A DNA stretch of 64,000 nucleotides from Microvirga lupini (lineage in GTDB: Bacteria > Pseudomonadota > Alphaproteobacteria > Rhizobiales > Beijerinckiaceae), in the NCBI RefSeq assembly GCF_014191055.1, contig NZ_JACHWB010000006.1, positions 124,001 through 188,000 of the forward strand, given 5' to 3'. Within the stretch, counting starts at the first letter, position 1. Every line of letters starts with the position of its first letter. Both the position numbers and the translations under genes were made by a program. Of the stretch, positions 1 through 64,000 are shown one piece after another. The notes under the pieces are model-generated. The model was not told where the DNA came from. It saw only the letters and a list, made by a program, of their open reading frames with translations, and did no database searches.

Positions 1-552
1 AAGGCGCTCGCGGCTCTGTCCGGCGCCATGGGCGGGGCGCTCGGCATCTCGGCGGTTTTGGTGGAGCTTCCGGTCTCGACGACGATCATGCTGCGCTCGA
101 TCGCCCGCATCGCCCAGAGCGAGGGCGAGAACCTCGAGGACTCCGAGACGGCGCTGGCCTGTGTCCAGGTCTTCGCCTTGGGCGGGCATTCCGGTTCCGA
201 CAACCTGCACGAGGCCGGCTACTTCGCCGTGCGGGCCGCCATGGCCAAGTCCGTCACCCGCGCCCTGCAGCAGATGGCCGGGCGCGGCGTCGTCGACGAG
301 AGCACCTCGGCCATCGTGCGCCTGCTGGCCCAGATCGGAGCCCGCTTCGGCGTGGTCGTATCGCAGAAGGTCGCCGCCCAAGCGGTGCCGGTGCTCGGTG
401 CGATCGGCGGCGCGGCCGTCAACGCCGCCTTCGTCGATCATTTCCAGATGCTGGCCCGCGGGCACTTCACCGTGCGGCGGCTGGAGCGGATCTACGGCAA
501 GGGGACGGTGCGCGGGGCCTATGACCGGATCCGGGCCCAGGAAGGCCTGTGA
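1..552 (+). CDS. EcsC family protein, 5' end outside window
   Basis: The reading frame is open from the first base of the window, so the gene starts upstream and only the C-terminal 183 residues are seen. The ATG at 28 is internal to this frame. The visible part has alternating Gly/Ala-rich hydrophobic stretches and amphipathic helices, including a V-P-V-L-G-A-I-G-G segment, and ends in a basic helix. This resembles the C-terminal half of EcsC-domain proteins, whose biochemical role is unknown. A 3-methyladenine glycosylase gene follows about 10 bp downstream on the same strand. The family call is by recognition only. Confidence 0.6.
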
Positions 553-562
553 GCCCGTGCGC

Positions 563-1135
563 ATGCCGAAGTCACTGCCGAAGTCCGAGATCCTGTCGGC
601 GGCGTTCTTCGCCCGGGATGCCGTCGCCGGCGCCCAGGATCTTGTCGGGGCAACCCTGCTCGTCGATGGAGTCGGCGGTGTGATTGTCGAGACCGAGGCC
701 TACACGGGCGACGATCCGGCCTCGCACAGCTTCGGCGGCCCAACCGCCCGAAATGCAGCCATGTTCGGCCCGGCAGGGCATGCCTACGTGTACCGGTCCT
801 ACGGGATCCACTGGTGCCTGAACGTCGTCTGCCTGCCGGGGAGCGCTGTGCTGATCCGGGCCCTTGAGCCCATCATCGGGCACGCGGCGATGATGGCGCG
901 GCGTGGGCTCGACGATCCTCGCCTTCTCTGCTCGGGTCCCGGCCGGCTCTGTCAGGCCTTAGGCGTGACGATCACCCATAACGGGCTGCCATTGGACCAG
1001 GCGCCCTTCCAGGTCTTCGCCCGGGAGGAGCCGGTCGAGTTGACCGCAGGGCCGAGGATCGGGATCACGCGCGCCGCCGACTTACCGTGGCGCTTTGCGC
1101 TCGCGGGATCGCGCTTCGTCAGTCGGAAGATCTGA
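563..1135 (+). CDS. DNA-3-methyladenine glycosylase (AAG/MPG family)
   Basis: The 190-residue product matches the AAG/MPG fold family, which excises alkylated purines such as 3-methyladenine and hypoxanthine in base-excision repair. Diagnostic signals are the E-T-E-A-Y block around residue 43 (which carries the catalytic glutamate in this family), the [20 protein letters not shown] segment after it, and [10 protein letters not shown] further on. The length is normal for bacterial members. The ATG at 563 is chosen because homology begins just after it. A GTG at 557 in the same frame is an alternative. The ribosome-binding site is weak, so translation may be coupled to the upstream gene. Confidence 0.9.
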
Positions 1136-1147
1136 TCGGGATTCTTT

Positions 1148-1172
1148 GCCGGCCCGGTCACCACCGGGGCCG
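1148..1172. terminator. possible bidirectional terminator hairpin
   Basis: GC-rich inverted repeat GGCCCGGT / ACCGGGGCC with a short loop and one bulged G, at the convergent ends of the glycosylase gene and the minus-strand membrane protein gene. It overlaps the last codons of the latter. There is no clear U-run on either side, so this is only a candidate. Confidence 0.3.
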
Positions 1173-1595
1173 CGGCTCGTCCCGGCGCGGGTCGCCGGTG
1201 AAGTCGGACTGCGGCCCATAGGGCTCGCCGCGCCGGGTGTGCTGCGGCTCCTCCGGCCAGCGCGGCTCCCGCTCCGGCTCCGGTTCGGAGATGCCATTCA
1301 GGAGGGCGAGGCTGCCCCGGAGCACGGAGCGGACCGCGTCGACCGCCATGTCGGCGATGTCGTGCAGGCGCAGGTCGCCGATGTCGGCGGAAGGGCGATG
1401 CTGGGCCTCTCCGTAGGGCGCATAAGGCTCGGCGACGGAGCGCTCCGGCATCAGGCCGGAGACCACGCCGGCTCCGCCCAGGAGCACGAGCACGGCCAAG
1501 GGAACCACGACGCGGAACGCCAGGCCGACGATCCTCGACACGATGACGTAGCCGATGATCAGGACGATTACAGTCGCGACGATGCCGGTGCTCAA
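1158..1595 (-). CDS. small membrane protein of unknown function
   Basis: This 145-residue protein starts with two adjoining hydrophobic segments (about residues 4-22 and 28-48), which predict a membrane anchor. A hydrophilic C-terminal half follows, rich in Glu, Pro and Arg and probably disordered. No known domain is recognised. The start is a TTG at 1595 preceded by a purine-rich stretch. No in-frame ATG gives a better N-terminus. It is convergent with the glycosylase gene. Confidence 0.5.
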   Translation of the reverse strand: MSTGIVATVIVLIIGYVIVSRIVGLAFRVVVPLAVLVLLGGAGVVSGLMPERSVAEPYAPYGEAQHRPSADIGDLRLHDIADMAVDAVRSVLRGSLALLNGISEPEPEREPRWPEEPQHTRRGEPYGPQSDFTGDPRRDEPRPRW

Positions 1596-2005
1596 GGACC
1601 TTGTACCCCCATGATGGTTGATGCGGAGCGGGGTCCATCCAAAACATCGACGGCTTGTTTATGAGCCTGAACGTATCAGCTCCGGGAAGCCCGCTGCAGA
1701 ATAGAGGCGTCGCCTCTAATAACGCGGCATCGAATTATTGTGCCCTGGGGGAATGTCTCACTCTGGCACTTCTCTGAAGTTGGTCGAAGATCCGCACTAG
1801 CGCGGTGAGCGGACGTTTACCTACCCACTCGAAGGCCCCTCTTCGACCTAATGCTGAGCTTTTGCACTCGGCTCGAAATACCTGTCGATAGCGTCGGGCA
1901 TATGCCGTTACGATCGCCGTAAGCTACTCTTTCCACTGACATTCAAATGTGATCTTCTGTCCCGATAAGAGACGCAAAAAGCGCATTTAGGGAGTATACG
2001 GGACC
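1596..2005. other. intergenic region, probable divergent promoter
   Basis: About 410 bp between the minus-strand membrane protein gene and the ABC operon starting at 2006. It contains a near-perfect inverted repeat at 1702-1718 (arms TAGAGGCG and CGCCTCTA around a single T), which could be an operator. The stretch just before 2006 is purine-rich (GGGAG near 1990). No coding potential was recognised. Confidence 0.4.
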
Positions 2006-3097
2006 GTGGATAGTTCTGTCTTGACCGCGATTGATGTCGATCATCTTCAGGTCAGCTATGGCAGCCAGCAAGTCCTGCATGGGGTCAGCCTTTCGGTCGC
2101 GCCCGGCGAGTTCATCGCCATTCTGGGTTCCTCCGGCTGCGGGAAAACGACGTTGCTGAGGACTATTGCCGGATTCCAGAAAGCGTCCGGCGGAGCCATC
2201 CGGTTGTTTGGCCGGGATGTGGTTCGCACGCCTCCCGAGAAGCGCGGCATGGCGATGATGTTCCAGTCCTACGCCCTCTGGCCGCATATGACTGTGCTCG
2301 GCAATGTTGGCTACGGCCTTCGTCTGCGTGGTGTGCCGAAGACCGAGATCCGGGGGCGTGTCGCCACGATTCTGACGATGCTGAATCTTTCTGGCCTCGA
2401 AGATCGCAAGGTGACGAACCTTTCGGGCGGGCAGCGCCAGCGTGTGGCCCTGGGGCGAGCGCTGGCCATTGAGCCGGAAATCCTGCTGCTCGATGAGCCC
2501 TTGTCCAATCTCGACGCCAAGGTGCGCATTCAGCTTCGATCCGAGATCAAGGCTCTCCAGAACCGCCTCAAGTTCACAGCCATCCATGTCACGCATGACC
2601 GGGAGGAAGCCATGACCATGGCCGATCGGATCGTGGTCATGGATGCTGGCCAGATCGCGCAGATCGGGGCACCTAAAGAGGTTTACGATAGTCCCAATTC
2701 GCCCTTCGTCGCGAGCTTTATGGGGGCCGAGAACACGGTCAGCCTCGATATCCGGCCTTCCGGATCAGGTGTGGAGGTCCGGGTTGGGGAGGGCAGTGCG
2801 GTCTCTTATAACGGAGAGGTGCCGATCGGACCGGTCACCGCCTATTTCCGCGACGATGTCGCGTCGCTTGTCGATCCGGATGCACGGATCGACGGCTCGA
2901 TTGTCCTTCCCGGCAACATTACGCAGAGAACGTATCCGGGAGGTCATTACAGGTACGTGGTCGCAATCGGCGACCGTCATTTCACCGTGACGGACGACCG
3001 CTATCACGAACTCGATCGCCCGGTCGGCCTGCGCCTGCCGCTGGCATCGTTGCACCTGTTCTCCAACACCCAAACCACGGGAGGAAACCATGCATAA
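2006..3097 (+). CDS. ABC importer ATPase, polyamine/Fe3+ type
   Basis: 363-residue ATPase that would power import by the permeases at 4312 and 5142. Visible motifs: Walker A G-S-S-G-C-G-K-T-T (residues 41-49), signature L-S-G-G-Q-R-Q-R-V, Walker B L-L-L-D-E-P-L-S-N-L-D, and the switch histidine in T-H-D-R-E-E-A. After about residue 240 comes a beta-rich TOBE-like region, as in PotA, FbpC and PhnT relatives. The start is GTG at 2006, since no in-frame ATG lies near the beginning of homology. The 3' end overlaps the binding-protein gene by 8 bp, indicating one operon. Confidence 0.88.
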   Translation: MDSSVLTAIDVDHLQVSYGSQQVLHGVSLSVAPGEFIAILGSSGCGKTTLLRTIAGFQKASGGAIRLFGRDVVRTPPEKRGMAMMFQSYALWPHMTVLGNVGYGLRLRGVPKTEIRGRVATILTMLNLSGLEDRKVTNLSGGQRQRVALGRALAIEPEILLLDEPLSNLDAKVRIQLRSEIKALQNRLKFTAIHVTHDREEAMTMADRIVVMDAGQIAQIGAPKEVYDSPNSPFVASFMGAENTVSLDIRPSGSGVEVRVGEGSAVSYNGEVPIGPVTAYFRDDVASLVDPDARIDGSIVLPGNITQRTYPGGHYRYVVAIGDRHFTVTDDRYHELDRPVGLRLPLASLHLFSNTQTTGGNHA

Positions 3098-4223
3098 GAG
3101 CCTATTGGCTGCGGGCTTCGCAGCACTTCTGATGACCAGCACGGCGAGCGCGCAAACGCTCAATGTCGCGACCGCAGGCGACCAGAACATGGTCGACTAC
3201 ATCAAGGACTATCTCGGCCCGATGTTCGAGAAGAGCCATCCGGGCGTGAAGGTGGTGGCCGTCGGCACTGGACCGGGCGACGGCGGCTCGCAGAAGATCT
3301 TCGAGAAGCTCGACGCCCAGACGAAGGCCGGCGCCAATGCCGATTTTGATGTGGTGGTCATTCATCAGAAAGCCGCCGGCACCATGGTGCAAGACGGCTT
3401 GATCAAGAAGTACCGGGACGCTCTTCCGACCGGGAAGCTCGTGACGCGCGATACGGCAACGAACGCGCTCGGCACCGACGTGTCGGGATACGTCATGCCT
3501 ATGTTCCATTCTCAGACAGCCATCGCCTATAATCCGGATCTGATCAAGACTCCTCCCAACAGCTATGTCGAGCTGCGCGACTGGGTGAAGAAGAACCCCA
3601 AGCAGTTCGGCTACAACGGCATCAAGGGCGGTATGTCCGGGGTCGCCTTCGTGACCGGGTGGGTCACGGCTTTCGCCGGCGAGGCGGCGAAGCTGGAAAA
3701 GGGGCCGTATGATGCAGCCACCAAGGCCACTTGGGACAAGGCCATGGCTGACTTGAAGGAGTTCAACCAGAACGTCGTCATCACCCCCGGCAATGCCGGC
3801 ACGCTCGACATGCTGAACCGTGGCGAGATCGCCATGGGACCGGTCTGGGTGGATATGTTCTATACCTGGAAGGCCGAGGGCAAGCTGCCGCCGAACATGC
3901 GCCTGAAGCTGGTTTCGCCCGGCATGCCCGGTCAGCCGATGTACTATGCCATCCCGTCCAAGACGGCGCAGGAGAAGCTCGCTGCTGAGTTCATCGCACT
4001 TGCGACGAGCCCCGACGTGCAGGCGGAAGGCATCGTGAAGCGCTTCAACTGGTATCCGGGTATCGATGCCAAGAACCTCGAAGGCAAGCTCGATCAGGCT
4101 GTCTGGAACCAGCTCTTTGCAGATATCCCGCCGGACGCACTTGCGGCCAACGGCAAGCCATTCCCGATCGGCCCCTACTTCAATGATATTCTCGAGACCT
4201 ATGAGAGGAAGGTCGCGAACTAG
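3090..4223 (+). CDS. ABC importer periplasmic binding protein
   Basis: 377-residue secreted protein. It has a classic signal peptide ending T-S-T-A-S-A at about residue 22. The mature part resembles the PotD/Fe3+-type extracellular solute-binding fold: an N-terminal L-N-V-A-T-A-G strand, D-V-V-V-I-H-Q-K-A, and I-A-M-G-P-V-W-V-D near residue 250. It would deliver an unknown substrate to the two permeases downstream. It overlaps the ATPase gene and is followed by a strong hairpin at 4239-4268. The phosphodiesterase at the end of the operon suggests an organophosphate substrate, but that is inference. Confidence 0.85.
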   Translation: MHKSLLAAGFAALLMTSTASAQTLNVATAGDQNMVDYIKDYLGPMFEKSHPGVKVVAVGTGPGDGGSQKIFEKLDAQTKAGANADFDVVVIHQKAAGTMVQDGLIKKYRDALPTGKLVTRDTATNALGTDVSGYVMPMFHSQTAIAYNPDLIKTPPNSYVELRDWVKKNPKQFGYNGIKGGMSGVAFVTGWVTAFAGEAAKLEKGPYDAATKATWDKAMADLKEFNQNVVITPGNAGTLDMLNRGEIAMGPVWVDMFYTWKAEGKLPPNMRLKLVSPGMPGQPMYYAIPSKTAQEKLAAEFIALATSPDVQAEGIVKRFNWYPGIDAKNLEGKLDQAVWNQLFADIPPDALAANGKPFPIGPYFNDILETYERKVAN

Positions 4224-4238
4224 CCTAGCGCTTGCTCG

Positions 4239-4268
4239 TGCGGGCGGTCTGCTGACAGGCCGCCCGCA
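4239..4268 (+). terminator. GC hairpin between binding protein and permease genes
   Basis: Perfect 9-bp stem TGCGGGCGG / CCGCCCGCA with a 12-nt loop, beginning 16 bases after the binding-protein stop codon. No U-run follows. Such hairpins usually stabilise the upstream mRNA segment or partly terminate transcription, so that the binding protein is made in excess over the membrane subunits. Confidence 0.6.
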
Positions 4269-4311
4269 TCCCTTTCCCGCTCTTTGCGGTGAACCCGGAC
4301 CGTTCCAGATC

Positions 4312-5145
4312 ATGGCAAGACCTTCCTTCTTCGGCCTTCTTCTCATTGCGCCGGCATGGGCGATGATCGGTGGATTGTTCTTGTATCCGCTCGGTTTCTC
4401 GCTGATCGCTGCCTTCACCGAGCCGGGCGGCGGCCTGTCGCTCATGCACTTCCAGAAGGCCTACGAGCTTTATTCCACAGACATCCTGTTCACCATCTTC
4501 ATAGTCATTGTCTCGACGCTGCTGACGGGCTTGTTCGCCATTGTGATTGCTGGAATCCTCACGCTCAGTGAAACCCCCTGGCTTGTTACCGCTCTGCGCA
4601 ATCTCTACCGCTGGCCGCTCTTCATCCCGTTCATCGTTGCGGCCCAGTGCATGCGAACCTTCTTGGCCAAAAATGGCCTCATGAACAATTCCTTCGTGGC
4701 GCTCGGGTTGATGGAGCCGCTACAGACCACGAGCCTGCTCGACTGGCGCGGCATCATCATCACGTTCGTATGGAAGCAGGTGCCTTTCGTGACGCTGATG
4801 CTGGCCGGAGCTATGGCATCCGTTGATCGCGCTACAATCGAGGCTGGGCGCAATCTCGGCGCTTCCAGGTTGCGGGTGCTGATCGAGCTGGTGCTGCCGC
4901 AGGTCGCGCAGACGCTGCTCGTGGGTCTCGTCCTTTCCTTCGTGACCATGCTCTCGGTCCTGTCGGTTCCGATGATGGTTGCAGGTTCGCAGCCCACCAT
5001 GCTGACGGTGGATATGGCCTTCCGCATCAACTCCTATGGCGATTACGCGACAGCCAATGCACTTGGCGTCATCTCGTATGTGATCGCCGGAACGGTTGCT
5101 TGGATCTATCTGCGGCATAACATCAAGCGCGAGGTGCAGGCATGA
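4312..5145 (+). CDS. ABC importer permease (first of pair)
   Basis: 277-residue inner-membrane protein with about six hydrophobic segments. It is of the PotB/PhnU type: hydrophobic N-terminus F-F-G-L-L-L-I-A-P-A, and a cytoplasmic coupling loop around E-A-G-R-N-L-G-A-S (about residues 180-190), which docks on the ATPase. The frame is open well upstream. The ATG at 4312 is chosen because the protein-like sequence begins there, after the hairpin. It overlaps the next permease by ATGA at 5142-5145, implying coupled translation. Confidence 0.87.
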   Translation: MARPSFFGLLLIAPAWAMIGGLFLYPLGFSLIAAFTEPGGGLSLMHFQKAYELYSTDILFTIFIVIVSTLLTGLFAIVIAGILTLSETPWLVTALRNLYRWPLFIPFIVAAQCMRTFLAKNGLMNNSFVALGLMEPLQTTSLLDWRGIIITFVWKQVPFVTLMLAGAMASVDRATIEAGRNLGASRLRVLIELVLPQVAQTLLVGLVLSFVTMLSVLSVPMMVAGSQPTMLTVDMAFRINSYGDYATANALGVISYVIAGTVAWIYLRHNIKREVQA

Positions 5146-6056
5146 GTGGAGAGGCCCCTCTATTGCCTGCCCGTGCCGAGCCGCTGACCCTGGTAGATCC
5201 AGCATCGGACGTTCCTCGGCGTTCGGCTTCCTCCGGCACTAGGGCAAGGTTTTGGAGTCTGGGCTCCACGGGTCTCAAGATCGTTGGTCTTGCGATCTTT
5301 GCCTTCCTGCTCTTCGGACCTTTGGCCAATCTGGCTCTGTGGTCGGTTGCCGAGCGTTGGTATACACCGTTCAAGCTTCCTGTCTCTTATGGCATGCGCT
5401 ACTGGGAGGTGGTTTTTCGCCCCACGGGTGACGCCATGGCGTCGCTTGCGACGAGCATCAGCATCGCCTGCCTGACGGTTCTTGTGGCGCTCACCGTTTC
5501 CGTCCCGGCCGGCTATGCCTTGGCGCGGCTCAGGCTGCCCTGGCGGACGGCTCTCATGATCCTGTTCCTGCTGCCTCAGGCTTTCCCTTCGGTGGCCATC
5601 TACATCAACGTGGCGCGCGTCTTCTACAGTCTCGGGCTGACCGGAACGATCACGGGCGTCGTTCTCGTCCATGCGGCTCACGGCCTAGTCTATTCAGTCT
5701 GGATCGCTGCCGCTGCTTTCGCAGCGATCGACCGAGATCTCGAACTGGCCGCGCGCAACATCGGGGCCTCGCCGTTGCGCACGTTCTTCACCGTCACCTT
5801 GCCGCTTGCTGCGCCCGGCATAATGGCAAGCGCGATTTTCGTCTTCCTGGAATCGCTCGACGAATTCACTGGCACCTTCTTCGTCGGCGTGCCCCAGGTG
5901 ACGACCCTGCCGCTTCTGCTATACAACGCGAGCATGGGCGGCAATTACCAGATCGCTTCCATCACCGCTCTCATACTTCTCGTGCCTTCCGTCCTGTTCA
6001 TGATCGTCATCGAGCGCTTCCTGAAAGCCGACGTGCTGAGCAAGGTAGGCCAGTAA
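5142..6056 (+). CDS. ABC importer permease (second of pair)
   Basis: 304-residue PotC/PhnV-type permease. It has a longer cytoplasmic N-terminus (about 45 residues), then six membrane segments and the coupling loop A-A-R-N-I-G-A-S-P-L. It overlaps the first permease by four bases (ATGA) and lies 16 bp before the phosphodiesterase gene. With the preceding three genes it makes a complete ABC importer. Confidence 0.87.
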   Translation: MSGEAPLLPARAEPLTLVDPASDVPRRSASSGTRARFWSLGSTGLKIVGLAIFAFLLFGPLANLALWSVAERWYTPFKLPVSYGMRYWEVVFRPTGDAMASLATSISIACLTVLVALTVSVPAGYALARLRLPWRTALMILFLLPQAFPSVAIYINVARVFYSLGLTGTITGVVLVHAAHGLVYSVWIAAAAFAAIDRDLELAARNIGASPLRTFFTVTLPLAAPGIMASAIFVFLESLDEFTGTFFVGVPQVTTLPLLLYNASMGGNYQIASITALILLVPSVLFMIVIERFLKADVLSKVGQ

Positions 6057-6072
6057 TAATATCACGGACTTC

Positions 6073-6915
6073 ATGATCAGAATCATCACCTGGAATACCC
6101 AATGGGGCTTGGGCGTCGACGAACAGGTCGATCTCAAGCGCCTCGTCGACGAGGCACGCGCGATTGCGGATTTCGATGTGCTCTGCCTGCAGGAGATTTC
6201 AGACAACTTTCCCGAGCTGAAGGGCAACAACGGCGGAAACCAGTTTGCCGAAATCGCGGCACTGCTGCCGGACTACACCGCTATCGAGGGCGCGGCGCTC
6301 GACATTCCGGGCAGGTCAGGGGGGCGAAGCCGGTTCGGCAACATGATTCTCTCACGTTTCCCAGTCGCGCAGGTGCTGCGTTACACCTTGCCATGGGAGG
6401 CCGCGGCAACTCGCAACATGCCGCGCCTGCTGCTCGAAGCCGTTGTCGAGATCCCCACCGGTCCACTTCGGGTCATGACCACACATTTGGAATACTCGTC
6501 GGATGCACTGCGCCAAGCACAGGTCCGGGGGATCCGCGAGGCTCATCGCACAGCGTATGAGCGCACTGTCACGCTGCGCGAGAATGGCCCTGGGACCTAT
6601 GCCCTGTTTCCAACCTCGCCGGCGGCCGTGCTGACGGGGGATTTTAACATGCGGCCGGACGATCCGGTTAAGCAGCGGATTTCAGAGCCTTTCGACAATG
6701 GAGCGCCCGCTCTCTTGGATGCATGGCAAGTCACTCATGTACCAACACCTCATCCCCCCTCATTCTGTCTCTTCGAGCAGTCGAATGGTCCTCCACATTG
6801 CTGTGATTTCATATTTGTGACGGAAGATCTGGCACCCAGAATCAGCAGGATCATCTACGATCAGAAGACGCGGGCCTCCGACCACCAACCTGTGCTGATT
6901 GAACTCGATATGTGA
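6073..6915 (+). CDS. endonuclease/exonuclease/phosphatase family hydrolase
   Basis: 280-residue member of the EEP superfamily (DNase I / inositol phosphatase / sphingomyelinase fold), metal-dependent phosphodiesterases. Catalytic signatures are all present: N8 in T-W-N-T-Q, E41 in L-Q-E, H138 in T-T-H-L-E, D190 and N192 in T-G-D-F-N, D245 in D-F-I-F-V, and the D270-H271 pair in S-D-H-Q-P-V. There is no signal peptide, so it should act in the cytoplasm. It is the last gene of the importer operon, 16 bp after the permease, suggesting that the imported solute is its substrate. The exact substrate cannot be read from sequence. Confidence 0.85.
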   Translation: MIRIITWNTQWGLGVDEQVDLKRLVDEARAIADFDVLCLQEISDNFPELKGNNGGNQFAEIAALLPDYTAIEGAALDIPGRSGGRSRFGNMILSRFPVAQVLRYTLPWEAAATRNMPRLLLEAVVEIPTGPLRVMTTHLEYSSDALRQAQVRGIREAHRTAYERTVTLRENGPGTYALFPTSPAAVLTGDFNMRPDDPVKQRISEPFDNGAPALLDAWQVTHVPTPHPPSFCLFEQSNGPPHCCDFIFVTEDLAPRISRIIYDQKTRASDHQPVLIELDM

Positions 6916-7286
6916 GTGAGGCTTTGGTCATCGAATCCGACCTGCATGAGCGGCTTGTATCTGGGCAAGTTCGTGAGCAGCCTTGGAGTGCAGCTCCCTC
7001 TCAGATTGGATAGTCGCGAATGGCAGCTAAGCCCAAATGCCGCCTTCGGGCAGGCTTCGAAGATGAGCCGGACTTCCGAAAAGGCGCAGTGTGCGGACCT
7101 TCACACGGCTAGGCTTAAGGGCTGAGTTGTGACCCTCTGCGGACATTCAGCGCAGGACATTTACGGTCCCCTTGTTCTTCTTTGGGGAATGCCGTTAACG
7201 TACGAGATGCGGGGCATTGTTCTTGTATCCAAGCGCCGGCCGCTGTTCGCCCGTGCTTGGATACTCATTGCACCAAGGAGGCTGGG
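6916..7286. other. intergenic region between convergent operons
   Basis: About 370 bp. Apart from the inverted repeat at 7225-7264 (listed separately), no gene or family repeat is recognised. Short open frames here lack a ribosome-binding site and family resemblance. Confidence 0.4.
7225..7264 (-). terminator. 10-bp inverted repeat after the FAH-family gene
   Basis: Arms GTATCCAAGC and GCTTGGATAC are perfectly complementary, separated by a 20-nt GC-rich loop. On the minus strand it lies just past the stop codon of the FAH-family gene ending at 7287. It lacks a U-run, so it may instead be an operator or an mRNA 3' stabiliser. Confidence 0.4.
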
Positions 7287-7988
7287 TTAACCACTGATCC
7301 GCACTGTCAGCTTTCCCAGCCTGTCGATGGTGCCCACGAGTTCACTGCCAGGCACCACCGGGCCAACGCCAGCAGGGGTTCCTGTCAGGATGATGTCACC
7401 TGGCTGCAGCGTGAAATACTTGGACAGGTTCGCGATGATTTCCGGCACTTTCCAGATCATCAGCCTGAGGTCCGAATCCTGCTTCGTCTCGCCATCCACG
7501 GTGAGACGGATGGAGCCTTCTGAGATGTGTCCGACCTGCTCGACAGGGTGAAGGGGGCTGCACGGACATGATTCATCGAAGGCTTTCCCAGCCTCCCAGG
7601 GGAGGCCGCTTTTCCCGAGGTCCATCTGAAGATCGCGGCGAGTCATGTCGAGGCCGATGCCGTAGCCGTAGATATGGTCAAGTGCATCCGCTACCGAAAT
7701 GTCTCGTCCGCCTTTCTTGATCGCGACGACCAACTCAAGCTCGTAGTGGTAATTGCTCGTCATCGGAGGATAGGGGATCGAGCTCCCATCCTGAACAATG
7801 CTATCGGTTGGCTTTTGGAAGAAGATCGGCGGGTCCCGCGACTCGTCGCCTCCCATCTCGCGAACATGGGCCACATAGTTTCTGCCGACGCAGTAGATCC
7901 TTCGAACCGGGAACGTCTGGCTTGTGCCCACAACGGGCAGAACAGCTTGAGCCGGCGGTGTTATCACGCTGGAACCTGCGTCCATCAT
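7287..7988 (-). CDS. fumarylacetoacetate hydrolase family protein (short form)
   Basis: 233-residue FAH-fold protein. The family hydrolyses or decarboxylates beta-diketo acids such as fumarylpyruvate or 2-oxohept-3-enedioate. Visible: substrate-loop G-R-N-Y-V-A-H, F-F-Q-K-P, the metal-binding Y-E-L-E-L-V-V-A-I motif, and the family ending G-D-I-I-L-T-G-T-P-A-G-V-G. The frame is open further upstream, but the ATG at 7988 (or the adjacent one at 7985) follows a good GGAG site and gives the normal start. It is divergent from the importer at 8340 and probably belongs to the same catabolic unit. Confidence 0.85.
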   Translation of the reverse strand: MMDAGSSVITPPAQAVLPVVGTSQTFPVRRIYCVGRNYVAHVREMGGDESRDPPIFFQKPTDSIVQDGSSIPYPPMTSNYHYELELVVAIKKGGRDISVADALDHIYGYGIGLDMTRRDLQMDLGKSGLPWEAGKAFDESCPCSPLHPVEQVGHISEGSIRLTVDGETKQDSDLRLMIWKVPEIIANLSKYFTLQPGDIILTGTPAGVGPVVPGSELVGTIDRLGKLTVRISG

Positions 7989-8339
7989 TGTCTTTCTCCA
8001 AAACTGCACCTGTCTCCGAGGTGTCTGTCTGCGCTGCGATATTTCGGACCGACCAGGCATAAAATGTATTTTACGATTCTTTTGCGAGTTAATATTTAGT
8101 ATAATTATGTTGTACTATAACTTATATTTGAAACGTAATTTACTGCAGTGCACATCAGTAATCATTATATTTTTAAGTATCATTTGTGCTTTGCAGCAAT
8201 GATCCAAGCAGATAAATCCTTTTATCGAGAAATATGATCATACATTTTTTGACATTCTAATGAACTGCATACATCATCAATCGCCGCATCAAACGCCGGC
8301 GCTGCCAATGAGCAGCAGAGTGCAGGAGAGGAAACGCCG
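7989..8339. promoter_or_regulatory. AT-rich divergent promoter with imperfect palindrome
   Basis: About 350 bp between the FAH-family gene and the importer. Roughly 8060-8265 is strikingly AT-rich for this genome. It contains an imperfect inverted repeat at 8097-8117 (TAGTATAA, 5-nt spacer, TTGTACTA; 7 of 8 pairs), a possible operator for the GntR/FCD regulator encoded at 11125. A clear GGAGAGGAAA ribosome site precedes 8340. Confidence 0.5.
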
Positions 8340-9362
8340 ATGAAGATGAGCAAAGCTCTTGGATTAGTTGTAACGCTTGCTCTTGCCCCTTGGGCGATGA
8401 GCGTCGCTCACGCGCAGAACGCGCCCACGAAGATAACCGTGGTCCTTCCGAATCCCTCGGCCGTGAACAACTTCCCGCTTTACGTCGCGATCGGCGAGAA
8501 GATGTTTGAGAAAGAGGGACTTGATGTGAAGGTCGAGGCCGTAGACGGCTCTTCGCAGGTTCTTCAGGCAATGTCCGCCGGTCAGGCGCAGATCGGACAG
8601 CCCGGGCCGGCACCGGTTCTCGCTGCACGGGCGCGCGGCGTCGATGTGGTCTTCATCTACAATCATTTTGCGAAGTCGGTTTTCGGGGTGGTCGTTCCTG
8701 AGAAGTCCGCGATCAAAGCTCCGGCCGATCTCAAGGGAGCCGTCATCGGCGTTGGCACGGCCGACGGCGCGGAGGTCGGGTTCACCCGTGCGATTCTCAC
8801 GGATCTCAAGATGAGCGAAGGCAAGGACTTCACGTTCCTGCCGGTCGGTGATGGTGGTCTTGCCGCGGCGGCCTTCCTGCGCGGCGACATCAAGGCCTAT
8901 GCGGCGGCTGTCAGCGACGCAGCCATCATGGAAACGAGGGGGATCGATCTGCGGGAAATCACGCCCGAGCAATATCTGAGCTATTTCGGCAATGGCTATG
9001 CGGCCATGAAGTCCTTCATCGACCAGAACCCGCAGGCCGTCGAGAAGTTCGGCCGTGTCCTCGTTCAGGCGACGGAATTCGGGCTCAAGCCTGAGAACAA
9101 GGCGAAGGTTCTGCAGCATACTAAGGCCGGAAACCCGCAGGAAGGCGAGGATACCAAACTGTCGACAGCCTTGTTCGAGCAGGTCAAGGAGCGGATCACG
9201 CCGCTCGACAAGTCGAAGGGCTGGGGCTACCAGCCGCCGGAGCACTGGGAGCTTTGGCACAAGAGCGCTGTGGCCTCGGGTGTTCTGAAGGCTCCGCTTC
9301 CGGATCTGAAGGCTGCCTACACCAATCAGTTCGTCGATGCCTGGAACAAGGGTTCGAAGTGA
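8340..9362 (+). CDS. NitT/TauT-type ABC binding protein
   Basis: 340-residue periplasmic protein with a signal peptide ending S-V-A-H-A (about residue 22). It resembles the SsuA/TauA/ThiY group: F-P-L-Y-V-A-I-G-E-K-M-F-E-K-E-G-L-D-V near residues 45-65, then S-A-G-Q-A-Q-I-G and the A-D-L-K-G-A-V-I-G-V segment. It should capture an organic acid, sulfonate or pyrimidine-like solute. The neighbouring FAH-family genes favour a carboxylic acid from ring or sugar-acid breakdown (inference). Its stop overlaps the ATPase start. Confidence 0.87.
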   Translation: MKMSKALGLVVTLALAPWAMSVAHAQNAPTKITVVLPNPSAVNNFPLYVAIGEKMFEKEGLDVKVEAVDGSSQVLQAMSAGQAQIGQPGPAPVLAARARGVDVVFIYNHFAKSVFGVVVPEKSAIKAPADLKGAVIGVGTADGAEVGFTRAILTDLKMSEGKDFTFLPVGDGGLAAAAFLRGDIKAYAAAVSDAAIMETRGIDLREITPEQYLSYFGNGYAAMKSFIDQNPQAVEKFGRVLVQATEFGLKPENKAKVLQHTKAGNPQEGEDTKLSTALFEQVKERITPLDKSKGWGYQPPEHWELWHKSAVASGVLKAPLPDLKAAYTNQFVDAWNKGSK

Positions 9363-10180
9363 TGGCAGTGCTATCAATGGCTGGAGAAGCTGTTGCTCCG
9401 GTCGGCCTTATGGGCCGACCGGTGTACGAACTGCGAGGCGTGAGCAAGACCTTCGCCAAACGCAATGTGCGGGCCCTTGACAAGGTGGATCTGGCGCTGA
9501 GGGAGGGCACCTTCTCATCGATCATCGGTCCGAGCGGGTGCGGGAAGTCCACTCTCCTCAAGATCATGGCCGGCCTGCAGCCGCCGTCGTCGGGCAGCGT
9601 CGTTCTCGAAGGCAAACCGGTGATGGGTCCGCGACGGGACATCGGCATGATGTTCCAGCAGGCAACCCTTTTTCCGTGGCGGACGACGCTCGAGAACATC
9701 GTGCTCCCGATCGAGATCCGCGACGGCAAGGCTGCAGCCCGTGCCAAGCATGATCAAGCGCGTCAGCTCCTCGATCTGGTCGGCTTGCAGGGCTTCGAGA
9801 ATGTCTATCCAAGCGAGCTTTCCGGTGGCATGGCGCAGCGCGCGGCAATCTGCCGGATGCTGATCACGGAGCCTGCCGTCCTTCTGCTCGACGAGCCGTT
9901 CAGTGCCCTCGACGAATTAAGCCGTGACTTCATGAACATGGAGTTGCAGAGGATCTGCCTCGAGCGCAATGCCACGACCTTCCTCGTGACCCATTCGATT
10001 CCCGAGGCTGTGATCCTCTCCGATGTGGTGTACGTGATGTCGCCCCGGCCAGGACGCTTCATCGAGGCTATCACGGTCGACCTGCCCAGGCCGAGAACCC
10101 TGGACATGATGACAGACCCCCGTTTTGGCGGGCTTGTTCACCGCATCCGCAGTCACCTCGACAAGGGAGCGTTCCAATGA
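9362..10180 (+). CDS. NitT/TauT-type ABC ATPase
   Basis: 272-residue ATPase with Walker A G-P-S-G-C-G-K-S-T (residues 56-64), signature L-S-G-G-M-A-Q-R, Walker B L-L-L-D-E-P-F-S-A-L-D and switch T-H-S-I-P-E-A. The F-Q-Q-A-T-L-F-P-W-R segment is typical of SsuB/TauB relatives. The frame is open upstream over the binding-protein gene. The ATG at 9362 shares bases with the preceding TGA and is the sensible coupled start. The 3' end overlaps the permease gene by ATGA. Confidence 0.88.
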   Translation: MAVLSMAGEAVAPVGLMGRPVYELRGVSKTFAKRNVRALDKVDLALREGTFSSIIGPSGCGKSTLLKIMAGLQPPSSGSVVLEGKPVMGPRRDIGMMFQQATLFPWRTTLENIVLPIEIRDGKAAARAKHDQARQLLDLVGLQGFENVYPSELSGGMAQRAAICRMLITEPAVLLLDEPFSALDELSRDFMNMELQRICLERNATTFLVTHSIPEAVILSDVVYVMSPRPGRFIEAITVDLPRPRTLDMMTDPRFGGLVHRIRSHLDKGAFQ

Positions 10181-11040
10181 CGCAGGCACAAGTTCTGGCT
10201 TCGGCCATTCCCGAACAGACCGTTTGGGCGGAGCGCGTGTCCTGGATCGATCGGGTTCCGCGCTGGCTGTCGATGCTGGCTCTGCTGATCGGTTTCCTGA
10301 TCGTCTGGCAGATCGTCTACCTGATTGAGCTTGTCTCGCCGATCATCCTGCCATCTCCCCTCGAAACGATCGAGGACCTGTTTGTCGTGGGCAGAAATCT
10401 GCTGACGGGCGATTACATGCTCATGGCTCTCTGGATCACGACGCAAGAGGTTCTCCTAGGCTTCGTGATTGCGGTTGTGCTCGGCTTCGGACTGGGCGTT
10501 CTTGTGGGTGAGACCGCCTTCGGAGAGAAGGCTGTCATGCCCTACCTCGTGGCTATCAACACCATGCCGAAGGTGGCATTCGCACCTCTCTTCGTGTCAT
10601 GGCTGGGCTTTGGCATCGCATCCAAGGTGGCGCTTGCAGCCTTCATCGCCTTCTTTCCGGTCATCGTCGGGACGGCGGCAGGCCTGCATGCTGCCGACCA
10701 GAACGCCCGCATGCTGTTCAAGACGATGGGAGCAAGTCGCTGGCAGACCCTTGTGCAGCTGAAGCTCCCCATCGGAATGCCTCATTTCTTCTCAGGCCTG
10801 AAGAACGCTGCGGTGCTCGTCGTCGTCGGTGCGGTCGTCGGTGAGTTCCTGGGCGGCGGCAAAGGTTTTGGCGAACTGATCCGCGTTGCGGCCGCGCAGC
10901 TCAACACGCCGCGCGTGTTCTCGCTGATCATCTACTTGAGCTTGCTTGGGCTGGCGACCTTCTGGATCGTGGCTTGGGCCCAGCGCCGGTTCGTTTTCTG
11001 GCACAAGGAGAGCGTCACAGAGGAGACTCTTGCGCAATAA
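10177..11040 (+). CDS. NitT/TauT-type ABC permease
   Basis: 287-residue inner-membrane permease with about six hydrophobic helices and the family coupling loop L-F-K-T-M-G-A-S-R-W-Q-T-L. It starts at an ATGA overlap with the ATPase and completes a three-gene importer. The GntR/FCD regulator gene follows after 84 bp and may be cotranscribed. Confidence 0.88.
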   Translation: MTQAQVLASAIPEQTVWAERVSWIDRVPRWLSMLALLIGFLIVWQIVYLIELVSPIILPSPLETIEDLFVVGRNLLTGDYMLMALWITTQEVLLGFVIAVVLGFGLGVLVGETAFGEKAVMPYLVAINTMPKVAFAPLFVSWLGFGIASKVALAAFIAFFPVIVGTAAGLHAADQNARMLFKTMGASRWQTLVQLKLPIGMPHFFSGLKNAAVLVVVGAVVGEFLGGGKGFGELIRVAAAQLNTPRVFSLIIYLSLLGLATFWIVAWAQRRFVFWHKESVTEETLAQ

Positions 11041-11124
11041 GGGACAACACAATGCCCTGGCTGTTGACCTTCGTCCGCGGCTAGGACATTCGGCTCCCAG
11101 CCAATAGCTTGCGCGGGTTGCGTC

Positions 11125-11829
11125 ATGAACAAGATTGAAAAGATAACTGCGGCAACCTCGGTATATGAGAGGCTTCGCCAGGACATTCTGAACGGCGAAT
11201 TGCGGCCAGGGCAAAAGCTTCTGATCGACTTCGTTTCCGACCGGTATGGCGCCGGCCTTAACCCGGTCCGGGAGGCCCTCAACCGCCTCTCTTCGGAAGG
11301 CTTGGTCGAGCGAAAGGATCAACGTGGCTTCTTCGTGCCTCCAGTGAGTATTGAGGGCTGGCGCGAGCTGGTGAAAACCCGCTGCTGGCTCGAAGGCAAG
11401 GCGCTCGAAGAATCCATCAGGAATGGTGATCAAGCCTGGGAGGAGCGGATTGTCGTATGCTTCCATCACCTCTCCCGCACACCATGGAAGCTGTCCGAGG
11501 AGGATACCAGCACCAACCCGGCTTGGGAGGAGCGGCATCGGGCTTTTCATCTTGCCCTCATCGCCGCCTGCGGCTCTTCAATCCTGATCGGGATCTGCAA
11601 GGACCTGATGGATCAGGCGCAGAGATACCGTTTCATCTCCGTGGCTTCCTCAAAACGCTACCGGAACACTCTTGAGGAGCACCGGGGGCTCATGGAGGCC
11701 GTGCTCGATCGCAAGACTGACTTGGCCGTCGAGCGGCTCGTCGAGCACTACCAGACAACGCTCAGGCACATCGAGGATCAGATCCAACCACCGCCGAAGG
11801 TTCGGTTCGATCCGTCCATGCCCAGCTAA
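11125..11829 (+). CDS. GntR family transcriptional regulator, FCD type
   Basis: 234-residue regulator. The N-terminal winged helix (residues 10-75) has the family pattern Y-E-R-L-R-Q-D-I-L-N-G-E-L-R-P-G and G-L-N-P-V-R-E-A-L-N-R-L-S-S-E-G-L-V. The C-terminal all-helical FCD ligand domain carries H-R-A-F-H-L-A-L-I-A-A-C and, near residue 195, E-E-H-R-G-L-M-E-A-V-L-D-R, which hold metal/ligand-binding Asp/His residues in this family. Its position inside the cluster suggests it controls the flanking transporter and FAH-family genes in response to an organic acid. Confidence 0.88.
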   Translation: MNKIEKITAATSVYERLRQDILNGELRPGQKLLIDFVSDRYGAGLNPVREALNRLSSEGLVERKDQRGFFVPPVSIEGWRELVKTRCWLEGKALEESIRNGDQAWEERIVVCFHHLSRTPWKLSEEDTSTNPAWEERHRAFHLALIAACGSSILIGICKDLMDQAQRYRFISVASSKRYRNTLEEHRGLMEAVLDRKTDLAVERLVEHYQTTLRHIEDQIQPPPKVRFDPSMPS

Positions 11830-11918
11830 TAGGATTGGGACGCGGCTAAACAGACCGCGTCTTGAGCCACAACTGACCACGTTCACCTTCAAAAGTTCAA
11901 CAGAGCAAGGAAGCCCCC

Positions 11919-12773
11919 ATGAAGCTGCTGCGCTACGGCCCACCCGGCCAGGAAAAACCCGGCATTCTCGACCGCGATGGCAATATCCGCGACCTCTCCA
12001 GTATCGTTCCTGATATTGCCGGAGATATTCTGTCGTCCGGCGGCCTCGCGCGGCTGCGCAGCATCGATCCTGCCACGCTCCCGCGCGTCGATGGCGATCC
12101 GCGCATCGGCCCCTGCGTCGGGCAGGTCGGCAAGTTCATCTGCATCGGCCTCAACTATTCCGACCATGCAGCCGAGTCCGGCATGGCCGTCCCGCCCGAA
12201 CCCATCATCTTCATGAAGGCGACCAGCGCGATCTGCGGGCCGAACGACGGCATCGAGATGCCGCGTGGTTCCGAGAAGACTGATTGGGAGGTCGAACTCG
12301 GCATCGTGATCGGCAACACCGCCAAGTACGTGGACGAGGCACAGGCACTTGAGCATGTCGCAGGCTACTGCGTCGTCAACGACGTCTCGGAACGCTCCTT
12401 CCAGATCGAACGCTCAGGACAATGGACCAAGGGCAAGAGCGCGGACACCTTCGGCCCGATCGGCCCCTGGCTCGTCACACGAGACGAAATCCCCAACCCG
12501 CAGAACCTGGGCATGTGGCTCGAGGTGGATGGCAACCGCTACCAGAACGGCAGCACGGAGACGATGGTCTACGGGGCTGCGTTCCTGGTGAGCTACCTGA
12601 GCCAGTTCATGAGCCTCCAAGCTGGAGATGTGATCGCGACCGGGACGCCGCCGGGCGTCGGCATGGGCATGAAGCCGCCAGTCTACCTGCGTTCCGGCAA
12701 TTGCGTTCGACTGGGCATCGAAGGCCTTGGCGAGCAGGAGCAGCTGGTCAGGAGCTGGAACGGCCAAGTCTAG
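11919..12773 (+). CDS. FAH family hydrolase (diketo-deoxy-sugar-acid hydrolase-like)
   Basis: 284-residue FAH-fold enzyme of the full-length type. Features: an N-terminal M-K-L-L-R-Y-G-P-x-G extension domain (about residues 1-65), I-G-L-N-Y-S-D-H-A-A-E-S-G, I-F-M-K-A, the metal ligands in D-W-E-V-E-L-G-I-V-I-G (about residue 128), and G-D-V-I-A-T-G-T-P-P-G-V-G. This subgroup includes 2,4-diketo-3-deoxy-L-fuconate hydrolase and proteins often named ureidoglycolate lyase, so a beta-diketo acid substrate is likely. It lies between the GntR gene and a beta-hydroxyacid dehydrogenase. Confidence 0.87.
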   Translation: MKLLRYGPPGQEKPGILDRDGNIRDLSSIVPDIAGDILSSGGLARLRSIDPATLPRVDGDPRIGPCVGQVGKFICIGLNYSDHAAESGMAVPPEPIIFMKATSAICGPNDGIEMPRGSEKTDWEVELGIVIGNTAKYVDEAQALEHVAGYCVVNDVSERSFQIERSGQWTKGKSADTFGPIGPWLVTRDEIPNPQNLGMWLEVDGNRYQNGSTETMVYGAAFLVSYLSQFMSLQAGDVIATGTPPGVGMGMKPPVYLRSGNCVRLGIEGLGEQEQLVRSWNGQV

Positions 12774-12869
12774 CTTTTCCCCCGCGGCAGGATCGAGAGA
12801 CGGCATCGCGTTGTCATGTTGCCTCTCCGGCATGGGTTTATCACCGAGGGCGAAGATCAGGAGACGTTG

Positions 12870-13772
12870 ATGAGGATTGGTGTCATAGGACTTGGACGCA
12901 TGGGCGCTGCTCTTGCGTTCCGACTTCAGAGTTGCGGCCACGAACTCGTGATCTGGAACCGCACGCCTGAAAAAGCTGAGAGCCTTGTTGAGGCTGGCGC
13001 GGCTCTTGGGGAATCTCCGGCTGCGGTTGTCGAACAGGCCGAGGCGATCATCACGTGCCTTTTGGACGAAAACGCCTTGGATGAGGTATTCAATGGCGAT
13101 CGAGGCATTCTGTCCGCTGACCTGACCGCGAAGCTCTTCATCGAGATGAGCACGGTTCAGCCCAGAACCCAGCGAGCCTTAGACGAACGGGTCAAAGCAA
13201 AGGGTGCGGACTATGTGGAATGCCCGGTGAGCGGATCAACGGGTCCGGCTCGTGAAGGGCGGTTGATCGGCCTCGTCGGTGGGACCCCCGAGGATGTCGC
13301 CCGCGCACGCCCGATCATCGAACAGTTATGCCGTCGCTTCGAGCATGCTGGCCCGGTTGGCGCAGGGGCGAGCCTGAAGCTTGCCGTGAACCTTCCCCTG
13401 GTCGTCTATTACCAAGCCCTCGGGGAAGCCTATTCTCTCTGCCGTCATCTTGGCATCGAACCCGAGCGGATTGTCGACCTCTTCTCGGACACGTCCGGCG
13501 GCGCCAACATTCTTAAAGCGCGTGGAGCCATGATCGCAAAGGGCATGCGTGGGGACGGGCCGCAGCCGGTGACTTTCGACATCGATTCCTTCCGGAAGGA
13601 TCTTCGAACCATGCTTGCGGAGGGCGCCGAGCTGGGCCTCTCACTTCCTGTCGCCGAGCGTACTCTCTCGGTTTACGACGAGGCGAGCCAGCAGGGGTGG
13701 GGCTCTCGGGATGGGACCAGTCTAGCCGGATACTGGCCCACCCGTGCATCAGACAGAGCTGCGGAGGAATGA
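12870..13772 (+). CDS. NAD(P)-dependent beta-hydroxyacid dehydrogenase
   Basis: 300-residue member of the 3-hydroxyisobutyrate dehydrogenase family, which oxidises beta-hydroxyacids such as 3-hydroxyisobutyrate, tartronate semialdehyde or D-glycerate analogues. N-terminal Rossmann motif G-V-I-G-L-G-R-M-G (residues 3-11), substrate-loop P-V-S-G-S-T-G-P-A near residue 118, and the catalytic-lysine region G-A-G-A-S-L-K-L-A-V-N near 170. The ATG at 12870 follows AGGAG. An upstream ATG at 12816 would add 18 unlike residues. It is the last gene of the FAH/GntR cluster. Confidence 0.87.
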   Translation: MRIGVIGLGRMGAALAFRLQSCGHELVIWNRTPEKAESLVEAGAALGESPAAVVEQAEAIITCLLDENALDEVFNGDRGILSADLTAKLFIEMSTVQPRTQRALDERVKAKGADYVECPVSGSTGPAREGRLIGLVGGTPEDVARARPIIEQLCRRFEHAGPVGAGASLKLAVNLPLVVYYQALGEAYSLCRHLGIEPERIVDLFSDTSGGANILKARGAMIAKGMRGDGPQPVTFDIDSFRKDLRTMLAEGAELGLSLPVAERTLSVYDEASQQGWGSRDGTSLAGYWPTRASDRAAEE

Positions 13773-13847
13773 GGCAGCACCTGAGTGACATACGCTCCTG
13801 CGCGACAATCGGCTGAGCGCCACGCTCATTGGCTAAACGCCCGCTCG

Positions 13848-13951
13848 TGGCACCACGCGGAAGTAAGGCGAATGTCTCCTCAAGCGAGGAACACCGGACG
13901 TTCCTGTGAAGACACGGATCATCGCCCCCTGACCCGAAGCTGACTCTAGCT
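13848..13951. repeat. dispersed intergenic repeat, copy 1
   Basis: This unit reads TGGCAC near its start, then GAATGTCTCCT and, after about 14 bases, ACCGGACGTTCC (an imperfect inverted repeat), and ends near TGACCC. Positions 13911-13935 are identical, base for base, to 27825-27849. Positions 13930-13951 match 26853-26874 with one difference. Other copies are at about 26774, 27803, 38224, 49763, 54080 and 58931. Confidence 0.65.
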
Positions 13952-14217
13952 CTTTCAATTACAGGGAACGCGGTCAGCGTATCGAGGCCCCGCAAGGCAG
14001 TCATTCGAGTGGTGAAATTGTGGCCGACCCACCAAGTTCCTGATGAGAACTGGAGCCTGGGGCCAGCTCCGGTTTCTGCTGGATCTTCGGATTAGGAAGG
14101 CGCACTCTAGGTCTGTGCCGTCGAGCGACCCGGCGGTTGTGTATACATTGGGTAGATGGGTTCCGGATGGAGCCACACGCTCGCACCACGGCTCGTCCGG
14201 CACAGGAGGGTTGTGAG
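13952..14217. promoter_or_regulatory. upstream region of the cupin gene
   Basis: Non-coding stretch holding an 8-bp palindrome TGTATACA at 14140-14147, of the kind bound by GntR/FCD regulators, 70 bp before the cupin start, and a strong CAGGAGGG ribosome site just before 14218. The operator role is inference. Confidence 0.35.
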
Positions 14218-14808
14218 ATGAAACGCAAGCTCTTCGCAGCATTGATCCCGGGATTGTTGATCCTGTCCGCGCCGGCATGGGCGCAGCAGGGCTTCTTCGT
14301 GAAGCCCTTGGTCGAGCAGAAGGTGACGGAGTTGCCTCCCGGCGACCTGTTCTGGCATCTCGCCACCTTCGCGACCAAGGACCAGGCGCAGGCGGCGGCC
14401 GGTCCCCTCGGGCTGGTGGCCGAGTACGACGGCAAGGTCTGGCTGTTCAGGCTTGGTCGGGCAGGTGAGGGCACGGCGGGCGGCACAAGGGTTGCGGAGA
14501 TTGGGCCGATTCCCAGGATCACGGCACAGGAGTATCTGCTGCGGGTCAACGAGGCCGGCGGGCCGAAGGGCAGTGCCACGGCTGCGCACACGCACCCGGG
14601 CTCGGAGGCGTTCTACGTACTCAAAGGAGAGCTGTCCCAGAAAACGCCACACGGGGTGGCTCGCCTCACGGCAGGCCAGAGCATGGTGGGCCATGGGACG
14701 GACACGCCGATGGTGGTGTCGAACAGCGGCTCCGATGACCTGCGTGAGTTCGCGCTGTTTGTGGTGGATGCCAGCAAGCCGTTCTCGTCGCCAGCACAGC
14801 TACAATGA
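14218..14808 (+). CDS. secreted cupin-domain protein
   Basis: 196-residue protein with a signal peptide (basic M-K-R-K, hydrophobic core, cleavage near A-W-A-Q, residue 23). The C-terminal half is a single cupin barrel: A-H-T-H-P-G-S-E-A-F-Y-V-L-K-G-E contains the His-His-Glu metal set of cupin motif 1 (about residues 121-137), followed by G-H-G-T-D-T-P in motif 2. It is probably a periplasmic metal-binding sensor or enzyme of unknown substrate. The ATG at 14218 follows AGGAGG. An in-frame upstream ATG lacks a ribosome site and would hide the signal peptide. Confidence 0.8.
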   Translation: MKRKLFAALIPGLLILSAPAWAQQGFFVKPLVEQKVTELPPGDLFWHLATFATKDQAQAAAGPLGLVAEYDGKVWLFRLGRAGEGTAGGTRVAEIGPIPRITAQEYLLRVNEAGGPKGSATAAHTHPGSEAFYVLKGELSQKTPHGVARLTAGQSMVGHGTDTPMVVSNSGSDDLREFALFVVDASKPFSSPAQLQ

Positions 14809-15160
14809 TCTGGGTCTTAGATTGGACCGAATGTGGTACGTTGTAGGAAACGGGTATCTTAGGCCATGGATCAAGCCCAAGTACCGGGCCAGGGGCCTCT
14901 GCCGATTGACACGATCTGAAAAATAGCAGCTCGCCCTTATGAAGGCGCCTGCTCTTCAGGATACATTCTACAGCCTGGCGCGTCTGGTCGGTAATCTCGA
15001 CCAGACAGGAGGGTGGCTTAACCAGAGCAGGCTGTGATTCCATTAACCGGCTCCCTTGCCCACAAGCCCGAGAACTCCATTCTTCTTAGCAAGAGGAGAC
15101 CGGGACAAAGCGGTCAATGCGCGCCAACGCAGCCTCGCAAGAACTATTCGGAGGAAACAT
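14809..15160. other. intergenic region before orphan tctC-like gene
   Basis: About 350 bp. It contains a perfect 9-bp inverted repeat at 14982-15006 (GTCTGGTCG, 7-nt loop GTAATCT, CGACCAGAC), 155 bp upstream of the next start: either a terminator of the cupin gene or an operator for the next operon. A strong GGAGGAAACAT site precedes 15161. No gene recognised. Confidence 0.45.
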
Positions 15161-16135
15161 ATGGTGGGATTGTCGCGCCGGAGCCTGCTCGCCGCCTTGG
15201 CGATGTCGGCTGCCGCCCCTGGCCTGACCCACGCTCAGGGCCTGTCTGATCGGAATATCTTCATCATCGTCCCCTTCACTCCGGGCAGCGGGCCCGATGT
15301 GCTGGCGCGCATCGTTGGCGAGGAACTGCGCAAACGCTGGAACCAACCCGTCATCATCGACAACAAGCCCGGGGCCAGCGGCAATATTGGTGCGGCCGCT
15401 GCGGCTCGCATGGAGCCCGACGGTCATACCATCCTGCTCAGCGTCAACACGTTCCTGATGAATGCCGCGCTCTCCAAGAGCCTGCCCTACGATCCCGTGA
15501 AGAGCTTCGCACCGATCGTTGAACTCGCCACGGGCTCGCTCGTTCTGGCCGTGCATCCCTCTATCCCGGTGAAGAGCACAAAGGAGCTGATCGACTATGC
15601 CAAGGCCAATCCCGGCCAAGTCACCTACGCATCGCCCGGTCGCGGAACGCCGCAGCATCTTGCGATGGAGCTGTTCAAGCTTACAGCCGGCGTGGATCTC
15701 CGGCACGTCCCCTACACAGGTTCCGCCGGCGCCGTGAAGGATCTGGTGGGCGGGCATGTGGGGGCGATGTTCGTCCCGGTGCACACCGTACTGCCAATGG
15801 CGGCCGAAAACCAAGTTCGCCTGTTGGCGCTTGGCAGCGAGAAGCGATCCACCCTCGCGCCGAACGTGCCGACCCTGACGGAAGAGGGGGTCAGCGGGTT
15901 CGAGGTTGACCTCTGGTATGCCTTGAGCGCGCCAGCCGGCACGCCGAAGGACATCATCGACCGCTACAACAAGGTCATGAACGAGATTCTGGCCTCGCCC
16001 GATGTGCGCGACCAGTTCGCCAAGCAGGGGCTCGTGCCGGTCGGCGGCTCGCCGCAGCAACTGGCGGCTCTCATTGAGAAGGATCTGCCCCGCTGGGCGA
16101 AGGTGGTCAAGGACGCGGGCATCGCTCAGGAATAG
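15161..16135 (+). CDS. TctC-type binding protein (Bug family)
   Basis: 324-residue periplasmic protein of the tripartite tricarboxylate transporter receptor family. The N-terminus S-R-R-S-L-L-A-A-L-A resembles a twin-arginine or Sec signal, cleaved near T-H-A-Q (about residue 26). Family marks: I-V-P-F-T-P-G-S-G-P-D-V-L-A-R, N-K-P-G-A-S-G-N-I-G, and Y-A-S-P-G-R-G-T-P-Q-H-L-A. No tctA or tctB is adjacent, as is common for Bug proteins. The complete TctABC set at 55.7-58.8 kb is a possible partner. It is followed by a hairpin and an amidohydrolase gene. Confidence 0.88.
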   Translation: MVGLSRRSLLAALAMSAAAPGLTHAQGLSDRNIFIIVPFTPGSGPDVLARIVGEELRKRWNQPVIIDNKPGASGNIGAAAAARMEPDGHTILLSVNTFLMNAALSKSLPYDPVKSFAPIVELATGSLVLAVHPSIPVKSTKELIDYAKANPGQVTYASPGRGTPQHLAMELFKLTAGVDLRHVPYTGSAGAVKDLVGGHVGAMFVPVHTVLPMAAENQVRLLALGSEKRSTLAPNVPTLTEEGVSGFEVDLWYALSAPAGTPKDIIDRYNKVMNEILASPDVRDQFAKQGLVPVGGSPQQLAALIEKDLPRWAKVVKDAGIAQE

Positions 16136-16191
16136 GCGCCCGAACCGCTTCCGCGTGCAAGGCGATCGAGCGAACCCTGAATGCGAGTGGT

Positions 16192-16212
16192 GTCCTGGCC
16201 CACGGCCAGGAC
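16192..16212 (+). terminator. hairpin after the TctC-type gene
   Basis: Perfect 9-bp stem GTCCTGGCC / GGCCAGGAC with a 3-nt loop, in the gap between the binding-protein and amidohydrolase genes. No U-run follows. It probably stabilises or partly terminates the binding-protein transcript. Confidence 0.55.
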
Positions 16213-16253
16213 GTCATGCCCCCTTCTACCAGAAATTCTACAAGGAGATTTCG

Positions 16254-17282
16254 ATGAAGCGGATCGATGCGTTCACGCACTTCTTTCCGAAAGGCTACTA
16301 CGATCTGATGGGAGAAGTGGCGGGCCACATGGGAGACATGGTGCGCCGTGCCCGCGCCATCCCGGCGATCCATGATCTCGATGAGCGCTTCCGCGTGATG
16401 GATAAGTTCCCCGACTACGCACAGGTCCTGTCGCTGCCGGCTCCTCCGCTGGAGATCATCTCGGGCGGCAACCCGGATACGGCGCTCGAACTTGCCAAAC
16501 GCTGCAATGACGGGCTTGCGGAACTGTGCGCCAAATACCCTGAGCGCTTTCCTGCCTTCGTGGCCCAGACGCCTCTAGCGACGCCGGACGCCGGCGTTGC
16601 GGAAACCCAGCGCGCCATCCGCGATCTCGGCGCGATCGGCACTCAGATCTACAGCAATGTGGCCGGCAAGCCGCTCGACCGGCCGGAATTCGAGGCCTTC
16701 TTCGCGGCCATGAACGAATTATGCAAGCCCATATGGCTGCATCCGTCCCGGGGCGCCAATCATCCGGATTATCTCGATGAGACGAAGTCGCTCTATGAGA
16801 TCTGGTGGACTTTCGGTTGGCCCTACGAGACCAGCGTCGCCATGGCGCGGCTCGTCTTCTCGCAGACCCTCGACAAATATCCGAACCTCAAGATCATCGC
16901 GCATCACCTCGGCGCCATGGTCCCCTATTTCGAAGGGCGCGTCGGACCAGGGTGGGATCAGCTCGGCAAGCGCACTTCCGACGAGGACTACTTCTCCCTT
17001 CTGAAGAGCCTGAAGAAGCGCCCGCTGGACTACTTCAAGCAGGACTTCTACGCTGACACGGCCGTGTTCGGCTCAAGGGCCGCAACCCTATGCGGCCTCG
17101 AATTCTACGGCGTCGACAATGTCGTGTTTGCCTCCGACTGCCCCTTCGATCCCGAGCAGGGACCCGGCTACATCCGCGAGACGCTCCAGATCCTGGAGGG
17201 CCTGAATCTGTCCCAGGAGGATAAGGAAAAGATCTACTTCAGGAACCTGGAACAGCTCACCGGACATCGCTTCTCAAGCTGA
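16254..17282 (+). CDS. amidohydrolase (ACMSD / decarboxylase-like)
   Basis: 342-residue TIM-barrel protein of the amidohydrolase-2 group, which includes aminocarboxymuconate-semialdehyde decarboxylase and gamma-resorcylate decarboxylase. Metal and catalytic candidates are H9, H163 (W-L-H-P-S-R-G), H217/H218 (A-H-H-L-G-A-M) and D295 (A-S-D-C-P-F). The usual first-strand H-x-H reads F7-T8-H9, so the first histidine is missing, which should alter metal binding. The start at 16254 follows CAAGGAG. The longer upstream frame covers the previous gene. The monooxygenase gene begins 2 bp after its stop, suggesting an aromatic or hydroxy-aromatic acid pathway. Confidence 0.85.
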   Translation: MKRIDAFTHFFPKGYYDLMGEVAGHMGDMVRRARAIPAIHDLDERFRVMDKFPDYAQVLSLPAPPLEIISGGNPDTALELAKRCNDGLAELCAKYPERFPAFVAQTPLATPDAGVAETQRAIRDLGAIGTQIYSNVAGKPLDRPEFEAFFAAMNELCKPIWLHPSRGANHPDYLDETKSLYEIWWTFGWPYETSVAMARLVFSQTLDKYPNLKIIAHHLGAMVPYFEGRVGPGWDQLGKRTSDEDYFSLLKSLKKRPLDYFKQDFYADTAVFGSRAATLCGLEFYGVDNVVFASDCPFDPEQGPGYIRETLQILEGLNLSQEDKEKIYFRNLEQLTGHRFSS

Positions 17283-17284
17283 CC

Positions 17285-18915
17285 ATGAGCGACGCAGAAC
17301 AGGACGACGCGCAGGTCGTCATCGTCGGAGGCGGCCCTGTCGGCATGGGGCTGGCGGTCGAGCTCGGGCAACGCAGCATCCGCTGTGTTGTCGTCGAGCG
17401 CTACACGTCTCCGCAACCTATCCCCAAAGGGCAGAATCTCACCCAGAGGACGATGGAGCATTTCCATTTCTGGGGTGCGGAGCAGGCGCTGCGCGCAGCG
17501 CGAACCATTCCACGCGAGTATGGCATCGGTGGATTGACGGCGTATGGGACCCTGCTGGGGGACTATACCTACGATTGGCTTCAGCGGGAGCTCGTCAGGC
17601 CGTTCTATTTCACGGACAATGAACGGCTGCCGCAATATGCGACGGAGGCCGTGCTCCGGCAGCGCGCCGCCGAGATCCCGTACGTGAGCACATTCTACGG
17701 GTGGAGCGCCGAGGCGATAAACCAGGACGATGATCGCGCGCATGTGGTCATCGCGAAGCATAAGCAGATGAGCGCCGGGTCCTGCGGGCCCGGTACGTCA
17801 TAGGCTGCGACGGCAGCCGGTCCTTGGTGAGGGAGCAGAGCGGCATCACCCAGACCCGCTCGGACCACGACCGCCTCATGGTCCTTCTGGTGTTCCGCTC
17901 GAAAGGCCTGCATCAGCTCCTGGAGTGGTATCCCGGCAAGTCATACTACAATGTCCTCGATCCGGAACTGAAGGGATACTGGAAGTTCTTCGGTCGTGTG
18001 GATCTCGGAACGACGTGGTTCTTCCATGCGCCGGTCCCCCTCGGGACGACCAAGGACAATTTCGACTTCAGGCAGTATCTTCATGCTGCGGTCGGGGCGG
18101 AGTTTGATGTCGAGTTCGAGCACATCGGGTTCTGGGATCTGCGGGTCGCTACAGCAGACGCTTACCGGAAGGGTCGCGTGTTCATTGCCGGCGATGCGGC
18201 ACACAGCCATCCACCCTATGGCGGCTACGGCATCAACACTGGTCTTGAGGACGCAGTGAACCTTGGATGGAAGCTTGCCGCCACATTGCAGGGCTGGGCT
18301 GGAGTCAGGCTCCTGGACACTTACGATGAAGAACGAAGGCCGGTCTTTCAGTCGACGGCGCGGGATTTCATCGAGCGGGCCATTGCGGCCGACAGACAGT
18401 TCCTGGACGCGTTCCATCCCGATCACGACCGGAGCACGTTCGAACGTGAATGGCAGGCCCGGAGCTCCGGCGCAAAGGCCGAGATCAATGCCTTCGAGCC
18501 AAACTACCGCGGCTCCTCGATCGTGTGGGGTGATTCCGGAGGCGGCTGTAGTGCTCTCGGTTCACACAGTTTCGAGGCAAGGGCGGGGCATCACCTTGCG
18601 CCTTTGCTTCTCTCGTCAGGTCGCAACATCTTCGAGGATCTGGGGCAAGGCTTTTGCCTGCTGGCCTTGGACGCCGCTGATAGTTTTCTGGGACGTTTCG
18701 AAGCAGCCGCCAAACAAAGAGGCGTACCTCTTAAGATCATCAGCGATACCTGCCAGGACGGTCGCGGGCAGTATCATGCAAGGCTGATCCTCATTCGCCC
18801 AGATCAGTTCGTCGCGTGGGCTTCCAGCGACAGCGGCACCGATGCAGCTGAGGTCCTGGAGCGAGCTATTGGTGCAGAACAACGGCAGGAACCGTCTATC
18901 GGCCAGCAACCGTGA
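17285..18915 (+). pseudogene. FAD-dependent aromatic monooxygenase, frameshifted
   Basis: Two adjoining frames together encode about 543 residues of a PheA/TfdB/MhpA-like flavoprotein hydroxylase. Frame one (from 17285) has the FAD dinucleotide motif G-G-G-P-V-G-M-G and stops at 17803. The second frame resumes with E-R-R-V-L-R-A-R-Y-V-I-G-C-D-G-S-R from 17770 and contains the GD motif G-R-V-F-I-A-G-D-A-A-H-S-H-P-P. The shift corresponds to one missing base between about 17761 and 17770. All the rest is intact, so this is either a recent mutation or a sequencing error. Its 3' end overlaps the convergent cytochrome gene by 20 bp. Confidence 0.85.
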
Positions 18916-19315
18916 TCCCGCCTATGGCGGATGCGGTCTTCTGGCCGGAGGCATCGAACTGCTTGAGATAGGCGATCAAGTCCCTGATGCGCTGCTCGTC
19001 CTTGAGGCCTGCATAGACCATCTTGGTTCCCGGCACCTTCGCCTTGGGATCCTTGATGTATTCGGAAAAGGTCGCTTCGTCCCAAGTGAGGCCCGAGTTC
19101 TTGTTAGCGGGGGAATAGTTGTAGCCTTCCACCGTTCCAGCCTTCCGGCCGAAGAGGCCACTAAGCACCGGACCAACCGTGTTCCTGGCCGTAGGACCGA
19201 CCTGATGACAGGCCCGGCATTGCGCAAACACTTTCTCGCCGGCCGCCACGTCCTGGGCCTGAACCATCGTGGGGCTGAATGCCAATGTTATCAATGCGAG
19301 AAGAGAAATGCGCAT
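18896..19315 (-). CDS. soluble c-type cytochrome (class I, c2-like)
   Basis: 139-residue periplasmic cytochrome with a signal peptide (M-R-I-S-L-L-A-L-I ... V-Q-A, about 20 residues). Heme attachment is C-R-A-C-H (about residues 33-37). Family marks include G-P-V-L-S-G-L-F-G-R-K-A-G and the axial Met in P-G-T-K-M-V-Y-A-G. It would shuttle electrons to a terminal oxidase, plausibly from the divergently encoded molybdenum hydroxylase or the Fcc/Sox proteins. It is divergent from the gene at 19724, with a large palindrome between them. Confidence 0.88.
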   Translation of the reverse strand: MRISLLALITLAFSPTMVQAQDVAAGEKVFAQCRACHQVGPTARNTVGPVLSGLFGRKAGTVEGYNYSPANKNSGLTWDEATFSEYIKDPKAKVPGTKMVYAGLKDEQRIRDLIAYLKQFDASGQKTASAIGGITVAGR

Positions 19316-19723
19316 CGGAGAGCCTATGAGTGGTCACGGTTGCCAAAGCACAACCGGAGAATGGCGTAGCGGTTCCATGAACATAGCCTTACTATTCTAC
19401 TGAGAACAAAGGGACTGGAGAGGGCGCTTAGACTCAAACGACCAAAACCTTTTTGCTGTTGCTGAGATTGATGCATCGCACAATTGTTGTGTGCGATGCA
19501 TCAGCATGCTCGATCCTGTTGTAGATTTTTCATCTGAGCTGTTCAGGAATTCTTATCTCATCGGTAATCTGACGAAATTGATCACGGTCAGAGGTGAGAT
19601 ACAGGATGATTGAATATCTGTTCCATTCAGTCACGAATGATTGACTGGAAATCTGACCGTTCTAGGATTCATAGTTTAGTTGCGCGTGAAGATGCACCCA
19701 TAAACAAAATCGGGAGGAACGAG
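19316..19723. promoter_or_regulatory. divergent promoter region of the redox island
   Basis: About 408 bp separating the minus-strand cytochrome from the iorA-like gene. It is more AT-rich than the flanking genes and holds the palindrome described separately. A GGGAGGAACGAG ribosome site precedes the ATG at 19724. Confidence 0.5.
19469..19503. promoter_or_regulatory. 35-bp near-perfect palindrome, likely operator
   Basis: Perfect 14-bp arms TGATGCATCGCACA and TGTGCGATGCATCA flank a 7-base centre ATTGTTG. It sits about 155 bp from the cytochrome start and about 220 bp from the iorA-like start, upstream of both divergent units. This placement fits a regulator-binding site better than a terminator. 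No matching regulator gene lies next to it. Confidence 0.6.
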
Positions 19724-20182
19724 ATGGTCAGCCTGACGATCAATGGAACTGTTCATCAAGTCGATGCTGAACCAGACACGCCTCTCTTGTGGGTCATACG
19801 CGAGCAGATCGGACTCACTGGGACGAAGTATGGCTGTGGCGTTGCCCAATGCGGCGCCTGCACCGTTCATGTGGATGGCGTTGCCACGCGTTCCTGCAGT
19901 CTCCCGATATCGGCGGTTACGTCTGAGCAGAAGATCGTGACGATCGAGGGTTTGTCTCCGGACGCGTCGCATCCGTTGCAGAAGGCATGGCTCGAACTCG
20001 ATGTTCCGCAATGCGGCTATTGTCAGACAGGTCAGATCATGGCCGCTGCGGCACTCCTTCAGGCCAATCCCAGCCCTTCCGACGGGGACATCGTGGCCGA
20101 GATGACGAATATCTGTCGATGCGGAACCTATAACCGCATCAAGGCGGCCATCAAGCTCGCTGCCTCAGAAAACCGCGGCTGA
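19724..20182 (+). CDS. [2Fe-2S] subunit of an IorAB-type molybdenum hydroxylase
   Basis: 152-residue iron-sulfur subunit. The plant-type ferredoxin cluster is bound by [11 protein letters not shown] (about residues 39-49) plus a Cys near 62. The second, helical cluster is bound by Q-C-G-Y-C-Q-T-G-Q and N-I-C-R-C-G-T-Y. This passes electrons from the molybdopterin subunit (20202) to a cytochrome. The ATG at 19724 follows GGGAGGAAC. The open frame upstream is unlike the family. The next gene begins 19 bp after the stop. Confidence 0.9.
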
Positions 20183-20201
20183 CCGGGATCAGGAGAAACC
20201 T

Positions 20202-22376
20202 ATGACTGCTGCACTCGATGTATCTCGCCGCTCATTTCTCGTTGGTTCCGCTGCTGCAGCTGGAGGACTGGCGCTGGGCTTCAATATTCCCTTCACCAGG
20301 GAAGCGCTTGCGCAAAGTGCCCCCGAGATCAATGCGTGGGTGATGGTGAGGCCGGATGAAACGGTGGTGGTCCGGATTGGTCGCGTCGAGATGGGGCAGG
20401 GTACTTTGACAGGCCTTGCCCAGCTCGTGGCTGAGGAGCTTGAATGCGATTGGGCGAAGGTCACGACCGAGTATCCGACGCCGGGTCAGAACGTTGCCCG
20501 CAGCCGCGTCTGGGGCAATTTCCAGACGGCCGGAAGCCGGGGCGTACGCGATTCGCATGATTACATGCGAAAGGGAGGTGCCGCCGCCCGGCAGATGCTG
20601 ATCCAGGCTGCCGCCAATGAGTGGGGAGTTCCGGCCGGCGAGTGCACCGTCGCAAAAGGCGTGATCACTCATTCTCCATCAGGCCGCACGACAAGCTATG
20701 GAAAGGTCGCCGAGGCAGCCTCGAAGCTTGAGGCTCCGAAGGACGTTCAGCTCAAGGACCCGAAGGATTGGACGATTGCCGGGAAACCCGTCAAGCGGCT
20801 CGACACGGCCGAGAAGCTGAACGGCTCCCAGATCTACAGCATCGACGTGAAGCGTCCGGGAATGCTCAACGCTGCCATCAAGGCCTGCCCCGTGTTCGGC
20901 GGGAAGCTCAAGAGCTTCGATGCCGCACAGGCCCAAGGTATGCCCGGCGTCAAGAAAGTCGTCGCCGTTGGCGACAATGCGGTCGCAGTCGTTGCCGACA
21001 CATGGTGGCGGGCCAAGACGGCGCTCGATGCTTTACCCATCGAGTGGGATGAGGGGCCGAATGCCGCTCTCTCCAGTGAGGGCATCGATAGGATGCTCAA
21101 GGAAGGGCTGACAGCGGAGCAGGCCTTTGTCGGCAACCAAGCCGGCGACGTCAAGGCAGCCATCGCGGGTGCAGCCAAGAAGGTGGAAGCCGAGTACGGC
21201 TTCCCGTACCAGCACCACGCCACCATGGAGCCGATGAACGCCACGGCTCTGTGGACCAATGAGAAATGCGAGGTCTGGACGGCCACTCAGAATGCCGAGG
21301 CTGCTCTCGCCACGGCAGTTGCGGCCTCAGGTCTGCCGATCGAGAAATGCGATGTCTATCGCCAGAACCTCGGCGGAGGCTTTGGCCGGCGCGCCACAAG
21401 CCACGACTATGTCCGTCAGGCGGTCCTCATCGCCAAGGAGATGCCGGGCACGCCCGTGAAGCTGATCTGGTCCCGTGAGGAGGATATGCTGCACGGGCAC
21501 TATCACCCCATCACACAGGCCAAGATGGTCGGCGCTCTCGATGCGGATGGGAACCTGACTGGGCTGCACATGCGCATCTCGGGTCAGTCCATCCTGGCGG
21601 GTGTCAATCCTCAGGGCCTCCAGAACGGACGGGATCCCGCCACGTTCCAGGGTCTGAACCCGAGCGGGACCGAGGGTGTGCTCGGCTATACGATCCCCAA
21701 TCTGCTGATCGACCATGCCATGCGCAACCCACCCATCCCTCCGGGTTTCTGGCGCGGCGTAAACAACAATCAGAACGCCCTCTATCTTGAGTGCTTCATG
21801 GACGAACTGGCGCAGGCTGCCGGCAAGGATCCGCTCGAGTTCCGGCGCAAGCTGCTCGTCAACCATCCCAAGCACCTCGCCGTGCTCAATGCGGTGGCCG
21901 AGAAGGCAGGCTGGGGCACGCCGGCGCCGCAAGGGGTCTACCGCGGACTCGCCCAGCATATGGGCTATGGCAGCTACGTTGCGGCCTGTGCAGAGGTCTC
22001 GGTCGGAGACAATGGCGTGCTGAAGATCCATCGCATCGTGGCGGCGACGGATTGCGGCCATGCAGTCAACCCCCAGCAGATCGCAGCTCAGATCGAAGGC
22101 TCCTTTGCCTATGGCCTCACTGCCTTGCTCTATGGCGAGATCACCCTCAAGGACGGCAAGGTGGAGCAGGAGAATTTCGATTCCTACCAGATGATGCGCA
22201 TGGACGAGATGCCTGCAGTGGAATCCATCGTGATGCCGTCGGGAGACTTCTGGGGCGGAGTCGGCGAGCCGACGATCTTCGTGGCGGCACCGGCGGTGCT
22301 GAATGCCATCTTCGCCGCAACTGGAAAGCGGATTCGCTCCGGTCCTTTGACGAAAGCCGACCTACGCAAGGCTTGA
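20202..22376 (+). CDS. molybdopterin subunit of an IorAB-type hydroxylase
   Basis: 724-residue large subunit of the isoquinoline 1-oxidoreductase / membrane-associated aldehyde dehydrogenase group. It has a twin-arginine signal (S-R-R-S-F-L-V-G, residues 9-16). Cofactor and active-site marks: G-R-V-E-M-G-Q-G-T near residue 65, N-L-G-G-G-F-G-R-R-A (about 390), and the C-terminal G-V-G-E-P-T segment with the catalytic glutamate (about 687). It should be exported folded and work in the periplasm, donating electrons to a c-type cytochrome. The physiological substrate (N-heterocycle or aldehyde) is not evident. Confidence 0.9.
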   Translation: MTAALDVSRRSFLVGSAAAAGGLALGFNIPFTREALAQSAPEINAWVMVRPDETVVVRIGRVEMGQGTLTGLAQLVAEELECDWAKVTTEYPTPGQNVARSRVWGNFQTAGSRGVRDSHDYMRKGGAAARQMLIQAAANEWGVPAGECTVAKGVITHSPSGRTTSYGKVAEAASKLEAPKDVQLKDPKDWTIAGKPVKRLDTAEKLNGSQIYSIDVKRPGMLNAAIKACPVFGGKLKSFDAAQAQGMPGVKKVVAVGDNAVAVVADTWWRAKTALDALPIEWDEGPNAALSSEGIDRMLKEGLTAEQAFVGNQAGDVKAAIAGAAKKVEAEYGFPYQHHATMEPMNATALWTNEKCEVWTATQNAEAALATAVAASGLPIEKCDVYRQNLGGGFGRRATSHDYVRQAVLIAKEMPGTPVKLIWSREEDMLHGHYHPITQAKMVGALDADGNLTGLHMRISGQSILAGVNPQGLQNGRDPATFQGLNPSGTEGVLGYTIPNLLIDHAMRNPPIPPGFWRGVNNNQNALYLECFMDELAQAAGKDPLEFRRKLLVNHPKHLAVLNAVAEKAGWGTPAPQGVYRGLAQHMGYGSYVAACAEVSVGDNGVLKIHRIVAATDCGHAVNPQQIAAQIEGSFAYGLTALLYGEITLKDGKVEQENFDSYQMMRMDEMPAVESIVMPSGDFWGGVGEPTIFVAAPAVLNAIFAATGKRIRSGPLTKADLRKA

Positions 22377-22386
22377 GGTCCTGAGC

Positions 22387-22701
22387 ATGGCGCGTCTGGC
22401 ATCTGTTCTCACGATGGGAGGCATGATGTCCGTAGCTGTCGTCGTGATGGTCAAGACGATGCCGGCGGCAGCTCAAGGCGTGGCACCTCCCGGCGCCACA
22501 TCCTGCTCAGGCTGTCATGGTCCAGGCGTCTCCGATGCGGCCGTTCCTCCACTTCACGGCCGTCCCTCAGAGGAGATCGTTGCCGCGATGCAGGAATACC
22601 GAAATGGCCGGCGTCCGGCAACGGTCATGGATCGCGTTGCCAAAGGCTTCACGGACGAGGAAACCCGCGCCATCGCATCCTGGCTCAGTCAGCAACCTTG
22701 A
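22387..22701 (+). CDS. c-type cytochrome, FccA/SoxE-like
   Basis: 104-residue secreted monoheme cytochrome: signal peptide through M-P-A-A-A-Q (about residue 29), heme site C-S-G-C-H (about 39-43), and the tail segments P-P-L-H-G-R-P, R-P-A-T-V-M-D-R-V-A-K-G-F and I-A-S-W-L-S, which are typical of the small cytochrome subunit of flavocytochrome c sulfide dehydrogenase. The flavoprotein subunit gene follows 9 bp later. It could also serve the IorAB-type enzyme encoded immediately upstream, 10 bp away. Confidence 0.85.
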   Translation: MARLASVLTMGGMMSVAVVVMVKTMPAAAQGVAPPGATSCSGCHGPGVSDAAVPPLHGRPSEEIVAAMQEYRNGRRPATVMDRVAKGFTDEETRAIASWLSQQP

Positions 22702-22710
22702 GAGGTGGGC

Positions 22711-23979
22711 ATGTCTCTAGCCTTTACCCGAAGGGCGCTTCTGAAAACGGCAGCGGCGGGAGCTGCCGCTGCTGCATTATCCCGCCGGACGGCTGCCCAG
22801 GCCTCGGGCAGGGTGGTCGTTGTCGGAGGCGGCTTTGGAGGGGCCACGTGCGCTCGGGAACTGAAGCGGAAGGGACTGGCCGTAACCCTCGTCGAGGCGA
22901 ACGCCGTCTACACCGCCTGCCCCTTCAGCAACGCGGTACTCGCCGGCCTTCGACCCATCGAGACGCAACAGTTCAACCTCGATGCCGTCGAGAAGGAAGG
23001 GATAGCCATCATCCGACAAAGGGCAGTCCGCGCCGATCCGCAAGCCCGGCGGGTCGTTCTCGAGGATGGCTCGTCACAGGATTACGACCGCCTCGTCCTC
23101 TCTCCGGGAATTGACATCAGGTTCGATGCCTTGCCCGGCTACGACGAGGCGGCAGCCGGGACCATGCCGCATGCATGGAAGGCCGGAGAGCAGACGATCC
23201 TCCTGCGCCGCCAGCTGGAGGCCATGGATGATGGCGGTACATTCGTCATGGTAGCGCCTGCCAATCCATTCCGCTGCCCACCGGGGCCATACGAGCGGGC
23301 AAGCCTGATCGCGCATTACTTCAAGACCCATAAGCCGCGTTCCAAGCTCCTCATCCTGGATGCGAAGGACAGCTTCTCCAAACAGCGTCTGTTCCAGGCT
23401 GCGTGGCAGGAACTCTATCCCGGCATGATCGAGTGGGTGTCCCTGTCGTCCGGCGGTAAGGTCATCGAAGTCGACGCGAAGACCAGGACGCTGGTCACCG
23501 ATTTCGGACGGCATACCGGCGACGTCGTCAACGTCATCCCGCCGCAGCGTGCCGGCCAGATTGCGCAAGCGGGCGGTGCTGCGGATCGGACCGGATGGTG
23601 CCCCATTGATCCTGTGACCTTCGAATCCCGCCTTCAGCCGAATGTTCACGTGATCGGCGATGCTTCGATTGCGGGCGGCATGCCAAAATCGGCTTTCTCT
23701 GCCAATGCTCAGGGTAAGGTCTGTGCGGCTGCCGTCGCGAGCCTCCTCCGAGGTGAGGCTCCAGCTGAGCCCAAACTGATCAACACCTGCTACAGCCTCG
23801 TGGCGCCCGACTACGGGATTTCCGTCGCCGGCGTGTACAATCCGCGCAACGGGGTTCTGACCGATGTGGAGGGGGCCGGCGGCACGAGCCCTGTGAGTGC
23901 ACCGCCTTCCTTCAGGGCCCAGGAAGCCGTCTATGCCGAAGCTTGGTTCCAGACCATTGCCCGTGAAGTCTACGGCTGA
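22711..23979 (+). CDS. flavocytochrome c sulfide dehydrogenase flavoprotein (FccB/SoxF-like)
   Basis: 422-residue periplasmic FAD protein. Twin-arginine-type leader F-T-R-R-A-L-L-K followed by an Ala-rich stretch. FAD motif V-V-V-G-G-G-F-G-G-A (about residues 35-44), then C-P-F-S-N-A-V near 70, which matches the redox-active cysteine region of FccB, and a second Cys around W-C-P-I-D. The C-terminal third has the FCSD-type dimer domain (C-Y-S-L-V-A-P-D-Y-G-I-S-V). The family oxidises sulfide to sulfur or polysulfide with cytochrome FccA. The ATG at 22711 is preferred over GTG at 22705 because of the spacing after AGAGG. Confidence 0.87.
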   Translation: MSLAFTRRALLKTAAAGAAAAALSRRTAAQASGRVVVVGGGFGGATCARELKRKGLAVTLVEANAVYTACPFSNAVLAGLRPIETQQFNLDAVEKEGIAIIRQRAVRADPQARRVVLEDGSSQDYDRLVLSPGIDIRFDALPGYDEAAAGTMPHAWKAGEQTILLRRQLEAMDDGGTFVMVAPANPFRCPPGPYERASLIAHYFKTHKPRSKLLILDAKDSFSKQRLFQAAWQELYPGMIEWVSLSSGGKVIEVDAKTRTLVTDFGRHTGDVVNVIPPQRAGQIAQAGGAADRTGWCPIDPVTFESRLQPNVHVIGDASIAGGMPKSAFSANAQGKVCAAAVASLLRGEAPAEPKLINTCYSLVAPDYGISVAGVYNPRNGVLTDVEGAGGTSPVSAPPSFRAQEAVYAEAWFQTIAREVYG

Positions 23980-23992
23980 GGAACTCCCTGTT

Positions 23993-24433
23993 ATGGCGGC
24001 GGCTCTGACCCTTCTCGCCATCATCCCCGGCCAGGTGTGGGCGCAGGCCCTGCGCCCTTATGAAATCGTGGGTGACGCCATCCCGCAGTCGCTGACCGGG
24101 GCCAGAGGTGATCCAACCCGCGGTCGCGCCATCGTCGTGGATCGTCAGAAGGGCCTATGCCTGCTGTGCCATACCGGTCCCTTTCCGGAGCAGCGCTTTC
24201 AAGGAAACCTCGCTCCCGACCTGGCAGGGGTTGGAACCCGCTGGTCGGATGGCCAACTGAGACTCAAGATCGTCGACAGCAGGCGGCTGAACCCTGCGAC
24301 GATCATGCCGCCATATTACACCTTGGATGGTCTCGCTCGGGTCGGACGGAACTGGCAGGATAAGCCCGTGTTGAGCGCAGAGCAGGTCGAGGACGTGGTC
24401 GCGTTCCTTACAACGCTAACGGAGACACCATGA
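23993..24433 (+). CDS. soxX: SoxX monoheme cytochrome
   Basis: 146-residue secreted cytochrome. Heme site C-L-L-C-H followed by T-G-P-F-P-E-Q-R-F-Q-G-N-L-A-P-D-L-A-G-V-G, and the distal Met in T-I-M-P-P-Y-Y, which is the SoxX pattern. SoxX pairs with SoxA (25217) to form SoxAX, which attaches thiosulfate oxidatively to the SoxY carrier. Start: ATG at 23993 has GAGG upstream and gives a normal signal peptide (A-A-A-L-T-L-L-A). A GTG at 23963, overlapping the previous gene, is possible. It overlaps soxY by ATGA. Confidence 0.88.
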   Translation: MAAALTLLAIIPGQVWAQALRPYEIVGDAIPQSLTGARGDPTRGRAIVVDRQKGLCLLCHTGPFPEQRFQGNLAPDLAGVGTRWSDGQLRLKIVDSRRLNPATIMPPYYTLDGLARVGRNWQDKPVLSAEQVEDVVAFLTTLTETP

Positions 24434-24897
24434 GCCGGAACTCAGGATCCGCTGGAACGTCAAGACGTGAGATTCTCGCGGCAGGCGCGGGCGCTCTGGC
24501 GCTGATCCTTGCACGCCCCGCTCGGGCGACGCCTGAGAGCATGGCTGCCGCCATCAAGGCCTTCGTCGGCGAGGCGGAGGTCCGCGAGGGGAGGGTAACC
24601 CTTGAGATTCCCCCACTCGTGGAAAACGGCAATTCCGTACCCCTGACCGTAAAGGTCGACAGCCCGATGACCGCTCAGGATTACGTGAAGAGGATCGCCG
24701 TCTTCAACGAACGCAATCCTCAGCCGAACGTGGCCCTTTTCTACTTGAACCCACGCGCCGGACAGGCTCTCGTCTCCACCCGGATCCGCCTGGGAGACTC
24801 CCAAAACATCGTCGCAATCGCTCAGCTGAGCGACGGCACATTCTGGTCCGACAAGGCCGAGCTCATCGTAACCCTACCGGCCTGCGTGGAGAGTTGA
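24430..24897 (+). CDS. soxY: SoxY sulfur-carrier subunit with atypical C-terminus
   Basis: 155-residue SoxY. Twin-arginine leader S-R-R-E-I-L-A-A-G-A-G (about 11-21) and an Ig-like carrier domain with I-P-P-L-V-E-N-G-N-S-V-P and I-R-L-G-D-S-Q-N-I-V-A-I-A. SoxY normally ends in G-G-C-G-G, whose cysteine carries the sulfur substrate through the Sox cycle. Here the last residues are L-P-A-C-V-E-S: the cysteine (C152) is kept, but the glycines that make the arm flexible are replaced and two residues follow. No frameshift explains this. It lies between soxX and soxZ with tight spacing. Confidence 0.87.
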   Translation: MSRNSGSAGTSRREILAAGAGALALILARPARATPESMAAAIKAFVGEAEVREGRVTLEIPPLVENGNSVPLTVKVDSPMTAQDYVKRIAVFNERNPQPNVALFYLNPRAGQALVSTRIRLGDSQNIVAIAQLSDGTFWSDKAELIVTLPACVES

Positions 24898-24899
24898 CC

Positions 24900-25220
24900 A
24901 TGGCACGCGCGCTCATCAATGTTCCCGCCAAGGCCAAGCGGGGCGAGATCATCGAAATCAAGGCCCTCATCTCGCATCCGATGGAGACGGGGTATCGAAC
25001 CGGGCCCGACGGTGCGCTCGTGCCGCGCGACATCATCAATCGCTTCATCTGCACGTATAACGGCGTAGAGATCTTCAGCGCGGACCTGTTCCCGGCCATC
25101 GCCGCCAACCCGTTCTTCTCCTTCACCACCACCGCAACGGAAAGCGGACGCATCGCGTTCCGCTGGATCGACGACCGGGGACAGGCGCACCTGGAAACAG
25201 CCGAGATCGCGGTCGAATGA
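24900..25220 (+). CDS. soxZ: SoxZ, partner of SoxY
   Basis: 106-residue cytoplasm-exported partner without its own signal peptide, carried out by SoxY. Family marks: K-R-G-E-I-I-E-I-K-A-L-I-S-H-P-M-E-T-G (about residues 15-33), P-R-D-I-I-N-R-F-I-C-T-Y-N-G, and N-P-F-F-S-F near 90. The length is normal. The ATG at 24900 is two bases past the soxY stop. An upstream TTG in frame would add only two residues. It ends in an ATGA overlap with soxA. Confidence 0.92.
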   Translation: MARALINVPAKAKRGEIIEIKALISHPMETGYRTGPDGALVPRDIINRFICTYNGVEIFSADLFPAIAANPFFSFTTTATESGRIAFRWIDDRGQAHLETAEIAVE

Positions 25221-26011
25221 GGAGGGCGCTGACGGGCGTTGTGCTGGCCGCCGGGTTCGGAGGCGCACTAGGCCTTTGCATCTCGCTTGCCCTTGCTCAG
25301 TCGCCGCCGTCCGAGCACAAGTCCGGATTCGAGTTCATAAGCCCGGAATCGCAGGCGACCCAGCAGGATGACTTCTCGAACCCAGGCATGCTGTGGGTCG
25401 CCGAAGGCGAGGCGCTCTGGAGCGCGCAGGCTGGTGCGTCCGGGCGCTCCTGCGCCGGGTGCCATGGGGATGCGGCCGTGAGCATGAAGGGCGTTGCCGC
25501 GCGCTATCCTGTCTATTTCGCTGAGAGCGGACAGCCGATTGATCTCCAGAGCCGCATCAATGTCTGTCGGAAGGTTAACCAGAAAGCGGCTCCTTTTCCG
25601 CTTGAAAGCCGGGAACTCCTCGCGCTCTCGGCTTTCATCGGAAAGCAGTCACGCGGCATGCCGATTACGACGGGTGAAGACAAGCGTCTTGAGCCGTTTC
25701 GCGCGCGGGGGCAGGAGCTCTATGAACAGAGGCAGGGCCAGCTGAACTTCTCCTGCGCTAATTGTCATGATGACAACTGGGGAAAAAGGCTTGCCAGCAG
25801 CGTAATCCCTCAATCCCATCCAACAGGCTATCCGCTTTATCGCTTGGAATGGCAGAGCATGGGCTCCCTTCAAAGGCGGCTGCGAAACTGCATGGTGGGG
25901 GTACGGGCGGAACCGTACCCCTACGGCTCGCAGGAATATGTCGAACTCGAACTGTTCCTGATGACGCGTGCCAAGGGTATGCCTCTCGAGACGCCAGCCG
26001 TCAGGCCCTGA
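25217..26011 (+). CDS. soxA: SoxA diheme cytochrome
   Basis: 264-residue secreted cytochrome of the diheme SoxA type. Signal peptide to about residue 28. Heme 1 site C-A-G-C-H (about 78-82), heme 2 site C-A-N-C-H (about 178-182). The catalytic persulfide cysteine lies in R-L-R-N-C-M-V-G-V-R-A-E-P-Y (about 222). With SoxX it forms SoxAX, which links thiosulfate to SoxY. It is the last Sox gene here; soxB and soxCD are not in the window. Confidence 0.92.
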   Translation: MRRALTGVVLAAGFGGALGLCISLALAQSPPSEHKSGFEFISPESQATQQDDFSNPGMLWVAEGEALWSAQAGASGRSCAGCHGDAAVSMKGVAARYPVYFAESGQPIDLQSRINVCRKVNQKAAPFPLESRELLALSAFIGKQSRGMPITTGEDKRLEPFRARGQELYEQRQGQLNFSCANCHDDNWGKRLASSVIPQSHPTGYPLYRLEWQSMGSLQRRLRNCMVGVRAEPYPYGSQEYVELELFLMTRAKGMPLETPAVRP

Positions 26012-26014
26012 CGG
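25998..26014. terminator. possible bidirectional terminator after soxA
   Basis: Perfect 7-bp stem CCGTCAG / CTGACGG with a GCC loop, spanning the soxA stop codon and lying between two convergent genes. No U-run. Weak candidate. Confidence 0.35.
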
Positions 26015-26029
26015 GTCTCGGGACTCAGG

Positions 26030-26542
26030 TCAGCCGCTCGTCGGCTTATCCGCCAGTTTGGGACCGATGGTCAGGGAGATGGCCTCCCCCTGCTTGAGCC
26101 CGTAGGCGGCAAGTGCCCGGCTCAACTCCTGTGCTGCGTCACCGGCCCTGACCTGATCGCCAGGGATTTTCTTGTTCCAATTGTCGGACTCGTTCTCCGG
26201 CGGCATCCAGCCGAAGCGCTTGAGCGCTTCGGGGGTATCTTCCTTCATGAGCGGGTAATTAAACTTACTGACGGCCTCTGCGAGCAGCCCATCCTCCGTT
26301 CGAATAATGCTGACGAAATACTTCTCCTTCTCACTGTATACCTTTGCCGTCATATCCGGCTGCGAGGCCACGAAAGTCACCAGATCAGTCAGGCATTTTT
26401 CGCTGAAGCGTCTCAGTTGCTGAGTCATCGTTCCTGAGCACGAGGTCTCGTCGCTCTGCTGAGCAATCGCTCCCCCCGAACCAGCAGCCGAGGCGAGCAG
26501 CATGAAGGTTGCGACCCGACGAGTCTTCTGCCAGCCAATCAT
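26030..26542 (-). CDS. secreted protein of unknown function
   Basis: 170-residue protein with a signal peptide (T-R-R-V-A-T-F-M-L-L-A-S, cleaved near A-I-A-Q, about residue 28). The mature part is mixed alpha/beta, with a run A-L-K-R-F-G-W-M-P-P-E-N-E-S-D-N-W that recalls TY-Chap-like chaperone domains. That resemblance is weak. It has two cysteines near the mature N-terminus (C35, C50). It is convergent with soxA and not clearly part of the Sox operon. Confidence 0.6.
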   Translation of the reverse strand: MIGWQKTRRVATFMLLASAAGSGGAIAQQSDETSCSGTMTQQLRRFSEKCLTDLVTFVASQPDMTAKVYSEKEKYFVSIIRTEDGLLAEAVSKFNYPLMKEDTPEALKRFGWMPPENESDNWNKKIPGDQVRAGDAAQELSRALAAYGLKQGEAISLTIGPKLADKPTSG

Positions 26543-26926
26543 TGGGCTCCTCCGATGCAGGCTATACCAACCAACAAAGCCCAGGATCTTCGGTTCCCCA
26601 AGATTGATCTCAGTCGGTAACCGACACTGGGCGGACCTTACCCTGACTCGTATCGCGCCTCCGTGCCTTCGTCGCTAAGGACGGTACTATGATGAGAATA
26701 GCGGTACTCTGCTGTTATGATTGAGCACATCAATTGCCGCCGAAACTCGAGCGAAGTGAATGGCCGGTCTTGGCACTGGGCGGTCCTTACCCTGATTTCA
26801 GCAATGGCAAAGAGGAGCGGACATTCAGGCGCTCTCGCGCTTCAACTTAAATTGACCCGGAGCTGACTCTAGCTGTCCCAACCAAGTTCGCATCCGCCAC
26901 GGCTCGGTAACGCCCGTTAACAGAAA
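26543..26926. other. intergenic region with short repeats
   Basis: About 385 bp. A 22-base block at 26625-26646 recurs at 26774-26795 with one mismatch (core GGGCGG[A/T]CCTTACCCTGA). A small palindrome GTCGGT-A-ACCGAC lies at about 26613. The end of the region holds a degraded copy of the dispersed repeat. Confidence 0.5.
26774..26874. repeat. dispersed intergenic repeat, degraded copy 2
   Basis: Contains GAGCGGACATTCAGGCGC, like the right arm of other copies, and ends in a 22-base block at 26853-26874 that matches 13930-13951 with one difference. The left arm is missing or unrecognisable. Confidence 0.5.
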
Positions 26927-27148
26927 TTACGCCTTCGGCTTCGGCGTCTCGATCGGGGCAACCTGTCGGACCTTCTGCTCCTCGATCTCAGCCAGCACCT
27001 CCAAGTGCCGAGCTGTTTCAAGCAGGTGCGTCTTTGTATCGATCAGCGAGATCAAGCGAGCCATCGCGCGGGCCTCCTCCGCCCGCCGACGGTAATCGGC
27101 AGCTTGGTGGAACTGAGGAACACGCACCGTCAGCCCCTTTGCTAGCAA
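26927..27148 (-). CDS. small coiled-coil protein of unknown function
   Basis: 73-residue, highly charged, mostly helical protein: F-H-Q-A-A-D-Y-R-R-R-A-E-E-A-R followed by L-L-E-T-A-R-H-L-E-V-L-A-E-I-E-E. This pattern is common among short conserved proteins of Rhizobiales, with no known role. The start may be the ATG at 27148 or a GTG just inside (V-P-Q-F-H-Q). Confidence 0.6.
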   Translation of the reverse strand: MLAKGLTVRVPQFHQAADYRRRAEEARAMARLISLIDTKTHLLETARHLEVLAEIEEQKVRQVAPIETPKPKA

Positions 27149-27342
27149 TAGGCCTTATCAACAATCCGCGGCCGCTTTTGTTACTGCTCCCTAAAGGGGA
27201 TTACGCAAAATTCGCGTCCTTGTTTGGACTTCTGAGCCGAACGGGCGCATAGTGGCGCCATCACCCGCCGGTCCCGACCCGTAGGCGCTGGTGGCCGAGA
27301 GACACGACTGTGCTCCCGCCTGCAAGGCAGAGGAGCGCCATC

Positions 27343-27555
27343 ATGGCCGATACTCCCAAACTACGCACGTATGCCGATCACGAAGCACGGCTGATCCAAG
27401 CCTCGCTGGAGGCGGTGGAGCGGTCACGCGCACTGCTCGAGCAAACCAAGCCTTTGGTGAGGCTGATCGAGGGTGGCTGCGTGATTGGAGCGCGGGTTCC
27501 TAACCTAGGTGATGGCGATCCGGCAGAGGATGTGCAACAGCAGCCCGATGGATGA
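27343..27555 (+). CDS. small helical protein of unknown function
   Basis: 70-residue protein starting M-A-D-T-P-K-L-R-T-Y with AGAGGAG ahead of the ATG. The middle is an amphipathic helix (A-R-L-I-Q-A-S-L-E-A-V-E-R-S-R-A-L-L-E). No family recognised. It overlaps the next small gene by eight bases. Confidence 0.5.
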   Translation: MADTPKLRTYADHEARLIQASLEAVERSRALLEQTKPLVRLIEGGCVIGARVPNLGDGDPAEDVQQQPDG

Positions 27556-27760
27556 TCCCGCTTTCACCGCCTGCTTTGAGGCTTGCTCCGCCACGAGCCG
27601 CAGGGCCAGTATACTCCTTTCCGACCATCAAGACTGCATGCGTTGCAGCCGGGAGCGGTTGGCCTTGTCACGACAACTCCTCGCAATGGGAGTTTGGCCC
27701 GACAACGGCGGGCCGCCGCACAATCCGTTTGATTTCAGTGGATTGAAGGCCAGAGAGTAG
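27548..27760 (+). CDS. small cysteine-containing protein of unknown function
   Basis: 70-residue protein that begins inside the end of the previous small gene. Four cysteines are arranged as C-F-E-A-C and C-M-R-C, which could bind a metal or form disulfides. No family recognised. It has no clear ribosome site, so translation would be coupled to the upstream gene. Confidence 0.4.
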   Translation: MDDPAFTACFEACSATSRRASILLSDHQDCMRCSRERLALSRQLLAMGVWPDNGGPPHNPFDFSGLKARE

Positions 27761-27802
27761 GTCACGACCGCGCCCACCGGGTTCCATACACGGCCTCCAC
27801 GC

Positions 27803-27864
27803 TCGGAATGTCTCAAAATGGCACGACACGGATCATCGCCCCCTGACCCATTCCGGACCATTGC
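27803..27864. repeat. dispersed intergenic repeat, short copy 3
   Basis: Carries GAATGTCT at the start; 27825-27849 is identical to 13911-13935, and 27844-27864 matches 54163-54183 with one difference. The middle of the full unit is deleted. Confidence 0.6.
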
Positions 27865-27989
27865 CCGAGCGACGCGAAGTCATTTGCGTCAGCCCTAGCC
27901 CGGATCGCCTGTGCTGACCGACGCCGCACCTCCACTTGATTGGCAAGCCTTGACAACTAGATGCCCTCTCTCGCTGGATCCTCCCGCTC

Positions 27990-28184
27990 ATGCCCACCGA
28001 CCAGACCCGCAACGTCTCCCTGACGGCAGAGTTGAACGCGTTCATCCGCGACCAGGTCGCCTCCGGCCAGTACCAGAACGCCAGCGAGGTGGTCCGGGCC
28101 AGCCTGCGCCTGCTCCAGCAGCACGAGCAACGTCACAAGCGCCGGCAGACGCCTTCCACGGCGGGTCAGACCCATGGACGGTAA
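27990..28184 (+). CDS. ParD-like ribbon-helix-helix antitoxin, no toxin gene
   Basis: 64-residue protein of the ParD/CopG type: R-N-V-S-L-T-A-E-L-N-A-F-I forms the DNA-binding strand and helix, then V-A-S-G-Q-Y-Q-N-A-S-E-V-V-R-A-S-L-R-L-L. Such antitoxins normally precede a parE toxin gene. Here the next gene, overlapping by 11 bp, is a histidine kinase, and no ParE-like sequence is visible. It may be a solitary regulator or the remains of a toxin-antitoxin pair. Confidence 0.75.
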   Translation: MPTDQTRNVSLTAELNAFIRDQVASGQYQNASEVVRASLRLLQQHEQRHKRRQTPSTAGQTHGR

Positions 28185-31104
28185 TATGAAGCCCATAACC
28201 GGCTCCGGCTCCCAGGCCGGCGGTGAGATGGGGGCGCTGATCCGGGCGCACGACTGGTCGGCCTCACCGCTCGGGCCATCCACGACATGGCCGCAGTCCC
28301 TCAGGACGGCTGTGAGCCTGATGCTCCAAGCCCGCCAGCCGGCCTACATTGCCTGGGGCCCCGAGCAGATCTCGCTCTACAACGACGGCTACATTCCGAT
28401 CCTCGGCACCAAGCACCCGGCCAGCCTGGGGCAGCCCGCGGCACTCCTGTGGGCCGAGATCTGGGACACCCTCGGCCCGATCAATGCGGCCGTGCTCGCC
28501 GGAGAGGCGCAGTGGTTCGAGGACATGCCGTTCGCGCTCGCCGGACGTGAAAGGGACCTGAGTTGGTTCAGCTTCTCCTACACACCGCTGCTGGATGACA
28601 AGGATCGGATTGTCGGCATCTTCTGTATAGCGCAGGAGACCACCGACAAGGTGCTGGCCGAGCGCCGCGCCGGGGCCGAACGCGAGCGCTTGGTCCTGAT
28701 GTTCGAGCAGGCGCCAAGCTTCGTGGCACTGCTGGAAGGGCCCGAGCATCGGTTCGGGTTCGTCAACCCTGCCTATAGCCAGTTGGTCGGGCACCGCGAG
28801 GTCCTGGGCAAGACCATAGCCGATGTGCTTCCGGACGCGGTCGCGCAGGGTTATCTCGATCTGCTCGACAAGGTCTACCGCAGCGGCAAGGCATTCAGCG
28901 CGATGGCGGCGAAGTACGTGGCCCAGGTGGCGCCGGGCGAGCCTGTCGACGAACGCTATGTCGACTTTGTTTACCAGCCGATGATCGATGCGGCCGGTGC
29001 CGTCACGGGCATCTTCGTCGAAGGCTACGATGTCACGGATCGAGTACGGGCCGAGATCCACCGTCGGGCACTCGTCGAGCTCGGGGACCGGATCCGCGGC
29101 ATCAGCGATCCCGATGACCTGTCCTTCGCCGCGGCGGAGATCCTGGGCAAAACCTTGGAAGTCAGTCGGGCCGGTTACGGTACGGTCGACAAGGCCGCGG
29201 AGACGATCACCATTGCGCGCGACTGGAACGCGCCTGGGATCACGAGCATCGCCGGCGTGCTGCACTTTCGTGACTACGGCACCTACATCGAGAACCTGAA
29301 GCGCGGCGAAACCGCCGTGATCGCCGATGCCGACGAGGACCCACGGACCACGGCGACCGCGGACATGCTGAAAGCCATCAGCGCCCATGCCTTTGTCAAC
29401 ATGCCGGTGACGGAGCGGGGCAATTTCGTGGCCTTGCTGTTTCTCAACCACGCGACCGCCCGCGAATGGCGGGACGATGAGCTTGCCCTCATCCGTGAGG
29501 TGGCTGAGCGCACGCGAACCGCCGTCGCGCGGCTTGAGGCCGAGCGGGAGCTGCACGCCCTCGCGTCATCCCTGGAGCGGCAGGTCGAGGAGCGCACGGC
29601 TGAGCGCGACCGGGTGTGGCGCAACTCGCGTGATCTTCTCGTCATCGTCGGCGCCGACGGTATCTTCCGGGCGGTTAACCCCGCTTGGACAGCCATCCTC
29701 GGACACATGCCGGAGGAGGTGGAAGGTCATAGCTTCCTGGACTTCATCTGGCCCGACGATGCCGCTCTGACCCAGGACGGACTCGACGAGGCGGCTTCCG
29801 CCCATGATCTCACCAACTTCCAGAACCGGTACCGGCACAAGGACGGCAACCCGCGCTGGATCTCGTGGCACACCTCCGTTGAGGGCGATCTCGTTTATGC
29901 CTACGGCCGCGACATCACTGCCGAGAAAGAGGCCGCTGCCAGCTTGGCGCAGGCCCAGGAGGCGCTGCGCCAGTCGCAGAAGCTGGAGGCGGTGGGGCAG
30001 CTCACTGGTGGCGTGGCGCATGACTTCAACAACCTGCTCACCATCATCAAGTCGTCGACCGACCTGCTGCGCCGACCGGATCTTCCGGAGGAGCGGCGCC
30101 GACGCTACGTCAACGCCATCTCTGACACGGTTGAGCGCGCTGCGAGGCTGACGGGACAGCTCTTGGCCTTTGCCCGCAGGCAGGCGCTGAAGCCTGAGGT
30201 GTTCGATGCCGGCGAGCGCATCCGCGCCATCACCGAGATGCTCGGCACGGTGGTGGGTTCGCGCATCCGGATTGTGCATGAGATCACCCGCGAGCGCTGT
30301 TTGGTCGAGGCCGACGTGAGCCAGTTCGAGACCGCTCTGGTCAACATGGTGGTGAACGCCCGAGATGCCATGGATGGCGAGGGCACGCTCACGGTGCGGG
30401 TGGAAGAGGTCTCCCACATGCCGGCGATCCGCGGGCACCAGGGCGGAGCAGGCCCGTTCGTGGCGATCTCGCTCAGCGATACCGGAGACGGGATCGCGCC
30501 CGACAAGCTCGTTCAAATCTTTGAGCCATTCTTCACCACGAAAGAGGTTGGCAAGGGAACGGGGCTGGGTCTGTCCCAGGTCTACGGCTTTGCCAAGCAG
30601 TCGGGCGGTGATGTCGCGGTGGAGAGCGAGGTCGGCCGCGGCACCACCTTCACGATCTATCTGCCACGGGCGGAGAAGGTCTCGCATGAAGACGCGTCAG
30701 ACGAGGGGAGATCTCTGGCTGCCGTCAAGGACGGGCGGGGCCGCCGGGTGTTGGTGGTGGAGGACAACATCGAGGTCGGGCGGTTCTCGACACAACTGCT
30801 TCAGGATCTCGGCTATGAGACCACGTGGGCGGCCAACGCCGCCGAGGCGCTGTCGTGCCTGGAGGCCGGACAAGCGTTCGATGTGGTGTTCTCCGACGTG
30901 GTGATGCCGGGCATCAACGGCATCGAGCTTGGGCAGCAGATCCGGCTGCGTTACCCGGACCTGCCAGTGATCCTGACCTCGGGCTACAGCCATGTGCTGG
31001 CGGAGAAGGGCCGTCACGGCTTCGAGCTTTTGCAGAAGCCGTATGCCGCCGAGGAGTTGTCCCGCATGCTGCGTCGTGTGTCCCGGCATCGGAGCGCCCG
31101 TTAG
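28174..31104 (+). CDS. hybrid histidine kinase, PAS-PAS-GAF-PAS-HK-REC
   Basis: 976-residue cytoplasmic hybrid sensor kinase with no membrane segments. Domains: PAS-like (about 20-155), PAS (170-295), GAF (300-455), short coiled coil (E-R-Q-V-E-E-R-T-A-E), PAS (475-590), HisKA with phospho-acceptor H616 in G-V-A-H-D-F-N-N, HATPase (700-835) with N-A-R-D-A-M and G-T-G-L-G-L-S-Q, and a C-terminal receiver with D908 in F-S-D-V-V-M-P-G. It probably senses light, redox or a small ligand through PAS/GAF. It overlaps the ParD-like gene. An ATG at 28186 is an alternative start. Confidence 0.9.
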   Translation: MDGNMKPITGSGSQAGGEMGALIRAHDWSASPLGPSTTWPQSLRTAVSLMLQARQPAYIAWGPEQISLYNDGYIPILGTKHPASLGQPAALLWAEIWDTLGPINAAVLAGEAQWFEDMPFALAGRERDLSWFSFSYTPLLDDKDRIVGIFCIAQETTDKVLAERRAGAERERLVLMFEQAPSFVALLEGPEHRFGFVNPAYSQLVGHREVLGKTIADVLPDAVAQGYLDLLDKVYRSGKAFSAMAAKYVAQVAPGEPVDERYVDFVYQPMIDAAGAVTGIFVEGYDVTDRVRAEIHRRALVELGDRIRGISDPDDLSFAAAEILGKTLEVSRAGYGTVDKAAETITIARDWNAPGITSIAGVLHFRDYGTYIENLKRGETAVIADADEDPRTTATADMLKAISAHAFVNMPVTERGNFVALLFLNHATAREWRDDELALIREVAERTRTAVARLEAERELHALASSLERQVEERTAERDRVWRNSRDLLVIVGADGIFRAVNPAWTAILGHMPEEVEGHSFLDFIWPDDAALTQDGLDEAASAHDLTNFQNRYRHKDGNPRWISWHTSVEGDLVYAYGRDITAEKEAAASLAQAQEALRQSQKLEAVGQLTGGVAHDFNNLLTIIKSSTDLLRRPDLPEERRRRYVNAISDTVERAARLTGQLLAFARRQALKPEVFDAGERIRAITEMLGTVVGSRIRIVHEITRERCLVEADVSQFETALVNMVVNARDAMDGEGTLTVRVEEVSHMPAIRGHQGGAGPFVAISLSDTGDGIAPDKLVQIFEPFFTTKEVGKGTGLGLSQVYGFAKQSGGDVAVESEVGRGTTFTIYLPRAEKVSHEDASDEGRSLAAVKDGRGRRVLVVEDNIEVGRFSTQLLQDLGYETTWAANAAEALSCLEAGQAFDVVFSDVVMPGINGIELGQQIRLRYPDLPVILTSGYSHVLAEKGRHGFELLQKPYAAEELSRMLRRVSRHRSAR

Positions 31105-31265
31105 GTCCTGTACTTGGCAGGGCGAAATCGAGTGGTCGGGGCAGGTGTGATGGGCCAAATGGCGGATTATGGAAAATCTTCTAATTAGGTCGAATGTTCG
31201 TTACACTGGGGAGCAGCAGATCTTAAAAACTTCTGTGATTTTCCTGTACAGTCCAAACGGGACGT

Positions 31266-33857
31266 TTACCGCCGTGGTTGGATAAGCTGTATGACCGTGT
31301 CGGACGGCAGCTTTCCTGATACGGCCTCGTCAACCTTCGCAAGAAACGCCTGCGGCTCGTAGGGCTTCGTCAGAAGGAGGAATCCTTCCTCAACGGCAGC
31401 ACCTGCGGCGTCGCTATAGCCGCTCATCAGCAGCACAGGGACGTGCGGCCACCGCTCACGCATTGTGCGGGCAAGATCAAGTCCGTTCTGGCCACCCGGC
31501 ATGACCAGATCGGAACAGACCAGGTCAAAACCTTGCGACTCCAAGACAGCCAGGGCCTCTGCAACCGATCCGCACACCCGTACGTCATGCTCGGCTTCGG
31601 TCAGCAGCATCCGTCCGACCTCAGCGACCGGAGGATTGTCCTCGACAAGCAGCACGCGCAGCTTGCGCTGGACACTATCCTGCTGCTGCTCACGCGCGCT
31701 GGGGAGCGGATTGTCGGCAGGCCGCGCTGCCCGAGGCAGATACAGTGTGACTGTGGTTCCTCGGCCGGGCTCACTGCGGATATCTACTGAGCCGCCAGAT
31801 TGCTGGGCGAAGCCATACACCTGCGCCAATCCAAGACCAGATCCTTTCCCAACTTCCTTGGTTGTGAAGAATGGTTCAAAGACCCGCGCCAACACCTCAC
31901 GCGGGATGCCGGCTCCAGTGTCGCTGACGGAGATCGCAACAGCCTCGGTCAGACCGCCGTCACGGAGCACAAGATTCTGGGCCGACACATGGAACGAGCC
32001 ACCCTTCGGCATTGCATCGCGAGCATTGGCGGCCAGATTGATAAGGGCGACTTGGAGTTGAGAGCCGTCCGCCTGCACGGACCAGAGATCCTCTGCTAGA
32101 TCCAGCTCGATGGCGATATCCCCGCGCAGGGATTGTGCCAGCATGTCGTGAGTGGCTGCCATGAGGGACGGGATCTCAATGACCTCGGGCTTGAGCGTCT
32201 GTCGTCGGCCGAATGCGAGAAGCTGCCCGGTCAATCTCCGGGCCTGATCGATCGCCTGAATGGCGTTCTCAATCAACCGGGGCTTGCGATCCTCCTTCGC
32301 TCGGCGGGCCAGATCGAGATTGCCCATCATGATCGTCAGCAGGTTGTTGAAGTCATGGGCTACACCGCTCACCAGAGCCGCCAGTGCTTCCATTTTCTGA
32401 GCGCGCCGTAACTGCTCCTCCATCTCGCGCGCTTGGGTGACGTCCATAGACGTGCCGAGCAGCTTCGTGACCCGTCCTGCCTCGTCGAGGATCGGGCGAA
32501 CGACCGCATGTCGGATATAGGGTCCGGCAGGCCCTTCGCCCTCAACCTCATACTCCACGGGCTGCCGCGACGTGAGGCACTCCCGGTAATGCTTCTCGAT
32601 CGTGGCTCCCATAGCACCTGGGAAGGCGTCTCGGGGACTTCTGCCGATCACCTGCTCGCGCGACAAACCCGTGATCCCCACGAGCGCTGGGTTCATCTCT
32701 TCGAATGCCATCGAGCCATCCGGGTTGACCCGGGTCAGCAGGAGGCCGACGGGCGCCTCCTGGAACAAGGCATGGAGGCGGGCCTCACTCTCCCGTAACC
32801 GCGCTTGTGTTGCAAGCTGCTGACGGGTCTGCCGAATGGCCAGGAACGTGATGCCTGAGAGTGAACCGGCAACAGCGAGCGCGAGACCCGCGTAGAGCAA
32901 AAGATCCTTGTACCAGCCGGCGAGCACGGCCTGGAGGGAGCGCCCATACGAGACATAGACAGGGTAGCCTGGCAGCTTCTTGTTGGCATACAGGCGCTCG
33001 ACCCCATCGAGCTGGGCTACCTGCCGGTAGGGCGTGTTCGCTCCCCTCCGGATGGCCTGCATCAGGCCGCTCTCTGCTGTCAGCCGCGTGGGCTTGCTCA
33101 GAGGTTGGGGTCCTCGGGCCAATGCCGTCCCGTCGTCCCTGATGATCGAGAACGAGTCCTCGGGGCTGAAAGACAGGCTCTTCAAGGCCCCGGCAAAGTA
33201 AGCCGGATCCAGGGAGGTCACGATCAGCCCATCGAAACCCGCCTCAGCCGTTCGGCGCCGCGCGACATTAAAGAACAAGCCGGGGGTGGAGCGTCCGGGA
33301 CGCGGTTCACCAATGTAGGTTCCTGATGGTCGGTCCTTGAGCGCCTGGAAGTAGTCGCGATCTCCGACGCGGGAGGTGTCAGGGGCTGGAAAGTACCGGC
33401 TGCTGTTGCGGCCTTGACCCCGTGAGTCGATCAGCCAGATCACATCGACGATTGGGAGGTTCTGGTCGAGTTGCAGCAGCCAGCGATGCAGCTCCTCGGA
33501 GGCGGCGATATCGTCCCAGGACATCCCATGGACACGATCATCCACCCGGCTGATGAGCAGTTCCTGCAACTCGAACACGCGAAGCGCATGCTCGGCCAAA
33601 ACATCTGTGGCTCGCCCAACCGTCGCTTCGGCTTCCCGCAGATGCTGCCGATAGCTCTGCCATGCGCCGAAGCCGAAGAAGAGAAGAGGGATGATCACTG
33701 CCGCGGCCGCAAGCGCCCGCAGTGCTGGAAGAGACAGCCCGTCCGGTTGCGGGCCCTGTGCTCGTGCCTGTGCCGGAGGGGTAGTGCCACTCACGACTGG
33801 CCGTTTCGTAGCAATAGCATGTCCATCCGGAGTCCCTTCGGCCAGTTGATGGCCCAT
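31266..33857 (-). CDS. membrane hybrid histidine kinase, Cache-PAS-HK-REC
   Basis: 863-residue sensor kinase. A membrane segment at about residues 45-65, an extracytoplasmic Cache-like sensing domain (70-310), a second membrane segment (about 315-340), PAS (350-475), HisKA with H501 in G-V-A-H-D-F-N-N, HATPase with N-A-R-D-A-M and G-S-G-L-G-L-A-Q, and a receiver with D783 in C-S-D-L-V-M-P-G. The HK and receiver parts closely resemble the kinase at 28174, suggesting shared ancestry. It is transcribed toward that gene. The ligand is unknown. Confidence 0.9.
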   Translation of the reverse strand: MGHQLAEGTPDGHAIATKRPVVSGTTPPAQARAQGPQPDGLSLPALRALAAAAVIIPLLFFGFGAWQSYRQHLREAEATVGRATDVLAEHALRVFELQELLISRVDDRVHGMSWDDIAASEELHRWLLQLDQNLPIVDVIWLIDSRGQGRNSSRYFPAPDTSRVGDRDYFQALKDRPSGTYIGEPRPGRSTPGLFFNVARRRTAEAGFDGLIVTSLDPAYFAGALKSLSFSPEDSFSIIRDDGTALARGPQPLSKPTRLTAESGLMQAIRRGANTPYRQVAQLDGVERLYANKKLPGYPVYVSYGRSLQAVLAGWYKDLLLYAGLALAVAGSLSGITFLAIRQTRQQLATQARLRESEARLHALFQEAPVGLLLTRVNPDGSMAFEEMNPALVGITGLSREQVIGRSPRDAFPGAMGATIEKHYRECLTSRQPVEYEVEGEGPAGPYIRHAVVRPILDEAGRVTKLLGTSMDVTQAREMEEQLRRAQKMEALAALVSGVAHDFNNLLTIMMGNLDLARRAKEDRKPRLIENAIQAIDQARRLTGQLLAFGRRQTLKPEVIEIPSLMAATHDMLAQSLRGDIAIELDLAEDLWSVQADGSQLQVALINLAANARDAMPKGGSFHVSAQNLVLRDGGLTEAVAISVSDTGAGIPREVLARVFEPFFTTKEVGKGSGLGLAQVYGFAQQSGGSVDIRSEPGRGTTVTLYLPRAARPADNPLPSAREQQQDSVQRKLRVLLVEDNPPVAEVGRMLLTEAEHDVRVCGSVAEALAVLESQGFDLVCSDLVMPGGQNGLDLARTMRERWPHVPVLLMSGYSDAAGAAVEEGFLLLTKPYEPQAFLAKVDEAVSGKLPSDTVIQLIQPRR

Positions 33858-33876
33858 AGTTCCTGATACCCGCCAT

Positions 33877-34148
33877 TCAGGCTGCTGTAAGCATCTCTGA
33901 ATGGCCGAACCTTGGCTGATCTTCAGGTCTTGTAACCTGAGAAAGGGCCATGCTCAGGAGGTGGGCTCCACTCTCGTCAACGACCATCAGCCGCCAGTCG
34001 GCCCGGCTGAGGGCCATCCAACTCTCCGACAGGGCTTGAGCATCCTGACGGGCATGAGCCTTTGCGGCCTCAGCGAGGGGAGGGCAACACCCAAGGGGTC
34101 AGGGTAGGTGCGCCGTCCGTCCGAGATGTGAAAGAAATAGCGCGGCAT
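33877..34148 (-). pseudogene. DUF6894-type small protein, frameshifted
   Basis: Reading the minus strand from the ATG at 34148 gives M-P-R-Y-F-F-H-I-S-D-G-R-R-T-Y-P-D-P-L-G, the hallmark start of the DUF6894 family of small rhizobial proteins. After about 24 codons, at the C-rich stretch near 34075-34080, the frame is lost by one missing base. The other frame then continues L-A-E-A-A-K-A-H-A and later W-R-L-M-V-V-D-E-S-G-A-H-L-L, typical of the family's second half, to a stop at 33877. It lies just upstream of the kinase start at 33857. The function of the family is unknown. Confidence 0.75.
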
Positions 34149-34468
34149 GGCGGATCCTTAGGGCCGCGCTTACAACGTGAAGCAAGCGCTAAGGTTCCGG
34201 CCAACGCCCGATGATACAGCGTTCGCCTCCGGGCGCCCGAATTTGGCACCTCAAGGCAGAGGAAATTGGAAGCTAGCCTCATGGCGCAGGGCTGACCTTA
34301 GCCCTATTTCCGCAGTTGAGCTGAAAGGCGGCTTTCACGCGACCTCGGTTGAAAGCTTAGTTCGGCCCTAAGTAGCCTTCCAGGATCGTCAGCATCGGGT
34401 TGGATCCAACTCATATCCAATAACGATATCCTGTTATATATTACGGGCAGGGGCACCAGATACAGTTG
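34149..34468. other. intergenic region, nothing recognised
   Basis: About 320 bp between the DUF6894 relic and the Crp/Fnr gene end. It is AT-rich near 34400-34445. No gene, clear repeat or terminator was recognised. Confidence 0.4.
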
Positions 34469-35278
34469 TTAGGCTTTCATCCTGGATCCAGGTCGCTTGC
34501 CGCCCGCCTCGACCTTCTGAGCCGAACTCTCTTCGACCGTTGGATACACGCCTGTCAGCACTTGGTCGAAATGCCGGCGCAACGCGGTGTTGCAGCCGCA
34601 TGACAAGGCATCCAGAGCGTCCAGATCGCGAACCCGAACGCCACCCCTGCGCGTCTCCAGCAGGTGTCGGCGCTTCAGGGACTGGATGACCCGGCTGACA
34701 TAGCTTCTGCCAACACCCATCATGCTGGCCAACTGCTCCTGGGTTAGAGGGATGTCGTGATCGCCCGTCCGATCGATCGCGGCCAGCAGCCATTTCACCG
34801 TTCGCTGCTCAATCGTATGGATCGCGTTGCACGCCACCGACTGGAACACCTGCGCCAGCATGCAGTCCGCATAGCGGGCGAAGAGATGCCTTAGGCTCGG
34901 CGACCGGGTTTCGAACTCCTCCAGGTCGGCGGTGGACAGGCGCAGGAAGGGACCCGGGAACTGGATCTCGGAGCGGGCAAAGGCCGGCAGGCGCCCTTGG
35001 CTCACGATGCCGCCGACCGCCCCCTCACGTCCGATCAGGGCCGTCTCGACCGTGAGGCCATCCTCAAGCTCAACCACGAACGAGACCAAACTAGGACCGC
35101 AAGGGAAGTACACGAACCTGACCTCGTCCCCCGGTTGGTACAGCCTGGCTCCAGCCTCGCCCTCCCATTCCTGAAGCGACGGGGCCACGATGGCGAGGTC
35201 TTCCGGCTTGAGAGCGCTCAGCAGGTTGTTGCTGGCAATCCTCTCCCTGAGGCGTGACGGGATCATGGGAAGGTGCAT
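34469..35278 (-). CDS. Crp/Fnr family transcriptional regulator
   Basis: 269-residue regulator. The N-terminal cyclic-nucleotide-type beta barrel (about residues 30-130) contains L-Y-Q-P-G-D-E-V-R-F-V-Y-F-P and G-R-E-G-A-V-G-G. The C-terminal helix-turn-helix reads L-T-Q-E-Q-L-A-S-M-M-G-V-G-R-S-Y-V-S-R-V-I (about 184-204). No N-terminal Fnr cysteine cluster is seen, so it does not look like an Fe-S oxygen sensor. The frame is open to 35359; the ATG at 35278 gives the family-like start M-H-L-P-M-I-P. It is divergent from kaiC. Confidence 0.85.
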   Translation of the reverse strand: MHLPMIPSRLRERIASNNLLSALKPEDLAIVAPSLQEWEGEAGARLYQPGDEVRFVYFPCGPSLVSFVVELEDGLTVETALIGREGAVGGIVSQGRLPAFARSEIQFPGPFLRLSTADLEEFETRSPSLRHLFARYADCMLAQVFQSVACNAIHTIEQRTVKWLLAAIDRTGDHDIPLTQEQLASMMGVGRSYVSRVIQSLKRRHLLETRRGGVRVRDLDALDALSCGCNTALRRHFDQVLTGVYPTVEESSAQKVEAGGKRPGSRMKA

Positions 35279-35523
35279 TAGGCGTCTTTTCTCCACCGCT
35301 TCGGTACGTCCAACGTCGAAGAGCAACTTACGTTCAATTGTGAACATAAGCTGGACCATGTGTGCACATGTAGACAGACAGATCGAAAGCTCCCGTCTAC
35401 AAGGACACCCAAGTGCCCTTCAAACGACGATCTACCGGCCTGTGCGACGGGCTCAGACCTGATGCGCAGCATACGGGTTCGATCGCCAACCCAACCGAAC
35501 CCGCTTACCTGTTGAGACTGTCC
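35279..35523. promoter_or_regulatory. divergent promoter between Crp/Fnr and kaiC-like genes
   Basis: Contains two short inverted repeats: 35332-35345 (GTTCA, 4-nt spacer, TGAAC) and 35357-35370 (CATGTG, TG, CACATG). They are candidate sites for the adjacent Crp/Fnr-type regulator. If the longer frames on either strand were used, part of this stretch would be coding. Confidence 0.35.
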
Positions 35524-37041
35524 ATGACGCTTTCGTCGCCTTCCGATGCCGCTCCGATCCCGACAGGGATTCCAGGCCTCGACGACCTCCTGGCGGGTGG
35601 GTATGCCGCCAATCGCGCCCACCTGATCGAGGGCCGGCCGGGCTCCGGCAAGACCACGCTGGGGATGCAATTCCTCATGGCCGGTGCCAAGCTGGGCGAA
35701 TCCTGCCTCTACATCACCCTATCCGAGAGCAAGCGCGAGCTACTGTCCGTCGCCTCCCGCCATGGCTGGTCGCTTGAGGGCATCGAGATCTTCGAGCTTG
35801 TCCCGCCGGAGCTGAGCCTCGATCCCAAGCAGCAGCAAAGCCTTGTCTATTCCTCCGATCTGGAACTCGGCGAGACGGTCCGCATGGCGCTGGCCGAGAT
35901 CGAACGGGTGAAACCCAGCCGGGTGGTGTTCGACTCGCTCTCCGAGATCCGGCTTCTGTCCCAGGGGTCCCTGCGCTACCGTCGACAGGTGCTGGCGTTG
36001 AAGAGCTACTTCCTGCTCAATGATGCAACCGTCCTCATGCTCGACGACCTCACGTCCGAGCAGGACGACCTCAACCTGCACTCCATCAGCCATGCGGTCA
36101 TCCGTCTTGAGCAGATCGTCCCGGCATACGGCTCAGAACGGCGCCGGATCACGGTGACGAAGATGCGGGGCACGGCCTTTCGGGGTGGTTACCACGACCT
36201 CATCATCGAGCGGGGTGGCTTGCGGATCTTTCCGCGCCTTACGGCGGCTGATCATCACAGGGAGTTTGCCTTTGACGCGATCCCCAGCGGCATCGTGGAA
36301 CTCGACACCATCCTGGGTGGTGGCCTGAGCCGCGGCACGAGCACCCTTGTGGTTGGCCCGTCGGGGGCGGGCAAGTCCACGTTGGCGCTGGGCTATCTCT
36401 GGGCCGCCCTGGAGCGCAGCGAGCCTGCCCTCATGATCAGCTTCGACGAGACCATCGGTATTCTTCTGCAACGAGCCAAGGGCGTCGGCTTCGACTTGGC
36501 GCCTCACGTTGAGGCCGGACGGCTTCGCATCGAGCAGATCGACCCGGCCAACGTCTCGCCCGGCGAATTTTCTGGCCGTGTGCGGGAAGCCGTCGAGCAA
36601 GGCGGCGCGAAGGTCGTCGTCATCGACAGCCTGACCGGGTACCTGAACGCCATGCCGGAGCAGCCCTTCATCGTGCTCCAGATGCACGAGCTCCTGACCT
36701 ACCTGAACCAGCAAGGCGTGGTCACGATCCTGATCCTGGCTCAGCACGGCATGATCGGCCAGATGGTCTCGCCGATCGACTTGACCTACCTCAGCGACAC
36801 CGTCGTCCTTCTGCGTTTCTTCGAAGCGAACGGCCGCATCCGGCGGGCGCTGTCGGTGGTGAAGCGGCGCACGGGCTCGCACGAGGACACGATCCGGGAG
36901 TTCCGGATCGACAGTCAGGGTTTGCGCGTTGGTCCGCCGCTGGAGCAGTTCCGGGGTGTGTTGACAGGCGTACCGACGTTCGAGGGCCAACGCGCCTCGC
37001 TTCTCGAGGAGCGTGAGAGCGACAATGATGCAGGCCGATGA
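35524..37041 (+). CDS. KaiC-like double-domain ATPase
   Basis: 505-residue RecA/DnaB-fold protein with two KaiC domains. Walker A motifs G-R-P-G-S-G-K-T (37-44) and G-P-S-G-A-G-K-S-T (278-286); Walker B-like F-D-S-L-S-E and V-I-D-S-L-T. The glutamate pairs of cyanobacterial KaiC appear as S-E (I-T-L-S-E-S) in domain 1 and D-E (S-F-D-E-T) in domain 2. The Ser431-Thr432 phosphosites align by eye with T421-Y422 in L-T-Y-L-S-D-T. It probably acts as a timing or stress ATPase rather than a full clock. The start at 35524 fits homology but has a poor ribosome site. No kaiB or kaiA is present. Confidence 0.85.
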   Translation: MTLSSPSDAAPIPTGIPGLDDLLAGGYAANRAHLIEGRPGSGKTTLGMQFLMAGAKLGESCLYITLSESKRELLSVASRHGWSLEGIEIFELVPPELSLDPKQQQSLVYSSDLELGETVRMALAEIERVKPSRVVFDSLSEIRLLSQGSLRYRRQVLALKSYFLLNDATVLMLDDLTSEQDDLNLHSISHAVIRLEQIVPAYGSERRRITVTKMRGTAFRGGYHDLIIERGGLRIFPRLTAADHHREFAFDAIPSGIVELDTILGGGLSRGTSTLVVGPSGAGKSTLALGYLWAALERSEPALMISFDETIGILLQRAKGVGFDLAPHVEAGRLRIEQIDPANVSPGEFSGRVREAVEQGGAKVVVIDSLTGYLNAMPEQPFIVLQMHELLTYLNQQGVVTILILAQHGMIGQMVSPIDLTYLSDTVVLLRFFEANGRIRRALSVVKRRTGSHEDTIREFRIDSQGLRVGPPLEQFRGVLTGVPTFEGQRASLLEERESDNDAGR

Positions 37042-38068
37042 GGTGTCCGTACTGATCCTCGCCCCTCACGGGAGGGATGGCACGGTGGCAGCGGCCATTC
37101 TTGGCGAGCTCGGGATCAAAGCCACGATATGTCCCGGCCTTGAGGCACTTGTCGCCGAGTTGGATGGGTCGGCCTGCGCGGTGATCACAGAGGAGGCGCT
37201 TCTCAGCGCCGACCGGCGGGAGCTTGCCGAGTGGATCAAGGTGCAGCCGCCCTGGTCCGACTTTCCGTTTATCCTGCTGACCCAGCGCGGCGGCTCACCC
37301 GTCGAGCACCTGACTGACCTACTCGGGAATGTTACCGTGCTGGAGCGACCGTTCCATCCGGCTGTGTTGGTGAATGCCGTACGATCCGCCATGCGGGCGC
37401 GGCAGCGGCAGCGGGAGGTGGAGGCGCATCTCAAGGAGCGGCAGCAGGCGCACGAGCGCCAAGCGCTGTTGATCCGCGAACTGCATCACCGGGTCAAGAA
37501 TACCCTTGCGACGGTCCAAGGGCTGCTCGGAGCCACCGCCCGCTCGACACATTCAGTCGACGAATTCTACCAGTCCTTTGCGGATCGCATCGTCTCGCTA
37601 GCCAACACGCATAATCTCCTGACCGAGGACTACTGGCAGACGGCACCGCTGGTCGAGATGCTCAGGAATGAGCTGGCTCATTATGACGATGGCGCGCAGC
37701 GACGGATCTCCCTTGACGGACCGTCGGTTGAACTCTCAGCGGATCTAGCTGTGCCGATTGGGATGGCTGTGCATGAGCTGACCACGAACGCAGCCAAGCA
37801 CGGGGCACTTTCAGTTCCGGGCGGGCAGATCGCAGTGGCTTGGACGGTCCAGGATGTTGAAGCAGGGCGTCGGCTTGCGATTGACTGGGTCGAGCGTGGT
37901 GGTCCTCGTGTGGAGCCGCCGCGGCGCAAGGGTTTTGGCTCGACGCTGCTGCATCGGGTGCTGACCCATCAATGCCACGCAACGATCAGCATCGCCTATG
38001 ACCCAGATGGCCTCTCCTGCCACATGGATATTCCTCTGGTCGAGGAGCGATTGGTGCCGGAGTATTGA
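37025..38068 (+). CDS. HWE/HisKA_2 histidine kinase with pseudo-receiver
   Basis: 347-residue kinase. Residues 5-120 look like a receiver fold but have E-E (V-I-T-E-E-A) where the phospho-Asp should be, and E-R-P-F in place of the usual K-P, so it is likely unphosphorylatable. A short coiled coil follows (R-A-R-Q-R-Q-R-E-V-E). The kinase part has the HisKA_2 box R-E-L-H-H-R-V-K-N (H154/H155) and an HWE-type ATPase with H-E-L-T-T-N-A-A-K-H-G-A. It overlaps the kaiC-like gene by 17 bp, implying a shared task. ATG codons at 37025 and 37028 follow GAGGAG at some distance. Confidence 0.85.
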   Translation: MMQADEVSVLILAPHGRDGTVAAAILGELGIKATICPGLEALVAELDGSACAVITEEALLSADRRELAEWIKVQPPWSDFPFILLTQRGGSPVEHLTDLLGNVTVLERPFHPAVLVNAVRSAMRARQRQREVEAHLKERQQAHERQALLIRELHHRVKNTLATVQGLLGATARSTHSVDEFYQSFADRIVSLANTHNLLTEDYWQTAPLVEMLRNELAHYDDGAQRRISLDGPSVELSADLAVPIGMAVHELTTNAAKHGALSVPGGQIAVAWTVQDVEAGRRLAIDWVERGGPRVEPPRRKGFGSTLLHRVLTHQCHATISIAYDPDGLSCHMDIPLVEERLVPEY

Positions 38069-38223
38069 TCGCCGAGGCATGTGCCTGGCCCGGGTGCACC
38101 TCTCCTGCTGCATCTTGTCCGTGTCTTGCTCTGGAGGGCTACACCGCCCCTGACTTCACGCTCAAGTGGATCTTTCAGAGCTTTGGCCATCGGCGCGACC
38201 GCCAGTCTGAATAAAGGTCAGGA
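38069..38223. other. intergenic region after the HWE kinase
   Basis: Non-coding, nothing recognised before the dispersed repeat at 38224. The gap from 38069 to 38480 holds that repeat and no gene. Confidence 0.4.
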
Positions 38224-38321
38224 ATTGGCACAAGGCAGAAGAACGAGTGTCTGCTCCAGCAAGAAACAGCAGACGTTCCAGGAGCGTAAGGGATCGGCGT
38301 AGAATGACCCAAACCGGACCA
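38224..38321. repeat. dispersed intergenic repeat, copy 4
   Basis: Full-length unit: TTGGCACA at the start, GAGTGTCTGCT and AGCAGACGTTCC as imperfect inverted arms around a 12-nt spacer, and TGACCCAAACCGGACCA at the end. It aligns along its length with the copies at 54080 and 58931. Confidence 0.65.
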
Positions 38322-38480
38322 CAGTGCTCTTGCGGCAATTCCTCAGACAATGGTCCGTCTCGCTGGAACTGTCCTGCGCAGCACTAAAGCTCCGGCGATG
38401 CCGACCTACACGTCAATATTTGGCTTGCAGCCAGTAACCAAACTGGCTGCGTTCCACCTGACGATATTAAGTGAGGCCGA

Positions 38481-39377
38481 TCAGGACATGCGTGGTGGGA
38501 CACCGCCTGCAGACTGAACAGACAATCCCCCCGCTTCTATTCCAGCCACCAAACTTCTCTCTAGGTCTGAAGTGCTGAGCCAGGAGTGCAGAAAGCCAGC
38601 ATTGAAGGCATCACCCGCTCCTGTTGTATCGACCACCTTCACCCGAAGCGCTTCAGCAGAGACGCAGGTCGATCCGCAGGAGGCCATGGCACCGCCCTCG
38701 CCGCGCTTGAGCACCACCAATGGAAATCTCTCCCGCAGGCTCTCCAGAATCGCATCGTCCGCGCTTTCTCCAGTCAGCGCCTCTCCCTCCTCGGCGTTCG
38801 GAAGCAGCAGGTCGATACCCGCGCAGATCTCGAAGAAGTCCGAGTCGCGGCGGATCAGTTCATCGTCCCAACTCGGGTCAAGGGAGATCGTCAGGCCAAA
38901 ACTGCGAGCCAAGGCGATCACCTCCGGAGTGTCCTTCAAGGTGGCAAATTCCGCGATGTGCAGATGGGTGACACCATCGGCCGAGAGAGCCTGTTCGAGG
39001 GTCGCCGGGCGTGACCCACCTGCACGCCGGGACACGAACGCTCTTTCCCCATTTTTGACCAGAGCCACCGTCGGCTGAGGGCCGGCGTCATGTGACCGCT
39101 CGACGAACGACAGATCGATCCCGCTGGCTTCGAGTTCCGGGTTGAGGCTCTGCGACAGTGGGTCCGAACCAAGGCGGGTGACGAGGGCAGCCGGTCGCCC
39201 TAGGGAGGCGAGGTGCGCCGCCGTGATATAGGCCCCACCGCCGGCCGCGATAGTGACGTTATCTGCAAACCTTTCGCGTCCCAGCACTGGCATCTCGTGC
39301 AGGCCCGTGAAGATGATGTCGCAATAGGTCCGCCCAAGACATAGGACCTTGCTGCGCTCCATAGGCGTTCCGGTCAT
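38481..39377 (-). CDS. PfkB family sugar kinase
   Basis: 298-residue ribokinase-fold kinase. N-terminal G-G-G-A-Y-I-T-A-A-H-L-A-S-L-G (PfkB signature 1, about residues 46-60) and C-terminal D-T-T-G-A-G-D-A-F-N-A-G-F (signature 2, catalytic Asp, about 244-256). It should phosphorylate a sugar or sugar conjugate. Members include fructosamine 6-kinases, fructokinase and KDG kinase. It is the last gene of the minus-strand ABC operon and overlaps the ATPase gene by ATGA, so it likely acts on the imported solute or a product of the lyase. Confidence 0.88.
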   Translation of the reverse strand: MTGTPMERSKVLCLGRTYCDIIFTGLHEMPVLGRERFADNVTIAAGGGAYITAAHLASLGRPAALVTRLGSDPLSQSLNPELEASGIDLSFVERSHDAGPQPTVALVKNGERAFVSRRAGGSRPATLEQALSADGVTHLHIAEFATLKDTPEVIALARSFGLTISLDPSWDDELIRRDSDFFEICAGIDLLLPNAEEGEALTGESADDAILESLRERFPLVVLKRGEGGAMASCGSTCVSAEALRVKVVDTTGAGDAFNAGFLHSWLSTSDLERSLVAGIEAGGLSVQSAGGVPPRMS

Positions 39378-40444
39378 CGGGCTGCCAGCGCTTTCTCGGT
39401 GGCCTCGTCGAAATAATAGAGGCGCTCTGCCGGGGCATGGAGTGTCAGATGCTCGCCAATCTGCGGGATCTGCCGACCCGGCGCGGAGCCGATGACGGTC
39501 TGGCCAGCGCTCTCGATGTGCACGAGGGTCTCCGAGCCGAGGGTTTCCACAACCACTACCGTGCCCGACACGGTCAGTCCTGGCACGCCGGGGCTGCTCG
39601 GGACAAGATCCTGCGGTCGTGCGCCAACCAGGATGTCCGCGCTGGTCGCTGCGGCTGACGGAACCTGAACGGATCCACCAAGCGCCAGATCCGCTCCTCC
39701 ATCCCGTAGGGATGCCGGCAGCAAGTTCATCGTCGGGCTGCCGATGAAGCGGGCGGTGAATATATCGACCGGGTTCTCGTACAGCTCGAGAGGCGTACCC
39801 ACCTGCAGGATCCTGCCATCGCGCATTACCACGATTCTGTCGGCCATCGTCATGGCCTCGACCTGATCATGCGTGACGAACACCGAGGTGGTGCCGAGCC
39901 TGTGGTGGAGTCGTTTGATCTCGATCCGCATCTGGGTGCGCAATTGGGCGTCGAGATTGGAAAGGGGCTCGTCGAACAGGAACGCGGCCGGATCGCGCAC
40001 CATCGCCCGGCCTATGGCGACCCGCTGGCGCTGGCCGCCCGACAGCGCCGAGGGGCGGCGATCGAGGAGCTGGGAAAGGCCGAGGGTTTCGGCAGCCTGC
40101 TCGACGCGCTGACGTTTCTCGCTCTTTGAGAGGTTGGAGCGATAGAGGCCGAAGGCAATGTTGTCCGCGACTGTCATATGCGGATAAATGGCATAGTTCT
40201 GGAACACCATGGCGATGTTCCGATCCTTGGGCTGAAGATCGTTGACGACACGTCCGTCGATCCGGATCTCGCCGCCGCTGATTTCCTCAAGCCCGGCAAT
40301 CATCCTGAGGGTCGTCGACTTGCCGCAGCCCGAAGGGCCCACGAGGACGACGAATTCGCCGTCGCGGACTGATAGATCGATGCCGTGGACCACAGTCGTA
40401 TGCCCGTAGCGTTTGATGAGGCGATTAAGGTCAATGGTGGCCAC
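39374..40444 (-). CDS. sugar ABC importer ATPase (UgpC/MsmK type)
   Basis: 356-residue ATPase: Walker A G-P-S-G-C-G-K-S-T (36-44), signature L-S-G-G-Q-R-Q-R-V-A-I-G-R, Walker B F-L-F-D-E-P-L-S-N-L-D, switch T-H-D-Q-V-E-A, then a C-terminal TOBE/OB regulatory domain (about 240-350) as in carbohydrate importers of the MalK group. It shares a base with the lyase gene stop and overlaps the kinase gene, so the operon is translated as a chain. Confidence 0.9.
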   Translation of the reverse strand: MATIDLNRLIKRYGHTTVVHGIDLSVRDGEFVVLVGPSGCGKSTTLRMIAGLEEISGGEIRIDGRVVNDLQPKDRNIAMVFQNYAIYPHMTVADNIAFGLYRSNLSKSEKRQRVEQAAETLGLSQLLDRRPSALSGGQRQRVAIGRAMVRDPAAFLFDEPLSNLDAQLRTQMRIEIKRLHHRLGTTSVFVTHDQVEAMTMADRIVVMRDGRILQVGTPLELYENPVDIFTARFIGSPTMNLLPASLRDGGADLALGGSVQVPSAAATSADILVGARPQDLVPSSPGVPGLTVSGTVVVVETLGSETLVHIESAGQTVIGSAPGRQIPQIGEHLTLHAPAERLYYFDEATEKALAAR

Positions 40445-41952
40445 TACTGGGCTCCCATAAGTGCTGTGAAACGGGATTGAAGGTCATGTGCAGAGGTCTG
40501 CTCGCGCTGCGCCGCGTTCTGCATGCGTTTGCGAATGCCAGATGTTTCATCATTGTAGGCGGCGATGGCCTGGGAGAGCGCCCTAGGCGCCGGTCCACCG
40601 AACCGGTCGCGTACAGCGACGAAGTTCTCGGGCGAAACAATCTTAGCAAAGTCATCCTCGTTGATGTTCGCTGGACGTCCAGTGCAGTGCTCGAAAGACT
40701 CCCGGAAGACCTTGTAGCCGTCGATCCCGATGTCACCTTCTATGGCCACGACCGCGCGAGCGACGGCTGCTGCAATCTCGTGGGCCTCCCGGAATGAAAG
40801 CCCCTCACGACGGACGAGGCTGTCGGCGAGCTCGGTCACTGTGATGCAGCTGCGGCGGATGTTCTGACGCACCCGGTCAGCATTGATGCGTAGCGCCGGA
40901 ACCAGCGCCGTGAGCAAGTCGAGCACGCGCCCGCCGCTCTCAAAAGCGCCATATCCGAAGCCCTGACTTTCGCCCTCGCTGTCGTTCATGTCGGTGAACG
41001 GAGTGTTGTGCATGATCGTCAGCATGGCCTGCGCCCGACCGACCGTCTGGGAGGCAAGGTGGCGCATGTGCTCGATGGGCACCGGATTGCGCTTCTGCGG
41101 CATGATCGAGCTGATCTGCACGAAGGCGTTGGGCACATAGACTTGGCTGACCTCGAAGCTTGTCCAGAACTGCAGGTCCTGGATGAAGCGCCCGAGATGC
41201 AGGAAGATCAGCTCGATGGCTGAATAGGTCGAGGTGACGTAGTCGATTGCCGCGATGCAGCCATAGGAGTTCTGCAGGGGACGGCTGAAGCCGAGAAGCC
41301 GCGCCATCAGGTCTCTGTTTATGGGAAAGCCGCTTGTGGTAATGGCCGCGGCTCCCATCGGGCTGCGGTCCACGATATCACGGGCCGCCTCCAGCCTTGT
41401 GATGTCACGCAGCAGGGTCTCCAGCACCGCCGCAAGATAATGCCCAAAGACGGTCGGTTGGGCCGGCTGACCGTGGGTATAGGCGACGATGAGTGTACTG
41501 TTCTCCCGCTCGGCAACCGACGCTAGGGTTTCGGCAAGGCGGACGAGACGCTCCAGCAGCGAATCGATCCGGTATTTAAGACCGAGCTTGAACAGGGTAT
41601 GATCGATGTCATTACGCGAGCGTGCGGTGTGAAGTCGACCTGCCAGATCCGGACCGAGCCGTGTGCGCAGCTCCTTCTCAATCAGGAAGAAGAAATCCTC
41701 GACCTCTCCAGTATAAGTGAGGGCGCTAACGTCCAATTCGCGGTCGATCGCTTCAAGCGATTGAGCAATCGGACGGGCCTGCTCGATTGTCAGAATACCA
41801 GTCTCATGTAGCATCACGAGATGAGCCCTGTCGATCCGGCGGAAGGCCTCGACATGGTGATCCTTCGCGCCGTCGAAGAGCGGGCGCAGAACGGCTTCCT
41901 TGTAGACCGGATTAGGGAATATGGAGCTGTCGTTGTAGGAGCCTGCAGTCAT
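40444..41952 (-). CDS. argininosuccinate-lyase-like C-N lyase
   Basis: 502-residue member of the fumarase/aspartase superfamily, argininosuccinate lyase branch. Marks: H-T-A-R-S-R-N-D (108-115), T-H-G-Q-P-A-Q-P-T near 155-165, and the catalytic-serine loop S-S-I-M-P-Q-K-R-N-P (about 285-294). True arginine-pathway ASL is usually about 460-470 residues and sits with arg genes. This one lies inside a sugar-type ABC operon between a permease and the ATPase. Related enzymes release fumarate from N-substituted aspartates (for example EDDS lyase). A conjugate of aspartate with an amine or sugar is the likely substrate type (inference). Confidence 0.85.
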   Translation of the reverse strand: MTAGSYNDSSIFPNPVYKEAVLRPLFDGAKDHHVEAFRRIDRAHLVMLHETGILTIEQARPIAQSLEAIDRELDVSALTYTGEVEDFFFLIEKELRTRLGPDLAGRLHTARSRNDIDHTLFKLGLKYRIDSLLERLVRLAETLASVAERENSTLIVAYTHGQPAQPTVFGHYLAAVLETLLRDITRLEAARDIVDRSPMGAAAITTSGFPINRDLMARLLGFSRPLQNSYGCIAAIDYVTSTYSAIELIFLHLGRFIQDLQFWTSFEVSQVYVPNAFVQISSIMPQKRNPVPIEHMRHLASQTVGRAQAMLTIMHNTPFTDMNDSEGESQGFGYGAFESGGRVLDLLTALVPALRINADRVRQNIRRSCITVTELADSLVRREGLSFREAHEIAAAVARAVVAIEGDIGIDGYKVFRESFEHCTGRPANINEDDFAKIVSPENFVAVRDRFGGPAPRALSQAIAAYNDETSGIRKRMQNAAQREQTSAHDLQSRFTALMGAQ

Positions 41953-41956
41953 CGGC

Positions 41957-42808
41957 TCAGCCTTTCAGCCCGGTGAGCATCACGCCTCGGACGATGTAAC
42001 GCTGGAGAAACAGGAAGATGATGAGGGTCGGTAGGGTCGCGATACTCGCGCCCGTCATGATCTTCTCCCATTGGATCGATTGCTCGACCGCGAAGCTGGA
42101 GAGCCCGACAGGCAGGGTGTAGAGTTCAGCGCTCGTGGTCACGATGAGAGGCCAAAAGAACGCCGTCCAATTGCCGAGAAAGGTGAAGATGGCGAGTGCC
42201 GAGAGGGCAGGGGTGACGAGCGGCATGGCGATTTTCCACCAGATTGTGAACTCGTTGAGTCCGTCGATCCTCGCCGCCTCCAGAAAGTCGTCCGGCACAC
42301 CTTCGAAAAACTGCTTCATCAGGAAGGTGCCAAACGCCGTCATCATCCCTGGGAACATGATGCCCCAATAGCTATCGATCCAGCCGAACTGGCTCGCCAT
42401 CAGATACCAGGGCAGGACCAGCATCTCGGTCGGGATCATCAGGGTGGACAGGATCGCTATGAAGACGATGTAGCGGCCTCGGAAGCGAAACTTCGCCAGC
42501 GTATAGCCGACGAGGCTATCGAAGAACACGTTCGACAGGGTGACGATCACCGCCACGATGGTCGAGTTCATGAGCCAGCGGGTGAAGCGCCCGTCACCGA
42601 GGATCTCGATGTAGTTGTCGAGGGTCGGCGTCTCGGGGATCACGCGCAGGTCATAGACCTGCGAAGCGTCCTTCAGGGACGTCGAGAGCATGAAGAGCAG
42701 GGGTGTCACCATGATGACGCCGCCAATAAACAGCAGCGTCCAGCAAAGGATCCGGCCTGGCCGGATATGTGGCATCATAAGGCCCGGTGGGAATGCGGCG
42801 GCTTTCAT
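41957..42808 (-). CDS. sugar ABC importer permease (MalG type)
   Basis: 283-residue inner-membrane permease with six hydrophobic helices and the coupling loop E-A-A-R-I-D-G-L-N-E-F-T-I-W-W. The short N-terminal tail precedes the first helix (I-L-C-W-T-L-L-F-I-G-G-V-I). It overlaps the partner permease by one base and lies 4 bp before the lyase gene. Confidence 0.9.
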   Translation of the reverse strand: MKAAAFPPGLMMPHIRPGRILCWTLLFIGGVIMVTPLLFMLSTSLKDASQVYDLRVIPETPTLDNYIEILGDGRFTRWLMNSTIVAVIVTLSNVFFDSLVGYTLAKFRFRGRYIVFIAILSTLMIPTEMLVLPWYLMASQFGWIDSYWGIMFPGMMTAFGTFLMKQFFEGVPDDFLEAARIDGLNEFTIWWKIAMPLVTPALSALAIFTFLGNWTAFFWPLIVTTSAELYTLPVGLSSFAVEQSIQWEKIMTGASIATLPTLIIFLFLQRYIVRGVMLTGLKG

Positions 42809-43734
42809 CAGCGGTCTCTCATGAGGCGCAACTGAACAAGGGATATCACGAGAAGGATCACGAACAGCACCACGGTCTGAGCAGCCGCATATCCCATCTC
42901 ATAGGAGCTGAAGGCAGTCTGGTAGATCATCAGCACCAGGGGCTTGGTGGAGTTCAGCGGCCCGCCGGGATCGTTCGTGTTGATGTTGTAGACCTGGTCG
43001 AAGATGCGAAGGAAGCCGATGGACGAGAAAACGACGAGAAACACCAGGGTCGGCTTCAGCAGCGGCAGGGTGATCTTGCGCAGGATAGCGCCTTCAGGAA
43101 GGCCATCAATGCGCGCGGCTTCGTAATAGGTGACGGGAATAGCCCTGAGCCCCGCCAGGAAGATGATGATCTGGAAGCCTAGGCCTGCCCAGACCGCGGG
43201 CGCAAGCACGGCCGGCAGCGCCTGCGAGGTGGAGCGCAGGAACGGCTGCTGCGGGATGCCAAAGCTGGAAAGAACGTCGTTGATCACCCCGATGGGAACA
43301 GGCTGGTAGAACCAGCGCCAGACCCAGGCCATCGCCGCTGCGGTCGTAAGGAAGGGAAGGAAGTACAGCGCGCGGATGAATGAGTGCATGAACCGCACGC
43401 GGTCGAGGTAGTAGGCCACCACGAAGGAGATCAGCAGACTGATCGGCGTGCCGAGGATCAGGTACAGGAAGGTGTTGCGGAACACCTGCCAGAACAGCGG
43501 ATCCCCGAGCAGCCTCCCGTAGTTCTCTAGCCCGACGAAAGCGGCAGGCTTGGTGATCGTCCAATCGGTCACCGACAGGTAGAAGGCTTGGAAGGTCGGC
43601 CAGAAGCGGATGACTACGTAGAAGACGAGCGGAACCGCGAGAAAGCTCCACGCCCAGATCACCTGCTTCTGACCGAGGCTCATCCTCGACCAGAGGCCGC
43701 CGGAGGCGACCTCCCGATGTGAGACGGTGGACAT
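42808..43734 (-). CDS. sugar ABC importer permease (MalF type)
   Basis: 308-residue inner-membrane permease of the CUT1 group. It begins with a cytoplasmic tail, then W-S-F-L-A-V-P-L-V-F-Y-V-V-I as the first helix. The coupling loop is E-A-A-R-I-D-G-L-P-E-G-A-I. It pairs with the MalG-type protein and the binding protein encoded 24 bp upstream. Confidence 0.9.
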   Translation of the reverse strand: MSTVSHREVASGGLWSRMSLGQKQVIWAWSFLAVPLVFYVVIRFWPTFQAFYLSVTDWTITKPAAFVGLENYGRLLGDPLFWQVFRNTFLYLILGTPISLLISFVVAYYLDRVRFMHSFIRALYFLPFLTTAAAMAWVWRWFYQPVPIGVINDVLSSFGIPQQPFLRSTSQALPAVLAPAVWAGLGFQIIIFLAGLRAIPVTYYEAARIDGLPEGAILRKITLPLLKPTLVFLVVFSSIGFLRIFDQVYNINTNDPGGPLNSTKPLVLMIYQTAFSSYEMGYAAAQTVVLFVILLVISLVQLRLMRDR

Positions 43735-43758
43735 GCGCTGCTTCCTCGCGGGCGTAGA

Positions 43759-45012
43759 TTAGCGCTTGGCGCGGTCGATGATTGCCTGTTCGGCCTCCGC
43801 GGCCTTTTCCAGGGAGGCCTTAGGATCCTCGCCGCCGATCAGGACGCGGTTGGCCATGTCGATGGCCACCTGACGCTGGGCCGCCTCGTCCTTGAACAGG
43901 GTGGTATGCGCATATTCGAGGCCTTTGAGGAATGGGCCGTAGACCGGATGCGCAACATTTTCGGGCGTCAGGGCCACTTCACGGCGGGCCGGCAATTCGC
44001 CCACGACTTCCATCCAGACCTTCATGGCCTCGGGTGAAGTGACGTATTTCAGGAACTTCTCGGCCGCTGCCAGCTTCTCGCCTTCCGCTTTCGTGGTGAC
44101 GGCGTTGGCGAAGTAGCTCGCATAGTTGCTGCGCACGCCTTGAGCGTTGGCGGGAAGCTCGGTCACGCCCCATTCGAAGGCCTTGATCGTACCGAAGGAG
44201 CCGAGGCGGAAGGTGCCGTCGATAGTCATGGCGGCAAGGCCTGCACGGAAGGCTGCCTGTCCCTCATCCATGAAGCCGGCTTGACCGACCTTATGCTTCT
44301 TCTGCAGGTCTGTGTAGAAGGTGAGCGCTTTCAGGCCGGCCTCATCGTTGTAGGCGACCTTTGTGTCATTCTCCGTGTAAGGAACGCCACCGAACTGACG
44401 GATCAGCACCTCGCGCCACCACTGATGGTCCTGCCCGCCCATGTCGAGCGTCATACCGGCGGAGACGATGTTCCCGCTGCCATCGCGCTTCACCGTCTTT
44501 TCAGCGGCAGCCACGAGCTCGTCGATCGTCCTCGGTGGGCTGTTAGGGTCAAGACCCGCGTCCTTGAAGGCCTTCTTGTTGTAGAAGAGGGCCAGCGAGC
44601 GCACCGCGGTTGGTAGACCATAATAATCATTGCCGCGCTTCATGGCGCTTACGATCGGGAAGAAATCGCGCTCGATTTCAGCGGCCGGGAAGGCTTCTGC
44701 GCGCAGAGGGCGGATCATCTTGCCGGCAATGAAATTGTCGGTCCAGCCATAGAACAGCTGCACGACGTCAGGTCCCTGGCCTGCCAAGATCGCGGCGGCA
44801 ACCTTGGTCTGGTAGTCCGCGTAGGGGAATGTGGTTTGCTTGACCTTGATGTCCGGGTTCGCTTCCTGGAACTTGGTGATGAGCTGGTTCATCGCCTTGA
44901 CGCGTGTGTCGAACACATATTGCCAGTACTCGATCTCGACAGCCTTGGCGCCGGTGGAGGCCAGGGTGGCGAAGCCCAAGGCAACGCTCGCGAGCATATG
45001 ACCGAAACGCAT
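43759..45012 (-). CDS. sugar ABC importer binding protein (CUT1)
   Basis: 417-residue periplasmic protein with a signal peptide ending S-T-G-A-K-A (about residue 23). It begins I-E-Y-W-Q-Y-V-F and has Y-A-D-Y-Q-T-K-V-A-A-A-I-L-A-G-Q-G-P-D-V-V-Q-L (about 59-81), as in carbohydrate-binding proteins of the UgpB/MalE group. The start is ATG at 45012, with GGGAGAGGGAC just before it. The longer frame lacks a ribosome site. It is the first gene of the minus-strand operon and divergent from the ROK regulator. Confidence 0.88.
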   Translation of the reverse strand: MRFGHMLASVALGFATLASTGAKAVEIEYWQYVFDTRVKAMNQLITKFQEANPDIKVKQTTFPYADYQTKVAAAILAGQGPDVVQLFYGWTDNFIAGKMIRPLRAEAFPAAEIERDFFPIVSAMKRGNDYYGLPTAVRSLALFYNKKAFKDAGLDPNSPPRTIDELVAAAEKTVKRDGSGNIVSAGMTLDMGGQDHQWWREVLIRQFGGVPYTENDTKVAYNDEAGLKALTFYTDLQKKHKVGQAGFMDEGQAAFRAGLAAMTIDGTFRLGSFGTIKAFEWGVTELPANAQGVRSNYASYFANAVTTKAEGEKLAAAEKFLKYVTSPEAMKVWMEVVGELPARREVALTPENVAHPVYGPFLKGLEYAHTTLFKDEAAQRQVAIDMANRVLIGGEDPKASLEKAAEAEQAIIDRAKR

Positions 45013-45176
45013 GTCCCTCTCCCTTCTTGCTGGCGCTGCGCGCCGTTCCATCTCTGATGCCGGCCTTAACGACCGATCCATCCTCAAGGCTCACCTAGAG
45101 TTAACGAGCTGTCAATAAGATAATCCACTTGAGTTATTTTATGGGCCGGGGCATCGTGGCGGCCTGGAGTTTGGAT
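45013..45176. promoter_or_regulatory. divergent promoter with possible ROK operator
   Basis: Short region between the binding-protein and ROK genes. An AT-rich dyad at about 45115-45139 (AATAA ... TTATT around TAATCCACTTGAG) stands out against the GC-rich surroundings and may bind the ROK repressor. No exact operator can be assigned. Confidence 0.4.
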
Positions 45177-46430
45177 ATGCCGAGAAAATCCAAGGCCGGG
45201 GTACGCTCAACGATCGGCAGCAATCCGGAGCGCAACCGTTCCCACAACCGACGCGTGGTGCTCGACGTCGTGCGCCAGCTCGGTCCTGTGGGGCGCACCG
45301 AGATCTCGCGCCACGCACATCTGAGCACGCAGGCCGTCTCGAACATCGTCGATGACCTCGTCGCCGACGGCCTTCTCATTAAGACCGGGCGGCTCAGGGC
45401 AGGGCGCGGACTGCCGCCGATCCAGTTCGCGGTCAATCCGGACGGCGGTATGACGGCCGGAGTCGAGATTGCGGCCGATCACATATCCACCCTTCTGGTC
45501 GACATCGGGGGGCGCGTCCGGGCACAGCGCACGATTGCAATCCCGCGCAACGACCCTGATAGCGTGCTGCCTGTCATCAAAGCCGAGATCGTCGCTGCAC
45601 AGGCTCAGCTGAAATCCTCCGTGTCGCAGCTTCTCGGGGTCGGGGTGGTGATGCCGGGCCCATTCAACGTGGAAGGCATGACCTCCGTCGGACCCACAAC
45701 GCTGTCGGGGTGGGCAGACTTCGACGCGGTGGCAACCATCGGACAAATGCTCGGAGCGCCCGTCACGCTCGAGAACGACGCCACTGCCGCAGCTGTTGGG
45801 GAACGCCTGCACGGCGCAGCCAAGGATCTGAAGAACTTCTGCCTGATCTATTTCGGGCAAGGGCTCGGCCTCGGCATCCTGATCGACGGGCGCCCTTACC
45901 GTGGCGCAAACGGCAATGCGGGCGAGATCGGGCATGTGCTGATCGAAAGGGACGGACGCCTTTGCTCGTGTGGCCAGCACGGCTGTCTTGAAGCTTATGC
46001 CTCCGTGCAGGCTCTTGCTGAAAAGCTTTCCGCGGCAGGAATTCTGGGGATCGACTACACTCGCCTGGAGCAGTTGCACCGCGAGCGGCACCCGATGATC
46101 GCAGAATGGATCAAGGAGGCGGCCAGCTACCTCGCGCCTCAGGTTGCGATGCTCGAAAACCTCTTCGATCCGGAGGCTGTCGTCCTCGGCGGCGCTTTGC
46201 CGCCAGGTCTACTGGAGGATCTCACGAGCGCCATGCAGCCGCTGCCTCTGTCCGTTGCACGCCGCAGGAACCGGAGCGAGGCGCGCCTGATCCATGGCCG
46301 CACAGGGCGGTTCACAGCGGCACTCGGCGCCGCAGCGCTGCCGATCCTCGAAGCCATGACACCTCGGCTCGACACTGCCCAGGCAGCCGTCCGCGAACCG
46401 ATGAACGAGGAGATTGCACTTGTTGGATGA
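45177..46430 (+). CDS. ROK family transcriptional repressor
   Basis: 417-residue regulator. The N-terminal winged helix (about 25-80) contains R-T-E-I-S-R-H-A-H-L-S-T-Q-A-V-S-N-I-V-D-D-L. The ROK domain has G-V-G-V-V-M-P-G-P-F-N, E-N-D-A-T-A-A-A-V-G-E, and the zinc motif C-S-C-G-Q-H-G-C-L-E (about 262-271). ROK repressors sense sugars or sugar phosphates, so it probably controls both divergent operons here. ATG at 45177 has GGAG nine bases upstream. A further upstream ATG at 45129 is possible. Confidence 0.88.
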   Translation: MPRKSKAGVRSTIGSNPERNRSHNRRVVLDVVRQLGPVGRTEISRHAHLSTQAVSNIVDDLVADGLLIKTGRLRAGRGLPPIQFAVNPDGGMTAGVEIAADHISTLLVDIGGRVRAQRTIAIPRNDPDSVLPVIKAEIVAAQAQLKSSVSQLLGVGVVMPGPFNVEGMTSVGPTTLSGWADFDAVATIGQMLGAPVTLENDATAAAVGERLHGAAKDLKNFCLIYFGQGLGLGILIDGRPYRGANGNAGEIGHVLIERDGRLCSCGQHGCLEAYASVQALAEKLSAAGILGIDYTRLEQLHRERHPMIAEWIKEAASYLAPQVAMLENLFDPEAVVLGGALPPGLLEDLTSAMQPLPLSVARRRNRSEARLIHGRTGRFTAALGAAALPILEAMTPRLDTAQAAVREPMNEEIALVG

Positions 46431-48816
46431 TCACAGCCGTCTGGCTCACGCCGTCCATCAGCCTGCCCTTGTCCGCCTGCATCGAGCCCTCAGCCGGTTG
46501 AAGTCCGTTCTGACGGTCATGAACACCGGTGCGCATCCGGATGACGAGATCAATGGAATGTTGGCGGCCCTGCGCTTCGCTTACGGTATGCGGGTCGTGG
46601 TGGCCTGCTCCACCCGGGGTGAAGGAGGGCAGAATGCACTCGGGCCCGAGCGGGGCGGCGTTCTCGGCGTGCTGCGAACGGCTGAGATGGAGGAGGCAGC
46701 GCGCCGCATGGATGCGGATGTGGCTTGGCTCGGCCATGGCCCCGATGATCCGGTCCACGATTTCGGATTCTCGAAGAACGGCGATGATACACTCCATCGC
46801 TGGGGCGAGGAGCGGATCGTCGAGCGCCTCGTGCGCGCCTATCGCCGCTACCGTCCGGACGTTGTCATTCCGACTTTCCTGGACGTGCCGGGTCAGCACG
46901 GCCATCACCGCGCTATGACTCGCGCGGCCGAGACCGCGCTTGCCCTCGCGGCCGATCCGTCGGCTTTTCCGGAGCATGCCGCGTTCAGCCTTCAGCCCTG
47001 GCGGGTCTCCAAGTATTACCTCCCGGCTTGGTCGGGCGCGGGCTACGCCTACGATGACGAGGTGCCCCCGCCGCCCGCGACGCTCAGTCTTGAGGTAGCC
47101 GGTGGTGACGAAGTCACGGGCCTCGCCTACAAGCAACTCGGCGAGTGGTCGCGCGCCGCGCACGCTTCCCAGGGCATGGGCGTGTGGCGGGACAAGCCGG
47201 TCGATCGGTGGAGCCTGCACCTGAAAGTGCGAGCCGGTGGCGAAACCGGATCTGAGAATGACATTCGCGATCACGTGCCCGCAACGCTGGCCGACATCGC
47301 GGCCATGCCGGGCATGAACGGTTCGGCGGCCACAGCCTTGCGAGAGGCCCAGACGCAAGTCGATGCCGCCATAGCGGCTTTCCCGGACCGTTCCCGGATT
47401 GTCGAAGCGTTGAACGGTGCGGCGCGTTGGATCGAAGAGGCTCGGAAGGGATTGGACGTGGAGGCGCAGCGCCAAGTAGGCCATCGCCTCTACCGGAAGC
47501 TACGGGAAATCGATGCGGCTCTCTTCGAAGCCAGCGTCAACACGGCCCGGGCCGTTTTCACCGGGCCGGCGTATCCGGGCGCGCGACTTTCCTTGCAGGT
47601 GCATGTCGACGGGCGCGAGCTTACAAAGATCACGACGGCGCTCCGCCTTCCGGAAGGCGTTGACGCCACTGTGACGCGTGACGAGCCAGGTCACGTGCAA
47701 TATGAGATTGCGATCTCTGAAGCGGCGCCCCACACGGGGAACTATCCCGAGTCCTTCGATCCGCTGGGCGGCAACGGCGCGTCCGGCCTTCGCATCTCGG
47801 GAAAGGTCGGAGACCGCATGATTGACGTCGATCTCGATCCAGAAGAGCCCCTGAAGATCGGGCCACGTCACTCTCTGTCTCTTGATCCTGCGGTAGCACT
47901 CATCAGGATGGGAGAGCCTACCTCTGGAATCCGGGTGCGAGCGGTCGGGGCTGAGCTGGCGGATTGGAAGGTACCGACGGGGTGGACAATTCGCCAGGAG
48001 GGAAGCGACTGGGTTGCCGTGCCGCCCCGTGAGGTCGGCGCTGGCCTTGCAACGTTCGTTCCCATCGTGAACGGCAGGCCGGCGAGTTCTGCGGGGACCA
48101 TCGCCTATCCGCACATTCGGCCGACATCGATCATTGAACCGGCGGAGATGAAGGTCCTCTCGCTCAATGTCACTCTCCCGGCGGGGGCCAGGATCGGCTA
48201 TGTGGGCGGCGGGAGCGACAATGTCGGCGCCCACCTGCGCCGCCTCGGCCTCGACGTGACGGATCTCGGGGAAGCCGAGCTGAAGGCTGGTTCGCTTTCC
48301 GCCTTCACGACCATCGTCATCGGCATCTTCGCCTTCGGTCTCAGGCGCGACCTCCGAGATGCGACGGTGTTATTGCATCGCTTCGTAGAGGAGGGCGGTC
48401 ATCTGGTGACGCTCTACCACCGTCCGACCGATGGGTGGGACCCTACCGCCACACCGCCGCGCCGCCTCGTCATTGGCTCGCCCTCGCTGCGCTGGCGCGT
48501 GACCGATCCCGCCGCTCCCGTCAAGGTCCTGATGCCTGAGCATCCTCTGCTGACCTCCCCGAACAGCATAGAGGCAGGTGACTGGCAGGGCTGGGACAAG
48601 GAGAGAGGCCTCTACTTGGCGGCGGAGTACGATCCCGTCTACGAGGAACTGCTGGCCCTGAACGATCCAGGCGAGAACCCGCTCAGGGGCTCCCTGATCT
48701 CCGCTCGGATCGGGCTCGGGCGACACACGCATGTGTCGCTCGTGCTGCACCACCAGCTGGACAAGCTGGTCTCCGGCGCGTTCCGCCTGCTGGCCAACCT
48801 CGTTCAGCCTGCCTGA
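46420..48816 (+). CDS. long PIG-L family deacetylase with C-terminal domains
   Basis: About 798 residues. The N-terminal PIG-L (LmbE) domain has the zinc motif A-H-P-D-D-E (38-43) and the third ligand in G-H-H-R-A-M-T (about 163). Such enzymes remove N-acetyl groups from GlcNAc-type substrates. Normal PIG-L proteins are 220-300 residues. Here residues about 360-560 look like beta-sandwich domains, and about 580-798 resemble a ThuA / glutamine-amidotransferase-like fold (Y-V-G-G-G-S-D-N-V-G ... V-E-E-G-G-H-L-V-T-L-Y-H). No signal peptide. The start is TTG: 46420 is seven bases past GAGGAG; 46414 and 46423 are alternatives. It overlaps the ROK gene. Confidence 0.82.
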   Translation: MLDDHSRLAHAVHQPALVRLHRALSRLKSVLTVMNTGAHPDDEINGMLAALRFAYGMRVVVACSTRGEGGQNALGPERGGVLGVLRTAEMEEAARRMDADVAWLGHGPDDPVHDFGFSKNGDDTLHRWGEERIVERLVRAYRRYRPDVVIPTFLDVPGQHGHHRAMTRAAETALALAADPSAFPEHAAFSLQPWRVSKYYLPAWSGAGYAYDDEVPPPPATLSLEVAGGDEVTGLAYKQLGEWSRAAHASQGMGVWRDKPVDRWSLHLKVRAGGETGSENDIRDHVPATLADIAAMPGMNGSAATALREAQTQVDAAIAAFPDRSRIVEALNGAARWIEEARKGLDVEAQRQVGHRLYRKLREIDAALFEASVNTARAVFTGPAYPGARLSLQVHVDGRELTKITTALRLPEGVDATVTRDEPGHVQYEIAISEAAPHTGNYPESFDPLGGNGASGLRISGKVGDRMIDVDLDPEEPLKIGPRHSLSLDPAVALIRMGEPTSGIRVRAVGAELADWKVPTGWTIRQEGSDWVAVPPREVGAGLATFVPIVNGRPASSAGTIAYPHIRPTSIIEPAEMKVLSLNVTLPAGARIGYVGGGSDNVGAHLRRLGLDVTDLGEAELKAGSLSAFTTIVIGIFAFGLRRDLRDATVLLHRFVEEGGHLVTLYHRPTDGWDPTATPPRRLVIGSPSLRWRVTDPAAPVKVLMPEHPLLTSPNSIEAGDWQGWDKERGLYLAAEYDPVYEELLALNDPGENPLRGSLISARIGLGRHTHVSLVLHHQLDKLVSGAFRLLANLVQPA

Positions 48817-48820
48817 GTCG

Positions 48821-49732
48821 ATGGTTGTTGAAGCCGAAAGCCGATCCGCCGGTTCCGCAGCCTCCCTGTGGAGCAGCGCGGCATGGCTGCTGCTCGACAT
48901 GAGCCTGGTGACGGTCATGCAGGCTATGGTCAAGGCGAAGGGTGACGTCTACCCGGCTGTTCAACTCGTCTTCCTACGCTCCCTCGTCGGGTTCCTGACG
49001 GTAGCGCCGCTCATGTGGCACCACCGTGCCAAGCTGGCGAACCTGTCGAACATCCGCAGCCATCTCGTGCGCGTTGCCTTCAACTCCACGGCACTGACCT
49101 GCAATTTCGCAGCCTTCGCGGCTCTCCCGCTCGCTCTCGTTACTGCTATTGGCTACACCCGTCCCCTGATCCTGCTGGCCATGGCGGCAGTTATGCTCGG
49201 GGAGAGGGTGAGCCGGATCCGTTATGCACTTACAGCCGTGGGTTTTATCGGAGTTGTCATCATGCTGCGGCCCGACGAGATTCCCTGGAGCATCGGGCTT
49301 CTCGCTGCCTTCGGGTCCGTGTTCTTCGGCGCGCTCTCCGTGGTGCAGACCCGCCGCCTAGCCGGCGAGGACACGATCGTTCTGATGCTCTTCTACACAG
49401 TAGGCCTCACACTTCTGACATCAATTCCAGCGGCCCTCGTGTGGGTGCCGATCCCTTGGGCTGAGGCACCGAGCATCATCTTGATCGGGATTCTGGCCCA
49501 GGTCGGCCAATATTGCTGGCTGCAGGCCTATCAGAAGCAGGAGGCGCGGCTTCTGGCCCCTATCGGTTACCTGTCCATCATCTTCTCGAGTTTTGCAGGC
49601 TGGATTTTCTTTAGCGAAGTTCCATCATTGTCGTTATGCATCGGTGCAGCCGTCGTCGTTCTGAGCACCACACTCGTAACACCTGTTGAGCAATGGCTTA
49701 AGAAAAGGGTAGGGAGGAAAGGCCTGATCTGA
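48821..49732 (+). CDS. EamA/DMT family transporter
   Basis: 303-residue inner-membrane protein with ten predicted hydrophobic helices in two EamA repeats (about 15-140 and 160-285). The second half contains L-A-Q-V-G-Q-Y-C-W-L-Q-A-Y and the P-I-G-Y-L-S-I-I-F-S segment found in drug/metabolite transporters. It starts at ATG 48821, four bases after the deacetylase stop. It may export a product of the pathway or import an intermediate. The substrate cannot be inferred. Confidence 0.85.
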   Translation: MVVEAESRSAGSAASLWSSAAWLLLDMSLVTVMQAMVKAKGDVYPAVQLVFLRSLVGFLTVAPLMWHHRAKLANLSNIRSHLVRVAFNSTALTCNFAAFAALPLALVTAIGYTRPLILLAMAAVMLGERVSRIRYALTAVGFIGVVIMLRPDEIPWSIGLLAAFGSVFFGALSVVQTRRLAGEDTIVLMLFYTVGLTLLTSIPAALVWVPIPWAEAPSIILIGILAQVGQYCWLQAYQKQEARLLAPIGYLSIIFSSFAGWIFFSEVPSLSLCIGAAVVVLSTTLVTPVEQWLKKRVGRKGLI

Positions 49733-50131
49733 CGTCTAGGCCTTCGATACCATGTCAGCTCCTGGCACATCGGCGTAGTAGGCCGAATACCCGCTAAAGC
49801 GAGTAGCAGACTTTCCAAGGGCACCTGCAATTCCCCTTGATTGATCCAATCCCGACGTTAGCTTGAAGGTGAAGATTTACAGATTAGGGGCGTTCACGGC
49901 CTGACATCAGGGACTGCGCTAGCGCACTCGGCCCCGAAATCAGGACAATACCCTTGCCGGCACATTCTCAAGACTCCTAGCGGCTCAGCTTTGTGGCATT
50001 CAGGTTGAACCTCTTTAGGCAGCGAGCCGTTGTTGAGTGATCCGAAGCCGGTCGCGCTCCCGCGAGCGAGGCCACCTGCGGACTGCGGCAGGGTGGAATT
50101 TGCCCCGCTGTAATCAGAGAAAGAGACCGAC
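49733..50131. other. intergenic region with repeat
   Basis: About 400 bp. The first part holds a degraded dispersed repeat at 49763-49842. The rest has no recognised gene. A purine-rich AGAGAAAGAG stretch precedes the ATG at 50132. Confidence 0.4.
49763..49842. repeat. dispersed intergenic repeat, diverged copy 5
   Basis: Begins TGGCACAT, then GCGTAGTAGG, CCGAAT and, after the spacer, AGTAGCAGACTTTCC and GCAATT, in the same order as copies 4, 6 and 7, but with more substitutions. Confidence 0.5.
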
Positions 50132-50767
50132 ATGGCGCATCCTAGTGAGCTGAATGTGAATCGGCGCGAGGTGATCGCTGGAGCCGGAGCTTGTGCGGCG
50201 GTTGCGGCAGCGCCGCTACCGGCAGGGGCGCAGCGGAGTCGCGTTGAAACGCCTGTGCTGACCCAGGTCTCGTTCAATGTGAATGGGCAACTTCATACCC
50301 TGGAGATCGATACTCGTACGACCCTGCTTGACGCTCTGCGGGAGCACTTGCATCTCACGGGCACCAAGAAAGGCTGTGACCACGGCCAGTGTGGCGCTTG
50401 TACGGTTCTGGTTGATGGGCGACGGATCAACTCTTGCCTGACCCTAGCCGTGATGCACCAGGGCGACACCGTCACCACCATCGAGGGGCTTGGCACTCCA
50501 GACAACCTGCACCCGATGCAGGCAGCGTTCATCAAGCATGATGGCTATCAGTGCGGCTACTGCACACCCGGACAGATTTGCTCGGGTGTAGCGGTGCTCG
50601 ACGAAATCAAAGCTGGGATCCCAAGTCATGTCACGGCTGACCTCACAGGCTCGGTGCAACTCAGCGAGGCGGAAATCCGCGAGAGGATGAGCGGCAACAT
50701 CTGCCGGTGCGGCGCCTATTCCAACATCGTCGAGGCTATGACCGAGGTCGCGGAGAAACAGGGATGA
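50132..50767 (+). CDS. PaoA-type [2Fe-2S] subunit of aldehyde oxidoreductase
   Basis: 211-residue iron-sulfur subunit with a twin-arginine-like leader ([10 protein letters not shown]). First cluster: [10 protein letters not shown] (about 84-93); second cluster: Q-C-G-Y-C-T-P-G-Q and N-I-C-R-C-G-A-Y. It belongs to the periplasmic PaoABC group, where it delivers the assembled complex through the Tat system. The FAD subunit gene overlaps its stop codon. Confidence 0.9.
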
Positions 50768-51714
50768 GATCCTTCACGTATGAGCGTGCGAACACCCCTG
50801 GTGAAGCCGCAGCCGCCGTCGCCCGCACGCCGGGCGCGAGGTTCATTGCGGGTGGCACGAATCTGCTCGACCTGATGAAGCTGCAGATCGAGACACCCAC
50901 GCACCTCGTCGACGTGAACGGCCTGAAGCTCGATACCATTGAGCCGGCCCCGGAAGGTGGGCTCCGGATCGGCGCACTTGTCCGCAACACTGATCTTGCC
51001 GCCGACGAACGCGTTCGCCGCGACTATGCTGTCCTATCCCGGGCTCTGCTCGCTGGCGCATCCGGACAATTGCGCAACCGGGCGACAACGGCAGGGAACC
51101 TTCTTCAGCGCACCCGCTGCCCTTACTTCTATGACACCGCTCAGCCCTGTAACAAACGGCAGCCCGGCAGCGGCTGTTCGGCCTTGGACGGGGTCAGCCG
51201 ACAACTCGGCATCGTTGGGGTGAGCGATGCCTGCATAGCCACTAACCCGAGCGACATGGCAGTCGCCATGCGCGTGCTCGACGCCACGGTCGAGACGGTG
51301 AAGCCCGGCGGGGTCAGCAGAACGATCCCGATTGCTGAATTTCACCGCCTGCCTGGGGATACCCCCCACGTGGAAACCGCGCTGGAGGCGGGGGAATTGA
51401 TCATCGCGGTAACCTTGCCGCCACCCCTCGGCGGTCGGCAGATCTACCGCAAGGTACGTGACCGCGCTTCATACGCCTTTGCTCTCGTCTCCGTAGCGGC
51501 TGTCATCCACCAGGACGGCACGGGACGCGTGGCTCTCGGCGGGGTGGCGCATAAGCCTTGGCGGATTGAGGCCGCAGAGGCAGATTTGCCGCGCGGTCCC
51601 AAGGTGGTCACTGAACAGCTTCTGGCCGATGCCAAGCCAACCCACGACAATGCGTTCAAGCGACCACTGGTGGAGCGTACGCTCGGAGCCGTGATATCCC
51701 AAGCGAGGAACTGA
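50764..51714 (+). CDS. PaoB-type FAD subunit
   Basis: 316-residue FAD-binding subunit of the molybdopterin dehydrogenase type. FAD loop [13 protein letters not shown] (about 34-46) and [17 protein letters not shown] (about 104-120). The four cysteines C-P-Y-F-Y, P-C-N-K-R and G-S-G-C-S match the extra [4Fe-4S] cluster known in PaoB. Start at ATG 50764, overlapping the paoA-like stop. It has no signal peptide, consistent with piggyback export. Confidence 0.9.
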
Positions 51715-51717
51715 GGC

Positions 51718-53937
51718 ATGCGGTTCGACACTCCCGCCACAACCAATCCCATCGACCAGCTCAAAGTTGTTGGGAAGCCCACCGACCGGATCGATGGCCG
51801 ACACAAGACAAGCGGCACGGCACATTATGCCTATGAGAGGCACGACGTAGTGCCGGATCAGGCTTATGGCTTTGTGCTGGGTGCTGCGATCGCCAAGGGC
51901 CAGGTTGCTGCCATGCACCTGGAGGAAGCGAAAACGGCGCCAGGCGTTGTAGCGATCGTCACGACGCTCGACATGCCACGGTTGGAGCGCGGCATGATGA
52001 ATGCCGCCTATCTGTTCGGCGGACCTGTTATTCAGCATTACCACCAAGCCATCGCCGTGGTGGTTGCAGAAACCTTTGAGCAAGCACGGGCTGCGGCCTA
52101 CCTGATCCGCGTCGACTATGAGCCCGAAGCGGGCAAGTTCGACCTAGCCGCTGAGGCGCCGAATGCTCCGCTCGTTGGGGACGATAGCGGCGAGGGCAGC
52201 AGCGGGCCTCCCGAGGTTCGCGTCGGCGACTTCGAAGGCGCGTTCGCAGCGGCGGAGATCAAACTCGACGAGAGCTATACGACGCCCGATGAGAGCCATG
52301 CCATGATGGAGCCGCACGCCACGATCGCGGCGTGGGACGGGGATCAGCTCACCCTCTGGACTTCGAACCAGATGATTGCCTGGGGCAAACGCAGCATTGC
52401 CAAAATCCTTGGCATTCCGGCACAGAAGGTTCGCCTCGACTCGCCCTATATCGGCGGCGGCTTCGGAGCAAAGCTGTTCATCCGGGCCGATGCCGTGCTG
52501 GCAGCGCTCGGCGCCAAAGCGGCACAGCGGCCGGTGAAGCTGGCGCTCGCCCGCCCATTGATCGCCAATAATACGACACATCGGCCTGCCACGATGCAAC
52601 GCATTCGCATCGGTGCGAACCCTGACGGCATCATCACGGCCATCGCGCACGAGAGCACTTCTGGCAATCTGGCCGACGGCAAGCCTGAGACGGCGGTGTC
52701 ACAAACGAGGCTGCTCTACGCGGGCGCAAACCGCCTCATGGCCATGAGGCTCGCGCCGCTTGACCTGCCAGAAGGCAATGCGATGCGTGCCCCGGGTGAG
52801 GCGCCCGGCATGATGGTGCTTGAGGTTGCCATAGACGAGATGGCTGAAAAGCTTGGACTTGATCCTGTCCAGTTCCGGATCCTCAACGACACCCAAATCG
52901 ACCCGGAAAACCCCGACCGGCGCTTCTCCCACCGCGATCTCGTCGGCTGTCTCCGGCTGGGTGCTGAGCGTTTTGGCTGGGACCAGCGCAATCCTCAGCC
53001 TACCCAGGTGCGGGATGGACACTGGCTTGTTGGAATGGGCGTGGCAGCGGGCTTCCGCAACAACCTTCTGACGAAATCCGCAGCGCGCGTTCGGCTCGAC
53101 CGCGAGGGAGTTGTCACGGTAGAAACCGACATGACCGATATCGGAACGGGGTCCTACACCATCATCGCCCAGACTGCGGCGGAAATGATGGGTGTGGCCT
53201 TGGATAAGGTTGTTGTCCGGCTTGGTGATTCTTCGTTCCCCGCCTCCGCAGGCTCCGGCGGACAATGGGGCGCGAACAACGCGACGGCTGGTGTCTATGC
53301 CGCCTGTGTCAAGCTTCGCGAAGCCGTCGTGCAGCAGCTCGGCTTCAATTCTGCCGATGCCGTATTCTCAGGGGGCGACGTGCGGTCGGGCAATCGCAGC
53401 GTGCTACTGGCCGACGCCGCAAGTGCGGGTGACCTCGTTGCCGAAGATCTCATTGAGTACGGCAACCTCGCCAAAACGCATCAGCAATCGACCTTTGCGG
53501 CGCATTTTGTCGAGGTTGGGGTCGACGCAGCAACGGGTGAGGTTCGGGTTCGGCGCATGCTCGCCGTATGCGCGGCGGGACGCATCCTCAATCCGAAATC
53601 CGCCAGGAGCCAAGTGATCGGCGCGATGACGATGGGCGTCGGCGCGGCTTTGATGGAGGAACTGGCCGTGGACAAGCGGCGCGGCTTCTTCGTCAACCAC
53701 GATCTTGCGGGTTATGAGGTGCCGGTCCATGCCGACATCCCACATCAAGATGTCATCTTTCTTGACGAAGTCGACCCGATGTCCTCACCTATGAAGGCAA
53801 AGGGGGTAGCCGAGCTCGGCATCTGCGGCGTTGGGGCGGCTGTCGCAAACGCGGTCTACCATGCCACTGGCATTCGTGTCCGCGACTATCCAATCACGCT
53901 CGATAAGCTCATCGACCGCCTACCCGAAGCCGTCTGA
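51718..53937 (+). CDS. PaoC-type molybdopterin subunit
   Basis: 739-residue large subunit. Cofactor and substrate motifs: G-G-G-F-G-A-K (about 247-253), A-P-G-E-A-P-G (about 360), G-Q-W-G-A-N-N-A-T (about 521) and, near the end, K-G-V-A-E-L-G-I-C-G-V-G with the catalytic glutamate. The E. coli relative oxidises aromatic aldehydes in the periplasm with an unusual cytosine-dinucleotide cofactor. Begins three bases after paoB. No paoD/XdhC-type maturation gene is adjacent. Confidence 0.9.
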   Translation: MRFDTPATTNPIDQLKVVGKPTDRIDGRHKTSGTAHYAYERHDVVPDQAYGFVLGAAIAKGQVAAMHLEEAKTAPGVVAIVTTLDMPRLERGMMNAAYLFGGPVIQHYHQAIAVVVAETFEQARAAAYLIRVDYEPEAGKFDLAAEAPNAPLVGDDSGEGSSGPPEVRVGDFEGAFAAAEIKLDESYTTPDESHAMMEPHATIAAWDGDQLTLWTSNQMIAWGKRSIAKILGIPAQKVRLDSPYIGGGFGAKLFIRADAVLAALGAKAAQRPVKLALARPLIANNTTHRPATMQRIRIGANPDGIITAIAHESTSGNLADGKPETAVSQTRLLYAGANRLMAMRLAPLDLPEGNAMRAPGEAPGMMVLEVAIDEMAEKLGLDPVQFRILNDTQIDPENPDRRFSHRDLVGCLRLGAERFGWDQRNPQPTQVRDGHWLVGMGVAAGFRNNLLTKSAARVRLDREGVVTVETDMTDIGTGSYTIIAQTAAEMMGVALDKVVVRLGDSSFPASAGSGGQWGANNATAGVYAACVKLREAVVQQLGFNSADAVFSGGDVRSGNRSVLLADAASAGDLVAEDLIEYGNLAKTHQQSTFAAHFVEVGVDAATGEVRVRRMLAVCAAGRILNPKSARSQVIGAMTMGVGAALMEELAVDKRRGFFVNHDLAGYEVPVHADIPHQDVIFLDEVDPMSSPMKAKGVAELGICGVGAAVANAVYHATGIRVRDYPITLDKLIDRLPEAV

Positions 53938-54079
53938 GATGCCCCTTTGTTTATACTCCAGGTTATATATATATGCCCGCTGGGAAAAAGCAGACAGGAA
54001 GCGATCTCAACCCGCCCTCAGGACCGCGGGCCCGCCTCGCATATCTAATGCCCTGCGGGCCTGGAGCGGAAGGGCTGCT
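53938..54079. other. intergenic region after the aldehyde oxidoreductase operon
   Basis: Start of a gap of about 650 bp (53938-54593) with an AT-rich TATATATATA stretch near 53967. The rest of the gap holds the dispersed repeat and the IS630 relic. Confidence 0.4.
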
Positions 54080-54184
54080 GATGGCACATACGCGAGCTAG
54101 ACTGAAGGTCTGCTAACAAACGGGACTACAGACATTCCCGAGGCGTTCGCAATTTCGCCAAGTGACCCATTCCAGACCATTGCG
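54080..54184. repeat. dispersed intergenic repeat, copy 6
   Basis: Full-length unit: ATGGCACATACGCG, AAGGTCTGCT and ACAGACATTCCCGAGG as imperfect inverted arms, then CGTTCGCAATTTCG and TGACCCATTCC. It aligns closely with the copy at 58931 and shares its end with the copy at 27803. It ends about 70 bp before the IS630 relic. Confidence 0.7.
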
Positions 54185-54255
54185 AGGCGCTGCAGGCCTT
54201 CAAAGTTGCGTGAATTGGTGCAAGGATACCCCCGACCGTTGCCTCGTAGCTTAAC

Positions 54256-54510
54256 GTGGTGGAATGCTGGTGCTCAATCCTGACCCGACACTTGCTGCAG
54301 CACAGCACCTTTGTCAGTATTGATGGCCGCAAGGCCGCAATCCAAGCCTATATTGACCAGACCAACCGGGATCCCAAGCCGTTTGTGTGGATACAGTCCA
54401 CCGACGAGATCCTCGCCAGCGTCAAGCCCTTCGTCCGACGCTCTTCGAACGCGCATCCCCAGCATTATAGGGACAATTGTCACCGCGGCGGGAATGGCAC
54501 ACATTGCTAA
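54256..54510 (+). mobile_element. IS630-type transposase remnant (C-terminal end)
   Basis: The 84-codon frame contains H-S-T-F-V-S-I-D-G-R-K-A-A-I-Q-A-Y-I-D, then D-P-K-P-F-V-W-I-Q-S-T-D-E-I-L-A-S-V, which is the hallmark end of IS630-family transposases (YID-x-x-N-x-D-P-K-P-F-x-W). The DDE catalytic part is absent and no terminal inverted repeats are seen, so the element is dead. Confidence 0.8.
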
Positions 54511-54593
54511 GCAATCTAGTACATGCGCCCCTCGGTCGTACTTGCCTGAGAATTGGGGCACACTTAGCTTTGCAATCAAGGGAAGGATAAGCA

Positions 54594-55343
54594 ATGAGTG
54601 GCGATAGGCGATTTCAGGGGCGCAGAGCCGTTGTGACTGGAGGCGCATCGGGCATTGGCTTTGCTGTAGCCACGAGGTTCGTGTCCGAGGGAGCGCAAGT
54701 GGCAGCTTGGGATATAGGCCCAAGCACGCTTGCGGACGCCCGCAGCAGAATCGGTGACAGCTTGACGAGCATCCACGTTGACATCACGGACCCCGCGGGT
54801 GTGCACGCTGCCATGGAGCAAACACTCTCTGCGCTCGGCGGCGTCGATATTCTTGTGGCAAGTGCCGGTATCACAGGACCGAATACGACGACGTGGGAGT
54901 ATCCTGTCGATGCTTGGCGGAGGGTAATTGACGTCAACCTCAATGGCCTGTTCTACTGTAATCGCGCTGTCGTCCCAACGATGCTGGAGGGCGGCTATGG
55001 CCGCATCATCAATGTGGCTTCCATTGCTGGCAAGGAAGGCAATCCGAACGCCTCGGCCTACAGCGCATCCAAGGCTGCCGTGATAGGTTTGACAAAATCG
55101 CTTGGCAAGGAGCTTGCCAAGAACAACATCACGGTGAACTGCGTGACGCCGGCAGCAGTCCGCACACCGATCTTTGACCAGATGAGCCAAACCCATATCG
55201 ACTTCATGCTATCGAAGATCCCCATAGGGCGGTTCGGGACAGTGGAGGAGGTGACCGCCTTGATCTGCTGGCTAGCGAGCGAGGAATGCTCGTTCACCAC
55301 TGGCGGCGTTTTTGATATCTCCGGCGGGCGTGCAACGTACTAA
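54594..55343 (+). CDS. short-chain dehydrogenase/reductase
   Basis: 249-residue classical SDR. NAD(P) motif T-G-G-A-S-G-I-G (15-22), active-site Ser in V-A-S-I-A-G-K-E-G (about 143), Y-S-A-S-K (Tyr and Lys catalytic pair, about 157-161), and the C-terminal G-G-V-F-D-I-S-G-G. The family resembles 3-oxoacyl-ACP-reductase-like and sugar or polyol dehydrogenases, so the substrate is open. It begins after AAGGATAAGCA and is isolated between two IS relics, before the divergent TctABC operon. Confidence 0.87.
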   Translation: MSGDRRFQGRRAVVTGGASGIGFAVATRFVSEGAQVAAWDIGPSTLADARSRIGDSLTSIHVDITDPAGVHAAMEQTLSALGGVDILVASAGITGPNTTTWEYPVDAWRRVIDVNLNGLFYCNRAVVPTMLEGGYGRIINVASIAGKEGNPNASAYSASKAAVIGLTKSLGKELAKNNITVNCVTPAAVRTPIFDQMSQTHIDFMLSKIPIGRFGTVEEVTALICWLASEECSFTTGGVFDISGGRATY

Positions 55344-55674
55344 CACACTTATTTTCTATCTACTTCAAAGTGCCAGCGCGCGAGCGAAATCAAAGAATAC
55401 AGCTCTTAGAATTACTCAGACACCCCTAAGGAGCTTGCGACGTTGCCTGCTGTTGGATGCAATAAGAGTTGACCGGCGGTACAAATGCTCAGGCTGCATT
55501 GCCTGCTATAGTTCTCCATTCCGGCAAGGCATCAAGGCGATGCAGACGGGTAGCAGGGGACGGAGTAGCGAACTTCTCACCCAAACGAGGATCGCCTCGT
55601 AGGACACGACGATACCGCGCTCGAGCAGCCCGGTAGACCTACGACCGTTCAGCTTCCTAATTTGGATCTAGTTC
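55344..55674. other. intergenic region between convergent genes
   Basis: About 330 bp between the SDR gene and the end of tctA. The part nearest tctA carries the possible IS6-like fragment listed separately. No hairpin terminator was recognised. Confidence 0.4.
55560..55660 (-). mobile_element. possible IS6-type transposase fragment
   Basis: On the minus strand, translation gives G-L-L-E-R-G-I-V-V-S-Y-E-A-I-L-V-W-V, which resembles the E-x-L-x-E-R-G-I-x-V-S-Y-E-T-V-x-x-W-V region near the N-terminus of IS6-family transposases. Only about 30 codons are recognisable, without start or catalytic residues. Short match, so moderate confidence. Confidence 0.45.
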
Positions 55675-57177
55675 TTACAACGCATGTTCCTGCCGTCGTA
55701 GCCGGAATCGCCTCCATGACCAGATGAATGCAGGCCATAGTAGGGCAGAAATCGTCATCGCTGCCAAAACAGCGGAAACCGGACGTTCGAAGAAGGGCAG
55801 CAAACTCCCATCGGATTTGATCAGCGATGTGACAAAGCTTTGCTCAACCATGGTGCCCATCACGATGCCAAGCACCATCGCAGCAACCGGAAAGCCGTTA
55901 TTCTCCATCACATAACCAATGATGCCGAAAACTGCGACCAGGATGACGGCAAACAGGTTGTTGCCGGTCGCAAAGGCTCCCACCGCGCAGCAGACCAGGA
56001 TGACCGGCATGATCGCTGCGCGTGGAGCTCGCAGGATGGAACTCGCCGCACGGATCATCATGATCCCGAGCGGGATCATGATGATGTTGGCGAGGATGAA
56101 GATGATGTAGAGCGCGTACATGCTCGAGGCTCTCTCCGTGAAGAGAGTCGGGCCGGGATTGAGACCCTTCATGTACAGGACGCCGATGGCGATTGCCGTG
56201 ATAGTGTCTCCAGGAATGCCGAACAGCAGCGCCGGCACCCAGCCGCTCGCCAGGCTCGCATTGTTGCTCGCTCCCGCTTCGACGAGACCCTCCGGATGCC
56301 CGGTGCCGAACTTCTTCGGTTCCCTGGAGAACCGCTTTGACATCGCATAGCTGACCCAGGCCGCCATATCTGCGCCTGCCCCCGGCAGAACGCCGATGAT
56401 GATGCCGACGACGTTGCCCCTGGTCATCTGCCGCCAGTACTTGCGGGTGAGGGCGAGTTGACCGGCCAGGATCCTGCCGAATTTGCGAGCCGGCAGGGGA
56501 GGCGGTTCCGGTGAGACGATGGCGCGGATCACCTCCGACACGGCAAAGACGCCGACCAGGGCCGGAATAGGCTCGATTCCGCCGAGAAGCTCCGCGACTC
56601 CGAATGTGAAGCGGGGCACGCCGCCGGGGTTTTCCATGCCGATGCAGGCAACGAGAAGCCCAATGAGCATGCTCGCAATGGCTTTTACCGGGGATGACCG
56701 CGCCACGAGGGTGGCGCACATCAGGCCCAGAAAGGCGAGCCAGAAATACTCGTAGGTGGAGAAGTTCAGCGCCAGTTCCGCAAGCACAGGGGCCATCACG
56801 ACGAGTGAGATCGTGCCTGCGATGCCACCCAGCGCGCTGAACCAGAGCCCTGCTCCAAGCGCAACCTCCGCCTGGCCGTTGCGGGTCATCGCATAGGCCT
56901 CGTCGGTGTAGGCGGCCGAGGCGGGAGTGCCGGGAATGCGGAGCAGGCAGCCTGGAATATCGCCGGAGAAGATCGCCATCGCGGAAGCCGCGATGATCGA
57001 CGCTACTGCGGCGATGGGCGACAGATAGAACGTCACCGGCACCAGCAGTGCCGTGGCCATCGTGGCCGAGAGCCCCGGCAGCGATCCGACGACGAGGCCG
57101 TAGATCGAAGACAGCAGGATCGCGATCAGCACGTCGGGGGCGAGAACGAGGCGGAAAGCTTCGAGGAGTTCGTTCAT
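55675..57177 (-). CDS. tctA: TctA-type large permease of tripartite tricarboxylate transporter
   Basis: 500-residue inner-membrane protein with about twelve hydrophobic helices. Family motifs: G-S-L-P-G-L-S-A-T-M-A-T-A-L (about 30-43), I-P-G-T-P-A-S-A-A-Y-T-D-E-A-Y (about 80) and G-V-L-P-G-A-G-A-D-M-A-A-W (about 263). It couples import of a tricarboxylate-like acid to an ion gradient, with TctB and a TctC receptor. The open frame extends far upstream through tctB in another frame. ATG at 57177 overlaps the tctB stop and matches the family start. Confidence 0.92.
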   Translation of the reverse strand: MNELLEAFRLVLAPDVLIAILLSSIYGLVVGSLPGLSATMATALLVPVTFYLSPIAAVASIIAASAMAIFSGDIPGCLLRIPGTPASAAYTDEAYAMTRNGQAEVALGAGLWFSALGGIAGTISLVVMAPVLAELALNFSTYEYFWLAFLGLMCATLVARSSPVKAIASMLIGLLVACIGMENPGGVPRFTFGVAELLGGIEPIPALVGVFAVSEVIRAIVSPEPPPLPARKFGRILAGQLALTRKYWRQMTRGNVVGIIIGVLPGAGADMAAWVSYAMSKRFSREPKKFGTGHPEGLVEAGASNNASLASGWVPALLFGIPGDTITAIAIGVLYMKGLNPGPTLFTERASSMYALYIIFILANIIMIPLGIMMIRAASSILRAPRAAIMPVILVCCAVGAFATGNNLFAVILVAVFGIIGYVMENNGFPVAAMVLGIVMGTMVEQSFVTSLIKSDGSLLPFFERPVSAVLAAMTISALLWPAFIWSWRRFRLRRQEHAL

Positions 57178-57179
57178 GA

Positions 57180-57677
57180 TCACCAGGGCATCGGTAGAAG
57201 GCCGGGAGGCAGTGGGACGCGCAGGAGCTTGTAAAAGATCAGATGAATCGCGATTGGGGCGAGGGCGGCGAGCGGAAGGGCTACGCGCAGCCTGGCGCCG
57301 AAGGCGAGGGCCGAGGCGAAGATCATGAGTGCCGCAGTTGGGACGAACCCGATCCGGTCCACGGCATAGACATAAAACAGGAGCAGGCCGGGCGGGAGCA
57401 ATGCCCAAAGCCTGGACCCCAGAGGGCTTGCAGGCTCCGCCTGCTGCGATGGTCCCTGCACGGCGGCAAGGTCGGCCTCGGCTTCGTCTTCGTAGCTGTG
57501 CCCGATCCCAAGGGCGATCATGAGCCCGCATAGGATGAGGCCTATGCCTATCACCATCGGAAATACGCTCGGCCCGACATCCTGGCCCGGCACCGGAGGA
57601 AATTGTGAGCCGCCATAGGTAGCTAGCACGCCTAAGGTGGCGACGAATGAACCGGTGACGCGGTCGGACAGGCGCAT
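57180..57677 (-). CDS. tctB: TctB-type small permease
   Basis: 165-residue protein with four hydrophobic helices and a charged loop between the second and third (E-D-E-A-E-A-D-L-A-A). It ends F-Y-K-L-L-R-V-P-L-P-P-G-L-L, typical of TctB. It lies between tctC and tctA, its stop adjoining the tctA start. Confidence 0.88.
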   Translation of the reverse strand: MRLSDRVTGSFVATLGVLATYGGSQFPPVPGQDVGPSVFPMVIGIGLILCGLMIALGIGHSYEDEAEADLAAVQGPSQQAEPASPLGSRLWALLPPGLLLFYVYAVDRIGFVPTAALMIFASALAFGARLRVALPLAALAPIAIHLIFYKLLRVPLPPGLLPMPW

Positions 57678-57713
57678 GAGCGGGGGTCTCTTCCGGCAGA
57701 TGAGCAGGGTGAA

Positions 57714-57746
57714 CCCGGGCGCCCCATCGAAGCAGCGGCGCCCGGG
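57714..57746 (-). terminator. strong hairpin between tctC and tctB
   Basis: Perfect 10-bp stem CCCGGGCGCC / GGCGCCCGGG with a 13-nt loop, 30 bp after the tctC stop on the minus strand. No U-run follows. It likely limits read-through or protects the tctC message, giving more receptor than permease. Confidence 0.6.
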
Positions 57747-57775
57747 CAGTTGGAGGCGGCCTTATCCTGACCCGT

Positions 57776-58771
57776 CTATGCCTTCGCCAGGCCTGCGGCC
57801 TTCATGGCCTCGCCCATCTGCTTGTCGGATTCATCCATGAACTGGCCGAATGCGGCTTTCTCGGCCCATTGAGTGCCGAAGCCTCGGTTGCTCATGAAGT
57901 CCTTGTACTCCTTGGACTCGTAAACATCCTTGAGCACGGTGACCAGCTTGTCCTGGACCTCTGCCGGGAGCCCCTTGGGACCGGCGATGCCGCGCCACAC
58001 GCCAACCGATTTGTGAGGCCCCATCTGCTCGTTGAGCGTCGGCACGTTCGGGAACTGCGGATTCCGTTCCGCCGCCAGGATGGCTAGGCTCTTGGCCCGG
58101 CCCGCGTCGATCATCGGCCGCGCTTCGGGCAGCGAGCAGGGCACGATATCGATGCCGCCGGCCGCCAGGTCCTGCATCCCTGGTGCGGCTCCGTTGGAGG
58201 GCACCCAGGCGACGTGATTGGGTTGAAGACCGAGAGACTGCAGCCATCCCACGAGGGCTAAGTGCCAGATGCCGCCCTGGCCAGTCCCCGAAGCTTTCAG
58301 CTTGCCGGGAGGCGCCGCCTTGATGGCGTCGGCGAGTTCATTGATGGTCTTGTAAGGACTGTCCGCCTTGACCTGAATGGCCGGCGCATCGACGTTCATC
58401 AGCGCCAGGGGAGCATAGTCTTTCGGCGTCAGGGTCGTTAGGCCCTGCCAGTGCATCATCGCAATTTCGACCGTGAGCAGACCGATCGTGTAGCCATCCG
58501 GCGAGGCGGTTGAAATGGCCGTATGACCGACCACGCCGTTTCCGCCGGTTCGGTTCACCACATTCACGGGCTGACCGAGCTTCTGCTCCATCACCTGCGC
58601 AATGATGCGGGCCGTTGCATCGGTGCCGCCGCCTGCCCCCCAGGGACAGATGAGCGTTATCGGCCGGCTTGGATAATTGGCTTGCGAGAAACCTGGCTTT
58701 ATTCCGACGATCGAGCTTGCAAGTAAGGTGGACGCCGACGCGATAACACCGCGTCTCGTGAACGAAGACAT
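57776..58771 (-). CDS. tctC: TctC-type periplasmic receptor
   Basis: 331-residue secreted receptor. Twin-arginine-like leader F-T-R-R-G-V-I-A-S-A-S, cleaved around F-S-Q-A (about 30). Family marks: I-C-P-W-G-A-G-G-G-T-D-A-T-A-R (about 41-55), N-R-T-G-G-N-G-V-V-G-H, and G-T-G-Q-G-G-I-W-H. First gene of the tctCBA operon on the minus strand. Confidence 0.9.
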   Translation of the reverse strand: MSSFTRRGVIASASTLLASSIVGIKPGFSQANYPSRPITLICPWGAGGGTDATARIIAQVMEQKLGQPVNVVNRTGGNGVVGHTAISTASPDGYTIGLLTVEIAMMHWQGLTTLTPKDYAPLALMNVDAPAIQVKADSPYKTINELADAIKAAPPGKLKASGTGQGGIWHLALVGWLQSLGLQPNHVAWVPSNGAAPGMQDLAAGGIDIVPCSLPEARPMIDAGRAKSLAILAAERNPQFPNVPTLNEQMGPHKSVGVWRGIAGPKGLPAEVQDKLVTVLKDVYESKEYKDFMSNRGFGTQWAEKAAFGQFMDESDKQMGEAMKAAGLAKA

Positions 58772-58930
58772 GCATTTCCTCCCGGCTAGTCCCCAGCCAT
58801 GGCTGCGCCTGTTCCCGGCGCTTTACCATGGGTATTCTACGTAGGCTTCCTTTCAGCGCAACTGTGTTTGCCCAGAATTGTTTCGAAAGTGCCCGGAGGG
58901 AGGGTGATGTCAGCAGGAACGGATGCCGCT

Positions 58931-59021
58931 ATTTGGCACATTTGCGCAGTAGAACGAATGTCTGCTGACAAAGAGGACAACAGATATTCCCGAGGTGTTC
59001 GCAATTTCGTCGGATGACCCA
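58931..59021. repeat. dispersed intergenic repeat, copy 7
   Basis: Full-length unit: TTTGGCACATTTGCGCAG, GAATGTCTGCT and ACAGATATTCCCGAGG as arms, GTTCGCAATTTCG, and TGACCCA at the end. Best match is the copy at 54080. It lies in the gap before the minus-strand importer, upstream of tctC. Confidence 0.7.
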
Positions 59022-59255
59022 AAGGTGAGCTTTAGGAGCACGCTCTTAGGATGGACTTGATAGCTTGGCAGGCGGATTGGTCGCAGTTCGGATGGCTAAT
59101 TGAAGCTGCCTATCAGAACTGTCTTCTGAGCACTTGGGGAGCTCAGAGACGGATTCGATCTGCCACAGGATTATGGGCAAGCTGCAACCCTGTGGCGAAG
59201 TGAGCCTTGTCAGAAGCGGCCCCTATCAACGTGTTCGACTGACACAGCCCAACGA

Positions 59256-60278
59256 CTAGCTGGCGGCCTGCTTCACGAAGCGGTTGTCAAACGTTGCGGA
59301 GAGATCGACCTTGGCATCTTTCAATTCGGGGTCGAGCTGCTGCAGCATATCCATGACGCTCTTCATGCCGTCGGGTGGCACAATGCCGTCACGGGAATAG
59401 CTCTCGAGAGAATTCTGTACAGCCTTGAGGTACAGTGGACGGTCGCCGAGATGGTACTCTGGCGGCACTGTTGCAGCGACATCTTCCGGCTTTGCTGTCT
59501 GAAGCCATTTGAGCGACTTCATGAAGGCGTTCACGAGGCGCTGGGTCGTCACAGGATTGGCGTCGATGAAGTCCTTCTTGGTATAGAGGGTTGCCGCCGG
59601 GTTCGAGCCGCCGAAGAGCGCTCGCGTTCCAGCTTCTGTGCGCGTATCGATCAGGATCGTGATATCTCCTTCCGACTCGAGCTTGGAAATGACTGGGTCG
59701 AGATGTGAGATCACGTCGATCTCACCCTTCTGCATGGCGGCAACAGCGCTCGCACCTGATCCAACACCAATGAAGGCTGCGTCAGTCGGCTTCAGTCCTG
59801 CCTTCACCATGGCGTACTGTGCCGTCAGCGCGGTGGAGGAGCCCGGTGCCGTCACGCCGATTTTTAGGCCCTTGAAATCGGCCGCGGACTTGATCTGACC
59901 GGCTTTGTCTTTCTTGGCTGCGATCACGATGGCTGGGAAGCGGCCTAGTTCGGTGATGGCGCGAACATCCTGACCTTTGGCTTGCATGCGAATGGTATGT
60001 TCATAAGCCCCGGTGACGATGTCGACGGAGCCACCGATCAGGGCCTGGAGCGACTTGGCGCCGCCGCCAAAATCGTTGATTTCCACCTCAAGCCCTTCTT
60101 CCTTGAAGAACCCCTTTCGTTCAGCAATGGTCAGCGGAAGGTAATAGAGTAGTGGCTTGCCGCCCACGCCCAACGTGACCTTGCTCTTTTCCGGCTTCGT
60201 CTGACCGAAGGCGTTGCGGCTGAGTCCGGTGGACAGAGCAACGGCGCCTGTCCCAATGAGAAATGTACGGCGTTCCAT
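59256..60278 (-). CDS. NitT/TauT-type ABC binding protein
   Basis: 340-residue periplasmic protein. Leader M-E-R-R-T-F-L-I-G-T-G (twin-arginine-like), cleaved near N-A-F-G-Q (about 26). The core has Y-Y-L-P-L-T-I-A-E-R-K-G-F-F-K-E-E-G-L-E-V (about 45-65), A-L-I-G-G-S-V-D-I-V-T-G and L-K-I-G-V-T-A-P-G-S. It belongs to the SsuA/NrtA-like group. It is the last gene of the ATPase-permease-binding protein operon on the minus strand. Confidence 0.87.
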   Translation of the reverse strand: MERRTFLIGTGAVALSTGLSRNAFGQTKPEKSKVTLGVGGKPLLYYLPLTIAERKGFFKEEGLEVEINDFGGGAKSLQALIGGSVDIVTGAYEHTIRMQAKGQDVRAITELGRFPAIVIAAKKDKAGQIKSAADFKGLKIGVTAPGSSTALTAQYAMVKAGLKPTDAAFIGVGSGASAVAAMQKGEIDVISHLDPVISKLESEGDITILIDTRTEAGTRALFGGSNPAATLYTKKDFIDANPVTTQRLVNAFMKSLKWLQTAKPEDVAATVPPEYHLGDRPLYLKAVQNSLESYSRDGIVPPDGMKSVMDMLQQLDPELKDAKVDLSATFDNRFVKQAAS

Positions 60279-60324
60279 CCTCTTTCTCCCTGCTTCGATG
60301 CAGATTGTGGACGGGAAGGATTGC

Positions 60325-61116
60325 TCAACCTTGCCCGTTTGTCGATGGGGCAGGGCGCCAGACCAGGAGGCGCCTCTCGATAAGGGTCACGACGAAATCG
60401 ATGAGAATAACGAAGATCGAAAGGATCACCATGCCGGCAAAAACGCCAGTGACGTCAAACACGCTCTCTGCCTCATGGATCTTGTAGCCGAGCCCCGCAG
60501 ACGAGCCGAGATACTCACCCACCACTGCACCAACAAGAGCGAACCCTACAGAGGTGTGCAGAGACGAGAACATCCATGTCAGCGCTGCCGGCCAGTAAAC
60601 GTGCCGCAGAAGCTGACGTTCGTTCATGCAGAGCATCCTAGCGTTAGCCAACACAACCGGGCTCACCTCGCGCACGCCCTGGTACACGTTGAAGAAGACA
60701 ATGAAAAAGACCAGCGTAAAGCCGAGGGCTACTTTGGACCAAATCCCCAGGCCGAACCAGAGGGCGAAGATCGGCGCGAGTACCACGCGCGGCAGGGCAT
60801 TGGCGGCCTTGATGTACGGATCGAATACGGCAGCAAGGAGCTCGCGGCGGGCGAACAGGAAGCCAAACAGGATCCCGCCGCCCGCCCCAAAAGCGAAGGC
60901 CAGGATCGTCTCCATAAGCGTGATCCAGAGATGCCGCCATATCTCTCCGGAAGCGAATTCCTTCCAGACCCTCGCCAGCACGTCGAGAGGAGTCGAGAAG
61001 AAGAACTGTGTCTGCCGCGTCGGGGCAAGGATAGGGTAGTTGGTCAGGACATGCCAGAGCAGCAGGAAACCAAAGCCTACCGCAACCTGCAGCAGGATAA
61101 GCTTCAAGCGGTTCAT
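60325..61116 (-). CDS. NitT/TauT-type ABC permease
   Basis: 263-residue inner-membrane permease with about six helices. Coupling loop near N-E-R-Q-L-L-R-H-V-Y-W-P. It includes the family segment P-R-V-V-L-A-P-I-F-A-L-W-F-G-L-G. ATG at 61116 overlaps the ATPase stop by four bases. The longer open frame upstream covers the ATPase gene. Confidence 0.88.
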   Translation of the reverse strand: MNRLKLILLQVAVGFGFLLLWHVLTNYPILAPTRQTQFFFSTPLDVLARVWKEFASGEIWRHLWITLMETILAFAFGAGGGILFGFLFARRELLAAVFDPYIKAANALPRVVLAPIFALWFGLGIWSKVALGFTLVFFIVFFNVYQGVREVSPVVLANARMLCMNERQLLRHVYWPAALTWMFSSLHTSVGFALVGAVVGEYLGSSAGLGYKIHEAESVFDVTGVFAGMVILSIFVILIDFVVTLIERRLLVWRPAPSTNGQG

Positions 61117-61931
61117 TGCGTGGCTCCCTCTCCCTGGGCATAGGCCTTCTGCACCTCGGTGCGAAGGCTCGCCCATATCTTCTTGTGGATGTGATGGAAG
61201 GCAGGCTCAAGCCGCACCTCCGCAATGTCGCGTGGGCGTGGAAGCGGCACGGGGAACTCCCCGATGATGCCGGCCGCGGGACCGGCTGACATGACCACCA
61301 CCCTATCGGCGAGCGCTATTGCCTCCTCAAGATCGTGCGTGACAAAGAGAACGGCTTTGCGATTGGCAGCCCAGAGCTCCAGCAGCAGGTTGCCCATAAT
61401 CTGGCGGGTCTGCGCATCAAGGGGACCGAAGGGCTCGTCCATTAAGAGAATCTCGGGGTCGCGGATCAACATCTGCGCCAGAGCGACCCGCTTTCGCTGA
61501 CCGCCCGACAGCATATGCGGGTAGCGGTCAACGAAGGCAGCGAGCCCTACCCGCCGCAGCCAATCGCGGGCCATTGCCTCCGCCTCCTTGCGCAAAACAC
61601 CTTTGGGCTCCAAGGCGACGGCCACGTTCTGAAGGGCCGTTTTCCAAGGCATCAGGGCATCCTGCTGAAAGAGATATCCCGCGCGGCTGTTGAGGCCATG
61701 CAGAGGCACACCGAAGATCTCGACCTTACCATCGGATGGCTTGAGCAGCCCCGCAGATGCGTTGAGCAGGGTGGATTTACCGCAACCAGTCGGCCCGACA
61801 ATGGCAATGAACTCCCCTGGCGATACGGAAAGGTCAATGTTCTGAACGGCCGTGTAGCCACCCACCTTTGGCCCGAAGGTGATGGCCACACTGCGAAGCA
61901 AAACTGCTGGGGCGATCTGTGATTCAGGCAT
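61113..61931 (-). CDS. NitT/TauT-type ABC ATPase
   Basis: 272-residue ATPase with Walker A G-P-T-G-C-G-K-S-T (46-54), signature L-S-G-G-Q-R-K-R-V-A-L, Walker B L-L-M-D-E-P-F-G-P-L-D and switch T-H-D-L-E-E-A. The F-Q-Q-D-A-L-M-P-W-K segment is typical of SsuB/NrtD relatives. ATG at 61931 (M-P-E-S-Q) is chosen because the homology begins soon after. The extra upstream codons are unlike the family. First gene of its operon. Confidence 0.88.
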   Translation of the reverse strand: MPESQIAPAVLLRSVAITFGPKVGGYTAVQNIDLSVSPGEFIAIVGPTGCGKSTLLNASAGLLKPSDGKVEIFGVPLHGLNSRAGYLFQQDALMPWKTALQNVAVALEPKGVLRKEAEAMARDWLRRVGLAAFVDRYPHMLSGGQRKRVALAQMLIRDPEILLMDEPFGPLDAQTRQIMGNLLLELWAANRKAVLFVTHDLEEAIALADRVVVMSAGPAAGIIGEFPVPLPRPRDIAEVRLEPAFHHIHKKIWASLRTEVQKAYAQGEGATQ

Positions 61932-62530
61932 GAGAATTGAGCGGTTCCTACGCCTGTGAACGGCGCTTAGAGCCATCCTAAAGGCTCGCACCTCTATATC
62001 AAGGGCAGGCCGGGCTGTGGACAACTATCCTATTAGCCTCCTTCCAAAAGCATAGTGATTACTGTTGCTCCATCAAAGGATGAACGCATTCAATGAACGC
62101 TCAGGAATGCCAACGGCTGCTCGTGCCATGCCTGCGACGTTAGCGGAGGCGTTGCGTTCAGGCGGAAAGTTGACGGCTACACAGCCATACCGATAGCCCA
62201 GGTTTGTGCTTTAACACCTTCGCGCTGATGTGCCGATATTCTTTGAGAATTCATACGACTGAGAGATCTGGATCCAGCCGCGGGTCGCTTAGCTAGGCCT
62301 TGACGCTCTCCACCGAACCCACGCTCATTAACTGTCGAGGAAAAGGCTCTATAAAAGGCGTCAGTTTGAAGCGACTTTATGGAAACAGTACAACATTTTC
62401 CGGTCGCTCATGGAATGATAGCCCCAGCTCTCGCCAAAGGACCAAGTGCAAATTGATCCGGTCCATGGGTATGCTGTCCTTGGACGCCCTAGTGGCGAGC
62501 CCAATTATGTAGACATATTGGAGGAAGCTG
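61932..62530. other. divergent intergenic region, about 600 bp
   Basis: Between two divergent importer operons. No gene, repeat family member or clear operator was recognised; short open frames lack ribosome sites and family resemblance. A GGAGGAAGCTG site directly precedes the ATG at 62531. Confidence 0.4.
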
Positions 62531-63853
62531 ATGCTACGCCATTCCGTCGCCGCGGCGGTATTGATTGGCACTGCCCTGTTCACGGGCACTGCCATCGCTC
62601 AGTCTGGCAAGGTCACTATTGTGACCTCATTTTCTAAGGACGTCACTGATCCGTTCAAGCAGGCCTTCGAGAAGGCGCACCCTGGTGTGACCCTCGACGT
62701 GCAGAACCGGAACACGAATGCAGGCGTGAAGTTCATTGAGGAGACGAAGGCCAACAACCAAGTCGACATCTTCTGGGCCTCCGCTCCGGATGCCTTCGAG
62801 GTTCTGAAGGGCAAGAGCCTGCTCCAGAAGCACAAGCCGAAGGCCGAGGGCATTCCGGACAAGATCGGCTCCTATCCGATCAACGACCCTGAAAATTTCT
62901 ATTCGGGCTTCGCGGCATCCGGCTACGGGATCATGTGGAACGACCGCTACGCTAAAGCGAACAAGCTGCCCGAGCCCAAGGATTGGCAGGACCTCGCCAA
63001 GCCGGTCTACTTCGACCACGTCGCCATGGCGGCGCCGTCACGTTCGGGCACGACCCATCTGACCATCGAGACGATCCTCCAGGGCGAGGGCTGGGAGCAG
63101 GGTTGGCGTACGCTGAAAGAGATGTCCGGAAACTTCCGCCAGATCACGGAGCGCTCCTTCGGCGTGCCGGAGGCGGTCAATTCGGGGCAGGTCGGCTTCG
63201 GCATCGTGATAGACTTCTTCGCCTTCTCGGCTCAGGCCTCGGGCTTCCCGGTGAAGTTCGTCTACCCGACCGTGACGACGATCGTGCCGGCGAATGTCGC
63301 TGTGGTTGCCAACGCTCCCAACAAGGCCGGGGCCGAGGCTTTCGTCGACTATCTCGTCTCTCCCGCTGGGCAGGAAGTTCTGCTTGAGCCGAGCATCCGC
63401 CGCCTGCCCGTGAACCCAGCGGTCTACGCCAAGGCTCCGGCGGATTATCCAAACCCCTTCAAGGATCCGTCCCTGGGGGCACGGGTGAAGTTCGACGTGA
63501 ATGTATCGGAGAAGCGCACGAACGTCGTCGATGTCCTCTACGACCAGACTGTGACCTTCCAGCTCGACGCGCTCAAGGCCGCTACCAAGGCCATCCACGA
63601 CGCTGAGGCCGCGATCGCCACGAAGGATAACGCGGAGGCCAAGGCTCTAGTGAAGGAAGCCCGCGACCTGGTAGCCGCCATGCCGGTCACCGAGCAACAG
63701 GCTTCGTCGCCTGAGATCGCTGGCGCCTTCACCGGCGGCAAGGAGAAGGGCGCGCGTCAGGCCGAACTCGAGCAGCAATGGGCGAGCTTCGCCAAGGAAC
63801 GTTACCAGCAGGCTCAGTCCAAGGCTGAACAGGCCTTGAAGCTGGTACGCTGA
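62531..63853 (+). CDS. Fe3+/polyamine-type ABC binding protein with long C-terminal extension
   Basis: 440-residue periplasmic protein with a signal peptide ending T-A-I-A-Q (about 24). The core begins V-T-I-V-T-S-F-S-K-D-V-T-D-P-F (28-42) and has V-D-I-F-W-A-S-A-P-D-A (about 77-87) and V-N-S-G-Q-V-G-F-G-I (about 215-224), like AfuA/FbpA-type receptors. The last 90 residues are a highly charged helical tail (A-I-H-D-A-E-A-A-I-A and R-Q-A-E-L-E-Q-Q-W), longer than usual for the family. It is followed by a hairpin and a permease gene. Confidence 0.85.
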   Translation: MLRHSVAAAVLIGTALFTGTAIAQSGKVTIVTSFSKDVTDPFKQAFEKAHPGVTLDVQNRNTNAGVKFIEETKANNQVDIFWASAPDAFEVLKGKSLLQKHKPKAEGIPDKIGSYPINDPENFYSGFAASGYGIMWNDRYAKANKLPEPKDWQDLAKPVYFDHVAMAAPSRSGTTHLTIETILQGEGWEQGWRTLKEMSGNFRQITERSFGVPEAVNSGQVGFGIVIDFFAFSAQASGFPVKFVYPTVTTIVPANVAVVANAPNKAGAEAFVDYLVSPAGQEVLLEPSIRRLPVNPAVYAKAPADYPNPFKDPSLGARVKFDVNVSEKRTNVVDVLYDQTVTFQLDALKAATKAIHDAEAAIATKDNAEAKALVKEARDLVAAMPVTEQQASSPEIAGAFTGGKEKGARQAELEQQWASFAKERYQQAQSKAEQALKLVR

Positions 63854-63861
63854 TCGTTCCG

Positions 63862-63891
63862 GCGGGCGGCTCGCACGAACGAGCCGCCCGC
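63862..63891 (+). terminator. 12-bp GC hairpin after the binding-protein gene
   Basis: Perfect stem GCGGGCGGCTCG / CGAGCCGCCCGC with a 6-nt loop CACGAA, eight bases after the stop. No U-run. The stem core GCGGGCGG is the same as in the hairpin at 4239, which follows another binding-protein gene. Confidence 0.65.
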
Positions 63892-63923
63892 AAAGACCAT
63901 CTTCGGATTTTAGGAGAGCGTCC

Positions 63924-64000
63924 ATGGCTGGTGCCACGACCGCCGGGCGAGCGCATGTGCCGTCCGCGTCTTCCAGGCATTTCTTGAGGCTGTCGGCGAC
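63924..64000 (+). CDS. start of a probable ABC permease gene, cut by window end
   Basis: ATG at 63924 preceded by AGGAG at good spacing. Only 25 codons are visible (M-A-G-A-T-T-A-G-R-A-H-V and on), a basic N-terminal tail like those before the first helix of permeases. The call rests on position after the binding-protein gene. Confidence 0.5.
   Translation, partial: MAGATTAGRAHVPSASSRHFLRLSA

Follow-up and report, generated by a model that had tools for sequence, protein, structure and literature searches.

Within a window of 64,000 nucleotides of the Microvirga lupini genome (the whole stretch of DNA analysed here), two divergent operons combine a sugar importer with an argininosuccinate lyase-like enzyme and a PIG-L hydrolase, which raises the question of what compound such a set might take up and degrade. 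A Pfam search confirms nine genes, in the families originally predicted for them. On the minus strand are a PfkB-family sugar kinase, herein proposed to be a glucosamine kinase (38481..39377; Pfam PfkB 134.6 bits), the UgpC/MalK-type ATPase of a CUT1 importer (39374..40444; 485 bits to NF008653 UgpC, cut-off 432), a fumarase/aspartase-superfamily lyase, proposed to release fumarate from a glucosamine conjugate (40444..41952; Lyase_1/ASL_C2), two permeases of the CUT1 importer, UgpE-like (41957..42808) and UgpA-like (42808..43734), both BPD_transp_1, and a periplasmic UgpB-like solute-binding protein (43759..45012; SBP_bac_1). The plus strand carries a ROK-family (NagC/Mlc-like) regulator, presumably a repressor (45177..46430; Pfam ROK 178.4 bits), a PIG-L/LmbE-type hydrolase of 800 aa with a long C-terminal extension (46414..48816; PIG-L domain at residues 38–175), and an accessory EamA/DMT-family transporter (48821..49732; EamA family), the last being found in 43 of 80 named loci (best 80 of 548).

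Alignment with relatives led to the correction of the binding protein start, which is most likely at 45012 and yields a signal-peptide-like N-terminus beginning MRFGHML. The start of the ROK gene was likewise moved, from 45129 to a most likely ATG at 45177, which is the same in the other aligned Microvirga. The EamA gene most likely begins at 48821, and the true start of the PIG-L gene lies between 46414 and 46423. With regard to gene spacing, the expectation that overlaps link most genes is barely right for the left operon, where three of the five junctions are overlaps (4, 1 and 1 bp), with gaps of 4 and 24 bp at the remaining two.

Conservation of the block was assessed in named loci, a set made up of the best 80 among 548 loci; Microvirga appears in 20 of their titles, and the loci are therefore not independent. 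The lyase is present at 70–92% identity in 31 of 36 other Microvirga genomes, and the same arrangement occurs in other genera at approximately 40–80% protein identity, indicating a gene set beyond chance. Among the best 80 of 548, PIG-L is found in 66 of the 73 named loci with room for it, PfkB in 61 of 76, and the ROK and binding-protein genes together in 65 of 80. An independent PIG-L search (E ≤ 1e-20) returned 21 plasmid records, every one of which lies within the 27 records that hold the lyase (E ≤ 1e-80). The lyase, PIG-L and PfkB genes, to whose co-occurrence the original prediction looked, are thus a conserved set elsewhere. PIG-L is missing from 6 of these 27 plasmid records, is not nearby in 7 of the 73 named loci with room (best 80 of 548), and is found nowhere in one Bosea genome, so that some versions of the pathway can dispense with N-acylation. 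At its barest, in a Gemmatimonadetes locus (L095), the lyase occurs without any of the other eight genes; the gene following it, at first guessed to be a glycosylasparaginase, is an alpha/beta hydrolase by Pfam. Outside the block, no other cluster of shared genes occurs in more than 18 of 91 loci. The Lokiarchaeota label of one locus (L112) was not accepted as evidence for an archaeal host. Amongst Gammaproteobacteria, none of 368 sampled genomes has the lyase (E ≤ 1e-90), Paraglaciecola arctica itself apart; the P. arctica locus is an isolated case and was probably acquired. The two operons are a conserved, probably catabolic locus.

The divergent promoter between the operons harbours a conserved, operator-like site of 25 bp, AATAAGATAATCCACTTGAGTTATT (45114..45138, no strand assigned). 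In a scan with a 28-base pattern that tolerated 3 mismatches at most, it is the single match genome-wide, with none for a reversed-pattern control. A 27-base degenerate pattern has a zero-mismatch match in 40 of the 80 named loci (best 80 of 548), all of which fall among the 65 that possess both the ROK and binding-protein genes. The regulator itself scores 126 bits for NagC and 124 bits for Mlc, both below cut-off, and is probably the protein that binds this putative operator.

The lyase meets the argH model TIGR00838 at 311.4 bits (cut-off 279.5), and 22 of the 27 plasmid records label it argH or argininosuccinate lyase. These features would suit a second argininosuccinate lyase, with the operon serving arginine or ordinary sugar metabolism, a reading that we nevertheless consider very improbable. 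The same genome possesses a housekeeping ArgH (C1) and a further ArgH-like copy (C6), which even as partial sequences score 554 and 481 bits, respectively, on TIGR00838, such that the window lyase is not the sole argH; it is approximately 30% identical to the housekeeping enzyme. Moreover, the conserved Tyr, Lys and Gln of the YNKDLQEDK segment in the solved Thermus ArgH 2e9f contact argininosuccinate, and are replaced in the window lyase by D321, N323 and E326, which are invariant in 30 of 30 aligned lyases. All three ArgH residues are retained by C1, whereas C6, despite its 481 bits, departs at two and keeps Tyr only. The catalytic motifs THGQPAQP, RSRND and SSIMPQKRNP remain in the window lyase, and S281, S282, K287, N289, H160 and Q162, including the SSxMPxKxN loop and TH.Q motif, are likewise invariant in 30 of 30; together with Pfam Lyase_1 (134.9 bits), this places the enzyme within the fumarase/aspartase superfamily. 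Far higher scores for two other genes, and loss of three ArgH residues from an otherwise intact catalytic framework, make it unlikely that this is an argininosuccinate lyase. Also against an arginine enzyme, its usual partners belong to sugar metabolism: PIG-L together with an importer and a kinase for sugars.

In a tree, C1, C6 and 2e9f form one set (100/100), and the 30 lyase orthologues lie on one side of a weakly supported branch (72/51; 74% of 200 bootstrap trees). The fold family, SSxMPxK.N loop and aligned TH.Q-type region are common to the window lyase, argininosuccinate lyase and EDDS lyase, and the EDDS lyase structures 6g3d/6rx8 are among its closest solved relatives (190.8–194.6 bits). 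From this one might propose that the locus serves to break down a metallophore built on aspartate, like EDDS or aspergillomarasmine. That proposal is disfavoured and scarcely credible to us, as ArgH 2e9f scores higher (215 bits), the tree keeps the orthologues apart from EDDS lyase, albeit with caution for long branches, and a metallophore fits poorly with a sugar importer, PIG-L, a sugar kinase and NagB. A special kinship to EDDS lyase is not supported, the enzyme being no closer to it than to ArgH. The argH2 gene of Sinorhizobium meliloti (SMb21094), which adjoins ABC genes SMb21095-97 according to the available part of PMC2912261, was considered as a lead but is not treated as the same gene, as no Sinorhizobium appears among the 27 lyase plasmid records (E ≤ 1e-80).

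Turning to the hydrolase, H41-P-D-D44, Q161-H162-G and H165 are invariant in 22 of 22 aligned sequences, and the window protein therefore has both the HPDD motif and the later histidine of PIG-L/LmbE enzymes. It falls far below cut-off for BshB2 (21.5 of 195.25 bits) and Mca (37.6 of 277 bits). No match to BshC was found in the genome, which argues against bacillithiol synthesis here and is silent on degradation. In the bacillithiol precursor GlcNAc-Mal, Mal is malate. The available text of PMC4101496 describes for the family a metal motif, HPDD, followed after a spacer of 97–148 residues by a further histidine ligand, with the substrates of LmbE/PIG-L enzymes known by 2014 being N-acetyl- or N-acylglucosamine cores. 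Among these, BshB acts on GlcNAc-Mal (the same source prints 'maleate'), and the substrates of BshB and Bca, namely GlcNAc-Mal and bacillithiol conjugates, combine an N-acyl site with a C4-dicarboxylate (PMC4101496, available part). The window enzyme resembles BshB and Bca as a PIG-L/LmbE hydrolase of, putatively, N-acylglucosamine, but differs in its 800 aa, its position in an importer locus and its genome, which is without BshC. Within the available portions of the literature searched on bacillithiol breakdown, no bacillithiol-splitting lyase was found.

For the PfkB kinase, no NCBIfam equivalog reaches its cut-off, and a fructosamine-kinase role is not supported, since on the fructoselysine 6-kinase model, which has its cut-off at 247 bits, the protein scores 60.6. 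Some variant loci have a ROK kinase or hexokinase in place of PfkB. In a minority of loci the block is linked to a glucosamine-6-phosphate deaminase (NagB or NagB-II-like), which occurs in 9 of the 80 named loci (best 80 of 548), as well as in 2 of 8 annotated plasmid loci, and is not nearby in the remaining 71 of 80; chance would give 0.3–1.0 loci by a rough post hoc Poisson estimate that assumes 1–3 such genes per 5 Mb and takes in non-independent loci. Four deaminase-bearing loci also contain a ROK kinase or hexokinase. In Skermanella and Paroceanicella a ROK-type kinase and NagB lie directly downstream of the block, in Devosia NagB follows PfkB, in Paraglaciecola a hexokinase and NagB are present, and in Roseomonas a ROK protein and a SIS protein. 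A NagB-II-like SIS gene adjoins the block in two Bosea, L087, L088 and L113. Profile scans, which took in the SIS genes of L141, L088 and L113, place NagB-II-like proteins at 237–344 bits, below the NCBIfam equivalog cut-off of 430. In the M. lupini genome itself NagB was not found, and a NagB-II-like gene, again below the model cut-off, lies away from the block beside genes read as NagA- and NagK-like. The kinases and deaminases found beside the block favour glucosamine over fructosamine as the sugar that is released, and the deaminase-bearing variants suggest that the pathway probably yields glucosamine and fumarate.

Judged from gene content and protein families, there is about an even chance that the two operons act together as a single, regulated catabolic unit, by which a decorated glucosamine is imported and split into glucosamine and fumarate. 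The CUT1 ABC importer would take up an N-acylated glucosamine bearing a C4-dicarboxylate, the long PIG-L enzyme would strip the N-acyl group, and the lyase, using the beta-elimination for which its superfamily is known, would expel fumarate and leave free glucosamine. PfkB, or elsewhere a ROK kinase or hexokinase, would then form glucosamine-6-phosphate, which NagB or NagB-II, encoded elsewhere in the Microvirga genome, would pass to glycolysis. The ROK protein may act at one operator to keep both promoters in check until a metabolite of the pathway appears. Of the substrate first envisaged, an amino sugar that is N-acylated and linked to a C4-dicarboxylate still fits PIG-L and a fumarase-superfamily lyase, and the sugar can be sharpened to glucosamine. 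The compound that we favour most is N-acylglucosaminyl-L-malate, which forms the core of bacillithiol, a tentative choice in which the malate conjugate is a guess; with this substrate, the lyase would be a glucosaminyl-malate lyase cutting a C-O bond. More speculatively, it may be the first known glucosaminyl-malate (malyl-glycoside) lyase, a fumarase-superfamily enzyme that breaks a glycosidic bond by eliminating fumarate on the aglycone side, and the locus the first pathway dedicated to taking up and catabolising bacillithiol-type compounds or their precursor GlcNAc-malate, spread through Alphaproteobacteria. No description of the gene set or pathway was found in the available parts of the literature searched.

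A malate conjugate does leave unexplained the glycosylasparaginase at the Paraglaciecola arctica locus (L133), which is true-looking (406 bits to 3ljq, against 117 to isoaspartyl peptidases) and accompanied by a hexokinase, NagB and a TonB-receptor-like gene identified by reading. It would suit an N-linked aspartyl or asparaginyl glucosamine, be it GlcNAc-Asn from N-glycoproteins or a sugar carrying the nitrogen of aspartate, with a lyase that, like its superfamily relatives, breaks a C-N bond. Also in keeping with such a substrate, which we regard as unlikely, the CUT1 importer is missing from L073 (on the same contig as L086), L074 and L077, and in L077 a peptide-type SBP_bac_5 gene, clustering with genes of L073 and L086, sits right after PIG-L. 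A glycosylasparaginase is, however, found by tblastn in only 1 of the 80 named loci (best 80 of 548), that of P. arctica, and is missing among the nine window genes; the sole Asparaginase_2 protein of the M. lupini genome is 30% identical to the P. arctica enzyme. Furthermore, the C-alpha of GlcNAc-Asn bears a free amine and not the sugar, leaving no obvious bond for a fumarate-releasing lyase. Lacticaseibacillus casei is known to catabolise GlcNAc-Asn with the aid of a ROK kinase, and its alf-2 cluster (for fucosyl-GlcNAc-Asn) likewise pairs glyco-conjugate import and splitting with a ROK sugar kinase, but employs an MFS importer, a fucosidase and a glycosylasparaginase where the window has CUT1, PIG-L and the lyase (PMC6960285, available part).

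Less probable still is a substrate formed between a sugar and aspartate as an Amadori or Heyns adduct, from which the lyase would free fumarate and an amino sugar (glucosamine, in the case of the fructose-aspartate Heyns adduct). Such adducts are N-substituted aspartates, as handled by ArgH-like lyases, and in another Microvirga genome (L177) an ArgH-like lyase has in its vicinity both a type II asparaginase and a SIS protein, the latter scoring best on the model for fructoselysine 6-phosphate deglycase, at 98 of 430 bits. The frl operon of Bacillus, of which FrlD is a PfkB kinase, and fra of Salmonella, a similar fructosamine system, rely on a SIS deglycase; Pfam finds none among the nine window genes, which have instead a fumarase-superfamily lyase and PIG-L, and the end product appears to be glucosamine. 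In the available text of PMC12632257, the B. subtilis frl operon combines uptake through an ABC type I importer with the breakdown of fructosamines. The fructosamine systems resemble the window locus in having a dedicated importer, a sugar kinase and an enzyme that separates sugar from amino acid. An adduct would, though, leave PIG-L without a role, the glucosamine nitrogen being already substituted, in the 66 of 73 loci with room that contain it.

Given that 22 of 27 plasmid records name this enzyme argH or argininosuccinate lyase, many genomes are probably misannotated, with an arginine label hiding a catabolic pathway. Should the product assignment be true, the locus would add a new route by which amino-sugar conjugates are split, through fumarate elimination as opposed to hydrolysis or deglycation.

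The block at 38481-49732 comprises two divergent operons, with the binding protein, two permeases, lyase (40444-41952, reverse strand), ATPase and PfkB kinase following one another leftward from 45012, and the ROK regulator, 800-aa PIG-L protein and EamA transporter following one another rightward from 45177. The ATPase is of the UgpC type, scoring above its NCBIfam cut-off; the remaining importer components are Ugp-like but fall under theirs, and no NCBIfam equivalog model reaches its cut-off for the kinase. Of the two flanks (35413-38068 and 50132-53937), one harbours a KaiC-family ATPase and an HWE histidine kinase, and the other a three-gene molybdenum hydroxylase with Fer2, FAD and MoCo subunits.

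With regard to conservation of the block, the lyase is present at 70-92 % identity in 31 of 36 other Microvirga genomes and was not found in the remaining five. Wide stretches from 20 of these 31 genomes all display an identical order of eight genes (all but EamA), with EamA not found in the five more diverged stretches. Beyond the genus, an even sample of the class yielded a lyase orthologue at 51-59 % identity in 11 of 384 other genomes, with PIG-L nearby in eight of the 11 loci, some on short contigs; a sample of the phylum yielded five in 397, one common to the class sample. A scan of named genomes, from which the best 80 of at least 548 relatives were kept, includes Microvirga (20 titles), Rhizobium, Agrobacterium, Aminobacter, Bosea, Chelativorans, Roseibium, Rhodobacterales, Skermanella, a Gemmatimonadetes MAG, a Lokiarchaeota-labelled MAG and one Paraglaciecola, amongst others; in a sample of 369 gammaproteobacterial genomes, P. 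arctica alone had the lyase. Counting only loci with room, by tblastn with bit-score thresholds, PIG-L occurs in 66/73, ROK in 63/73, the binding protein in 71/73, the ATPase in 72/76 and PfkB in 61/76, and 54 of the 71 loci with space on both flanks have all eight genes. In 65 of 66 loci PIG-L and the lyase are on opposite strands, and a Gemmatimonadetes locus (L095) has the lyase alone, without block partners. In plasmids, a search with PIG-L alone (E ≤ 1e-20) gave 21 records, every one of them within the 27 found with the lyase (E ≤ 1e-80); PIG-L was not found in the other six. In three alphaproteobacterial loci (L073:9925-17495, on a contig shared with L086, L074 and L077), lyase and PIG-L are still divergent neighbours and the CUT1 importer is absent; L077 has a peptide-type SBP_bac_5 gene directly after PIG-L, and L074 and L073 each have a gene for a Cys/Met-metabolism PLP enzyme no more than about 10 kb away (identified by Pfam in L074, by reading in L073).

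The shared promoter contains an operator-like site, AATAAGATAATCCACTTGAGTTATT (45114-45138). Allowing up to three mismatches, a 28-base pattern built around this site has a single match in the 4.95-Mb genome, and its reversed control has none. A 27-base degenerate pattern is matched exactly in 40 of the 80 named loci, all 40 falling within the 65 that have both ROK and binding-protein genes; several of the remaining 25 show close variants, and a relaxed pattern search was negative in most of them. The candidate operator is probably bound by the ROK protein.

The lyase is labelled argH or argininosuccinate lyase in 22 of the 27 plasmid records, and scores 311 on the ArgH model, above the cut-off of 279.5. 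On the same model, two other genes of the genome reach 554 and 481 bits despite being partial sequences; the lyase shares about 30 % identity with each. In a tree, one branch separates 30 lyase orthologues from ArgH, EDDS lyase and other paralogues, but its support is just 72/51 and some outside branches are long. The motifs THGQPAQP, RSRND and SSIMPQKRNP are retained. D321, N323 and E326 do not vary across the 30 aligned rows, and they occupy the positions of Tyr, Lys and Gln in the YNKDLQEDK segment of the solved ArgH 2e9f, three residues that presumably touch argininosuccinate. Judged by its sequence, the window lyase is thus unlikely to be ArgH; if its leaving-group pocket is acidic, as predicted, a cation such as glucosamine would be a suitable leaving group. 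The genome's ArgH on contig C1 retains all three residues. As the ArgH-like copy on contig C6 (L180:6800-8032, 481 bits) retains only the Tyr, with Arg and Val replacing Lys and Gln, it may not be plain ArgH, but possibly another lyase with changed specificity.

Variant loci bear on the sugar. Some hold other sugar kinases in place of a missing PfkB, and some gain a GlcN6P deaminase. Skermanella has a ROK-type kinase (no model above cut-off) followed by a NagB above the TIGR00502 cut-off; Paroceanicella a ROK protein and then a NagB above cut-off; Roseomonas a ROK protein and then an SIS protein with NagB-II as best model; and Devosia PfkB and then a NagB 52 % identical to that of Skermanella. 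In two Bosea loci (L141 and L149, the profile scan covering only L141) PfkB precedes a NagB-II-like gene, and such a gene adjoins the block in L087, L088 and L113 (profile scan for the latter two). The Lokiarchaeota-labelled locus L112 has NagB 5.6 kb past the lyase, plus a fragment read as the end of NagA; its DNA (L112:1-20429), with bacterial-style CUT1 importers, NagB, the NagA-like fragment and an SIS protein, is possibly mis-binned bacterial DNA. In total, GlcN6P deaminases occur in nine of the 80 named loci and two of eight annotated plasmid loci picked non-randomly for diversity; none was found in the other 71 named loci by tblastn, or in the other six plasmid loci (tblastn covering five of the eight, annotation alone L196-L198). 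An assumed density of 1-3 such genes per 5 Mb, rather than random loci, gives an expectation of 0.3-1.0 genes across the 80 loci (1.6 Mb) versus nine loci observed, an excess with a chance of 8e-11 to 9e-7 were the loci independent, which they are not fully. In the M. lupini genome no NagB was found; a NagB-II-like gene, under its model cut-off, lies away from the block among NagA- and NagK-like genes (by reading). That amino-sugar recycling region (L189:1-18001, contig C1) also reads as containing MurQ- and AnmK-like genes and a CUT1-like importer, the NagB-II-like SIS protein being the sole gene profile-scanned.

LmbE/PIG-L enzymes known by 2014 have N-acetyl- or N-acylglucosamine substrates, that of BshB being GlcNAc-Mal (PMC4101496). 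PIG-L was not found in seven named loci with room, nor anywhere in the Bosea genome of L141, so the acyl group is not a feature of every version. Because PIG-L enzymes act on N-acylglucosamine, and the known lyases of the fumarase/aspartase superfamily release fumarate by elimination from L-malyl or L-aspartyl groups, the route would run from substrate import through N-deacylation, fumarate elimination and glucosamine phosphorylation to deamination. We give about even chances to the locus being such a glucosamine-plus-fumarate module. To our knowledge, glucosaminyl-L-malate (bacillithiol, GlcNAc-malate) is the sole natural product class that offers both handles, yet we hold a malate conjugate to be a rather doubtful identification. 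In Paraglaciecola (L133), genes for hexokinase and NagB lie opposite the importer-lyase-PIG-L operon, as do a TonB-receptor-like gene and a glycosylasparaginase, the last two at L133:2789-6385; the glycosylasparaginase scores 406 bits to 3ljq, and its presence in this one locus points to GlcNAc-Asn-like material, and against a malate conjugate.

No description of this gene combination was found in the open-access library searched, which contains only a minority of subscription papers and no bioRxiv preprints, nor any such pathway amongst the titles listed there on bacillithiol breakdown. The nearest described systems, frl, alf-2 and the bacillithiol enzymes, have parts in common with the locus, but apparently not its splitting chemistry.

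Further ArgH-like lyases occur in Microvirga. One, about 36 % identical to the window lyase, lies in three genomes (L174:4442-9352, L175:3500-8423 and L176:3746-8696) flanked by an SBP_bac_1-type binding protein on one side and an ATPase-like gene on the other; a LysR-like gene adjoins (names from Pfam for two L174 proteins, otherwise by reading). Another, at 32 % identity, is found in a further genome (L177:1-11000, genome G015) with an SBP_bac_3-type binding protein, an MmgE/PrpD protein, a GntR/UTRA regulator, a type II asparaginase, a HAD phosphatase and an SIS protein whose top-scoring model is fructoselysine 6-phosphate deglycase; this looks like a fructose-asparagine-type pathway with an added lyase. 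Given these neighbours, the asparaginase and the deglycase-like SIS protein in particular, sugar-aspartate adducts may be a further class of substrate for ArgH-like lyases.
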